A DNA stretch of 64,000 nt from Halichondria panicea (GCF_963675165.1 NC_087393.1:3601502-3665501), one strand, 5' to 3'. Positions 1 through 64,000 are shown, numbered from the stretch's first letter. The notes: generated by a model not told the origin, from the sequence alone. A program made the numbers and translations.

Positions 1-1
1 T

Positions 2-814
2 GGACTATCCTCTGTGCCGAACCATCAGAAATATGGATTTAAATACACCATTGCCAATGTTTCAAGCATGTTCTACACTCAGATAACTCCTGCTGGCTAC
101 ACATTTGCCATTTGGGGGGTCATCTACCTTTGTCAAATTGCTTGGATTGTGTATGGCTGGACCTTTATGTGCCGTAAATCTGCTGTGAATACAATTTCAC
201 CTTTCACATACATCGCCTACGCCGTGGCCAACCTCACAAATATCGCTTGGATCTATGTCTGGGACAACCTTTACATCAAAGTCGCTGCTGGGGTGTTGTT
301 CCTATCCGCTATTTCACTATACATCTCCCTCGGCAGTGCAGCCTACTACCTCTACACACAAACTTCTACTCTTAGCAAGAATGATCCAAAAGACCTCCAC
401 ACCACACGAATCCTCGTTCTCAACTCTCTTGCCATCTACATGACCTGGGTAACAATTGCTTCTCTCATCGGTCTCACAACTGTCCTCCAGTACTTCACAA
501 GCATTGGTGCTGTTGCTGCTGGGACCACATCCCTCTCCATACTTGCTGTGATTGTTCTGGTCTATTTCATTCTCGAGAACACTATTTTGGATCGATACCT
601 TCGCTATGTGGGTATTGTGTACCCTGTTCTTATCTGGGCCCTCACAGGGTCTGTAGTCGCTCATTGGGGAAAGGAAACGGATGGACAGAATCCTGTCATC
701 ACTGTCGTGCTGCTGGCTGTGTCTATTTTACTGTTCTTGGTGAGGATCGTCTTGTGGATTGTCTTCTCAAAGATTCGCCCACTGCAACAGACCGTGAAAT
801 CGGTTGTTGTATGA
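2..814 (+). CDS. TspO/MBR-like multi-pass membrane protein (5' truncated by window edge)
   Basis: The frame is open from base 2 and ends in TGA at 812-814, giving about 271 residues, so this is the last exon or exons of a gene that begins upstream; no native start is visible. Near the N-terminus it has ITPAGYTFAIWGVIY followed by more aromatic residues, which resembles the first transmembrane helix of the TspO/MBR (tryptophan-rich sensory protein) family. About six or seven further hydrophobic segments follow, with a short basic C-terminal tail (KIRPLQQTVKSVVV). TspO proteins are membrane proteins that bind porphyrins and cholesterol, usually with five helices and about 160 residues. This one is longer, like the uncharacterised TspO-related proteins of many invertebrates. 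The membrane nature is clear; the family is likely; the ligand is unknown. Confidence 0.68.
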   Translation, partial: GLSSVPNHQKYGFKYTIANVSSMFYTQITPAGYTFAIWGVIYLCQIAWIVYGWTFMCRKSAVNTISPFTYIAYAVANLTNIAWIYVWDNLYIKVAAGVLFLSAISLYISLGSAAYYLYTQTSTLSKNDPKDLHTTRILVLNSLAIYMTWVTIASLIGLTTVLQYFTSIGAVAAGTTSLSILAVIVLVYFILENTILDRYLRYVGIVYPVLIWALTGSVVAHWGKETDGQNPVITVVLLAVSILLFLVRIVLWIVFSKIRPLQQTVKSVVV

Positions 815-1556
815 ACTACACTAATAGACAGTATCTTAGCTGTGTTTGTTCATTAGTATACACATGCATGTGTTTTAAATGTTAGAACACTCGATCAATA
901 GCTATAATTATATGCAAATTAATTAAGGCGACACTGATCTAAGAAAATTATATATAACATAGCATCCCGGGAGTAAAAAAAGGGGTCACTAATTATTATT
1001 AGTGTTCATGCTCAATGTACCTTACTTTAAATTAGCATTTATTAGAACCTTATTAACACCTTACGTTATGTAATATTTACTACTACCTTAACCATGATTT
1101 GATGTTGATGTTGATATCATACTCTTCTCTAACAATCCTCATTGTTAGTGCTCCACTTCCTCCCTTTGTTGTTGTGCGAGCCTCTGGGGCCCCGCTCCAC
1201 GTATTTAAGGTTTTGTTTACCTTTTTTGCCTCACTTCACTTTAACTTAGTTTTACCCTGTATTGTCAGTTGATGTTTTGCTTCTCAATCTAAGAATTCGG
1301 TTAAGCTACACTGTGAAGTCAATTTGTCTATAATTAGTTGTTGTTGCCTATAGCTAGGAGCCTGTCTCTAGCTAATTTGTCTAGCCTGTCTAGAATCCCT
1401 CTACACCAAGATAAGAGCTCAACAATTAGTGAGTGTTCTATCCATGAATTTCGCTTAGTGTGAGACATGCAGAGGATCTATATTAGATAATCTACAATAA
1501 AATCATATCTACACTATAGCTAGCCTCGTCCCCAGGCTTAGAGGATTCTGTTATAC

Positions 1557-1763
1557 ACTTGTCAAACTAATGCTCCACCCCCCACCTACCAGGGATAGAT
1601 GGGGATTAAACCAATCTGTTATCACACCTTACTTTTGGGCATGTTAATCCCCTGGTAGCCCCTAGTATAACATGCAGGGGTTATGTGAGATTAGACCTGT
1701 ATCCGGAAACTCTAAAAGTCTAATCCCCACCTATCCCTGTAGGGGAGGGGGAGTTTGACAAGT
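1557..1763. mobile_element. MITE-like element with terminal inverted repeats, about 207 bp
   Basis: The ends are inverted copies of each other: ACTTGTCAAAC then a C-rich stretch and ACCAGGGATAGATGGGGATTA on the left; TAATCCCCACCTATCCCTGT, a G-rich stretch and GTTTGACAAGT on the right. There is no coding capacity. Non-autonomous DNA transposon by structure; superfamily unknown. Confidence 0.7.
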
Positions 1764-2407
1764 GCCGCATTTAATTAGCACGGCACCAATAATATAATTA
1801 ATTAGCACCCACATTACATCTAACACTCTGGTTAAGGTTGTACAAAAAGCACCCACTACTGGGTGGAAGGTGGGCTTTAGGTAACTTCAGCCATACTGTG
1901 CCAGTATCCAGATAGTGGCACAGCTCACCATCTGAACTGTGCAATATGGCACAGTGTTTCCAATCTCAGAGGTCAAATACAACAAAGCCTGATCTAGACT
2001 GTACGTAAATAAATTTGTTCAGTTCTAAAATGGTGCTAGATCGAATAACTTACAACCCTTTCCACCTATAAATAGTGGGTTTATAGTGGTGATATCGTAA
2101 TAAGTGCGGAAAGGCCTTATATTGAAAAAAGGGAAATTAGTTAGGTAGAGAAAAAGCCAACGATTTTCGGTGAAGGTCTCTTAGAAATGTTCCAACTCAA
2201 AGATCTACATGCAACTATCACAAATTTGTTACTAAGAAGTACGCCGCTTTTTCCGTTTTTGAGGCTACTAGTTTATGCATAGATTCAAGAGTTTTCAATC
2301 TACATGTATGGTTTTACATTAGAAGCTTTGTTTCCAGGGTCAGGGCATTTGTTGTGCTTTGTTAGGACCCCTTCATCATAGTTCAGAATCACGCCGCGGG
2401 ATCATCT

Positions 2408-2417
2408 GCGCATGCGC
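2408..2417. promoter_or_regulatory. NRF-1-type palindrome upstream of the gene at 2553
   Basis: A perfect GCGCATGCGC palindrome lies 136 bp before the start codon and upstream of the probable 5'UTR intron. This is the consensus of the NRF-1 activator in animals. Similar motifs occur in repeats elsewhere in the window, so function here is inferred only from position. Confidence 0.4.
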
Positions 2418-2552
2418 GTCCACTTTTAGACGCGTATCTAGTAGCTACACAGAGTCATTTTTCATTCTCAGAGAACCATTGAGACTGTAAGAAGAAGCTT
2501 CAACTTTTGAAACTATTGATCTATAGACTAATTAACTGCTACTTTAAACAGA

Positions 2553-3464
2553 ATGGGTCGTGGCAGCAAGCTGTTTCATCGCAACAAAGTCACTGTCATC
2601 GAGGAGATTCACGAGGTGGATTCTGTAGAGAAGAAAGAGAAAAAGAAGTCTCTCAAATCGATGATGAAGGGGGTCCTAACAAAGCACAACAAATGCACTG
2701 ATTCTGAAACAAAGCTCAAAGAAGAGCAGGAGGCCGATTACCGAGTGTACCTCTCTCAAAAGGAAAAGATTGCTGAGCTCCTGGTCAAAATGAAATGGAT
2801 GGAGAGAAAACAAGAAGGAAAGGAGAAGAGAATCGAAGACATGGAGGACAGGCACCTCACTTTTGATGAAAAGATGCAGCTCAAGGCTCTCAAGAACAGC
2901 TCGAAGAGGTTGGAGGACAAAATATTTGTCGTGAACACTGAGCTCCGACGACGACGAATCACCGTCAACCTGCTTGGGATCGATGTCAGCAAAAAGAAGG
3001 CATCTTTAAACGAGACACCTGCACCAGAGTTCTTAGCACCAAGGTGCTGGGAGGAAAACAGATATTCCACAGACCGATACACCGTACACTTGGATCCAAA
3101 GCAAGCAGCGAGCGCCAAACAATACATGGATATGTCTGTTACTCAGAAGGACAGAGTGTATGAGCTCAAAGAAAAGTTGGTGTGGATGGAAAGCAAACGT
3201 AAATGGAAGCAAGACAGAATTTTGGCCACGAAAAGAATGGAAGAGAGCCTGAATTTTGATCAGAAAATTCAGCTTAAAGGACTCAAAAGCAGCTTGAAGA
3301 GGCTTGAGAATGCGATTACTATAGTTAAACAGCAAGTGTCACGGCGACTAGACACAGTCAGCAAAGCTGAAGAATTCCACAAGAAACTAGTGGCACTATA
3401 TGTACCTAACCACTCAGTGGAAGGGAGCTCAACTCTACTAGATATTGAAGAACTTGAAAATTGA
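2553..3464 (+). CDS. Unknown 303-residue helical protein with an internal ~74-residue duplication
   Basis: Single coding exon with start at 2553 right after a likely 5'UTR splice acceptor (AG at 2550-2551), TGA at 3462-3464. I do not recognise the family. The protein is very rich in Lys, Glu and Arg and is predicted mostly helical or coiled coil. Residues about 68-141 and 197-270 are two copies of one unit: both contain WMERK/WMESK and then LTFDEKMQLKALK versus LNFDQKIQLKGLK, followed by SSKRLE/SLKRLE. The linker between them (about 150-195) is Pro-rich and less charged. There is no signal peptide, membrane segment or zinc motif. The basic N-terminus (MGRGSKLFHRNK) could help binding to nucleic acid or membrane, but that is a guess. 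The clear codon structure and internal repeat make a real gene likely. Confidence 0.7.
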   Translation: MGRGSKLFHRNKVTVIEEIHEVDSVEKKEKKKSLKSMMKGVLTKHNKCTDSETKLKEEQEADYRVYLSQKEKIAELLVKMKWMERKQEGKEKRIEDMEDRHLTFDEKMQLKALKNSSKRLEDKIFVVNTELRRRRITVNLLGIDVSKKKASLNETPAPEFLAPRCWEENRYSTDRYTVHLDPKQAASAKQYMDMSVTQKDRVYELKEKLVWMESKRKWKQDRILATKRMEESLNFDQKIQLKGLKSSLKRLENAITIVKQQVSRRLDTVSKAEEFHKKLVALYVPNHSVEGSSTLLDIEELEN

Positions 3465-3874
3465 ACGTGAAAATTGATACCTTTTATAATTATAGTTGTT
3501 TTCTGCACAAAATGTATGTTGTCTTTTCAATTTGAATTTAGGCATAATTATGTTCACTCCAAAAATTAGGGTGCACTGCCATGCATGACAGTTATAACAG
3601 ATACTTGATTATAATAACTCATTTTTCAATGTAGTATCACAAAATATTTTAATCATGATGGGTGAAGTACGTCTATAATGGGTAAAAAAAAGAAGCAGCT
3701 ATAGAGAGCGATTTTTGATCAAAAATTCAGCTTAACTACATCAAGAGCTATAGATATACCACCGAGTATAATTTTAAGCGCTCTTAATTGACGTCATGGT
3801 CAGTGCATGTATTTGTTACCCAGTGAGTGGGTAGATCAAAGCAATCCAGTGCTCTGTATTATGCATGCGGCATG

Positions 3875-3920
3875 TTGCATCACTACCATAGCAACTATGG
3901 TTGCTATGGTAGTGATGCAA
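3875..3920. repeat. Perfect palindrome, 20-bp arms and 6-nt loop
   Basis: TTGCATCACTACCATAGCAA at 3875-3894 is followed by CTATGG and then by its exact reverse complement at 3901-3920. It is not next to a gene end, so a terminator-like role is not supported; probably a foldback element remnant. Confidence 0.85.
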
Positions 3921-4144
3921 TCATTGAGTCTTGACATACTGTACTACTCGCTGAAGAAGATAGAGACATCATCGTAGATCGACCAGGTGCGATTAATATA
4001 AGCTCACGCATAGAACAATATTTAGCGGCATGTCCCTGTTTCTGCATGGTTTCTATTCTATTAGTGGGAAGCAGGATGTGTCGCACATTATCCATCTCTG
4101 ATGTTATAACTGTCACATCCTTTGTTTTTGGTTTTTGGTGTTGT

Positions 4145-4665
4145 CCGTTGTCCGTAGATAGATTTGGGCAGGAAATGCTGCATCCACAGTGTGGGTTTTA
4201 ATGCAGGTCCTGTCAAACAAAAACAAAAAAAATCAAAAAAAGTATAGAGTTTTAGTTATTAGTTTAGTTGCAGTCAGACATTGAAGTGAACGCTGGTACT
4301 GTCTCTTGAGCTCTTGAGGAAGTGAGTTGTACTTTATTGCTCGAAACTTTTCCTGAGTGCCTAGTGGATAGTCTTGGGAGGTGGAAGTTATCCTGTCCAC
4401 GAGTTGACACTTGTGCTTGTCTATGTTTAGAAGTCTTGGTGAAAAGTTCTTGCATGTACTTAGGTGCATCTTTAATTATGCTGCGGTGGACTAGCTTGTA
4501 CCAGCATTAGCTCTTCTCTACGCTGTTCAAGAGTAGTCCACCCTAGCTGGCTACGCAACGATGAACTTGGAGTCCTGAAGTATGCAACGATGTTCGCATA
4601 GAACCGAACCTGCAGCCAATTACTGAAGAAACACTCCAGAATGCTACAGCTAATACTCAAGAAAG
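4145..4665 (-). mobile_element. Degenerate LINE (non-LTR retrotransposon) 3' fragment
   Basis: On the minus strand the broken frames read LRSQLGWTTLEQRREELML, matching LRDQLGWTTLQERRQRFML in the better preserved element at 41035-41781. Further downstream on the same strand, similar nucleotide sequence (GGACCTGCAT...GTGGATGCAGCATT) and an A/T-rich tail match the 3' end of that element. The frames are interrupted, so this is a dead copy. Confidence 0.65.
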
Positions 4666-5047
4666 AGCTCGTCTTGACATCTCAGCAAACGGGGTATGGG
4701 GAGGCAGACTTGAAAAGACCTATTTGATGTAAGAGTGTTCAATCCCCATGCCCCATCAAACAAAGGCTCACTAATAGCTTGCTATGAGAAACACAAAAGA
4801 GAAAAGAAAATATCCTAAGAACAGAGAGTACGAGAAATAGAACATGCATCATTCACACCTTTGGTAATGTCTACCACTGGAGGGCTAGGGATGGGCAGAG
4901 GCCACAACCTTAGAAGGGGGTGTCTTTTAGAAGAAGTAGTCCGAGGTACGTGCATGCACTCTGAACTTTGTAGATCTACCATGCCAACCCCTCCCACCTA
5001 GATTGTTTATTTGTGATCTTGTTTCGATCCTCCTCTGGTTTCGATCC

Positions 5048-8000
5048 ATGGCTAGCCTGTTAAGAGCTAGAGCTGGTAGAGTGGGGTTACTCTCTAGTTG
5101 GAAACCGTGAGTATACACACAGTGACACTACTATAAAATCACACACAGTCATTGCATTGGTTTCTATAAATTGCCATGCCTTTGTACTTGTAGAGATACC
5201 TAGCTGCTACTTTGTAACTTCTTGTCACAGCTCTTCCTCTTCTCTGGTCCGTTGCTTCTCTGTGACTCCGCCCACTCGAACTAATGGTGGTCCAAGAGAG
5301 GAGGCCATCTTCACGAAGGAGCATCGGGAGATTAGGGATGCTCTGCGTAAGCTCATCGACAAGGAGATCAACCCATACGTGGACGAGTGGGAGGCAGCTA
5401 AGGCGTTCCCTGCCCATGAGGTGAGATAAGTAATCGTATTGCCAAATGTAATGTATCTCGACTAATTAGGCTTATCTTGTTTGTCCCAGTGGGGTCTTAG
5501 ATGATTGATTAGATCATAATGATCTATGTAGATAGAGTAGAGAGGGATTGGAAACAGAAGTACCCTCGAAGTACCATCCGTGTATCCCGCGGTTTTAATC
5601 GAGGCTTACTTTTTAACACGAGGGCTAAACATGAATAATTAATGAGATTTGTTTTGCTCTCTGTATTAAAGTAGTCCACGAGCAGTTCTGCTGCTAAACA
5701 TCGACTTTCATCTCATACTTAGGCCATTTGGGACACAGGACACTATTCACATGTAGTTACACAGCCTTAGCTATATCATAGGTACTATAGGAACACAAGT
5801 ATGAAAAAGCGCTCTGTGTATCTCTAGCTACTTCACGACAATCAGGATTATAGATACCTACTATCAGTGATTCAGTAATGGGGGTAGCTATGTGAGATGT
5901 ATGCATTGGACACAATAAGTTTCCTGGGCTTTTGCGGGAGTTATGAAGAGATACACGGATGGTCTTCATTGTAAAACATCACGTGAATCACTTCTGTTTC
6001 CAATCCCTCTCTACTCTATCTATGATTAGATACAGGAAAAGAGGGATTGGAAATGGAGTGGTGCACGTGATGCTTTTACATTGCATCTATAGTGAAGCCT
6101 CAAAAACTATCCGCTTTTCGCCCTTGAAACGATTCTTTTTGCCGGGGTAACTCGCTCAAACTAAGTTTCCTCGAGACATAATCTCTTTCAGACACGCCTA
6201 TTCTGTGAGCCTCACGTAGTACTTTCTAATAACTGACCACACCCAGTAAAAAGGGACATTCCATACATTGTGTATAAGTTTCCAAGTGCTGATTTAGGTC
6301 TTATATTTTTGCTATAACGTGTAAGCGTACTGGTTATAACTACTACAATAGGTATAGACCTTTAAATAATAAGTGAGTTGCACAGAATAAGCATATTTTG
6401 CGTGTGGTTATTATGGAACTGTGTGTTGAAATAGGCCATCAGCTTAGCTAGCCAGGCCACGTCCATGTACAACTTTGGCTTGTTACACAGCCTCAAATGA
6501 ATGAATAAATATACAGACAAAGAGGCCTTCTACTCAAGAGGAGGCCTGTGAAGCAGGCTAACACTGTACATGTACTGTATTTACTTGATTAAACGCCCGG
6601 GCGTTTATTTCAGATCGAAGTCTTTAGAGGGGGCGTTTAAACGAGGAGGGCGTTTAATCCAGGATAGGGCGTTTATTGTTATGTCTCCTCCAAAACTCTT
6701 GCACAGCAGCAGTTATTGTGCTCTTCTTGGGCTGCTGTCTCAGCTTAAATTTAAGTCATAGGAGTGCCCTCTGTGTCGGTATCTTTCTCTCTGCCATCGA
6801 TGCATCATAAAAAGTATTATTATTCTATGCTGCCATACTTGCAACTGGGTTCCATGTGCTATTTCAGCTCCGCCCACAGTGACACGCCCCATATATGGCC
6901 GATTATTTAAGATGGGCGTTTATTGACAAAGACAGAGCTTTTACCCTGGGCATTTAAACGAGATGGGCGTTTATTCAAGGAGGGCGTTTAATCAAGTAAA
7001 TACGGTACTTATTTACTATGGCCTCTCGTATCTCTCATAATATTTGAAGTCATACACGGAGCTAGTTAGCTACAGACAGAGGTTTAGCTACAGACAGGGT
7101 TTAGTCTACTGTAGATTGGTTGCTTCTTTCTGACAGAGTCTACGTGTAGACTTAGTGTTAGATGGGCGTGGCCCGTCCATCTAGGTTAGTGTCAGCTTTC
7201 ACTCTGTTCAGATTGTTAACATAGCAGGCTAAGGGTATAACTGTCAACATGCTATTAGATGGGACTAGAACCTTCAAACTTCTATCTACTTCCTTCAATC
7301 CACTTCCGTTTGTTGTGACGTCATTGTTTACTTACCATTTACCTTGTTATCCATAGCCGCCAGATATCGACGGATGGTTAGCGCATGCACCAACGGTTGA
7401 TACCAGCTAGGCCCTCTTCCTTCGAAGTAAAGTAGGTGTGGGGACGGGGCTGGTACTGTGTACTCTCCGAATAGCAGACGTATTGGTACCAAACCCTAAT
7501 TCGGAGATTGTCGTTTATTGGGAATTTTTCCTTAAACTTTTGGAGCCGATCTCCTAGTATCTTTATAGGGCATGTGTGTGGGGGGGGGGGGAGAGGGGAT
7601 ACACAAATTCAAATAGGTCTTTTGACTCTGTTAGGCATTACAATAGAGAAAAGTCAGGCCGGGAACGAGGCTATAGCTTACACAGCTATCATGTTCAAAG
7701 TAGTGTATTGCACTTACTAGGAGAATGTACAACATTGTGGGGGTGAGCATGCGCGAATTGTGTATCTGGGTTATAGATCTATGATTCCAACTCATTATGC
7801 CAAAAGAACTGGGCGCACAGCCTAATAGGATAACCTTGATTTGGTGAACCCAAGTACAAGCAGAACAATAAATTATTGATGAAAAACCTATTTCTAGCAA
7901 GTCAGCTGCTAAAAGTGTGCCTGTGACCTTCTGAGTTCCCATCTGAGCTGCTCTGATCTGATGCAGGCATCTCTGCATGTATCCCGTCTGAGCTGATGTA

Positions 8001-11000
8001 TAATAAAACGTACGGCTCCTGGATCCAGTATGCAAGCAGTGAACAATTGTTGATGAAAAACAACCGTCTATGCTGCTGTGAGCTGTTGCAGGTGGCCTGT
8101 GTGACCTCACGAGTGTCCATCTGAGCTGCTCCGACCTGCTTCAAGCGTGCCTATGTCCCAATCTCCTCAAGAGCTCTTTGCATTGCCTGGTTATTGTGCG
8201 TATGCGCAATAATCACGTAAAAGTTGGTAAAGATCATGGGTGTCAAAACCAAATTATCGTGCCGGTCCATGACATACATACAGACAAACAGAATTGCAAC
8301 GTTGAAGACTAGGGTAGGGACTTGCTTCGCTCGCCTCAATGAGCATAAAAACATGAGCAATCTGTTTTATAGTCATTTGAGAAAGGCTATCAGCATTGGT
8401 TTTAGCTACATTCGTTTTAGCCATGCAAATTGGATGACTCCTCAGCAGTTGCAGTCATGAAAAGTAGTTGGATAAGATTAGCCTTGAATCCAGGCTGCTT
8501 GAAGCGGCCTGGTTCGAGTCTAAGTCTCCATAACATCATACCCGGAAGTGACCCGCCCACTATCCGTTAGCCATTAAATATTTCATGTAGAATTTGATGA
8601 ATTTGATGTATGGGACAAGCGACCATGACAGTAGTCCGGAAATGGGAGATCCGTATTCAGGCCGGGTGTGTATAGTTTGTTTACTATGTCGATCCGTACC
8701 TTGAGCTGTGTCTTTAATAGAGAGTTGGCTACATGTAGGATGACTGTATACGTACTAGAAGGTAGTGTGCAGTTTTCTGACTGTCTTAGCTTCTCTTCTT
8801 CTCAGTATTGGAGGAATCATTTAACTGTACAATGTACTACTCTTTCAGGTGCTCAAGAAGCTAGGTGACGGTGGTTTCCTTGGTCCCACAAGAGATCCTA
8901 AGTATGGTGGCCTAGGACTGGACTACAGCTACTCAATGGCCATTGCTGAGGAGTTGGGTCACATACGCTGTGGAGGGGTCCCCATGGCGATAGGAGTGCA
9001 CACAGGTAGGTAGAGAATTGTTTATCAAAGTAGTAATACCTTCCAGACGACACTTAATTGTGATACGTACTTTAGCTGAGGTACATACAGCAGGAAGTCC
9101 ATTAATCCCTAGCTAAGGTTGCCCCTGCAATCAGTTTCAAACCCTAGCTAAGGTATATGTTTTCGTTTACACACGCACCTTGGTATAGACTCCTGACTAA
9201 TTGATAAAAGATTACTCGGCTTTTTTATTATGAGGCTAATATAGTGTTTTCATGCAAATGTGTCGTTTCTGCTGCTTAGAATCTAAGTTATATTTATTGT
9301 CCACTACATCGGCAGTAAATCTACGAGGGTGAAGCCCCGAGACCAAGGATGATTTGCATTGCCATAAATTTGAATGTAGTGGACAACAAGTAGTTATATA
9401 CCCACTGGAATGAATGCTACCTAATCTACCTCACCTTGGATACTAGCTAACAGTCTCAAAAACTATTGAAAACAAACGACAAGCTTGCATATAGCTTGTA
9501 ACCAGTGCTAAGCTTATAGCTCTACGTACTAACTGACCATGTCCAAGCAGTGAGCCTCATCGTTTTTAGCGACCCCACCCATCTGTTCTGCTCTTGCCAA
9601 CAAGTGTCAACATCTTCTTTTTGGCTGTGTAGATCTAGTTTAAAATCAGTACACCCTCAAGGCAAGGAAGAGGTAATTAACCCCCCCCCTCCTGTTGCTA
9701 TGATACAGACCCCACATGGGGTATATGGCCACTATAAATCTTCTGAGACCTATATACCTTTGGTGTACGTGGTGATATTTTAGTTACTATGTGTGCATGT
9801 AATAAATTATTATGCTGATCAACTACCTTTATATAATACCTTGCCCCACCCAACACGCACACACACACACAGACATGGCGGTTCCAGCTCTGGCCAGGTT
9901 TGGCACTGACGAGCTTAAAAGAGAGTTTCTTGCTCCCTCTATTTCCGGAGACATCCTCGCCTGTTTGGGTGTGAGTGAGGTAGGCGGAGGCTCCGATGTG
10001 GCCAACATCAAGACCACAGCTGTACCCAAGAAAGGTGAGGGAGGGAATTGAATATGTGCGCGCGTGTGTGTGTGATTTTGAAATCACACTGTAGATATAC
10101 ATAGTAACCATTCTCATACGTAACTACATTCAATGCCTACCCCCACAATGTGTGTGTGTGATTCATCGTATAGCGGGTATATTTCGAGGGTATAAATATT
10201 CGCGGATTAAGCCTGTACCGCGAAAATTTATGAATAGTAGGCGTGTTAATATTATTGACCACACCTATCGACAATAAAAAAGGAATCAAGAGACAAGGAC
10301 GCCGGTATAGCCAGCTAACTTGCTCTACGTCTGTAGCGTTATGCACAGCTAGGATTGTGAGAGAATAAGTAGCTACAGTAAACTACTCTTTTAAGTTCAA
10401 CATGTGTTTAAGATGCAAGATCATAATACTCCGCATGCTCAATAAATATAGGAGCTGCACTATCATATAACATAATACATAGTAATACATAGTATAGTTT
10501 CATTGTCATTGTCCAGAACACAACACTACAATGTCTACTGTATCCCCTGACCATGGCAAATGTTCTGCTACAGGTGGAGGACATAGTACCTCACCGATTC
10601 TATTATTTTATACAGGCTAGGCCTGAATTTGAGGCTAACGGTGTGGAGGTACAGCTGCATGTTGATGTGCGCATGCACCAAAAGGCTGGAACTCACACCA
10701 CGAAAATAAAATCCGCGAAATCCTTTGTAGAGGTCCATCCGCGAAAATTTATACCCTCAAGATATACCCGCTATACGGTAGTTCCTTAGTTAACATTAAT
10801 TCTCATACATAACTACATTCAATGCCTCCCCCACATACCTCAGACAGTGATGACCTAGTTATCAATGGCAGTAAGATGTGGATCACGAGTGGAACCCAGG
10901 CTGACTGGATCTGTCTCCTTGCCAACACCAACGATGGCCCTTCACACAAAAACAAATCCCTTATCTGTGTTCCCATGGATACCAAGGGTGTCTCGGTAGC

Positions 11001-12636
11001 CAAGAAAATTGACAAGATTGGCAACTTTTCTTCGGATACGGCACAGCTGTTCTTTGAGGACGTGGTGGTGCCCCGTAAGAATTTGATAGGCGAGGAGGGT
11101 AAAGGGTTCACTTACCAGATGGTGCAGTTTCAGGAGGAGAGGATGTGGGCCATTGCTGCATGTGAGTGAGGGTGTGTGCAGGGTTTCCTTAGATGTTCAG
11201 TTTTCTTCTTACTTTGCAAGCAACTGCATATCGATTAACAATTCAACCAACAGAATTCATCGAGGTGACATGAAAATACCCAGTAGGGGGAACATGTTCA
11301 CATTTTTTATGCCTTTATTGTGGAGTGTTTTTATTTACATTTTTTATGCCTCTATTCGTCTCCCATGCTTCACTGCAGCCCTGGTGCCGTTTGAGCGATG
11401 TATAGAGCAGACCGCGGAGTACTGTCGTGAGAGGAAGGCATTTAGTCGGCCCCTACTTGACAACCAGGTCATCCATTACCGACTGGCAGAGCTACAAACA
11501 GAGGTGGAGCTGTTGCGTTCCCTACTCTATAGAGCCATTGGTAAGTACAATTTTATCTACGGTACAATGTAGGCCTCGTGTACACACTTATACATGTGAG
11601 TACGCGTATCTGTTATCTACCACCTAATCTGAGGATAATTGCCATTGTACGTACACAGGTACATGTATGCTGGCTAAAGTGACAATTTTATATACCGTAT
11701 AGCGGGTACTTTTCGGGGGGCAAAACATTGGTGGTTGAGCAATATTTAGTCACTTCGTAGCCTCCTTCACTGGCCTCCCCTAAAGAGAAGGCCTGCTGCT
11801 GACTGCTTGCGCATGCGCAAAGTTATTTTATTTATCAGAGAAAATATCTTGACGAAGTATTAAAAGTCATACACAGAGCTATATAGCTAGCTAGAGACAA
11901 AGCTGTAGGTTTGTTACAGCTATTTTCTTTCTGATAGAGTCAGTAGCAGTAGTATAGTCGAAGTTAGTGTTAAATGGGCGTGGCCTGTCCATATAGGCTC
12001 TTGTCAGCTTTCACCCCGTTCAGACAATTTTCATCCACACTGTTGCAGACTGTGAGTCTTTTGTTAACATAGCAGGCTAAGGGTATAGCTGTCAGAATAC
12101 ATCAGATGGGCTAGAAACCTTCAATTCAAACTTTCTATTTACTTCTGTTCGTTGTGACATCATCGTTTTACTGAGCATATACGATGTTATCCAAAGCCCC
12201 CAGATGGGTGGATTAGCGCATGCGCAAGCAGTGGATATACCAGGCCCACTTCCCTGATGAAGTGCCGCCTGGGAACGAGGCTATAGTCACTTCGTGGTTA
12301 TAAAATCAACTGTTGCCTGAAAGGATTTTCAAGATTTAATCATTTATTTGTCACTCTACCCATGCTGTCATAATTATCTGAACACGTGGTTGCTGCTTCC
12401 ACTGCAGGTAAAGGTAGGCAAGGTCGCTTCATTCGTGGGTAAAATATTCGTGGTCAGAGCTTCAACCACGAAAAACCACGAATATTTTGCCCCAAGAAAA
12501 TTACCAGCTGTAATGTACATCTAATGTTTCTCCTCGCAACATCAATTCGCAATTCCCTCTCACTATAACACCTTTATGCACACATTCTGCGTTGAGGGTA
12601 CGTACATGTACTTACACACATCATTCACGTACTCCT

Positions 12637-12675
<39 letters not shown>

Positions 12676-12913
12676 CTTCTTCGTCCAAGGCCACGATGTC
12701 ACTCTGTTGGCCTCTATGGGTAAACTCAAGGTTGGTCGTCTTGGACGCGAGCTCTCGGACAGCTGTCTCCAGTACTGGGGTGGGATGGGCTACACTAACG
12801 AGGTGGACGTCAGTCGATTGTGGCGAGACTCACGGCTCACGTCTATCGGGGGTGGGGCAGATGAGGTCATGCTCTCTATCATCTGTAAACTACAAGGAAC
12901 ATTACCCAAGTAG
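5048..12913 (+). CDS. Mitochondrial acyl-CoA dehydrogenase (LCAD/IVD-type active site), 7 exons
   Basis: Exons: 5048-5106, 5231-5420, 8849-9005, 9873-10034, 10844-11161, 11379-11540, 12675-12913; they join in phase to 428 residues. The start MASLLRARAGRVGLLSSWK is a basic, Ser-rich mitochondrial presequence. The family shows in CLGVSEVGGGSDVANIKTT and INGSKMWITSG (FAD and substrate site), then RKAFSRPLLDNQ, and a C-terminal QYWGGMGYTNE and WRDSRLTSIGGGADEV. It oxidises an acyl-CoA thioester to the 2-enoyl-CoA, passing electrons to ETF. The MCAD/SCAD catalytic Glu position reads Gly (IGGGADE), as in long-chain and isovaleryl-CoA dehydrogenases, whose base is a Glu in an earlier helix; the matching Glu here is in QFQEERMW near residue 287. 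Chain-length specificity cannot be assigned. Introns 2 to 4 and 6 are large and MITE-filled; introns 3 and 6 end in CA repeats. Confidence 0.92.
5531..6020. mobile_element. TIR element in intron 2 of the acyl-CoA dehydrogenase gene
   Basis: The left end GATAGAGTAGAGAGGGATTG plus GAAACAGAAGT is inverted at the right end (ACTTCTGTTTCC then AATCCCTCTCTACTCTATC). The same family recurs at 28831-29347 and, decayed, at 38890-39200. About 490 bp without coding capacity. Confidence 0.75.
6574..7007. mobile_element. MITE with GTATTTACTTGATTAAACGCCC ends
   Basis: Begins with GTATTTACTTGATTAAACG and ends with the inverted form TTTAATCAAGTAAATACGGTA. Inside, many GGGCGTTTA and TAAACGCCC subterminal motifs repeat. 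A sister copy is at 40612-41009 and a degenerate one near 52694-53010. Confidence 0.8.
7040..7490. repeat. Dispersed repeat, copy 1 (intron 2 of the acyl-CoA dehydrogenase)
   Basis: This ~440-bp block matches 11860-12290 in order: GATGGGCGTGGCC, CAGCTTTCAC, GTTAACATAGCAGGCTAAGG, a GTTGTGACGTCAT-like site, TTAGCGCATGC and a CCAGG/GCCC-rich end. No coding capacity. Probably a mobile-element copy, as the second lies in another intron of the same gene. Confidence 0.65.
10165..10780. mobile_element. CGTATAGCGGGTATATTTCGAGGG MITE interrupted by a ~310-bp insertion
   Basis: The terminal inverted repeats CGTATAGCGGGTATATTTCG and CTTGAGGGTATAAATTTTCG-type arms match those of 58253-58583. Compared with that compact copy (in opposite orientation), this one carries extra sequence from about 10277 to about 10590, between GACAATAA and CCTCACCG. 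Lies in intron 4 of the acyl-CoA dehydrogenase gene. Confidence 0.7.
11694..12511. mobile_element. Degenerate GTATAGCGGGTA element carrying repeat copy 2
   Basis: Left end ACCGTATAGCGGGTACTTTT and right end ATTTTGCCCCAAGAAAATTACC are related to the TIR family seen at 32994-33204. Its interior (11860-12290) is the second copy of the 7040-7490 dispersed repeat, so one element seems to have inserted in the other. In intron 6 of the acyl-CoA dehydrogenase gene. Confidence 0.55.
12640..12674. repeat. (AC)n microsatellite forming the 3' splice site of exon 7
   Basis: A run of AC dinucleotides ends in ACACAG and abuts exon 7 of the acyl-CoA dehydrogenase at 12675. The same arrangement is seen at exon 4 (9856-9872). 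Confidence 0.85.
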
Positions 12914-13052
12914 AACATCTAGCAGTATACACGTACTCTTTGTCAGTAATTCCATGTTTTTTTTAACAATAATTATTTTGAATATAAAAACAATTTTGTT
13001 TTTAGTCTAACAGAATTATCATAATAGTTTCTAAATATTAGAAGGTCAATTC

Positions 13053-15838
13053 TCACATGCAAGCCATGCACTTGCTAGCTGATGTGCACTTGCTAACTGG
13101 TATTGCAGAACTTCCAGTGATCGTGAAATTCTTATCCAGCTCATCCACTTGGAACGTGTAGGTACCAGGGAATATGTACCGTATCCCATCTTGATCAACC
13201 AGTGATAACATGTACGCGTCGATCTTGTAACTCGCTACACGAGTCATTCCCGCCTTTATCGTAGCTCGGTCAAATGCAACTAGTTCAATGTTTGGAAAAG
13301 TCTTGTTGGATATTTTTGGAGGCTTGAGATATACCAAAGTCACTTCATCGCCCATCACGTTCCCTGTGTTTTGAATCGATACAGACACGTTGACTGAGTC
13401 ACACTCCTTAATAGTAGCTGGTGTCACCACAAGGTTGGAATATTTGAACTCTGTGAAAGACAGTCCGTAGCCGAATGGAATTAAAGGTTTTCCGTTGTAG
13501 TACCGATATGTTCGACCAATCGATCCAGGCATGTTATAATCAACTGCAAGGGGTAAGTCCTTCTCTGATGAATAAACAGTGACCGGCATTCGACCTCCCG
13601 GGTTGTAAGCACCAAACAAAACATCTGCCACAGCAGTACCTCCCAGGGCTCCAGGGTAGAAGGCCTCAATAGCACCAATTACAGCAGTGTTATCGAATAT
13701 CTTTGTGTAAGTTACTGGTCCGCCATTGATGAGCACAAGGATAACGCCAAAGGGGATATGTAGTGTGGATAGTTGATCTAATAGCTGCTCCTGGCATCCT
13801 GGGAGAGCTAGATTATCGATTGGGGCCCCATTACAGTTTGTTTTTACACGATCGCGACCTTCTCCTTCTATTGATCCATCTAGACCCATCACTGCTATGA
13901 CTACATCAGATCCCATGGCCAGTTTAAGAGCATCGTTAAACTTAGATGTGTCTTCACACTTGGTGGAGGAGCAGCCGGGAGCATAGTTAACAGCAACGGT
14001 CTTATTCTGAGCACTTACAGCATTTTTAATCCCCTCCAATACACTGACAATTTTTGATGCTGTCCCTTGGTAATTGGAGAGGAGTGTTTCGGTAGCATTT
14101 GCATTGGGTCCAATCACAGCAATTTTTCCGAGAGTATCCATGCTAAGTGGCAGACCACCCGCAAGATTCTTTAGCATGACAATGGATTGTCTGGCTGCTT
14201 CCAGATTTAGCTCTTGGTTCATTGGTGTGTCCAGATGGGTCTTATCAATAGACTGATACGAAACCATTGATGGTGGGTCGAAATCGCCAATACGCATTCG
14301 CAGATAAAAACTCCTAGTTACAGCTTCTTTGATAGATTCCAGGGCAACCAATTTCTGATCGAGTGCCGACCCAAGAAACTTTGGGTAGATACTATCATGC
14401 CCCAAGTCTAAGTCAGTAGAAGCATTAATACACACTGCAGCACCGTGTGTATTGTCTTTGGTGTAGTGATGACCTGAAGTGACAAATGCTACACCGCCAT
14501 TGTCTGATACAATCGATATATTAGGAGCTCCAAATTCATTTCTGAGGACAGTCTTGAGAAGGAAAGGGTTTGCAGCATCCGGAGCCCCATCTGGTTGGTA
14601 TTTACACCTTAGGCCACTGTATGCAGGCATCATCTGTGAAACTTTTGCTCCTATTACTTGAGACTTGAATGCTGGCAAATAAGTATCGTAAAGATCGTGA
14701 AGAGATACGTTAGCACTGAATTTTAATCGAAGTTCCTCTGGTCCACTGTGAACTGAAAAATGCTTAGCGCAAGCTCCGACTTTGAGGTACTTCGGGTCTT
14801 CTCCTTCTTGTAGCCCTCGGGTATACGCATTTCCAATTACTGAGATCAAGTAAGGATCTTCCCCAAAGGTCTCCATACCTCTTCCCCAACGCGGATCTCG
14901 AAACAAGTTTACATTTGGAGAGAAACAGTTCAAACCAGCTGCCTCTGTGCTCGAGCCATTAAATGTCATTAGCATCTCGTTGTGCAGGGCCCTCCCCTCA
15001 TCAGCTGTCGCCTTCCCCACCTTGTTAATCAACTCAGAGTTGAAAGTAGCTCCTAGGTTAATAGGTGCAGGAAATACAGTCCACTTTAAATCACTCGTAA
15101 AATGCCCCCCGCTTTCTGCCCACCCGTGAAGACAGTTGGAACGCCAGTTGTAATCTTTGATACCGAAACGAGATATAGCCGGTGCAATGGAGGAGGTTTG
15201 CTGAATCAGCTCCTGTGTGGTTAGTCTTGATACAAGGTCCACAGCTCTTGCCATTGGGGACAGTGATGTACTATAATTATGGTGAGTGGGGAAGATTTAA
15301 AAAACTAAATGGCATAAAATTAAGAAAAGCAAATCAGTATACTGCAGTAGATGTAGTCAGCTACAGCGCGCGTGCCTATATTAGTAGACTAATACTGTTT
15401 CCAAATTCGAGCACCACCTTACCTTACATTGCGCAGTATTGGTATTTCAACAGTACTAGCATCACACAATTAAGCTATAGATCTAAATTGTTTGGAGTGA
15501 ATTGGTCAATGCAACAGTACCAGGATCACACGATTCAAAAAGCTGGATCCACTAGACTAGCAAACATTAAGTCAGTGAAACAGACAAGATCCCAGATCTA
15601 AGCTATTAATACAGTTAGACTCTACCTGCAGAAAGGCAGATCAGCTTGGGGCTTGTTCTGACAGTCCACAGAGGGTGGTGGGGTGAGTTGAGGTGTTTTG
15701 CATGCTTGAGACATGCCCTTTCCATGTCTGTTCAGACTTGACGTCCAGGGGGTGGGGCTCCTTGCTGTGAGATTTCACTGGAGCAATGCCCAGGCCCAGC
15801 AAGCTAGCCACTAGCACTATAAAGAGTGAGATTTCCAT
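13053..15838 (-). CDS. Secreted GH3 beta-xylosidase/beta-glucosidase-like enzyme
   Basis: Probable exons (minus): 15838-15713, 15657-15626, 15270-13053, giving 791 residues. The start MEISLFIVLVASLLGLGIAP is a clear signal peptide; an ATG at 15874 would put 12 polar residues before it and is less likely. A short intron is needed to bring the signal peptide into frame with DLPFCS/TSLSP; its donor is uncertain (GTCTCA at 15712 gives a 55-nt intron), the acceptor TGTCAG is at 15658. The large exon holds FRDPRWGRGMETFGEDPYL, the KH of CAKHFSVHSG and the GH3 nucleophile Asp in SIVSDNGG (about D309), then the second alpha/beta domain (GLDGSIEGEGRDR) and a C-terminal fibronectin-III-like domain. Plant and fungal beta-xylosidases have this length and order. 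It should release xylose or glucose from glycans outside the cell or in lysosomes. Acid/base residue not assigned. Confidence 0.9.
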
Positions 15839-16003
15839 TTTGATATTATTATTATTTCCTACTGAATTATGCAATGATCGTCATGAGTGATGGAAAGAGA
15901 ATAAGAATCTAGGAGTTTTTAAAGAAATGGCCCGCGAGACTAGATCCACAGAAGGTGGGAGGGGCTCATAGTCATATAAAGGTGGAACTTGGGAGTGTAA
16001 AAG
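15839..16003. promoter_or_regulatory. Divergent promoter region between the GH3 and Pkr1-like genes
   Basis: Only 165 bp separate the two start codons, which point away from each other. A TATA-like CATATAAAGG is seen about 30 bp before the plus-strand start. Shared control is inferred from position only. Confidence 0.5.
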
Positions 16004-16522
16004 ATGGACACTGACCCACAGAAGACAAAGTCTGCTACAGCACAAGAGAATGAGCAGTCCAATGTTAGAATTCAGCATCCAGAATCAAGGGGGGTCTTTG
16101 CTGACATCGTCCTAAATACGATGGAGCCAGGGACCAATCAAACTGTATTGATTTTCCTCAATTTAGTGTTTCTTTTACTACTGGCTACGTTGGCTGGTGT
16201 GTCCGTCTTCACTGGTATCAACATCCACGTCATTGTACTGGGCATCATCACTATTGGTCTTTGTGTAGGATTTAATCTGTAAGTACGAGGTGCCTGCTTT
16301 GAGAGCACAGCACATGTGATTTACGCTCAAATATACGAGGCCACCCTCTGTACTACGTGTAGGCCTATATAAGGCCACCATGACGTTACCAAGCTTAACA
16401 CGTGTACAGAAGTTTGTGTTGGTATACTAGCTTATGTTCATGTACTGCAATATTAATTGCCCAGGTTCATCTCGCAGCTGCCCAGTGAAGTGGAGCAAGA
16501 TGATACGAGAAAAAAGGACTGA
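16004..16522 (+). CDS. Pkr1-like small ER membrane protein (V-ATPase assembly factor family), 2 exons
   Basis: Exons 16004-16278 and 16465-16522 join (CT|G) to 110 residues. The N-terminal ~35 residues are polar and disordered. Then FADIVLNTMEPGTNQTV leads into two hydrophobic helices separated by TGINIHVI, and a charged C-terminal tail (SEVEQDDTRKKD). The order 'F..x..EPGT...helix...(G/N)NIH...helix...acidic tail' matches the Pkr1 family; yeast Pkr1 works in the ER in assembly of the V-ATPase membrane sector. The similarity is short, so the assignment rests on motif order and length. Confidence 0.62.
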
Positions 16523-17289
16523 CATTTATTATTTTCACAATTCAGCCCAATTCTGACACTATAGTTTGTACATGCATATATACTCACTGACAATCTCAAT
16601 GATTTCTTGATTATACTATATATAGAGAGTGTGATATGGGATGAATAGTATATAATTATAATAATCCAAAATAGCATGAGTAACAAGGTACGAGGCGACT
16701 CAGGCGCGAGTGCTATTTACCCTAACCCTACTATTACCTTATAATATTGCGTAACCATACTGCTAACCGCATATATAAACAAAGTTTGCATGCTAAGAAT
16801 AATTTGTAGATACACCTGTACACAATGATATGCAGTTACCTATATACCAAGAGTAGATAGAGCAGGAGCACATAAAGGGAAGGGGGGAAGAGTGGAAGAG
16901 TGGAATAATTATGTGAAAGTGTTGCTGTGTTGTGGTTTTGTCAGCTTGTTACTACACCACTTAGACAAATTATTCTGAGACTACATGTACAGGGAGTTCA
17001 ACCATCTATGGTTCAACACTCTTACTCTTATCTACTCTTGCCTATAATACAAATGTGCATGTAGTGTACACCATACTGCATTACACCAATAATCATTTTG
17101 ATGCAATTATGCCATGGCACTGTGTAGAATATTATATAAATGGCTGGCTGTTTCATGCAGTGAAAAGAATTGGAAATTATATAGCCATGCATGTAAGCCA
17201 CTTATTTTTATGTTACTTATCATCTTTCAAAAGCTATAGATCTACCGGTATAAGTTAAGGCTAATTCTAACAATTAGACAATTATTCAA
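16523..17289. other. Intergenic, no feature seen
   Basis: AT-rich sequence between the Pkr1-like gene and the 3' end of A1. No exon, RNA gene or clear repeat was recognised. Confidence 0.5.
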
Positions 17290-18237
17290 TTATTGCTCGG
17301 TTGTCATGCGTTCACCGGTTTCTTCAATTGGACCGGGTACGGTTTCTTTTGGAACCATCGGTGGTGCTGGTGGTGGTGCTGCAACAGCTGGTTGTTGTGG
17401 TTGCTGAATTGCAGGCTGATTGCCAACGTTGACTAGCAAGGCGGCAAGGGCCGGATCAATACCATCTGCAAACTTTATGGTTGCAGTACTCCCAGATGAC
17501 GTTGCCAATTGTAACGTAGCTTTTGTTCTGCCGGCAAATTCCTTCTCCATTTCAAGCCGTTCGTTGTCAGCATGCTGTTGAAAGGCAGCAGAACGTTTCT
17601 TTAGTTGCAAATCAAGATCCTGACTTTCTTTTTCATATTTGAGTGATTGTTCTCTTTCTTGCTTTTCAAACCCAATTTTCAGTTCAGCCATTGCATTCCT
17701 CTCCTGTAACTCAGCCTTCTTGATTTTTTCCTCCGCTTGAACTCGCACCCTTTCTTCTCTGATTTGCAATGTATTCATTTCTTCTTCCAATTTACGTTTA
17801 ATTTCATTGCCTTTCTTTTCGTCTAGCTGTTTTGCTTTTTCGTATTCTGCCTTGTTCATTTCCATTTGAACTTGAAGTTGTGCCAACTGATTCGACTTTT
17901 TTGCTTCAATGTCTTGCTGAGCCTTTTCCCTCTCAAGTTTGGCCTCACGCTCTTTCAGCTCCAGTTCCGCTTCTCGTTTCTGCTTATCTAATTCTGCTTT
18001 GAGCTTTTCCTTTTCGTGTTCGTTAACACCTCTCATTTTGTTAATTTCCAGCTCATCTTTGGCAAGCTTATTCGTCACACAGCTGTATTGGTTTATAATC
18101 ACAGCATGGCACATAATTATATTTGCATCACATTGCTAAAAAGCGTACCTTTGACACCAACCGGAAAAGTCTGGTGTATCAGAAACCTGCACAGCTTCCC
18201 TGCCACATTCCTTACACTTTGACTCTCCTTCTCCCAT
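17290..18237 (-). CDS. Gene A1: zinc-knuckle + coiled-coil protein with C-terminal module, 2 exons
   Basis: Exons (minus) 18237-18149 and 18082-17290, with a 66-nt intron, give 293 residues. No known family recognised. The N-terminus holds CKEC (C8, C11) and WCQSC (C28, C31), a likely zinc ribbon; the intron splits the Ser codon (AG|C) just before the last Cys. Residues ~35-200 are a long Lys/Glu/Arg coiled coil. Then comes the C-terminal module TKATLQLATSSGSTATIKF...DPALAALLVN, and a Gln/Pro-rich tail (QQPQQPAVAAPPPAPP). It is a clear paralogue of A2 (both have KREAELELKERE and DPALAAL/NPALAAL). It is divergent from B1, with 210 bp between starts. Predicted cytosolic scaffold or assembly protein; function unknown. 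Confidence 0.85.
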
Positions 18238-18447
18238 ATTGTTACACCGCAGAAAGAAACAATCCGAACTGAAGAAGCAAAAAGTGAAGCAAATGGTTCT
18301 TGCAATTACCAGTTTGCAAAAAAATTCTGTTTTATAGAAAACCTGATAATTATATGCATGCATGCACGTGTGGGTGCATGGAAGCTGAGTTGTATAAAAG
18401 ACATTGCACATGATGTTGCAGCAATTTTGATTTTTTAAGACTGAATC
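18238..18447. promoter_or_regulatory. Bidirectional promoter of A1 and B1 with a TATA box on each strand
   Basis: TATAAAAG at 18393-18400 lies 48 bp before the B1 start codon, and TATAAAA on the minus strand (18336-18330) lies about 93 bp before the A1 start codon. Two core promoters back to back within 210 bp are therefore plausible. TATA use is inferred from sequence alone. Confidence 0.5.
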
Positions 18448-19367
18448 ATGGCAAAAAGGCTGTACAATAAGTTCATAGGAGGCGGATCGGGAGGTGCTAC
18501 AGAAGTCTGCCTATTTTGTTTAAGAGAGATTAAAACTACTGAAGACAAAGAAAGAGGCAATCTCCATGAGAGGTAACTGTCTTCCTTGTTAATATGACAG
18601 AACAATAATTATTACCTTTCCATAGGTGTGCTGTGCTGGATAGTAAGCGTGCCCAAGTACTGAACTACACTTCTGAAGAGCAGGATGAAATTCGAAATCT
18701 CCGTCCCTCTGAGTGGACAAGGATCATGAAAGAGATCAGCATAAAAGAGATGGAGCAGATACAATACGAGCATTCCAAAGAAGAAAAGAAAATACGGGGA
18801 GACCTTGAATTCCGTGAAAGCATAATTGAGAAGAAAAAAGAAGAGTTAAAACACCTTCATGAAGATAGACTCGAGGAAATTGAAGCTGGAGCAGAGAAAA
18901 GAATAGAAGACCTGAAGGACAGCACTCGAAAAAAACAGCAGGATCATGCAGTTGAAATGAAAAAGTATGAAGAAGCTCACAAGCTTAAAATACGAAGAAA
19001 GAAAAAGGAGCTGTTGGACCTAAATAAGAAATCAGGTGAAATCAAAGACAAATACAAGGAAGCGTTTGAAAAACAAGAAGACTTCATTCAAAAAAGAGAA
19101 CAAGAGCTAGACTCTGACTTCAGCAAGAAATGGGATGAACAACAAGTAAAGCTTGAGAAAAATGCTCTGGATCTCGAAGCCGAGCTCGAGCAGAAGCAGC
19201 TACAGTTTGAAAAGGAGATGGAAGAAAAACGTATTGCTTTCGACAAGCAGCTTGACAGCCAAATGACAGCCGAGATAAAAATGACTAAAGAAGACGGCAC
19301 TACATTGGAAATGCGTGAAAAGGGACCAGGGATAGTGACAGACTTTATCAATACTATGATGAATTAG
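18448..19367 (+). CDS. Gene B1: CxxC/HxxC zinc-knuckle coiled-coil protein with C-terminal module, 2 exons
   Basis: Exons 18448-18572 and 18626-19367 (53-nt intron) give 288 residues. Unknown family. Exon 1 has C21-LF-C24 and the junction forms H40-ER-C43, a possible CxxC...HxxC zinc knuckle; the intron splits the Arg codon (AG|G) just before the last Cys, the same place and phase as in A1, A2 and B2. Then NYTSEEQDEIRNLRPSEW and a long charged coiled coil (about residues 65-245) ending in KEMEEKRIAFDKQLDSQ. The C-terminal module MTAEIKMTKEDGTTLEMREK followed by GPGIVTDFIN ends the protein. It matches B2 throughout (DGTTLEMREKGPGIVT versus DGTVLEMREKAPGIVT). Function unknown. Confidence 0.87.
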
Positions 19368-20589
19368 AATACTATAATTATACTAGAAAAAACTTGATAA
19401 ACACCTCACAACCGTAAATGTTGTTCCTCATTTGTGAATGTATATCCTCTCGAACTTCAGTTACCCCACCCCCATCTAAATGGCATAATAAAAAATATAT
19501 ATAACTCTCTTGCCTACACAGCCAAAAAGAAGCTAGACACTTGTTGGCAAGAGCAGGATATTTTTATGGGTGGGGCTCACTATAAACACCAGGAAAGCTG
19601 GGAAAGGGTGGGGGGCTCACTGCTTGGACATTGGAGTACAGTGCAGTTTTGGCTGCAATAGCGAGGTGGCTGTATTTCAGAAAATACCTGCGGTCCTGCC
19701 TTGAAACAAAACATTACGCTCTCTACACCCAACACGACATATATACCCGGGTGTAATAAAAATGTGCCAGAACTGACAGTACGAAATAGTGAGGTGGTTG
19801 CAATTCAGGGCGAGTTTTGTACGGTATGATCTTCTAGTAATAATAATGTGCCAGAGTCTATATACTGTAGTTGGCATATACATGCAAAGCCTAGTTATTC
19901 CTAAGTGTCAGTAATTATTTGACACTGTGCAATTCAAGTGGGTAGTGCATGTACAGTGTTGATCGTACAGTGCATGTTTATATACAATGTAGTGCATGTC
20001 AGTAGTATAATGAGAGGTTAATTAGCCAGTTTCAGTATCATCTAACAGCAAAGTCTATAACTATTTGTGAGCTTAGTTTGGCCATGCACTGGTGCACTGT
20101 GCAATGCGTATATAGATAACTCAAGGTTGGGGTTAATAGCTATAGGGGAGTTATAAGGATAGGGGTTGGTAGATTATGCTCGAGATATTACTTTATTATG
20201 CTATCCTTTTATGCTCAAGTTATATTAACAGCCTAATAAATTGCCTACAAATCGCCTATTATTCCTCTAAAGAACACAATAGGCCCCCTTATCTTTGCAC
20301 AAGTAACAAATATTGGTCACATGACTCTATCATTAACAGGAGATAATTAACACGACTTGCATTCCCAAAACTTGCCTATTATCTCTCATAATTGTTTTGA
20401 AGGTGCCTATTATGTCAGCATAATTCTCACCAAAAATGTGACTATTAACTACCATGCAGCATAATCTACCAACCCCTATACACATATAGGGCCCATGCAT
20501 GCTATACGATAAGTTATACTGCAGATGTACACCAAAATAGTGTTCGCTGCATGCATGGGTTGTGGTTGCATGGGTATAAATTATACACT

Positions 20590-21510
20590 CTTATTTGTGT
20601 ACTAGGCAACAACATGTACTAGTATAAATTGAATTCGTGATTTCCCTGGGATTATCCCTTTATATAGGGTAGTATCTGATGGAATGAGCCCACAACTTTC
20701 AGTAATGCACATGGGAGTGAATAACATGCACCGCAGATAACAAATCTGACCAATTCACATGCATGCATGGCTTTACTACCAAAGCTTATCAACCGCTGAG
20801 GCCATTGGCCCTTATAATGTTCAGTGTGTATAATTATGTATAGTGAATAACATACACTGCTGATAAACAAACTTGACCAATTTACATGCATGCATGGCTT
20901 TACTTATCACCACTGCAGGCACAGCAGCTGTCCATATTATACCGTGCATGCCATGCAGTATTAGCTACGCAATAAACACAACAGCTGAAATCCCTCCAGC
21001 CAAGGGCCGCAAGCAAAATCTTGGATGGGCATAACCAATATGTAGTACAACCAGCAAAACGGCTCATATAATTATACCAGACTTGGCAATATGGCTTTGC
21101 AATGCTTCTCCGTATACATGCACGGCAGTCATAATCTCCAAATACCCGGATATATAGGGCTACCTCCCTTCTCCTAAAAAACATTGCATACCTCAGCCAA
21201 AGGTTACATGCATGACATAATTATTATCAGTTATTGTTACGCCATACGGTACTAGATCTATACGGAAACTGAAACTGGAATCATACAATAACACTAGTGG
21301 ATAGTGAGTGCATGCATGTATGGTGTGTAAGCGGGTGAATGTCACACGCTAAAAAACAGCTGACAGGGAATTCGTTACTTTGAGCAATGTCTGTATTATT
21401 ATAGTTACAGGCTCTCATGACTGCATGCAAATGGATGACTGAAGATAATATCTCACGCATGCGTGCAGTACTGTAGCAACTGAAATTGATACGTTATATA
21501 ATATAGTTTA
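20590..21510. repeat. Segmental duplication, copy 1
   Basis: Long ordered similarity to 22090-23790: ACATGTACTAGTATAAATTG, TTTCCCTGGGATTATCCC, CCCTTATAATGTTCAGTGTG, GGCACAGCAGCTGTCCATA, AATATGTAGTACAACCAGC, CTCCGTATACA and GGTGAATGTCAC all recur in the same order and orientation. Confidence 0.75.
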
Positions 21511-22089
21511 CTATGATCCATAGCATAACCCTTTACTGGTCAAATTGTTGTAAATTTTACAACAACAATCTGGGAGGGAGCGTGTTATCAACTTGTGAAT
21601 GTTGCATGATATTGAATTCTGTGGCAGATTGGATAGTATCATGAATGCGATTATCCTTTGAAGTTCTGCTGAGCTGTTCAATTAGGACACATGACTGGTT
21701 GTTGGCCAAATGCCATATTATTGTAGAAAACCGTTACCCTAACCCTATATATAGGCTATAATACAAAGGGCCTGGGAATCAAAACATCTGTCTCCTTAAA
21801 CCTCTGATCGACATACATGCACCGCAGTTAGAAACAAACTATAGCCTCAAACCAGGCCGCTTTAAGTTGTACTCTCTTGCATGATCAACCATGATTGTTG
21901 CTAAAAAGAATAGATACCAAAACTCCAAAGTCTGGCTGCTGTATATAAACAGAGCTAGCCTCGATTCCAGGCCGCTGAGGCCTTGTGAAGGAGGCTAAAA
22001 CAGAGCCTGCAGAGCTTTGCAGCTTTTTTCTCTTTTCTCCTCTTATGCAGCTATATATATATATAGCGTTTTAGTGCAGAGTAAGTATA

Positions 22090-23790
22090 TATAGGCAACA
22101 ACATGTACTAGTATGAATTGAATTCTGATTTCCCTGGGATTGTCCCTTTATAGTATCTCTGAGCCCACAACTTTCAGTAACTCAGGTAGGTTAAGGCAGC
22201 TTTTCAGCAAAACAGCATTAAATTGAAGATAAAGTGTACTGTATACAACTCAGATTTATTGTATAATAATATTATCTTGACAATAGTACCTTTTTTCACC
22301 CAAAATGTATTGTGGACATAAATACAATGCAGCCTCCAATACTACAAAGCAATATTACTACCAAAAGAAAGCTATTGGTGATATCTAATAGAAAAATGGT
22401 TAGTATTTGGTATGAGGTCATTCTAGCTCAGATTACAGTAACTTGAATTGATAAAAATGCTGAAAAATGGAGAAAATTAATAATTCATATGCATACTGTA
22501 CAAAATACATGAAAGCATCCCTAAATACTAGCATAGTTCCTACTGTACTATAGTAAGAGCTTTCTTTTGATACTAAGACATAGGCGTAGGAACCAGGGGG
22601 GCAAGGGGGGCAGTTGCCCCCCTCAGCCAAATATTTTGCTTTTTCGCCCCCCTTAGCCAGCACTGCTCTCTAATAGATATTTTGGAGAATTTTAAATTGT
22701 GTCTCAGTGATATTGGTATAACATATTGTTTGCCCCCCTTAGGTAAAACATCTTCCTACCCCTATGTAAGATGGGGTCATGAAATTGTGTATTGGAGGCT
22801 GCATTCTGAAAAGAGTTGTTTAAAATAAATGGTCACAGGTAACACACACACAACATGCCAGTAACCATGGCAATGATGTTATCATACTGATCCTTTCTAC
22901 GTATAAGATATAATTCAAGAGCAAAAACATGCATTGATGATGCCATTTCACAATGACAAGGCACTTCATTAATTATACTATTTATGGCACTGATCTTAAT
23001 AATTATGCCTTAACCTACCTGCATGAGAATACATGCATGGGAGTGAATAACGTGCACCCAATATAATTATGCATTCAATATGCATGTATGGCTTTACTAC
23101 CAAGGCTTATCAACCGCTGAGGTCATTCATCTGAAGTTGTCCATAAACCATGCAGCCCTACTATATATATAAGCGGCTGGTTGGGATTGGCCCTTATAAT
23201 GTTCAGTGTATAATTATAATTATAGTGAATACCATACATGCACTGCTGATAACAATTTACATGCATGCATGGCTTTACTCAAGGCTTATCAACCACTGCA
23301 GGCACAGCAGCTGTCCATACTATACCATGCATCAGGAGTGCCGATGAAACCTAATATGTAGTACAACCAGCAAAACGGCTCATACCAGACTTGGCGACAT
23401 GGCTGCATGCTTCTCCGTATACACAGCAGTCATAATCTCCAAATATCCGGAGAGGACCATCTCCCTTCTCCTATAGCTCTACCAAAAAAACGTTGCATAC
23501 CTCATGCCAAAGGTTGCATGACATAATTACTGTCAGAGTATTATTATTACGCCATGGATACTACGGTACTATAAGCAAGTACTGAAACTGGAAAATTAAT
23601 CATAAATAATATAGTGGATAGTGTGCATGCATGCATGCATGATGTGTAAGCGGGTGAATGTCACGCACTAAAAAACAGCTGACAGGGAATTTGTCACTTT
23701 GAGAAATGTCTATAGTCACAGGCTCTCATGACTGCGTTGCAAATGGATGGTTGAAGATATACCTCACACATGCCGTACTGTAGCAACTGA
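22090..23790. repeat. Segmental duplication, copy 2, expanded by insertions
   Basis: Matches 20590-21510 at both ends, but carries about 0.8 kb of extra sequence (about 22190-23030), including the CCCCCC/GGGGGG foldback element at 22580-22768. No coding capacity. Confidence 0.7.
22580..22768. mobile_element. GGCGTAGGAACC foldback element with poly-G/poly-C arms
   Basis: Starts TAGGCGTAGGAACCAGGGGG, has a GGGGGGCAGTTGCCCCCC inner palindrome and ends CCCCCCTTAG...CCTACCCCTATG, inverted relative to the start. A short non-autonomous element by structure. Confidence 0.6.
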
Positions 23791-23864
23791 AATTGATACC
23801 TTAGGGGTATCAGTATAGTATAATTATAGTAAAGCCACAGTAAGTTGGTTGTATCTGCATGTGG

Positions 23865-24045
23865 TGTATGCATACGTTATTCACTCTGCATGCACATACC
23901 GGTTTCACATATTCTCATATAGGGTCAAATCCCAGGGGAACTTCATGCATGCATGTTATTCACTCTGCATGCACATACTGAAAGCTGTGGTTCGCATATT
24001 CTTATCTTATAGGGTCAAATCCCAGGGGAACTTCATGAATGCATA
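23865..24045. repeat. Two tandem ~90-bp units
   Basis: CGTTATTCACTCTGCATGCA ... AGGGTCAAATCCCAGGGGAA CTTCATG occurs twice in succession with small differences. Confidence 0.75.
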
Positions 24046-24689
24046 ATTATAATAGCAGTGTTAATTGCAAGCTGCGCTGTGTTAATGCCTCTCGCCATGT
24101 TATGCTTTTGTTCAAAAAGTATTGGAGTGATAGAGTAGAGGGAATAAGTTTTTTCTATGAAGTTCGAATTTATACCCTTCATATACATATCTATAACTGA
24201 GAAGACTAGTGCTCAAGCTGGCGCTGTGCTAATTCCTCTCACCATGTTTTTGCTTTCGCTAAAAAGTATTAGAGTGTTATATTAGTTTCTATAATATTAA
24301 AGTTAGCTTATCTATATAAAGTCACTGAGAAGAAAAGACTTATTTACATGCATCTATTGTTGTTATTATTTATTGTATTATGTGGCTTACCAGGACCTCA
24401 AGAAAGAAGAAAATTGATTCTTCCAAGATCTGTAGTTCAGTGTATATAATATCTAAGAAGAAAAGATCTGTGTACATGCATATTGTTATCTATATTGTTA
24501 TATGCCATGGTAGTGTTTTGTGGCTTACCAGGCCCTCAAGACAAAGATGATTCTGCCAGGAGGATCTGGATCTGGATCTTGGATATTATTTTCTCACACA
24601 TGGGGAATAAGCGCGCATGCGCATTACATCCATAGGAATAATTAAAGGGTGTGTCCAAAGAGATCAATTTCACAAATGGCTACCGTACC

Positions 24690-27070
24690 GAGGGTCCGCA
24701 ACGGGCCAAAATTCTGTACGAGATTCTGGAATCTTAAGATTCCAAGGAGATTCCGATGAGATTCTGAGATTCCATTCAGGATTCCAAGATTCCTGAGATT
24801 CCATTAAGATTTCAAGATTCCATTCAAGATTCCAAGATTTCTAAAGATGATTCCTATAACTCTTTCCTTGGCAATCTGTTGTAGAAATTACAACAATGGG
24901 TAAGGAATCGTTATGATGAATTAGATGAAGTTGTATGTGAGCTCCTCCCTGACAAACAAACTGTAGTCTAGGTAACCGCCTTATCAGTCAAGTAGGCTAA
25001 AAATCTGTGTCCTTTGATGTAAGCTTTGATGTCTCTTTGTGCATATGTAGTTATAAAAAATAAAAAATAAAAAAAAGAAACCTTTGACTAGCTAGGAAGA
25101 GTAGCAGCAGTAGTAGTAGCAGTGCAAGCAGGACTAGACTAGATTAAAAAGTTGGTGGAAAGAATAACTGACCGTTTGGACGTCACCTGGCTGCCAGACT
25201 TTCATCTGGACTCTTCCCCCTGAGTAGCTGGCCTTTCTCTAAGCCACAAAACTGAGCAAGAAGCTGAAGAAGCAGCTAGACAGAGACATGTACCTAGCCT
25301 TGAGAATTGGGAGGCGTGGCTCAACTAGTTAGCCCAGCCCAGAGGAATTGTTACCGTGGGTACTGAACAACCGTAGAAGTAGGGCTACCCCTGGCTTTAC
25401 TGAATTAACTAGCTGTGTCTGCTGTCTAGTTGGACCAGATTTAGCTAGATAATGGGGTAGAGAATAGTTGAGCGGTGCTGTGTGTAGCTTGAACTGTACT
25501 GGCTGGCAAGAATCTAGTAAGCACCCTATGCACTGATAACTCGTCAGAATGGAGGGTATGTTCTAGGGATCTGGACAGCTGTACATCCAAAGGAGCCAGG
25601 GAGTGCCAATCATCTTCTCCCAGTCTCTGACACGCTAAACAAAAGGAGCTAGAACTGGGAGTCCCAGCTAGAATTGCTAGCCGGATCTAGACTAATAGAA
25701 TGACATGGAGGCGTGGTGAGGCCGGATCCACACTAATTGATCGACCTAAAGACGCTCCTGTTCCAGATTTCACGAATGGCAAGGAAAGGGTTATGACTTT
25801 TGGCTAGTCCTGGGCGTGGCCTTTCTGAAGATTGTGGGCCACGCCCTGATCTAGTCGATCTCGCCGCCCCCCTTCTTCCGGGCAACGATAGAGGGCGGCG
25901 GCGATCGACTAGCCCTGATCCATTATAATTAACCCGAGGCGCGTGGGCGGACACGGGTTATAGTAGTCATTATATCTGAATTGATGAACATAAAATAATT
26001 TTATAAAGACTAGACTATACGTCTTGTTGGCTATAAAGTCATTGATTCTAACTACTTTATCGCTTTATTGACACTTGGTTGCAATACCATTTTTTTTGGC
26101 GGCGTTGATGCATCTACCAATCTTCACATCCGTCACAGCCTACCTTGGCCATCATCTGCACATCGACAGTAGCAATAGACAGGGATTTTCAAAGTGCTCT
26201 CTTTGTCCATCCTGTGATACATAATATTTTTTCATGTATACACTGGTATACTGCAGGTCAGACTCACCGGCACCATAAGCTCCCTACCAATAGGGGAGCC
26301 TTGTCCCTCGCTTCGTCCATCCTGTGATGCATATACAAACTTTCATGACAACAATTATTTCGCTGATACTGCATACCACCATAAGCTCACTCTCATTAAG
26401 AGTGGACAGTTTGGACTTGAAGCCTTGTCCCTCGCTTCGTCCGCCCTGTGATGCACAGACCTATATATAATTATGCAACTTTCAACTATAAATTATTACG
26501 CTGGTACTGCATCAGACTCACTCACCATAAGGTCACTCTCGGCATTAAGAGTGGGCAGTTTGGAGCTGATTTTGGGAGAGCTTTGTCCATCACTTTGCTG
26601 TTCAGCATGCATGTACGTATACACATTTTTTCATGACTATAACAATTATTATTATTATGCTGGTTAAACTCACCTTAATCTCTTTAGGAAACGTCTATAA
26701 TCTGCACACAGAGCTGCATGCTATGAGGATAGAGAGAGAGAGATGTGTACTCTAGTTTTAATTAATTAAATAGCAGCTGAGCCTGCAACCGCAATTGCAA
26801 TCGATAATCGGCCTGGTCTCGAGGCTACTGCAACCTCAATAATAATCTACGGCAAAGTATACGGTTTATTTATATACATTTACGGGTATCTCATTAACAT
26901 TCCACAAGATTCCAGAGATTCCAAGAGATTTCAGAGATTCCAAGGGATTCCAAAGATTTCACAAGATTCCAGAGATTCCACAAGATTTCAAGATTCCAAG
27001 TGAGATTTCAAGATTTCAGTTGAGATTCCAAAAATTTTGTACGAGATTCCTGGCCGTTGCGGACCCCTCG
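24690..27070. mobile_element. Candidate 2.4-kb element bounded by GGGTCCGCAACGG ends and GATTCC arrays
   Basis: The left end has GGGTCCGCAACGGGCCA and the right end TGGCCGTTGCGGACCC, inverted copies. Each is flanked on the inner side by an array of GAGATTCCA-type units (24710-24845 and 26905-27050). Both arrays run in the same orientation, so they are not simply part of the inverted ends. Between them lie a 3' tail like that of a retroelement (AAAAATAAAAAATAAAAAA near 25060) and repeated 'CCTTGTCCCTCGCTTCGTCC' sequences (26300-26600). No transposase ORF. Confidence 0.5.
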
Positions 27071-27124
27071 ATGGCTACTGCTAGCTAGCTGTTTTAACAG
27101 ATATTTTCTGAGTATTGTAGCTAA

Positions 27125-27340
27125 CAAAAAGCTAGCGCTTTAGTGCAAGGCTAACTCATATGTTTAATAGAAAGTTTGTGCGGACAGATGATGCTATGAA
27201 AGATTCTGAAGAGACTGCAACAGCCTTCAATGTGAGTCAAACTAGCCATAACTCGAGAAAGAAGCTTTAGTTTGCTAATCCACGAATCAACATCCAAGAG
27301 AACGTAGCTAGAAGCCTATAGAAGCTGTTAGCTTTCGTCG
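27125..27340. repeat. Dispersed ~215-bp repeat, copy 1
   Basis: AGCGCTTTAGTGCAAGGCTA, GAAGAGACTGCAACAGC and GTGAGTCAAACTAGCCATAA match the block at 29653-29875 in the same order. Confidence 0.75.
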
Positions 27341-27611
27341 CATTGCAACCGTTGAGCAGTTACAGCTTGAACAGATACACAGAACACAGTCGTATCCCTC
27401 GTGCGGCTACGCCTCGAGGCATAAAAAGACTTGTGTACATGCATCTATTGCATAATTATGGTAGTGTTTTGTGGCTTACCAGGACTCACCTCGAGAAAGA
27501 TTCTGCCAAGGAACTGGGGTTCATAATTATGTCTTTTACTCTTTGACATTAAAAGAATTAATTGCAGCATGCAACTTAACATTGTCTAGGAAACCATCGA
27601 CCATCGATATA

Positions 27612-27927
27612 GTTATACCAAAAGTCCAAAGTCTAAAATTAATGGCTGCTGGATCAGCAGAGCCTTAATTGCAGCTCTTTTCTTACTCTTGCAGCAACCG
27701 ATAGCTAGCGTTCTGCAGAGCTTACTTAACTACTAAGTAGAGTAGCAACACTCCATGGAAAAGTTTTGTATGCACTCTTCTTTAAAAGGCTGCAATGGCA
27801 TTCCAAGTAGGCAAAACTCGAGAACCAAGTAATATTTTGCAAAATCCATAAATTAAAAATATGACTAGCCTATAGAAACTCTTACTTGCACTTTATTGAT
27901 CTTGAGTAGCTGTATAGCAGTTTGCAT

Positions 27928-27975
<48 letters not shown>
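27612..27975. repeat. Dispersed repeat ending in a (CA)n microsatellite
   Basis: The block from CCAAAAGTCCAAAGTCTAAA to the (GCAC)n/(CA)n run at 27930-27972 is found inverted at 45510-45845, including the microsatellite on the far side ((GT)n at 45510). The (CA)n therefore appears to be part of the mobile unit. Confidence 0.7.
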
Positions 27976-27976
<1 letters not shown>

Positions 27977-28830
27977 TATACCTCGGCTTGTGCATGCGCA
28001 CCAATTAAGGCATACAAATGAGTGGTGCAAGCTGCGCTGTGCTAATGCCTCTCATCATGTTTTGCTTCGCTCAGGTATTAGAGTGTTGCAGAGCCTCCAA
28101 GTAGAGACTTTTCTCTTCAGTATTAATCAGCTCATTTTTCCGTATTTAATGATGATTTTCAGTACAAAACATAGAAATGAGATGAAATGCTGTTTTAAAT
28201 TAGTGGCTTTGTAATTACCCGCCCCTTCAATAAAGGGGCGTGGCAAGCGAGACTTGGCTTTACAAGATAAAATTTATAGCTGTCTTTCAGTATCAGACTC
28301 AGGGCATAGAGCTACTACAGCTGTAGGGATGCTACTAGATCATTCACTGTCAACTATAAGGCCAGTTAACTTATTCTGTAAGCTGACAAAAGGTCACTTC
28401 TAGTCTTCTAGATCTACATGTATATCCGTATTTTTGCAGTTAATTCCGTATAACCGTATTAGAAGACAGAAATCCGTATAAATACGGAAAAAACCGTATA
28501 CTTGGAGGCTCGCTGGTGTTGTAATTAGATGAGGTATAATGTGTAAGCATGTAGATCTACAATGTAGAAATATTATTTAAAAAAGGGGTGGATCTGCAAT
28601 AGGTCAGAGTTCACAAGGGCTGCTGGCAATGATTATGTACTAGATGGGCGTGCCCGTCCCCAGCTATAAAAGGGGGGATGGGTTCATGCCTATCAAGTAT
28701 TCGTTCTAATTAATGCAGAAAGTCATGCAGCACGAATTAGATTGCGAAGTGCTTACGTAATGTATTTCAGCATCAATCAGATTGTAATGCATTTGTTGGC
28801 TTCTCAGCCTCTCTCCTTCTCTGCAGCATA

Positions 28831-29347
28831 GATAAAGTAGAGAGAGGGATTGGCAACGGAAGTGGTACACGTCATGCTTAGTCTACGTGGCCTTAAGCCA
28901 TCCCAAGCATTCTATCCGTGTTTCGCTCTGAAACTCCTGCGAAAACCCGGGAAACTTAGTGTATCCAATGCATGCTTCTCAAAGACCCCTCCAACACTTA
29001 ACCTAGTGCCCCCTGATGGTGAGTATCATTTGGAAGAGAAGAAAATGATTGTCGTGAAGTAGCTAGAGGTACACAGAATACTTGTGTGCCTATAGTAGCT
29101 ATGACATAGCTAAGGCTGTGTAAGTAAGTAGTGTTCTCTGTCCCAAATGGCCATAAGTATGAGGTTAAGTTGATGATTAGCAGCAGAACTGTTTGTGGAC
29201 TTTTTACAGACAGAAAAAATGATTTTCATGAATTATTCATGATTAAATTTCCACGTTAGAAGTAAGCCTCGATCAAAACCGTGGGGAAACACGGATTGAA
29301 ACTCGAGGTCACTTCCGTTGCCTATTCCTCTCTCTACTTTATCTATG
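28831..29347. mobile_element. GAGAGGGATTGG-family TIR element
   Basis: AGATAAAGTAGAGAGAGGGA TTGGCAACGGAAGTG at the left is inverted at the right end (CACTTCCGTTGCC ... CTCTCTCTACTTTATCTATG). Related in sequence and length to the element at 5531-6020. Confidence 0.75.
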
Positions 29348-29616
29348 TCTGCAACAAGCTGAGCTCCGCAGCTACAGTTGCAGACAAAATTAATGTTAGT
29401 ACGTAATGCAGAGAATAAATGCTTGATATATAGGCTTGAAATCCGTCCCCCCATTTTATAGCTAGGGACGGGCACGTCTATGTCTGCAACAAGCTGAGCT
29501 CCGCGGCTACAGTTGCAGACAAAATTAACGTTAGTACGCAATGCAGAGAATAAATGCTTGATATATTATAGGCTTGAAACCCATCCCCCATTTTATAGCT
29601 AGGGACGGGCACGCCC
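29341..29616. repeat. Tandem duplication, two ~137-bp units
   Basis: The unit from TCTATGTCTGCAACAAGCTG to AGCTAGGGACGGGCACG is present twice in a row with few changes. A 102-codon frame here on the minus strand is only this repeat read twice. Confidence 0.85.
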
Positions 29617-29652
29617 GTCTAGCAGTGTACATGCATGCATACAGCTTTGCAG

Positions 29653-29875
29653 TTAACAAACAGCTAGCGCTTTAGTGCAAGGCTAACTCATAAGTTGAAG
29701 TTGAATAGAAAGTTTAGATGATGCTATGAAGATGATTCTGAAGAGACTGCAACAGCATTCACTGTGAGTCAAACTAGCCATAATTCGAGAAAAAAGCTTT
29801 ATTTTTGCAAATCCACAAATCGAAAATCAAGAGAACGTGGTTAGAAGCCTGTATAGAAGCTGTTAGTTTTCGTCC
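29653..29875. repeat. Dispersed ~215-bp repeat, copy 2
   Basis: Second copy of the block at 27125-27340, same orientation. Confidence 0.75.
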
Positions 29876-30374
29876 TACCAGATAAAGTCGATAAAATCGA
29901 GTTGATAAAACACATTGAGTCGATTTCAGTTTGGGACACTAACATAATTATGGTATTTTGTAATCGCCATTTTGAAACAAAAGGCTCACCATAACTACTC
30001 ACTTATTTTGGTATTCTACTCTCTAGACTGGATGCACTCTCTTTTGGCGGCTACGCCTTGAGGCATGCCTTAAAGTAACATATTTTTCACAGGTAGATTT
30101 GTCTGCGATTTCACTGTTTTTAGCTCATGCATTTTGCTGGTATTAAATTCTGCTAAATTCTGCTCAAGTTACGAAATTAATGTTCTTCGTATAATTCTAA
30201 TTACTCGCAAGTGGTTTTATTGCATTTTCCAATTGTCTGCAAGTATAATAAACATTTTTGCGATTTTACTCTCATTCGCAAAGAGCAGAAATTAATACCC
30301 GCGAAAATATTACCTTAAGATAATAAAAATACCCAGTATAAATTGCTGAGTCTGAACATATGCTCTTTCAGCAT

Positions 30375-30694
30375 AGTCTCGCGAGCCACGCCCCTTCACA
30401 TGAAGAAGGATCTGGAAACAGTGTGCATGTGGAGTTGTCCCAGTGGAATTTAATTACGTATTCACTCTGCCATGCCCACTCAAAACTGTCAAAAGTGGGC
30501 GTGGAAGATTAGTTTTTCGGCTAATTCATTATGTCATGTGGGTGTGGTTTTATGATACAAGTGGGTTGATGACCTTTTACAAATCCTATGATCTGATAGG
30601 CAACGTCAATTTAGGATCCTGGCGTAGGGGACAACTCCACATGCACAATGTTTCCAGACCCTTCTTCGTGTGAAGGGGCGTGGCTTGCGAGACT
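30375..30694. mobile_element. MITE with ~65-bp near-perfect terminal inverted repeats
   Basis: Left arm GTCTCGCGAGCCACGCCCCT through TCTGGAAACA to GTGGAGTTGTCC; the right arm reads GGACAACTCCAC ... TGTTTCCAGA ... AGGGGCGTGGCTTGCGAGAC. Total about 320 bp, apparently recent given the arm identity. No coding capacity. Confidence 0.85.
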
Positions 30695-31961
30695 ACCTTC
30701 AGTGGTCGATAATCCCTGGTTTATAGAACTACACAAGCAACAAAATTTTAGGATAATACGAGTATGACACTGCATGAGCCATTCGATATACGCTTCGTAT
30801 ATTAATTTGTATCTCTTTTACCCCAATTAATCCAACATAATTATTACTCAATGTACGTTGTTGCCATCCGGAAGTGGTGCCCCACCCCATACCACCAGCC
30901 TTCTTGTTAAAACTCTATAATTATTATACGACACTAAAAGTTGTGTGCTTTTTATTTCAGGTCATCCTTTGCCAGAATGCAGAATGGTAAATTAGGAGGA
31001 ACCGTATAATTATTATAATAACTGACAGGACATATTATTTTATGTACCTCTTAGGCTTACCTAACTGGAGAGTGCATGCACTATCACATTGACAGAAGTG
31101 AATAGTATTCCGGTGAACCTCTTTGTGCACCTGTTCTTCTCTTCGGTTCTTGGAGCTCTTCGGCTCTCTGGAGTTGCTCCTTGTCATGCATAATGCAATA
31201 AAAAAGCTTATAGATTTAGCTATCTCTATCTATTTACAAATCTGTAAGTGCAAATCTGTAAGTGCAAAAAATTAGTATAATTTTGCTGTGAATCTGACGA
31301 TTTTTTTAATGAAAATTTCGGTCCATGGACTGAAAAATATGCCCCCCGCCCTGAAAATTTCGGTCCGCTAATCTTGTGGTTGCACTAGTAGCAATAGAGC
31401 TATGCATACAGTAGTTATATATAGGGTCTGATAAATTATGTTCAATTATTTTATAGAACAGGGTAAATATCTTTTAAAAGTCCTTTAATATAGTGTATAC
31501 AATTATGTATCCCTAGTTTAATAATGATACCTCCATGCAGATTTAATCAATCTACATGCATGCATGTATGTATATAGGTCTATTAAAGCTGCAACTCACC
31601 CACACTACAGTCTGGTTGTCCTTCAGCACTATTTTATATCAAATATCAAGGTACATGTACTCTTCTCTGGCAGCACTTTCTCTTCAAGCCCCACCCTATA
31701 AGCTGTATAATCTGCATAATTATAAATTTTGAAGTGCACTTGGACCCTTTCCTCATTTAAGCACAGACCAGACAAATATTTGGTGCTAATAAATTATACT
31801 CTATACAGCAACGTAAAGTTAATTATCTGACCACAAGAAGTGGTGTCAGTGGGGTTGGGCAACGGGTATACTGATGGCAACTACTATAGACAACACAACA
31901 CCTCTGCACAACCTAGAGTTTGTATGAAATTTACATTATCTACAAAAGACTTCACGGAGAT

Positions 31962-34900
31962 TTAATTGGGTACACTTTGACCAGAAGGTTTTTCATTCCG
32001 TCCTTGTACAGGTTCTTCCGTCCAACTAGGTGCTTGAATTGATTCTTGCTTTCCCGTACCAGCCATTCTATCGAATATCAGAGCAGCAAGTGCTGGATTA
32101 AGGTCATTTGTGATGGAGAGTTTAGCAGTTTCTCCTGATGGCTTGTTCATCACAAATGTAGCAGATGCCCTCTCACTGAATTTTGCTTCAATCTCAACTC
32201 TTCGTCTCTCCATCTCTTGGTCATGCTCTTGTGATTTTTTATCCATCTCCATTTTTAGTGTGTGGATCTCTTCGGCATGCTTCAGAGCTTGTTTTTTTTC
32301 GTGCTTTTCATGCTCGGCTCTCATTTCAGCAAGTCTCTTTATTTCTTCAAGCTCAACATCTTTGAGTTTTTTCTCACATTCCAATCGCACCCTCTCCTCA
32401 TCAACTTTGAGTTTATTCATCTCAGCATCCAAGAGCCGTTTTATTTCTAGGTGTTTCTCCTTGTCTTCTTGCAAAGCTTTTTCATGGTCTGCTTTCAATT
32501 TCTCCTTTTTGACTTCGAGAAGCGCCATCTGTTCGGCTTTTTTAGCAGCAATTTCATTCTCGCGTCTTTCCTTCTCTAATCTTACTTCTCGTTCTTTTAA
32601 TTCTAATTCAGCTTCTCTTTTTCGCTTTTCTAAATCAGCCAGAAGTTGTGCACGCTCCACTTCATTTTTCTCTTTGTTTCTCTGTATCTCTGCTCTATCT
32701 CTTTCAATCTTGAGCTCAACACAACTGCAAATAGAATGAATTTTTGATGCAGGGGCGTAATTATTTGACTTTCGTCAATTCAGATCATGCTGTTATTGTA
32801 CCTTATAAGTATTAGTACTAGGTACTAATTTTAGCCAGCGCTATTACGCTATTAAATAACTAATGAAAAGGTACTGTTGAGAGTATGCTATAATCTCTGA
32901 CTCTCAAACTTTACATTCAACCTTCTCATACTTATACATCTTTTGACAAATATTGTGCTTATGAATTTGCTGCAAATCCGCCAAAATTATACTATACCGT
33001 ATAGAGGGTAATTTTCGTGGGGTAAAAAATTCGTTTATTTGGAAAACGGTGGTTTTCGTGAGTAAAAATTTCGTTTAGTCTCGTTGCCTGCACTGCATTC
33101 ATACATTCCAGTAAGCCACGCCTATGTTAAAATTTCGTGGAGGTCAGCTTGCCCACAAAAATAATGAATTTTTACCCCAAGAAAATTACCCGCTATACGG
33201 TAGTACCCTAAAAATAGAGAAAAATCTGTAAAATTACTATCGTCTATAATCATGGGCTAAGGAGGTCCGACACAACCTTGATTAGGCTGAAATTGAGATA
33301 ATTAGCCACAAGCAATAACTTTACTGTATACGTAACCAAGAATCAAGCTTAATCAAGGTACTCGTGTCGTACCTCTTCTGACCCCAAATGTTGTAAGACA
33401 GGAAGTGCTACAAGTAGCCTCATGAATATATTAATGAGAACAGGTTTTCTTTGTGTCTGGCTAAGTTATAAAAAGACACTTTAAACTTTAAATTAAGAAT
33501 TTGGTAGCATAAAGTTATGTAAAATGATTGTGGAAACTTTGAGTTTTTGAGCAAGCTGTTCACTATCAACGTAGCAAGCTACAATTAAATTGGTTGAATA
33601 ATTATTAACAAGGATCTATAAATATTCAAGGTAAATCCCATAAAATGGTGTTTGCAGCAGTTACACAAACTTTAACATTAATTACACAATTTTGTAGAAC
33701 ACATCATGAATGACTTTAAGCCTTTCAGCTTGCTGCAAAGCATGCACATGCATCAGATGCACTAGTTGACACTTGAGGGGTACACACATAGTAGGTTTGA
33801 GTTGAGGCTATATACGTTACCTCAATTCCAATTCCCTAAGACAATTCAACTGAGGCTCCGTCAATTCAACTGAGGCTACAGCATTTCAACTGAGGCTACA
33901 GCAATTCAACTGAGGCTACAGCAATTCAACTGAGGCTACGGCAATTCTAATTCGCTACGGAGATTCAACTGTGGCTCTACGGCAATTTGCTACGTTAATT
34001 CAACTGAGGCTACGTCACTATGTCAGTTCGCTTTGCAGTTGGAGAGTACGTACATGGCAGTTCAATTCATATGACTCTTAAAATTCCAGCTCAAATTACT
34101 GGAAATAATTTTGTCAATCTGTATATCACGTACACAATGTAGGCCTACTGAGCTGATTGTCAATGTATAGAACTGTATAAAACTGTTTAACATCATCGAT
34201 CAGTTCTCTCCTTTAATTAACCAGCCTATACGTGTCACAGTACTTGTTAAACAGTTTAGCTAGCTCTATAGACTATACAATTGACCTCAATTCTTGCCAA
34301 TCAGTTCCACAGTCGTTGGCATAATTATTCTATAATTTATGCATGTAACTGTGTGATTGACAAATAATGTAAGATGAGCATGCACCATATGAATTGACAT
34401 AGCACTGACTTATTAGAAGTCTAGTTGAACTGCAAAACAAATTGCCTCAAACCCCTCGAACTATTGAATTGCGTAGCAATTTCTGTAGCCTCAGTTGAAT
34501 CACCCCAGCCTCGAGCCTACTATGTGTGTACCTCAGGGCCACCGTAGCAATCACTGGAAAAATACCAACCACAAAGACTATTCAGTGACTTTTTGCTCAA
34601 TCTCAGAGGTCGAGGAGGATTGTCAGGGTCAAAAGGTCTTAATCATAAAGCTGCTTCGGGAGGACTTTAATTGAATTCCACTCAACTAGCTCCACGTTAA
34701 TTGGAGATACTAAAGGAAGAGTAGATGAGTGGTATTCAACTAAAGTCAAGCTTTTTAACCATGACAATCCTCTTCTGTCTCAAACTTGCTGAGTCAACAC
34801 ATTCCATATTGAACTAATTCATCTCCTAGTAACAAGTTCTAGTTCAGTAATTGGTATGTGTTATGAGGTTTGGAAATCCAGAAAAAATTACCGGTAGAGT

Positions 34901-35239
34901 TTTTGTAGTGTCATCATTGTTATGAAACAATTAAAATACTTGTAAAGTGAATGTAAAAGTCTCAGTGTTTGAAGGCATGCAGGCTAAGTGGCATGGGCTT
35001 AGAGAGAGTCCTAACACACAGTCGGCACAAGTAAAAATATAAGAGAGTCCCCGGCCAACTAAGTCGAGGCTTAGCCAGGTAGATCTAATTACAAAACTGC
35101 ATTTATATCTATCTACAACACTAATAAAAATGTATCTTTACCTTTTACACATGTCCTTGAAGGTGTTTCCAACTGGCGACATTTGCCCACATTTAATGCA
35201 GGTTTTCAGCGATGGTCCTTTCGATTTGCCTCCTCCCAT
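31962..35239 (-). CDS. Gene A2: zinc-knuckle + coiled-coil protein with C-terminal module, 2 exons
   Basis: Exons (minus) 35239-35142 and 32724-31962, separated by a 2.4-kb intron, give 286 residues. Paralogue of A1. The N-terminus has CIKC (C14, C17) and CKSC (C31, C34); the phase-2 intron splits the Ser codon (AG|T) before the last Cys exactly as in A1. A long coiled coil follows (KREAELELKEREVRLEKERR; LDAEMNKLKVDEERVRLEC), then the C-terminal module SATFVMNKPSGETAKLSITN with NPALAALIFDRM, and a short polar tail. Its intron has been expanded by a MITE (32994-33204) and a minisatellite-bearing element (33780-34533), whereas the A1 intron is 66 nt. Divergent from B2. Function unknown; a structural or scaffold role is only inferred. 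Confidence 0.85.
32994..33204. mobile_element. ACCGTATAG MITE in the A2 intron
   Basis: ACCGTATAGAGGGTAATTTT CGTGGGGTAAAAA at the left is inverted at the right end (TTTTTACCCCAAGAAAATTA CCCGCTATACGGT). About 210 bp. Belongs to the GTATAGCGGGTA-ended group also seen at 10165, 11694 and 58253. Confidence 0.8.
33780..34533. mobile_element. TIR element containing a 20-bp minisatellite
   Basis: Ends TACACACATAGTAGG...TTGAGG and CCTCGAGCCTACTATGTGTG TA are inverted copies. Inside, 33840-34020 holds about eight imperfect units of CAATTCAACTGAGGCTACAG. Lies within the A2 intron. Confidence 0.65.
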
Positions 35240-35566
35240 TCTGAGAATAATATATCTTAGGGTTGGTTCTCAGGCAGAAATGCAAGATCTATATAGCTAT
35301 AGTTGAGTACTGACTGCAGGTTTTGTGCTGACAGATTTTTATACAGACATGCAAACAACATGAGATGACAATGCTATAGATAACAATGACAATGAGATGA
35401 CAATGCTATAGAGTGAAAATGCATGTATCATTGTGCTGAGAGGTTTTAACAGGGAAATTCCCAGGGAATCATTAGATGTAAACATTACTTGCTCAGTCAT
35501 CATATGGATGATGCAGCACATAAATTGCATAGAATAAGGGTCCATTATTGCAATTGATCTATAATA
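35240..35566. promoter_or_regulatory. Bidirectional promoter region of A2 and B2
   Basis: The two start codons are 327 bp apart and point outward, as in A1/B1. The region contains a tandem GATGACAATGCTATAGA duplication (35361-35413). A TTTTTATACAGAC motif lies at 35336. No longer shared block with the A1/B1 promoter could be seen by eye. Confidence 0.45.
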
Positions 35567-36552
35567 ATGGCTGGTTACTTTTTCAAGAGGAGCCTGTTTC
35601 GTCGTAAGGAAGAAGATCATGAAAAAGATCAAGAACAAGTCAGAGATAAGTTGGTTCAGTGCCAGTTCTGCAATGGATACACCAACACTGCTACTGGGTA
35701 CAACAGGGAAGAAATTTTAAGCGTTGCTGGTGGCTACCTGCATACAAGGTATATCAATACTATATTATATAGGTCTGGCCAAATCTACTTATAATATCAT
35801 GCAGGTGTGTTGAGCTGCAAGCCAAACGTGGAAATGTTCTGGACTATACTCCTGAGGAACTAGAGGAGATTGAAAGGCTTACACACGAAGAGTATGCGAA
35901 AATTATCCAAGAAAGAAGCGATAAAGAAATTGAGATTTTAAGAGGGCAAGTAGCTGAAGAGGAAAGAAAATTGCAGCATCGAATGGAAGACCATGAACAA
36001 AATATTCGAAAGCAGCGAGACGAGTTGTACAAGCAGCACGATGCAATAATCCATACAATTGAAGCTCAAACTACAAAAAAGAAAGGATTGCTGGAGCAAG
36101 ATGCTGGGAAGAAACAACAAAAACATGAACAACTGCTAAAGAAAAGTGAAGATGCTCATCAGACTGCCATACAAAAAATGAAGGAAGAATTTTCAGATCT
36201 TGAGAGAGAAACAGAGAATGTGGCTCATGACTACATGCGAAAGTTTGAAGAGCATGATGAAGGAGTTCAACAAAGAAAAACTGAGCAAGACCAAGCTTTC
36301 CAGGAGCAACAGATCAATCAGGCCCAGAAATTTAGTGAAGAAGCATTAGACTTTGAAGCTGAACTCAGACGAGAACAAGAAGAGTTTGAGAAGGAAATGG
36401 AAGAAGAGCGAATAGCCCTTGAGCAGCACTTTGATGACCAGTACCAAACAGAGCTTGTGCTCACAAAAGCTGATGGAACAGTTTTGGAAATGAGGGAGAA
36501 GGCTCCTGGCATAGTCACTAGGATAACTGAACAGTTATTAGGGGACTTGTGA
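35567..36552 (+). CDS. Gene B2: CxxC/HxxC zinc-knuckle coiled-coil protein with C-terminal module, 2 exons
   Basis: Exons 35567-35748 and 35805-36552 (56-nt intron) give 309 residues. Paralogue of B1. A basic N-terminus (KRSLFRRK) precedes C32-QF-C35 and H59-TR-C62; the intron splits the Arg codon (AG|G) just before C62. Then DYTPEELEEIERLTHEEYAK, matching NYTSEEQDEIRNL in B1, and a coiled coil of about 190 residues rich in Gln, Glu and Lys, ending EKEMEEERIALEQHFDDQ. The C-terminal module TELVLTKADGTVLEMREK with APGIVTRITEQLL is nearly the same as in B1. No membrane or signal sequence. Function unknown. Confidence 0.87.
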
Positions 36553-37215
36553 TTAGTTTTAGATTAGCTATATAGACTATCATTTTTCGTTACATACTAT
36601 ATAGTCTAACAGGGTATTGAAATAATAACAGTTGTCAAAATATGTATAAGTTGCAGTGTTCGCCCATGCATGCATGCACGCAGATTATCTAGTGAGAAAT
36701 CAAGCTGTCCGAAGTTTTATAGTCGTCATTTTATATGCTAGATAATTATTGCATGCTCTTTTGCCAGCAATTAAGGCAATTATCTATTTAAACGGGGAAA
36801 GGGGCAGGGCGGCTCGAAACAATTTCTTGAGTCATCGAGTTAGAAATTCATAATTACAGGTATTATCTATATATACGGATGTAAATACATCAGTACTGGA
36901 AAAGTGGGCCGGGCCGGGAGGCTATATATAGCCCCATTGTATACATTTTTGGGGACGGGCACGCCTAGTATACAGCACCATTGTGAACTTACCTGAATTA
37001 TTATTACGGTGAAAAGTGCATGCAAAGGGAATCTCCCTGCATGGTCATTGAGCACAGTGTCACTTCCGAATCAGCAAGTCATTCTCACATTCTGACGAAA
37101 ACTCCCCGGGACTTCCCCATCCAACATCATTGCAGGCTATGCTGAGTCACTATGGGCATGGGGTATATTATAGTAAAGCCCACTGCACAAATCATGCAGG
37201 ACTGATGAAGAATCA
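36553..37215. other. Intergenic, promoter of gene C
   Basis: AT-rich, no clear exon. A possible splice acceptor (CATGCAG at about 37194-37200) precedes the gene C start, and the frame is open back to it, so a short upstream exon of gene C may exist but was not identified. Confidence 0.45.
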
Positions 37216-38442
37216 ATGGATCCCCAACAAGTGAAGCCTGTGTTGAAGGATATCAAACTTTTGTTTGAGACAACAACTCCTAAGAAATCTGACACTTGCA
37301 GTGAAGCTGAAAGACCCAAAAGAGTAAAGAGAGATAATCCAGAGTGGCTAAAAGCTTCGAAAGTAGAGCCTCCCAACAATAAAGTTGATGACTTTCAGAA
37401 TTTAAAGAGGTCATCGTCTGTAAGCGTAAGCAAAAAATCATTCCAAATACCTTCAAATAGTAAGAGCTCCAACGGCACTGATATTGCACCTATAAAAGAA
37501 AGGCCAAAGAAAACTGTCCGAGACAATCCTGAATGGCTCAAAACGTCGAAAATTGAATCTCAAAGCAATAAAACTGAAGAGCTTCGGAGATCGTCATCAG
37601 TAAGTGTGCAATCAAGCAAAACATCTTTTGAGAAAGCGACAACCAAGAATCAATCTGACAATTTTATCCGTGAAAAGCCAAAGAAAACTGTTCTAGACAA
37701 TCCGGAGTGGCTGAAGTCATCACGAGTTGATTCTAGTGCTAATAAAATTGATCAGGTACGAGAAAGAGCATCATCTGTGAGCGTGAAAACGAGCAAGACT
37801 TCCTTTGAAGGAAAGGAAAGGAGTGAAAACTCTTTCAAAGCTTGGAAGCAAAAAAGGGATTCAGAAAAGTTAGCTGAAGATGCACACTTGTCTTCACTTT
37901 ATGGACATCTCTCTCCAGAGAAAAAGAAGCTCGAAATTGATTGCATGAAAATGAAAAGGAACATAGAAGCACAAATAAAAGTTGAGGCACAGTATAATGA
38001 GAAGGTAGTGGCAGTTCTTCAACTGGAGAAACCTGGAGCAGAAACTCGTACTGTCAAGTTCACAAACGTTGGTGCTGGTATTGCAGGGAATTTCACCTCA
38101 TTGTCATGCACCATATCTGAGCTGAAAACACCCGAGCAAATTAAAGCTGAACAAGGTCTACTAGCTGAAAGTATCTGCTGGGCTGAGCAAGAAGCACTAG
38201 AGCCCCCTCCGGAGGCGGAGAGGAACAAAAGTACTGGAGTGAAAGAAAATGGTGAAGTAGATTCTGAATCGATGAAGTTTACAGATGTTAAGGCCGGTAT
38301 TGCTGAGCAATTCACGGACAATTTAATGTTAAAGACACCAGAGCAAATGAAAGCTGAACGAATACAGAAATTGCGAGTGGAAAGTGGCCAAAATGTTGCC
38401 AAAGACGACTCTGTTGATCTAACACCAACAACAGAAATTTAA
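37216..38442 (+). CDS. Gene C: DNPEWLK-repeat protein sharing the A/B C-terminal module
   Basis: One long exon, 408 residues from the ATG at 37216; the frame is open upstream to a candidate phase-2 acceptor at 37200, so the true N-terminus may be longer. Not a family I know. Three imperfect repeats (about residues 34-77, 97-139, 154-198) each read K(R/K)xVxDNPEWLKxS(K/R)(V/I)(E/D), then a spacer and R(S/A)SSVSV...K(T/S)F, a Ser-rich basic pattern that could be phosphorylated. A short charged helix follows (200-260), then VVAVLQLEKPGAETRTVKFT with AGIAGNF (about 262-294), resembling the end modules of A1, A2, B1 and B2. Part of that module plus KTPEQIKAE is repeated at 352-381 (MKFTDVKAGIAEQFT, KTPEQMKAE). 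It sits 660 bp after B2 on the same strand. Function unknown. Confidence 0.8.
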   Translation: MDPQQVKPVLKDIKLLFETTTPKKSDTCSEAERPKRVKRDNPEWLKASKVEPPNNKVDDFQNLKRSSSVSVSKKSFQIPSNSKSSNGTDIAPIKERPKKTVRDNPEWLKTSKIESQSNKTEELRRSSSVSVQSSKTSFEKATTKNQSDNFIREKPKKTVLDNPEWLKSSRVDSSANKIDQVRERASSVSVKTSKTSFEGKERSENSFKAWKQKRDSEKLAEDAHLSSLYGHLSPEKKKLEIDCMKMKRNIEAQIKVEAQYNEKVVAVLQLEKPGAETRTVKFTNVGAGIAGNFTSLSCTISELKTPEQIKAEQGLLAESICWAEQEALEPPPEAERNKSTGVKENGEVDSESMKFTDVKAGIAEQFTDNLMLKTPEQMKAERIQKLRVESGQNVAKDDSVDLTPTTEI

Positions 38443-38678
38443 GCTGAATCATTGCCATAATTACTTTTCTTAGTGTAAAATTGCATACCAGTTTGTAGTG
38501 ATCATAACCATGCATAGTTATACAAGATTAAGAAACTGTACAAAACATACATGTATAACGTAACTGAATAGTTTTACTAGACATGTACAAACAGCCTTGC
38601 ATAATGAGCATTATGATGAAGCAAGTATATAGGTTGTGCAAGCACGCTAAAAAATTCATGGAACAAATTTTGAAGCGA

Positions 38679-41600
38679 TCACTGCTCTGCTTTTTTCTTT
38701 ATATCTGGATACAGTTCCCTGGCTGAATCGCGACCAGTCAGTATAACATGACGTTTGTAGTTGCTACGCTTGCGAAATGAGAGATCCGTGGAGTGGAGGT
38801 AGTCGAGGAGACCTAGAGACCCATAGCACTCGTTGAACCTACAGAGAAAAAACAAGGCGGCCGGGATTATAACATACACTGTTTGGTATACCACTATAGA
38901 TAAGAGACAGAAGCGATTCACGTGATGTTTTACATTGAAGTCCACGTAGTGGCTCTGACCGATCATCCGTGTTTCGCCTTTAAAACTCCCGCGAAAACTT
39001 TCAATGATTATACCTCTCAAAACCCCCCCATAACTGAACCATGGCCCCTGATGGTGAGTGTCCATTTGAAAGTAACATTTTGCTTGTCGTGAAGTAGCTA
39101 GATGCTTGTGTACATATAATTTATAGCTAAGGCAAATAATTATGAGGTAAAAGTTGTGTTTAGCAGTAGAGCTGCTTTGTGAATCCCTCTCTATCCTCCA
39201 CCACGTATGGAAAGCGCGCCTGATAATCCTGCTGTTTTCGCGTGGCATGGATTTAATAGTAAATTTGTTAGTAAAACTCTCCGTAGATTATCAATAGTTT
39301 ATATCAGGAGCACATGAGGAGATGGAGCGTTTTATGACCTAATATTGCAGACTTAATATTGTCTAACTACAATTCCTTGTTTGTAAGTGCTCTGTACATG
39401 TGGCGCCTGATAATGCTAATAATGGTACCTTGAATATCATTAAATGTTAGCGGTTTGCATGTATATGGATGTTTACAGTATATATAGGACGATATCAAAT
39501 CCACATAGTAAGATGCTCCATCTCCTCATGTGCTCCAGTATATATAGATTATGAAGTAGTTAGTAGTACCAAGGGCATATGAAGAGAAGAGGGCATGCAA
39601 CTCGCAATGTACACTGTGTAGTTGTCAAAAAACTGATGAGTCAGCAGGATATAGCCAACCGCCCACACGTAAATAGGCGCGATAGTGGGCGTGAACACTG
39701 TTAAACTAGAAATGTACCACAAAATTACTTTAGAAGAGTTTAGAATTGATCAATGGCTACTTCTAGTCTATAGTATTGGTCCTTCTCTTCCGCTTGTTGA
39801 CCTTTGTGGCTAACTCTACCCAACAGTACAGTGCTAGCTCTAGCTGGCTTGGTGACTATTATGGAGTAAGTGCACGTGCAATCTATTTTTAGTGCACACG
39901 CCCCTCCCATTTGTAATTTGATAGATTGTAGTTGCATGCCCTCTTCTCTTCATACGCCCTTGGTAATACACACTTTTTTTTTAAACGTCTAGCATGTATA
40001 TATGACATATACAAAATGTATATTAAAGAGGAAAGAAATAGCTAAGTGCAGACTGTATCTACTAAAGTATTGCATCTTTGCCTTAAGCAAGAGAGTGCCG
40101 ATTCCTTGATATTGGGTAATTGGGTAGTCTCGGGGCCAGACCTAATATTTCGGAGGCAAAATCAAGGATTAGGTTTGAGGAGCATTTCTGTGTGCTCTAG
40201 CGGAATGTGGCCAGAGCCAATGAAATGCATATCCTATGTCATGTGATTTTTAACCCAATGAAATGAGAGTATTGCCTCTGTGGAATTTGGATAGAGCCAA
40301 CGAAATGAGAGTATTGCTACATCTACTCATTCTTTAAACCTCCAATGCCACAAGTCTCGAACATTCCAAGAGCACACGGAAGTGCTACAAGAGTCTCCAG
40401 ACCTTTTTTTCTGTTCCCCCTCCCCCTCCGAGAAAAGTTCTGGCCCCCAGACTAGATATTGGGTTGTGATAATTAATGGAAATGCTCTGGCACTTTTGAC
40501 CCTTTATTGTGGAGTCTACGAGGTCATAGGTGTGATGTCATAACATGCTGATGATCTAGCTCCCCTGAATCATAAAGCAGAAAAGAGGGCAAGCAACTTC
40601 ATAATTTTATATACCGTATTTACTTGATTAAACGCCCATCTACGTTAAACGCCCATGGTAAAAGCTGTCTTTGTCAATAAATGCCCCTCTTAAACAATCG
40701 CCCATGTATGGGGCGTGGCACTGTGGGTGGAGCTGAATTAGCACGTGGAACCAGCTGAAACAATTATGGCAGCATAGAATAAATAGATACTATTTATGAT
40801 GGCAGAGAGGACACAGAGGGAGAAACACCACTCTTACGACTTAAGATTGAAGCTGCACAAAGAGCATAATAACTGCTGATGAGCAAGAGTGTGAAGTAGA
40901 CAAAACAATAAACGCCCGTTTCGAATAAGCGGCCATCTCGTTTAAACGCCCCCTCTACAGGTGCTGCTAGAAAATAAACGCCCGGGCATTTAATCAAGTA
41001 AATACGGTAACTATTTAGCACTATTCTTTGTGAAATGAACCGGATGCCATTGATATGCACACAAATGCTGAATATTGAGAAAACACAAATGTTGACACTA
41101 TCCAGGAAATCGATACTTCACAGAGGTATATCGATAAATGTTTCACTTGATGGTACTGATATCCCCCAAACGGACTCAGTCAAGTATCTCGGAGTGACGA
41201 TTGACAAAGACCTCAACTGGAAAGCTCATACGGAGCAAGTACGTCGCAAATCACTGGCCGCACTCTCAACAATCAAACGCTCTAGCTCCTTCCTACCAAG
41301 CAACACCCGCAAACTATTATTTAACAGCCTTGTTCGCCCCCACCTAGACTATTGCTCAGTGGTATGGCATTCATGCAACTCTACCATCAGTAAGAGAATT
41401 GAACGTATACAGAACTATGGAATGCGTGTGATATTAGGAAAACCTCCACGCACTAGCAGCTCACCCCTCAGGGACCAACTTGGCTGGACTACACTCCAAG
41501 AAAGGCGGCAGAGGTTTATGCTCACTCTAGTTCACAGATGTCTGCTGAACCTTGTCCCTCCTTACCTGAAGAACAAGTTTAAACTCAACTCGATACTGTA

Positions 41601-43464
41601 CAACATTGGGACCCGTGGATCAGGTAATATCCACCTAGGCCAGCCAAACTCTGAACACTACAGAAGCAGCTTTGAATACTCAGGTGCTCTGCACTACAAC
41701 CGTCTCCCGCTATCCTCAAAATCATGCCCCACTTTAAAGTTGTTCAAAACCTCCCTGAAAACCCTACACATCACAATCTAGGAGAACACCTGTCATATAT
41801 GAATTAATTATCTATATGTATGTTTTATTTATTTCTTTTCTTTTATATAGGACCTGCATGAAAACCTACCATTATGGTGGATGCAGCATTCCTATCCAAA
41901 TGAAAATTTATCTATCTATCTAAATCAATTAGTTGCTTAGGAATAAAAAAGGCCACAAATAATTATGGAGCCAAGGCACCGAAGCGATTAATTCAATACC
42001 ACAGATATGTAAACCACATATCTCCACGACTGATGCTCACTATAGAGCTAGAGACTGACTCACTTGGCATGATGGAAGTCATGGAACTCATTGGACGGTA
42101 GGAAGGGAAAGTGGTAGCCACAATGGTTCAGAGTAGTAAAAAAGATGACGACAGTATAGAAGAACCATGCCACCGTGACGTGGCTACCAGTCACACAAGG
42201 GCCGATCACAACTGGCAGGAGGTTGGAGAAGACGTACTCTATAGGATGGCAGTAAATGGAGCCCACACTCACTGGGGCAATCCAATCGTGGTGTAGCTTG
42301 TGTATGCGCTTGTACAGTATTGGGGCATGGAACAACCTGTTGTGTTGTGCAAGAGTGTTGCATAATTACTACTACATACACAGTTAACTAAAGAATGCTT
42401 TCTTAAGACAGCTATATATACTATCCATTTACGACACGAACTTACCAACAATAACCCGTGTACAGTGAAACCTACGACTCCCTGGCTGGGAATGAAATAC
42501 CTTAAAAGGGAAAACTATATTTATATTATGCTTTTTAATGCCAAACTTCCTCAATACGATTACAATGCCTCTATATGAGCTTCTATTGGAACCCATTGTT
42601 CAAAGTTTCACTGTATAATTATATCGGTACATGTATGAAGGTCTTACCTATGCGCGTAATAGAAGAGCACTTCAATGACCAGCAAACAGACGACAAAGTC
42701 CCATACTACCTTGGGGAGTGACGGAAGTGAAAGGGAGCAGCTGATGGTCCTGACAGCCAAAGGGTACATCATCACCTGGACGATGAAACTCACAACCACT
42801 GCATTAAATGCTGTCAGAGTTAACGTCTTGCGATACATTGGCCAGTTAACCTGGAAGAATAAAATCGTGGAGAGAAAGCTCATTAATATTCATATGAATT
42901 ATGCCCTACATTGGCACTGCAAATGCATATAATTATGGCATGAGTGTATAGTACAAATTATGTGTATGGAACATGCAGCAGCTGACCTCTTGCATACACT
43001 GTCAGGCAAGGAACTGATGACCTGACACAAACTATAGGAAGACTCGACTCTAGTCATATCATAGTACAGTTATATATAGTACAATTTGAATAAAATGCGA
43101 CTGAGCTGAGCTGTGATATCATTCATGTAGTTACATACTGGAATAGTTTTTCCTTCCTGGGTTTTGTACTTGACGAGTGAGGAAGGCCATCCAGTGAGGT
43201 CGACCACAGCAAAGGGAATGTTGAATACAATAAGAGCGAAAGTGACAACTGATACTGACCCTGCAGTAAACATGAAACAAAGGCAGACAGTGTGTGACTA
43301 CAGTGTTGTGTCAGTCTACACAGAAAGCTCGCAAAGTTAGACCAGTATAGCTACACGTAGGTACACAAATATGATCATAACTCACCAAATGTTAAGAACA
43401 GAAACTCATTTCCACTGAATGCTGAATGAACTTGACTCCATAAATACTCTATCGGATTCATCAT
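38679..43464 (-). CDS. FAXDC2: FAXDC2-like fatty acid hydroxylase superfamily enzyme, 5 exons
   Basis: Exons (minus): 43464-43386, 43260-43139, 42850-42648, 42336-42064, 38838-38679, giving 278 residues. Start MMNPIEYLWSQ; four to five hydrophobic helices follow. Three His boxes ligate the di-iron centre of the ERG3/C-4 sterol oxidase superfamily: HRLFH (about 134-138), HKLHH (147-151) and HDFHH (220-224), plus NHCGYH. The order, and KFNECYGSLGLLDYLHSTD, match FAXDC2 (fatty acid hydroxylase domain-containing 2), an ER membrane enzyme linked in mammals to sterol metabolism. Intron 4 (42063-38839, 3.2 kb) holds four TIR elements and a LINE fragment on the opposite strand; the other introns are 125-310 nt. 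Confidence 0.92.
38890..39200. mobile_element. Decayed GAGAGGGATTGG-family element in FAXDC2 intron 4
   Basis: The interior and the right end (GTGAATCCCTCTCTATCC) match parts of 5531-6020 and 28831-29347, but the inverted ends are incomplete. Confidence 0.5.
39301..39543. mobile_element. MITE, ~28-bp inverted ends
   Basis: ATATCAGGAGCACATGAGGA GATGGAGC at the left is inverted as GCTCCATCTCCTCATGTGCT CCAGTATAT at the right. 243 bp, in FAXDC2 intron 4. Confidence 0.8.
39567..39965. mobile_element. MITE, ~35-bp inverted ends
   Basis: TACCAAGGGCATATGAAGAG AAGAGGGCATGCAACT is inverted at the right end (AGTTGCATGCCCTCTTCTCT TCATACGCCCTTGGTA) with one visible difference. About 400 bp, only 24 bp after the previous element. 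Confidence 0.85.
40115..40472. mobile_element. Probable TIR element, short inverted ends
   Basis: TAGTCTCGGGGCCAGACCTA ATATT and AATATCTAGTCTGGGGGCCA GA (read inverted on the right side) bound about 360 bp without coding capacity. Confidence 0.5.
40612..41009. mobile_element. MITE with TACCGTATTTACTTGATTAAACG ends
   Basis: Same family as 6574-7007: TACCGTATTTACTTGATTAA at the left, TTAATCAAGTAAATACGGTA at the right, and GGCGTTTA/TAAACGCC motifs inside. It directly precedes the LINE fragment. Confidence 0.85.
41035..41900 (+). mobile_element. 5'-truncated LINE: C-terminal part of a non-LTR reverse transcriptase
   Basis: An open frame at 41035-41781 (248 codons) reads KTQMLTLSRK, then VKYLGVTIDKDLNWKAH, RKLLFNSLVRPHLDYCSVVW and LGWTTLQERRQRFMLTLVHR. 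This is the region after the palm domain in jockey/CR1-type LINE polymerases. The catalytic YxDD part is absent, so it is a 5'-truncated copy. It ends in an A/T-rich 3'UTR with a (ATCT)n tail near 41890. A decayed relative is at 4145-4665. Inserted antisense in FAXDC2 intron 4. The frame is intact, so insertion is probably fairly recent. Confidence 0.85.
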
Positions 43465-44457
43465 GACTGCCTCCTTGTTCCTACTGCAGTAGTAGCACTA
43501 TTAGGTAAACTTTCTAGACCAATAAAATGCTAGCTAGCTAGCTATATGGCTGCTTAGCTATATGGCTGCTTAGCTAGGCTATTAAACAGCTGCTATGTTA
43601 GATCATTAATTGAATGTGACCGGCAGCTGCTACCCACACACACACAATAAAAATTATATACAAAGATCACAACTGCATGTACTTGGCTTCAACAATGTAC
43701 ATGTATATGTAGCAGATATTATTGCATATAACTGAAATTGTGTACCAGTTGTCGTCAGTTTCCTGATTACTCAGAGCTGTTAGCTAGCTCAAACCGAAAG
43801 ATAGCTTGCAAAAGCAAACATAAATAAACAACAGATAAAGCTATTTTAGCATTCAACAGCATACAGTATCAACAACTCAACTCAATGAACTCACTACATG
43901 AACAACAAGGAATATAAGCAATTACATCTGTCTCTCGTTTCCCAAAATTCTGATACAAGATTATATAGCACAAAACAAATTGGCTGACACATCAGTATAG
44001 ACTAGTACACTGTATATATCAGCTGTATTGTTGTACTGTATACATTCTATCATTAGGTAGACCTACATCCATATCTATTTATAGTGTAGTGTTACTGAAC
44101 TCACAAAAAATCCAATAGTGTAGAGCCAGGGTGAACTGAAGGTAAGGCTGACTAAAAAACCAGCCAATAATAAAAAAAACCCCACAAAGAATGCATAGCA
44201 TCCCACACAACCTTAACCAAGAATGACAAGAATGGTGACACATGTCCCTGCCCTTATTTTTGTAAGCTAAGGGTATAACGTATAACTAAAGTACATTACT
44301 AAGTAACTACACGCACATGCAGTCACACCATGGTTTCACTTTGATCACAAATACAAACCTACACGAGTGGAAACTACTTGTACATGTCAGTAGTAACATA
44401 AAAGTAAAATGAAAGGCACATAAAGAAATCTGATGTAGCATAAATATATAGTCTTGT
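43465..44457. other. Intergenic between FAXDC2 and the sphingosine kinase 3' end
   Basis: AT-rich with short runs such as TAGCTAGCTAGC near 43535. It includes the FAXDC2 promoter and the kinase 3'UTR. No exon seen. Confidence 0.5.
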
Positions 44458-45507
44458 TCACTGTACCAGTGCTTGCTCTTTTCTCTTCCGACACATGACT
44501 CTGGCCAGTCGTGGGTGAAGTTGACACTGAATTGGACCATACGGTATCACCTCTCCGTCTATGCTAATTCTCCCCTCAGGTGTCAAAGGTTCGAGACGAA
44601 TTGCTTTCGCACTGATCACGGAGCAAGACTCCAAAGTGAGATGACCTGCACTGCTGGATTCTGTAAACATCGTGACCATGTCCCTTCGTGTCATAGTTCC
44701 GTTGAGAAGGACAATACTGAATGAGTTTTCGCCTAAGGACAAGTTGGGGTCTCCAAACATAGCCCTGCCCATGTGTGCGACTATCATGACAGCTGCCGTT
44801 ACGAAATCGTCCTGAAGTGTAATCCAATTCGAAGGCACCGGAGTTGAGAAAGAGGGTAGCAGATCTGCTTTAGGGCCGTTAGAACACTTTGTCATTATAA
44901 TATCTGCCAGGCTTGTAGTGACTGACTCAGCAGATTGTGTAGATGGTGATTCAACGCTAGCCTGACATGCGGACTCAGCAATGGGTGCAGCGTCCCCTGC
45001 TGTATCCACAGTAGTTTTCGCATCCGGGGCATTGTCCTTAGACCCATCCACCGGCTCAGTAATGGGTGCACCGTCCCCTGCTGTATCCACAGTAGTTTTT
45101 GCACCCGGGGCATTGTCCTTAGACCCATCCACCGGCTCAGTAATGGGTGCAGCGTCTCCTGCTGTATCCACGGTAGTTTTTGCACCCGGGGCATTGTCCT
45201 TAGACCCATCCACCTCGTCTTGGGAAGATTGTTTAAGCAGGTCTTGATCTGAAGAGAGGGTAGGCTCACTGCTCTGTTGGGTTTTGATGGGGTCGTTGGT
45301 GGACCGATCAGTTGATTCGTCTTCTTGAAGAGGGAGGTAGCTGAGCTTCCCCGGGTACTTTCGGTTCTGGATTATGCAGCTGATAGCACCTGGTAAAACA
45401 AAATACACAATTAAAAAGTACACAATTACGTTTTTCGGCTAATTTTCAGTGTCTACGCACAAAACAACAATTATAATTATACAAGTCATGTAGTAACTGC
45501 ATGATTA

Positions 45508-45544
<37 letters not shown>

Positions 45545-48500
45545 ACTGCTACAGCTGCTCAAGGATCAATAAAGTGCAAGTAAGAGTTTCTATAGGCTTC
45601 TAGTCATGGGTTTTTAATTCGTGGATTTGCAAATAATGTTTCGTTCTCAAGTTATGCCTAGTTTTGCTTACTTGGAACCAATGCAGCCTTTTCAGAAAAG
45701 TGCGTACAAAAAGTTGTCCATGGAGTGTTGCTACTCTACTTAGTAGTTAGAACGCTAGCTATTGGTAGCTGCAAGAGTGAGAAGAGAGCTGCAAGGCTCT
45801 ACTGATGCAGCCATTCATTTTAGACTTGGACTTTTGGTTTAACAACAATCATGTCGATCATACCCTAGGTAAACTGTATCAGATGTATGTGGAGAGTAAC
45901 GTGACTCTTCCTGTATTTGTCACACACTGACCAATCCAAGCGTGGGTGATGTAATCTATCAAGAAAGTATTACATCACCCACACTTGGATTGGTCAGTGT
46001 GCAAATTTCAAGCCCATGATAGATACAGGAAGTCACGTTACTCTCTAGTATGCCTACGTTCGACACTCTCTTCTCTATTATAATACTCTTGGTACTAGTT
46101 GTATGACTGAGTGTCCATAGCCACATACTAACAGGGTATTGAATAACAGTTTAGCTTTTTTTAGCAAAATGTTCTGGTTACTTTGCAAAAGCATGCCTTA
46201 TTTCCCCCTTCTACTTCAAAATCCCGTATGACACCCTGATAATTGGAAAAGGGGCAGTTGAGTAAACGCTTAAAATCAAAATACGCTTATGAGTGCTAAC
46301 CTGTTTTATTGTATGCTATATTGATAACCTCGCACCAGCTAACCATAAATAATAGTTACACTGTTTAGGAAGTTTCTACATGATTTAGAAGCCCAAAGGG
46401 CAAAGGGCTGGTTGTATATAGCCAATCAGATTTGAATGTTCTTATCTAATCTTTGCTACATGATTTTCTAAGTTGGATAGAACACTTCCTTTAGCCAATC
46501 AGATTGCAGTATTTATGGTAAACATGATCTAAACATAACATTGAATGGTTGCACTATGTTGGGAATACTTTTACCCACAACAGCTGGTATGACAAGCATG
46601 GTCAATAGACAGAGGAGATCAGACATGATCACATGCAACATTTGTTGCTGAGCTGGCTCATAATTATTATTGATGATACAAAGTTCTAAGCAGCTTGCTT
46701 CGTTTTGTTAGCGATCAGAGCTGACTGTTTTGGACTTCCTGGCTCCTTGGGTGAATAGCTTCCCCGACACGCAAATATCCCCTCCATTCTGACGAGTTAT
46801 CAGTGCATAGAGTGCTTACTAGATGCTTGTCTGCCAGTGCAATGCAAGCTACATACAGCACCACTGAACTATAGTCTAGCTGATCCTGGTTCAACCAGGC
46901 AATAGTAATCAGATGTTCCAGGCTTAGTAAAGTAGGACATAGCAATAACTTTTTACAGTTTTTTAGTATCTATATACATATGGTACTGTTAGCAAAAATC
47001 TTAGGAATATGTCACATGAATGACGACGCGCGTTCAACCTCCTCTGGCCAATAGGTTGTCTACCACTTTAATTCACTCATCAAGACAATGTGATCCTTAC
47101 CCAAAATAAATCTCGACGGTCCAAGTTTTCTGAGCTTCTCAGACTCAATATCGATGTCAGCCACTATACCCCAGGAGGCCAGTAAGCACATGTAGCACTT
47201 GTGGCCCCCAGGTATCTGCAATGTGGACACGTTCAAGGGAATGGGTCTTCCACGGATGATCATGAATGCTGCATTCAGAAGGCTATACTCTTCTCTGTAC
47301 ATGGGGAGGGGGGAGGGTTAGTTGACACAGAGGGAGAGGGACACAGAGGGAGAGGGAGGTACATGTAATTAAGATTAGGTAGGGGGTATAGAGATGCTGA
47401 AAGTGAATAACTTTAGAAGTGGTAAACAGATGACTTAAATACAGTACTTCATTTTTGTGCTGTCCATTCTCTAATTGACTCACCCTGCTTCATGTAGGGA
47501 AGAGGCACAGAGGGCGTTGCCTGATCCCAAGGGGAGTATGCCTACTGGGGTCTTAATGGCCGTCTCCCAATCCTCCCTTTCCATTATACCATTGATAATC
47601 TAATAAGAAGCACAAGTCACAATCATATTATTATCTTCAGCCAAAACATACACACATACACGTGTTTGTCAATTAGTGTTGTCAATTACACACTAATAAT
47701 TATACGTACCCGAAACAAATACCCAAATGCCTTTCTAAATGTATAATTGCTGTATATTACAAGCAAATAAATATTCATGGATAGCAGAAACAAAAACTGC
47801 CCTTACAAGTCACATGTACAATGTTTTGCAGAATCTTTGCAATATTAACAAAAGGCGTTGAAGGTTCCTTATAATGCAGTAGTGCAAAGCGTTCCATATA
47901 AGGAACCCTCACCCTATTGAAAGATTCTGCAAAACTCTGTAGGTGTCATGTGAGTCAATTTTAAGCATCCACTGTATACATGTACGAAATTTTTACACGT
48001 ATGTTTTTATTGTGCAGTGCTCAATGAACCCTCACTTTGGCATTCTCATTACCTCATAGAGTATACCATCACCAGATGCAAACACTATGCCATCCACAGA
48101 GGAGAGATCATATGTCTTGATCACATCTCGACCATGGTTCCGACGCTCTGTGTGTGTGTGTGTGTGACAGGAGGTCACATAGCTAAAACAAACGTATTAA
48201 TACCCGCGAAAATCTTATAGTCTACAAGGAATGTGGAAAGTATGAATCTCATTATACCACGGCTTGCCCTCGTGCTGTACAGCTAAATACATGCAGCTCT
48301 TGCTCGAGCTGTATTAGCAGTACAGCCCTCGCGCATAAATAATAACCTTTATTGCTTTTTAATAAGTGCTGACATCAGCGTTTTACATTCGAATTGCACA
48401 GGAAGCGACTCATCACCGACTGTGCAGATATTTTTCCATATCGCACACCCGGAAGTATTATTGCACACTTGTTATTGCACACTAGGAAGTGATTCTTATT

Positions 48501-50963
48501 TGGAATAAAACGTTTTCAGCAGTGAGAGAACAAGAAAAACATAGTTTACACACTTATAATCATGCATTGCAATGTTTATCAGTCTCTTTTCTTGTTTTCT
48601 GATGCTCTGTATCATTTCTGTGCTCTTTTTGCAGTGAAGCTGAGGGTCAGGAGGTTGTCAGTGTTCATATTTAACGCATCAAACAGGCATCAGTGTTGGA
48701 AGTGGGTGCTTTGAGCGGAGTTTTGCACATGTAGAAGTGTACTGCACCACCATATAAGCCTGTTCAGGCTTGTATAAAGTCGTTTTGGCTTCAAAAACGG
48801 TTGTCACACTTTTCTTCAGTTATAGCGGTGCATGTTTCCTCTTCTGATACACTGGAGCATGATAGAAAGCAAGCACATGCTGTTTATCCTTCAGAACTAT
48901 CCATTTTCAAAACGGGTTGCTGGTTGTCAACGTTTTTCTTGTCTTTTTTTCTTGCCTGTTCTCTACAAAATCTTTAAGTAGCCTTCTGCAAGCTCTCTTG
49001 GTGTTCTAGAGTCTTATTTCTTTGTCTTTCTAGCTGTTTTCTTTCTCTTAAACTCGTCTTCAACTGGGAGAACTCAATTTTGTTGCTACGCATTCTTCTG
49101 GTTGATAAAGCAACCGCATGTTGCGCATGCGCAGATTCAACCTGCATTTTGGTTGCCAAGCAATAAATGCATTATCCCATGGATACTGATGATTATCACT
49201 TGTCCGTGCCTAGTAACTGTCACTCGTGCCTTGCAGGCACTCGTGCAGTTACTGGCACAGACTCGTGATAATCTTCAGTATCCATAGGATAATATCATAA
49301 TACCCAACACCAGGAGTGCATGAATTCTGCTAACACTAACACTAACCCTGACATGAATAATCAAAACGGATAGGCAGAGAGGTTACTTTTGGCTGCGTAC
49401 AGCTTTGCAACTGTTTTCTCACTGATAGTAGTGCTTTAGTGGGAGGCTAACTATTTGCATCATTACCAACACTAATTATTATTGCATCATTATTATTGCA
49501 TCATTATTATCTGCTTAATTAGAGTATAATATTGAAGTGACTAGTGGCCTGTGGAACAATGAGATGCTACACTCTATTGTTGTGGCTGAAGAGGTTCATG
49601 ATGTGGCTAATACCCTATTGTCTAGCCGATCACATGCTTACATCTTGTGCTAGGCCTCGAGTTACATCTTGTGCTAGGCCTCGAGGATGTTTACAGTTAG
49701 CAACATTCAACATAACTTAGCAACACATTCAACATAACCTAGCAACATAAGAAACCTTAGATTGTTTCAGGGCTCAAGATACTTACCTGTGACAATGACA
49801 TCATACTTGATTTCGGCCAGGTCAAAAAGAGGTCGCACAATCCTCTCGAACTCTACCACAGCCTTCCCTTGACCCCCAACTGGGTTTATGAAAATCAAGA
49901 ATTTCCTCTGGTGGATCTCCTCTACATTGTCTGCACAAAAATAATTTTAAACCATGAACCTATTCTTCTAAATAGAACAGACTATTATTATACTGATCAG
50001 TGCCAATTATAATAACAACAAAAATGGAATTTTTAAGGTATAAAATGGTATTCATTCCATCGGTACACTAACTACATGTAGCTGATGAATACGATTGTAC
50101 TTATGATTAGACAAAGGTTGAGTATTAATGGGAAGTTGGTTACTAGGCTGGGTATACCCACAGGTCAAACAGATAACTTGCAAGTACAGGATGAATAAAC
50201 ATAGAGCTTTGGGGCGCTTGATACATTGTACTACCCTAAGGGATCAAATTTCTGAACAATACAACAATTAATTATGGTAATGGTGAGAAGGCACTATCTT
50301 ATTTGCTGTGTAATCTCACCCGCTATCTCATCAGCACAACAAAACTCCCTCTGAACAGCCCTCTCACTCTCAAGCAGTATGAGATGCTTCCACTCCTTAG
50401 CTGTCTCTACATTTGCCTCACGTGTTGCCTCGCTACAAAACTGGACACTCATCAACAAACGTTTGCGGCTTGGATACGGCTCAGCTTTACCGTAGACCGG
50501 ATAATAGTGCACATTCAGCTCACAAGCATTTACATTGTTCGTCGGTGGGTTTGATAAGATTTCAACTCCAAGTAGATCTTCAAGCAAGACCTCTCGTCTC
50601 CAGTTCTGTGCTTCATAGTATAAGCACTTACTGTTCAAAACCAACACTGTACGCACATGCCTACATATGGACAATACAGAGAGGCTATGAAAACAGACTA
50701 CATGGCTATGTCAATTTCATACAATGTCATGGATATGATATACAAACTCACCTATTGCCAGGATTTTGGCTCTCAGTACTGCTATTGGTTGTACTTTCCG
50801 AGGCCTTGGGTGTACTGCTGTCACTTCGAACGCGGTCAAATCCGGCCAGAGCAAAGAAGTTACCACTGAAACTTCTGAGACGAGACAAAGCTTGGACATG
50901 GACTACAGATGTTCGGATAGCAGCCTCTCGGCTATCACTAGATGTGCTTGATTGGTCAGACAT
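44458..50963 (-). CDS. SPHK: Sphingosine kinase, 7 exons, with a 27-residue triplicated insert
   Basis: Exons (minus): 50963-50752, 50660-50320, 49930-49787, 48147-48053, 47599-47484, 47294-47101, 45389-44458; total 677 residues. It phosphorylates sphingosine to sphingosine-1-phosphate. Visible motifs: NPVGGQGKA (nucleotide loop, about 199-207), SGDG (257-260; D259 is the catalytic base equivalent), LPLGSGNA (about 286-293), SWGIVADIDIESEK, and the C-terminal WITLQDDFV and RLEPLTPEGRISIDGEVI. The N-terminal ~180 residues are a Ser-rich start and an SPHK2/ceramide-kinase-like region. Between the catalytic halves lies an acidic, low-complexity insert with three tandem copies of VDGSKDNAPGAKTTVDTAGD plus AAPITEP. 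Human SPHK2 also has a long insert at this place. SPHK1 versus SPHK2 cannot be decided. Head-to-head with PLD6, 240 bp apart. Confidence 0.95.
44965..45215. repeat. Coding minisatellite, three 81-bp units in SPHK exon 7
   Basis: Three tandem in-frame 81-bp units (27 codons) with only a few changes (G/D and A/G substitutions). Such arrays often vary in copy number between individuals. Confidence 0.9.
45510..45845. repeat. Dispersed repeat with (GT)n end, inverted copy of 27612-27975
   Basis: From the (GT)n run at 45510-45541 to AGACTTGGACTTTTGGTTT at 45845 it is the reverse complement, with changes, of the block at 27612-27975. In SPHK intron 6. Confidence 0.7.
45892..46046. mobile_element. 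155-bp foldback element in SPHK intron 6
   Basis: AGAGAGTAACGTGACTTCCTGTATC-type ends and an inner ACTGACCAATCCAAGCGTGG GTGATGTAAT are inverted around the centre at about 45967, so the whole unit can form one long hairpin. Confidence 0.85.
47824..47934. mobile_element. 111-bp foldback element in SPHK intron 4
   Basis: TTTTGCAGAATCTTTGCAAT ... GGTTCCTTATA pairs with TATAAGGAACC ... AAAGATTCTGCAAAA. Confidence 0.75.
49172..49292. mobile_element. 121-bp foldback element in SPHK intron 3
   Basis: TTATCCCATGGATACTGATG ATTATCAC...CAGTAACTG-type arms pair across a CACTCGTGCC TTGC AGGCACTCGTG centre, with the right arm ending CAGTATCCATAGGATAA. Confidence 0.8.
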
Positions 50964-51203
50964 TCTACACTAGAAGAACTCAGATACGTGAAGCGTTCGA
51001 AGACAATAATTTATATACTTTAGTATTAACTTATACAAGTCTTTTCAAGTGGTAGGTCTAGATCTAATCGCTGACCAGATACTGTTAATTTCCTGTGTCA
51101 ACGGCGCCGGCCACGTGGCATAACTGTACATGACTAGACTGTACATGTACATGTACATGTCAGATAAAAGTCCTTTGTGTTCTCAGTGTTAGGATTTGGA
51201 TGG
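50964..51203. promoter_or_regulatory. Divergent promoter region between SPHK and PLD6
   Basis: 240 bp between outward-facing start codons. It includes a GC-rich GGCGCCGGCCACGTGGC with a CACGTG E-box (about 51103-51119). Shared control is inferred. Confidence 0.45.
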
Positions 51204-51818
51204 ATGATGAGATCTCTGTATGTGATGCCCATTGTAGTAGTCGGTTCCAGCCTTTTTTTTGCCTACTGGTTTTACAGGATCAGGAGATCAGGAGCCTTTT
51301 CTAAGAAGACAATCAACAAAGTTGTTTTCTTTCCCGACAAAGCCACTGCGAAACTTCTGTCTAGGAGTCGAAAAAGAACAAATTTACAGGGCAGTAGTTT
51401 GCTGACTCTGATGGAGAGCATACAGAGTGCAAGACATTCTCTAGATGTGTGTATGTTCACAATGGCCTGTAAAGAACTCGGAGAAGTACTGATCAAAGCT
51501 CATCGAGACCGAATTACTGTGAGGGTGATTACGGATGCAGAGCAGACCGGAGCATATGGCTCCCAAATAGAGAAGCTACGGAGAGCAGGTATCCGGGTTC
51601 GAATGGACAAAACCACATTTTTCATGCACCACAAGTTCGTGGTTGTAGACAACAAGGTACTGGTTAACGGATCATTAAACTGGACGAATCAGGGTGTGTG
51701 TGGGAACCAAGAGAATGTTTTGATAACCAACAACTCAGAATTGGTGCAGCCTTTTGTGAAACAGTTTGAACACCTGTGGCAACTTTATACTACCCCTGGG
51801 GGACTAAGACTAAACTAA
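51204..51818 (+). CDS. PLD6: PLD6/Zucchini (mitochondrial cardiolipin hydrolase, piRNA endonuclease)
   Basis: Single coding exon, 204 residues from the first of two ATGs at 51204. The N-terminal hydrophobic segment (about 5-23, YVMPIVVVGSSLFFAYWFY) followed by RIRR is the outer mitochondrial membrane anchor. One phospholipase-D HKD motif is present: H142, K144 and D149 in MHHKFVVVDNK, followed by GSLNWT. One motif per chain is usual, and the enzyme acts as a dimer. It cuts piRNA precursors and/or hydrolyses cardiolipin at the mitochondrial surface. Unlike the human and fly proteins, no Cys/His zinc-finger insertion is visible between FFPD (about 42-45) and the SLLTLMESIQ helix. Only one start is consistent with the anchor. 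Confidence 0.93.
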   Translation: MMRSLYVMPIVVVGSSLFFAYWFYRIRRSGAFSKKTINKVVFFPDKATAKLLSRSRKRTNLQGSSLLTLMESIQSARHSLDVCMFTMACKELGEVLIKAHRDRITVRVITDAEQTGAYGSQIEKLRRAGIRVRMDKTTFFMHHKFVVVDNKVLVNGSLNWTNQGVCGNQENVLITNNSELVQPFVKQFEHLWQLYTTPGGLRLN

Positions 51819-52014
51819 CATCCACCCTTAACCTTCACCTTCATTGTTATTACACCGTGTTTGCTTTAATATTAAATGTCACAAAAATTAATTATGCTGA
51901 ATTCAGTGATGAACACTAACATGTATACAGTACACATCAAGTATGTAAACTGGACGGTGATAAACATATAGCAGTGCAGAAACACACATTAAGAGTACAC
52001 TGTTCAGTCTGCAC

Positions 52015-55519
<3,505 letters not shown>

Positions 55520-55842
55520 GCTTTTAATTCTGCAAGAAGCATATGTTTTAATATCAATACAAGCAATACCACTTGCTACTCACTTTACTACTTTCTGCTC
55601 TCCCCAAACCTGATGAGGGAGTCTAATTTAAATTGTTCTACTATCCTGTCGCCTCGCCACTGCTATGACTTAATAGTATACGCACTCTTCCCTCCAATTT
55701 GAACTGTGACTTGAACTTGCTTGAGCAGAATTTTTGGAGAGTCAGCATGCTTAATTTTAATATTTCAGAATACGCTTAATTAGAGCACAATGTACATAAA
55801 TTTTACATAATTATTAATGGTGATCGATGAACTGAACATGCT

Positions 55843-56538
55843 CTACCTAAACAGTTTAGGGTCTTCTAAATAGTCAAATGGTTTGTATGTGTACGGCATG
55901 AATCCTGCAAAAGGGAAAATAAACATAATTATTGGCCAGCAGAGATTAAACCACCCACCTATAGATCTTGCAAGCTTGATAGCTTTTCCAATTTCCTTTT
56001 GCTTCTTCATACACAGTTCTGCATAATCATAATAAGTTTATTATCACTCCTTCCACACCAATAAATATGACGGACTAACTTGTAATTGTTCTTGGTAGGA
56101 TCATTCCAGTTTGTGAGGAAACAAACTGTGACAACAGCCTGACATTCTGTAAGTGGTTATATTACAGATAACAAGTAATACAGACAACACAATGACAATT
56201 ACACTACGAATAACATAGGCTGAGTACAACACCTTGAATGTTATATCCACATCGTTTCTTTTACACATGCACTCTTTGGGACACAAATTAATGCCAGGAA
56301 TTTTCTTGTCTGTCTCGCTCACTGCCTGTATTAAATATACAGGTCTCAAATGTTGTGTACAGTTTAATAAAGCATGATGAGCAACCACACACCATTGAAG
56401 ATGACATCCTCATTGCAAGAGCTCTCCCTATAGTATAGTACAGATCTAGTAAATCTAACATGAGAATGAATTTGCTAGTGCCTTTGCCTTACCTGGGAGC
56501 ATATGTTTGACAGAGACACCCACTCTCAGTCTGTTCAT
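55843..56538 (-). CDS. MRPS18C: Mitochondrial ribosomal protein bS18m (MRPS18C), 6 exons
   Basis: Exons (minus): 56538-56493, 56427-56393, 56325-56233, 56146-56080, 56018-55959, 55904-55843; total 120 residues. It is a small-subunit protein of the mitochondrial ribosome. The start MNRLRVGVSVKHMLPGRALA is a basic, uncharged-acid-free mitochondrial presequence. The core VRLLSQFVSSQTGMILPRTI, then LCMKKQKEIGKAIKLARSIG and FMPYTYKPFDYLEDPK, matches human MRPS18C (LLSQFVSPFTG, KKQKEITKAIKRA, GFMP). Cysteines in NLCPKECMC precede it where the bS18 zinc/iron-sulfur ligands lie. Only 120 bp separate its start from that of URB1. Confidence 0.94.
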
Positions 56539-56658
56539 TATGGTGTACAGAAGAAATCAGGAAAAAAAACTGAAAGAAAACCCAGAAGGAGATCACCAGC
56601 GGTGTATATGACACGTGTGTTAGCGCATGCGCAGCAGGAATGTCAGCCACGTGGAATA
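56539..56658. promoter_or_regulatory. Bidirectional MRPS18C/URB1 promoter with NRF-1 site
   Basis: 120 bp between outward-facing start codons contain a perfect GCGCATGCGC palindrome at 56623-56632, the NRF-1 consensus, and an ACACGTGTGT E-box-like site at 56611-56620. NRF-1 commonly drives mitochondrial and ribosome-biogenesis genes, which fits both neighbours. Confidence 0.6.
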
Positions 56659-59600
56659 ATGGGAAAGAGAAGAAGAGAAGTGGACACAGAGGACAACAGT
56701 TCTTCAGCAGTAGGGTCAACCAAAAAACCAAAGCAGGGAGAAGATGCTCTGGAGAAGCTCCTATCTCTTCTGTCCAGTGAGGGATCTGTAATTGCAGGTA
56801 AAGAAAAAACTATGTGATAAATAATGTATTAATTAATGTTCTGTTAGACCAAATGAAGAATATTTGAGCTGAGGATAAGTTTGTAGCATTTAATTTTGAT
56901 GATGTAATCATCTGGCTTGTATAAATGTGGAAAAAAAAAGATTTTTTTTATAGGCTACACAAAAGTTTAGGTTTTTGATGCGGAAATAGCTTTCAAAATT
57001 TTTTTGATGCAGTATCGGACTTGTACATAAAAAGGTCAACTAATTTATTTGATCATAAATTTAGAAAGGTCAAATGTCGGAATAAGCTTATTTTCCGCCA
57101 GTTGTATTGATAATCTTGGTTCAAAAAATGAAGTAGGTGGTCCTGAAAAAGAAGTTTATGTAGCCTTAGGCTTAGCTAACACTAACTCCTTCCTTACGCC
57201 AAAATCGGATCTCTGTTAGTGTTTGCCATCCTGGATTTGGTTGAAGAAACAGAGGGAAACAGAGGGATCAAATGGAATGTACCTTAATAATATTTCACTG
57301 CAGTGACACAGGAAGTTCCTAGTCTACGTGGCTGTAGTACAACCTTTGTGGGAAGCTCCAGAAACATAGATTTTTTTGATAACTAACCAGGGTTTGTTTT
57401 GAGACCAGTACGAAGATAGTTTATCTCTTGTCGCTTACCTTGGACCACCTCCTGTTACATCAATTACAAGACGGCTGCCTGAATATAGAGTAAGCTTGAT
57501 TTAAGATCTGACATTTTTTGTGCTTGGTTATGTTTCTCAAATTTTATCCTTCAAGTCTACTAGCCGCCCTTCAGAGAGACTGTCTGAGCATTCTTGGTAA
57601 GGTTTTTTTGACAAACTGGAATTATGGCAGCTGCTATGTATAGTAAATTAACAAGTAGTAGAGGTGTAAGGTCACGAATTTGATTACATTCCGTTGGTTT
57701 TGTGTGAGCGATCAACATTCCGTTATGAAATGACCTCAAGATAAGAGGGCGGCCAATAGACCTTTTTATTTAACTCAATGGAATGTGCTGACATTGCGAT
57801 TAGTTTTCAATGACACACTGGGGGACGTGCTGCTGCCACGCCCATTATACTATCAAATGTGCATGAAAATGATCACTTTAGTTGCAACTGCATTCTATAC
57901 TGCCATGTGCTTGATCTATTTATGCAAGACTGCATGCAAAATTAAAGTTTTAGCTATTGAATGATGCACGAGTTATTGTTAGCAAGCGCTCAGGAGAGGA
58001 GCTACAGCCCACAGAAAACAAGCAGTTATGACAGTAAATCCAACCTTCAGTGAACAAAACAAGAGTGGCAACTTGCAGTAATACTGTCTACATGGCTACA
58101 GTATGCAGTAAGCTAACGTATAGCCAGGATTTGTTGCAGAAAAATCACTCTTACTGGTTGGATCACTGTCTTACCTGCTTGCCTGCTTGTTTTCTGTGGG
58201 CTGTAGCTCCTCTCCTGAGCGCTTGCTAACTAGCACTCTTGCATTATTCAATACCGTATAGCGGGTATATTTCGAGGGTATAAATTTCGCGGATGGACCA
58301 TTACAAAGGATTTCGCGGATTTTATTTTCGTGGTCTGAGTTCCAGCCTTTTGGCGCATGCGCACATCAACATGCAGCTGTACCTCCACACCGTTAGCCTC
58401 GAATTCAGGCCTAGCCTATAACGGTGAGGCACCTCTTATTGTCGATAGGTGTGGTCAATAATACTGAACACGCCTACTATTCAATAAAGATATAAATTTT
58501 CGTGGGTATAAATTTTCGCAGTAGAGGCTCAATCCGCGAAAACCGAGAACATTTATACCCTCGAAATATACCCGCTATACGGTAGCTAAAACTTCAATTT
58601 TTCATGCAGTCTTGCATAAATAGATCAAGCACATGGCAGTATAGAATGCAGTTGCAACTAATTTTCATGCACAGTCAATTGTGAAAACAGGCGTGGCAGC
58701 AGCACTTAATTCCATTCCCCAGACTACTGGAAAAGCTAATTAACCCTTCTACCGTTGTGTGGAAAGACTATTGGACAAGGCAACTAGTAGGTTCTCAGGC
58801 ATATACTTCGGAACTTTTGGCTAGTTAAAATCTGATTGAGGAGCATGTTCTTTGTCCACTAGGGATTTGGAGGAATAGATATACTAAACAATGCAGGTAC
58901 TGCCTTACATTTTCAGTGTGGTCTAATTAGGTCATTTTTATTGATATGCTCGAGTACGAGGGGTTTAGAGTCACTTGTTTGGCCCCTCCCATACCCTCCA
59001 AGTGCTACCCCCTCGTGATAATAAGTGCTCGTTATTCACTGAATGTCTACAATGGGCAGTTCAGGCACTACGCAGCAAACACATAACCATTCTGAATCTT
59101 TCTTGTGTATAGATAGATACTGAATATAATAATGCAGTTAAATTATCTTTTGACTCTAAAATGATTCGAGTTCCATTGTATGTGATATTTGGAGATATCA
59201 AGGTTACTTAAAATTCACTAGCACCTTTTTCTTTGTATAGGGTTGACATACTTACTGACTACTATAAGACATGAGAAGAGCAATGAGTCGACTGTTGCTA
59301 GGCCGCTGTTGGCGAGGTATCTGGAGAAATTCCCAGACTGTGAACAGATCCTCAACCCTCTTACTTGGAACAAAGAGAAGAGGACTGTGGATGTGGTGGG
59401 TTGTGTCCTGAAGCCTCGTAATTATAGTAACCTCATAGGCAGCGCTACATAAAAGTAGATATAGATTATAGATCCATAAATAATTGTTTTGTATGCACAC
59501 GCACTTACATCACAGCTGCTGCTCTGTTTCGAGCTGTTGGAAGAAATGCTTCTTTTCACTGCATCTAATGAAACATCCGTCTCCTCATTTCCTACCTCCA

Positions 59601-62600
59601 CTGTGCCGTATCACATTATTGGTGTGAAGCTAACACAAACACTCACGGTCAACCACCTAAGAGTCTTCTACTCGTCGTTGATGACCTCTGTTCCGATGCG
59701 ACTGGTAGCGGCGTGCCTGAGGGTATTGGTTGCCATGGTGATGCAGGGGACGGAGTCAGCTAGAGAGCTGCAACAGGTGTTCAACTTTGGATACAAGCCT
59801 CTGGAAGTGTTTCCCAATCGTACCAATCCCATACAGGCAAGTATTGGTAGTGGACTATGCATTAATTAGGAGCGTATAATTAATTGCATGTACAGGTAAG
59901 AATTATATCACCAGTATTCAACTTTGCTGAGCATGCAGGCTGCCAAAAGTGATGATGAAGTTGATTGAATGAGATACCAATACGTGATTTTCACTCATTG
60001 TCATAGTTACCCTGATTGGTACACATGCACTCTAGGCCCAGTGTGAAAGCGTTACTACAAATGCTTATAATTATGTACTCTATTCAATGTCTCAGGGTAG
60101 GCCCGAGTCAGTGCGGACTTGCTTCATGAACTTTGCACTCTCATTTCTCATTGTTGGAGACAATGACATCATCAGGACCATTTTAGATACTAAAGGTAAT
60201 CACTGTGCTGACGACTCGAGGAGTTTATATACCAAATTAAAGTAGTAAGTCATGTGACAGGGTGTGGCAATGATGGTGTTCCACGTGATAGGAGCTCACA
60301 CCACTGAGTGTGTGCATTGATCTGTAGCAATCAATACTGAGCCACGTAGTCTACATACTTTTGAGGAATATTTGTACAACAACAAGTAAGGTGGGCACTC
60401 AATTGAAGCAAAGCATGGGTACATGTTAAAGTGTTCTTTATGCGATTTATATACAGTCTGTAAACATAATAGGTTTCCTCTCTTCTCTGTTCAAACTCCT
60501 CCCCAAGGACCCTCCGGAGACATTGATGCTCTTCTTGACAACCCTTAACCAAAAGGTGACTATGCTAGCTATTCTTAATATCAGTCTGCTTTCGTCTCCC
60601 TGAAAAACCAGTTCAAAGCATTCTTTTTTAATCTCTAATAATAATCTCTCATTCAGTATAAATAATGTTCTTGATTATTATTTTAGAAACAAACCATGAC
60701 ACCGTCTTTTTCTCCAGGTAATTCAAGATGCTGCAATACCCAAGAAAACGAAGTCACTATTCTTCAACACTTACGTCCTGAAACAGATATCTCAACTCTT
60801 AACCACACCCATTGATCACACCCACCAGGACGGCACGGCTGAGCTGCACGAGTATGTGTTTGGGTTTTTACTCAAATTGTGCACAAACTTTCAGCTGGGT
60901 ATTTGCTACAAGTGCAAAGAACGACCCGAGGGCCTGCAAAAGTGAGTGCATGCATGTACATGTATACGTAATTATATACGAGGGCTTTAGAGTCACTTAC
61001 ATGGCCTTCTCCCAAGCCGTGTGTGTGCTATGCCCTCGTGACATTAATTGCTCATCTATTCACTGAGTGGTGCCCTTGTTAGTCGGCCTCTCAGTCACCA
61101 TGTAGCACACAAATATGTAACTTGCGATTTGAAATACTTTGAATGCTCGTTCTTTTCGTACTTCAACTGTTTAGCTAAAGTCTAGTAAATGTGTGTCTTT
61201 TGAAACAGAATCATTAGTAGATGGCCGAACGTGAGACAATTAATAAGATGCTTAGCAATATGTGAATTATTTTGCAAGAACAGTGCAGGGTTTTTACCAC
61301 CTATTTATGACTGTTTATTTAGGTCGACAAATCCGGTGATCCTTCATCTTATCTCCTCGCTGACAGGTTTTCTGTCACGCCCCCTTATCCGTACACTCGT
61401 CCTCAATACCCTAACGACGTGTCACGACCTTATCATTCCATACGTCACTGCCATGACAATGAACTTCGACCCACAACCTAACTCAAAGTGGGTCTCTAGC
61501 ACTGATTTTATCACCAAGGTAATCATTATACACATAGTAATATTGCAGGTTTTCTCTTTCTGAGGGCAAAAAATTCATTGTATAATTATGTGTCGTGTTG
61601 TCTATACCTTAGCTCTACTCGCTACTGCCTCCTGTGAAGACCCTGCTCTGTGCTGAGTCAGCTGATAGCCCCAACGATGACCTGCCTCTGTCCTACCTTG
61701 ATGTGGCGGTGGAACTAACAGTTCCCTTGGTGATATCACGAAGTGCCCTCAGCCATGGATTGCAGGTGTGTTCATGTTGGTAATTAGTGCTGTAAAAATG
61801 GTCTGCTCTATTGTTCACCTAATCCCTAGCAGTATTTTCCATCTCTTGTCCCGATATTTATTTATTCTCTATTACCTATTTTAATGCCGCCATTTCAATG
61901 AAATCATACAGGCCTCGAATAATTGCACTCAGATATTCCTTAGTATCACGCAGCGATGTAGTATGGCTGCTACTCGACTGTTCTGGACAGGTGGTAATGA
62001 TGAGCACTGATTTGTCAGACGGGAGAATTGGCCGTGCTGTATTAGCATAGCTGCTCCCTGTGACCGATGCCATCATCGTCATAGTTACTCTGAACCACCA
62101 GTCAACCGTTTTTGTGATAGCAGACTCAGTTGCATCGATCCTACGTAACTGTACCGAGTATTTTCTATTTTCTTTCTTGCTCTGTACACATAGCAACCTC
62201 TCCCTCTCGTGAAGTACCAGACGTTGGCGTTGATGAGAGTCGTACTGAGACGTGCAGTCGAGACTATTGGCACTGCTGTTTTGGTCAGGAGTCTGCAGTC
62301 AAGTGAGTAACGGCGTCTAGTACTATAATTATTACACTGAACTGCATGTGCAGTTAGTTTCTTGCACAGTCTCAAAGGCGACAAATAATACTGTGTAGTT
62401 CAAAAGTTTCTGGGTGTAATAATTATTGTGCCAGTATTGTATTAATTGGTATGTAGTACGCTCTATTGCTTTCAGTGTGATGATGATTTATATATTAGCT
62501 CTATCTGTATATGCATTCATTGTATAATTTGATGAGAGACATTCACTCTGAGCACTGAAATTAGAGAATGCATGATCATAATAGTCGACACATTGATGTG

Positions 62601-63738
62601 CCACTGTTCGATACACGAGAGTGTGCGTATGCATTTCAATATTTCGATATGTTTTCGCAGTTGATTCGTTCCTTGTGACGTATGCTGACAGAGTGTTGAA
62701 GTGTCTGCCTGACATCAAAACCCTCATCTCCCTGCACCAGCATCTATCAAAGGGTGTGGTCAGTGGGTGTGCCCTCGATAAGCTGGACCACAGTGATCAG
62801 CTCAAAAACGCTGGTAAAGTTATCCTTTGTCATCGATTCTGTTTCCTTTCTAGAGGAGTCATTCCCGTGGTATGACTCCCGTGGTATGCTTTAGTTTTAC
62901 ATGGGAGCTAGCATACATGACTTTTGTCACCGATTCTGTTTTCTTTTTAAGCGTGGTATACATTATTCTGCGTGGGAGCTGGCATACAGTGACAGTTTCG
63001 CGCACACTCAATCGTATCCCTACCCTTCCGCTAATAGAGCTTCAAGAGTCACCAGACCTCCTCTCAGTCTGGCTAGAAGTGCTGCGGTATTACCAGACCC
63101 TCTCTCCCACCATCTTCCTTGTGGCCGGCTACAACCTTACCAAACTACTGCCCACGGTGGGTGGAAAGGGAATTCCCTCTGCCGTTGTCATGCCGACAAT
63201 TCAGCTGCTCACAGAAGCTCCAGTCGGGAGCATTAAGTGGACACAGAAGGTGTGTTTGTGGGAGGAGTTCCGTACCTGTTACTGTGACATTGTGCGTACA
63301 TGTATAACAGTAATTTCTATCGTAATTATAATGACTTACATGTACGTGTTACTAAGCTGTGTTCATTGAAAAGAGAAGAGAGGCACCTGCGCTTTGAGGT
63401 GTAGCCGTAAGATTGCATGTCTTGTGATGTACACAGTATCAGTATTCAACTTAAGAATCGTTTTCTATTGAATCGTAGCCATCAGACCGAAGCAAAACAT
63501 GCCTTGAGGCATTAAGCATTCGGGGTGCTTGTGGGGTTTTTGCTTCAGTAATAAAAAAAAAAATGCATTTAAGATCGAGGGTTACATAGGTATGCATTTG
63601 CATAAGATTGTCGTCTATGTCCTTTGTCATTATTGTTGATTGCCTCCACAGGGAGGGTCAGCGCTGAAGAGTGTTCTGTTGCTCATGCTCAACCCTTCAA
63701 TGGAGATAGCAACAATGGCCACTACCCTTGCTCACAAG
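56659..63738 (+). CDS. URB1: URB1 (Npa1), nucleolar pre-ribosomal-associated protein 1; 5' part, 12 exons, runs off the window
   Basis: Exons: 56659-56797, 59241-59395, 59516-59836, 60096-60195, 60473-60555, 60718-60941, 61209-61518, 61613-61765, 62194-62302, 62661-62813, 63038-63249, 63652-63738; 682 codons so far, all phases consistent, and no stop reached. URB1/Npa1 acts in early 60S pre-ribosome assembly in the nucleolus. The start MGKRRREVD...KKPKQG is a basic nuclear signal. Then ARYLEKFPDCEQIL, LLCFELLEEMLLFTAS, AACLRVLVAMVMQGTESARE and TCFMNFALSFLIVGDND match the Npa1 N-terminal domain (human YVQFALSFLIAGDD, LNLMTAMVTQGPEAAR). The rest is helical-repeat-like. Exon 3 ends CAG|GCAAGT, a GC-AG donor. 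Intron 1 (2.4 kb) carries three nested inverted-repeat elements. Confidence 0.92.
57981..58227. mobile_element. MITE nested in the outer element, ~45-bp perfect inverted ends
   Basis: AGCAAGCGCTCAGGAGAGGA GCTACAGCCCACAGAAAACA AGCAG and its exact reverse complement bound 247 bp. Confidence 0.88.
58253..58583. mobile_element. ACCGTATAGCGGGTATATTTCG MITE nested in the outer element
   Basis: ACCGTATAGCGGGTATATTT CGAGGGTATAAATTT is inverted at the right end. The interior matches that of 10165-10780 in opposite orientation (CTGTACCTCCACACCGTTAG; GTCGATAGGTGTGGTCAATA), and here it is uninterrupted. Confidence 0.85.
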
Positions 63739-64000
63739 GTGAGACAGTAAGTATCCAATACTATGTACGCACCTTAGAAACTAGCTGAATTAGCGTACCA
63801 ATTAATGCTCGATTTTAGGTGCCATTACCAGCTTTTGTGATGGAAATTTATAAGCGCTTTTCAAGCAATTAATGAAAACGCGTTAAGAGTTATAGACATA
63901 ACAAAAGGTGCCTATCTTTTGAGTGTGAGTATGAAGTTAATAAACTATAACCTCAAAATGTCAGTACATGTAGTCAAGTTAGTAGTCTATTAGTGCGTCT
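63739..64000. other. URB1 intron 12, no further exon before the window end
   Basis: Begins with the donor GTGAGA after CTCACAAG. No acceptor followed by coding sequence is seen before base 64000. Confidence 0.6.

Follow-up and report, generated by a model that had tools for sequence, protein, structure and literature searches.

An orphan family of predicted helical rod proteins encoded by a duplicated head-to-head gene pair in the sponge Halichondria panicea

The SPFH hetero-oligomers (FLOT1/2, PHB1/2, Erlin1/2 and HflK/C) consist of two paralogous subunits that alternate, with an N-terminal membrane contact, long helices and variable C-terminal caps, and flotillins are in addition lipid-modified (PMC12624060). 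In the way they work, they are the closest comparison for the two kinds of protein, A and B, described here, which may assemble in a similar manner. Two further systems resemble the predicted rods of these proteins. The hendecad (undecad) stretches of NadA3 are isolated 11-residue insertions within a heptad trimer, where the hydrophobic spacing shifts from 3.5 towards 11/3; repeats of this kind escape heptad predictors (PMC6191539). Single alpha-helix (SAH) domains are long and highly charged, with few hydrophobic seams and an enrichment of i,i+4 salt bridges, and natural examples have about 80% charged positions (PMC5812594).

The genes for A and B were modelled as open frames and splice sites read from a window of 64,000 nucleotides (C17:3601502-3665501), which is the whole stretch of DNA that was analysed. 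The original prediction had described two head-to-head pairs, A1(-)/B1(+) and A2(-)/B2(+), whose start codons lie 210 and 327 bp apart, and our measurement agrees with it to the base pair. The features, with positions in the window, are as follows.

17290..18082, minus strand: A1 exon 2, encoding the helical rod and C-terminal module, then a Pro/Gln-rich tail; open frame, GT-AG, 42% identical to A2
18149..18237, minus strand: A1 exon 1, encoding the MGEGESK start and the CxxC-x16-CxxC knuckle as far as the split codon that precedes the last Cys; both the start and the knuckle are conserved in A2
18238..18447, no strand: A1-B1 spacer, 210 bp between start codons; putative bidirectional promoter
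18448..18572, plus strand: B1 exon 1, encoding the N-terminus and the CxxC...H part of the knuckle; in-frame stop close 5' of the ATG
18626..19367, plus strand: B1 exon 2, encoding the last Cys, linker, hendecad-like rod and C-terminal module
31962..32724, minus strand: A2 exon 2, encoding the rod and C-terminal module; predicted helix 32-219, then a weak strand-strand-helix (AlphaFold)
35142..35239, minus strand: A2 exon 1, encoding the MGGGKSK start and the CxxC-x13-CxxC knuckle, followed by a 2.4-kb intron
35240..35566, no strand: A2-B2 spacer, 327 bp between start codons
35567..35748, plus strand: B2 exon 1, encoding a basic/aromatic N-terminus and the CxxC...H part of the knuckle
35805..36552, plus strand: B2 exon 2, encoding the last Cys, linker, hendecad-like rod (residues 88-277) and C-terminal module

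The encoded proteins have 293 (A1), 288 (B1), 286 (A2) and 309 (B2) aa. Frames are intact and introns canonical (GT-AG) in all four genes, with one intron per modelled coding region, and both the position and the phase of this intron are common to A1, A2, B1 and B2: it cuts the codon before the last knuckle Cys after the second base, the split codons at the four introns being AG/C, AG/T, AG/G and AG/G. The modelled starts are supported by the MGxGxSK motif common to A1 and A2, upstream of which nothing is alike, and by a stop codon that lies in frame shortly before the ATG of both B1 and B2. One might argue that some models are partly wrong, or that the genes are not expressed, as the 800 bp that follow B2 contain no polyadenylation signal (AATAAA or ATTAAA) and that of A1 is distant. 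We consider this explanation extremely unlikely, given that all frames are unbroken, that canonical splice sites occupy a common position, and that strong constraint acts on non-synonymous sites over saturated synonymous ones.

This constraint is evident from a comparison of the copies. That A1 resembles A2, and B1 resembles B2, along their full lengths was part of the original prediction and is borne out by BLASTP, with 42% identity over 254-268 aa (E about 1e-58) for the A proteins and 38% identity over 276 aa (E about 1e-50) for the B proteins. In a codon comparison, synonymous sites proved to be saturated (pS 0.78 for A1/A2 and 0.74 for B1/B2), with pN at 0.36 and 0.40, respectively, and the differences lie mostly at third codon positions. 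The four frames remained open and similar over a time long enough for silent sites to become saturated, and purifying selection has thus acted on all four genes. The rods of A1 and A2 align with each other free of gaps, as do those of B1 and B2, so that rod length also appears to be constrained. The gene order A- B+ A- B+ is that produced by a tandem duplication of an A-B pair, and the pair has thus been duplicated as a unit, as had been proposed.

The relationship between A and B is less readily assessed. Composition alone makes charged helices look alike, so that simple scores mislead, and we therefore relied on offset and profile tests. When the A and B profiles were compared by hhalign, a score of 55.0 was obtained (probability 93%, E 2.5e-7), while the reversed B profile scored 22.6 and 100 seven-residue block shuffles of B had a mean of 15.2 (s.d. 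2.3, maximum 21.5). Gapless sliding of A over B revealed one unique offset in each of the four possible A-B pairings (B2 residue = A2 residue + 55). This common offset spans about 210 residues with 16-21% identity (combined z 5.2), its combined score per residue is 0.53 compared to 0.10 at the next best offset, and every rod segment as well as the C-terminal segment is above background. The hydrophobic positions of A and B also coincide there (r 0.36, a value reached by none of 167 circular shifts): at columns that are hydrophobic in both B proteins, 57-62% of the A residues are hydrophobic, as against 20-22% elsewhere. The rods by themselves are significantly similar when judged by composition shuffles.

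A unique gapless offset, a profile score above all controls, and a common intron site lead us to conclude that A and B are, beyond reasonable doubt, ancient paralogues belonging to one protein family. The original prediction had already regarded them as such, and the similarity exceeds that due to coiled-coil composition. Their history would have involved two steps, both ancient: an ancestral two-exon gene may have been copied in inverted orientation, giving the head-to-head A/B pair, and this pair was later duplicated as a unit, as the sequences show, most likely in tandem.

The 131-Mb genome assembly (39 contigs) is that of an animal, with ten exon matches to the Wnt family on three contigs and none in 14 control genomes. 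Searched with the full proteins and with three separate segments, taken from the C-terminal modules and from the linker of B, it returned only the four genes already known. Profile searches of GTDB genomes (B profile) and of IMG/VR contigs (both profiles) revealed no encoded relative. As relatives are seen in this genome only, the conservation described here is that among four sequences. In Pfam, the full proteins (matches to E 1) and the separate heads and tails gave only sub-threshold and mutually inconsistent matches, and NCBIfam gave no match. A sequence search of PDB with B2 yielded coil-like noise, including a non-significant match to apolipophorin III (E 0.8), and Foldseek searches of PDB with models of A2 and B2 returned best E-values of 0.65 and 0.92 at low probability. 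A literature search for sponge-specific zinc or coiled-coil proteins yielded nothing relevant. The earlier statement that no named family has this plan is thus sustained, nothing being above cut-off in Pfam, NCBIfam or PDB; A and B are an orphan family, a term that here refers to libraries of named families and not to other sponges. Of 1,583 ORFs, the one outside the family that is most similar to the C-terminal module of A belongs to a neighbouring gene (37215-38442; 9.6 bits, E 0.07), which is suggestive, and membership is not claimed.

The N-terminal heads carry a short Cys/His motif of variable spacing: CxxC-x16-CxxC in A1, CxxC-x13-CxxC in A2, CxxC-x15-HxxC in B1 and CxxC-x23-HxxC in B2. 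All cysteines of A1, B1 and B2 reside in this motif, and A2 has a single extra one (Cys149). It looks like a zinc knuckle, with its last Cys at the start of a helix, and may well bind zinc. The best Pfam match of the A2 head is to zinc ribbons of the Spt4/RpoE2 type, which it resembles in its CxxC...CxxC spacing. However, the match is below threshold (15.9 bits, cut-off 25), extends over no more than positions 1-36 of the 77 in the profile, and is absent for A1 and B. Of the common plan that had been proposed for A and B, the Cys/His knuckle exists as a motif; the N-terminal and C-terminal modules, when compared alone between A and B, show no significant similarity (Z about 0 to 2 in composition shuffles). 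B is further marked off from A by a linker of approximately 27 residues between knuckle and rod.

The PROSITE pattern for N-myristoylation describes a start of the form MG-{EDRKHPFYW}-x-x-[STAGCN]-{P}. Checked by eye against this pattern, the start of A2 (MGGGKSK) fits, whereas that of A1 (MGEGESK) does not, as Gly2 is followed by Glu.

AlphaFold models of A2 and B2, made as single chains from two-sequence alignments, predict one unbroken helix in each protein (A2 32-219, B2 88-277), with pLDDT >90 over most of its length. The predicted rods are thus 188 and 190 residues long, corresponding to about 28 nm. Heads and C-terminal modules are of low confidence (pLDDT 32-56 for most), the A2 tail being drawn as strand-strand-helix. 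A canonical heptad coiled coil was considered for the rods and rejected, as a period near 3.5 is absent from all four whole rods (power 0.1-1.5, and 0.1-0.5 for B, compared to a shuffle 95% level of about 6.3); the sliding a/d excess has z from -0.7 to 2.7. In B1 and B2, the best hydrophobic period is instead 3.64, with a power of 10.4 and 19.4 compared to a shuffle 95% level of about 6.2. The resulting stripe has a period of 3.64-3.66 (projection z 4.2 and 6.2), and when the B profiles are averaged, windows from residue 35 of the alignment onward have their peak at 3.64-3.68. For the A rods, no significant hydrophobic period of their own was detected, and projection on the B phase gives z 1.4-2.2.

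The period of the B rods is thus hendecad-like, with a spacing near 11/3, and A retains the same positions more weakly. Packing of 11-residue repeats tends to be straight or right-handed. The “long charged coiled coil” of the original prediction is accordingly to be retained as a long charged helix but not as one of the heptad type, B having a period of 3.64-3.66 and A none that is significant; a heptad-based prediction of A:B pairing is the wrong test for such rods. The spacing of B recalls that of the NadA3 stretches, with which no sequence relation is known, but it holds over most of the rod and is not confined to isolated insertions.

Two other explanations for the rods have to be weighed. 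The A rod could be a monomeric single alpha-helix that serves as a charged spacer, as 49-56% of its residues are charged, it lacks a significant period, and base-to-acid i,i+4 pairs are enriched over shuffles (z 3.9 and 4.2) while like-charge pairs are depleted. Enrichment of salt bridges is also seen in coiled coils, however, and the A hydrophobics sit on the hydrophobic columns of B. With about 50% charged positions compared to about 80% in natural SAH domains (PMC5812594), and with residual hydrophobic positions in common with B, the A rod has more hydrophobic and fewer charged residues than a typical SAH domain would allow; a monomeric helix of this general kind seems quite unlikely to us.

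Alternatively, the rods could be amphipathic 11-residue-repeat helices that lie on lipid, as in apolipoproteins or alpha-synuclein. The period of 3.64-3.66 is near 11/3, the N-termini look lipid- or membrane-directed, and there is the very weak, non-significant match to apolipophorin III. But the hydrophobic face is narrow (about 60 degrees), the remainder is strongly charged with no clear basic-interface pattern, and the B2 rod has a net charge of -20. We regard a location of the rods on a lipid surface as very unlikely.

The head-to-head arrangement had been taken in the original prediction as a sign of co-expression, since it was kept after duplication. This argument is weak. A tandem duplication keeps the divergent layout automatically, without any selection, so that its retention is weak evidence. 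The 8- to 12-mers common to both spacers are no more numerous than in a Markov-shuffled control, and no common promoter element stands out above it. Moreover, in Amphimedon 45% of genes are head-to-head, with 11,379 such genes within 1 kb of each other (PMC4773876). Co-expression of A and B is possible, but is made barely likelier by the layout.

The same observations would fit an explanation where the two proteins oligomerise separately (B:B by way of its strong stripe, with A on its own or as A:A) and their genes are simply divergent neighbours whose products enter no common complex. A head-to-head layout is very common in compact sponge genomes, as the Amphimedon figure illustrates, it survives tandem duplication without selection, and the spacers have no common motif above chance; in addition, a strong stripe in B and a weak one in A would be expected if the packing of the two proteins differs. 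On the other hand, constraint has preserved both members of the pair two times over, and their rods are equal in length and in the same register. On balance, we judge independent homo-oligomers to be somewhat unlikely.

Of the possible explanations we favour, tentatively and with somewhat less than even confidence, one where A and B form a hetero-oligomeric helical scaffold of fixed length, about 28 nm, close to a membrane. The two proteins would lie alongside each other in register, joined through the hendecad-like stripe that B shows strongly and A less so. The N-terminal heads, putatively zinc-binding, would be placed at the membrane by a myristoyl group on A2 and by the basic/aromatic N-terminal part of B2, and the C-terminal modules could hold partners at a distance of about 28 nm from it. 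Several points speak against such a scaffold: the conservation is that among four sequences of one genome, the start of A1 breaks the myristoylation pattern, the stripe of A is not significant alone, and the heads and C-terminal modules are modelled with low confidence and are not significantly alike between A and B.

It is in this scaffold that a likeness to the SPFH hetero-oligomers would lie. A and B themselves have a short Cys/His motif as their head and no SPFH/Band 7 domain. Membership in the SPFH (flotillin-prohibitin) group, whose marks are an SPFH (Band 7) domain ahead of the helical region and assembly into a domed hetero-oligomeric ring, was considered and rejected, as there is no Pfam match to SPFH (Band 7) above cut-off. 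A more far-reaching version of the scaffold would have A and B as the alternating subunits of an undescribed membrane cage or brush of animals, perhaps specific to sponges, with straight or right-handed hendecad helices of about 28 nm standing on zinc-knuckle feet, in effect an analogue of flotillin or of the vault wall that arose without an SPFH domain. This version is highly improbable in our estimation.

Whatever their role, A and B represent a two-gene orphan family with a clear history, where the formation of a divergent pair of paralogues was followed by its tandem duplication. Their helical rod is conserved without gaps and shows an unusual period of the 11-residue type, and all four genes are short enough to be expressed. 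Should A and B not form a complex, they would warn against reading a shared function into a head-to-head layout that is conserved in a compact genome. If they do form one complex, the family would offer a convenient case of how paralogous rod subunits come to make a heteromer in an early-branching animal.

Downstream of B2, one of the paralogous helical-rod genes arranged in the head-to-head pairs A1/B1 and A2/B2, lies one long open frame (37215-38442, plus strand) that carries the motif DNPEWLK[AST]S three times, is present as a single copy in the genome and had no Pfam match above the cut-off. When 1,583 ORFs of the window were compared with the A C-terminal module, the segment that follows the rod in the A proteins, a stretch of this frame (AVLQLEKPGAETRTVKFTN) ranked above all other ORFs outside the family (9.6 bits, E 0.07).

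Besides A and B, another charged helical protein is encoded at 2532-3464 (plus strand). Its N-terminus, MGRGSK, is a possible myristoylation motif, and within the protein a segment of about 75 residues occurs as two repeats. It lacks a zinc knuckle, does not notably resemble A or B, and gave no Pfam match above the cut-off.

The following repeats occur in the window:

5529-6024 and 28827-29345: dispersed repeat
20804-21496 and 23186-23803, between B1 and A2: degenerate direct repeat, 79-81% identical
27115-27339 and 29647-29874: dispersed repeat
44974-45214, minus strand: tandem repeat, unit about 81 bp, 95.6% identical

The tandem repeat codes for EPVDGSKDNAPGAKTTVDTAGD... and sits within a 326-codon open frame without a Pfam match.

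A small gene at 16001-16282 (plus strand) encodes an ER membrane protein of the Pkr1 family (Pfam PF08636, E 2.5e-11). At 13053-15296 (minus strand), an uninterrupted open frame of 747 codons specifies a family 3 glycoside hydrolase with an Fn3-like domain; such an intron-poor gene of this family within an animal genome may be of phylogenetic interest.
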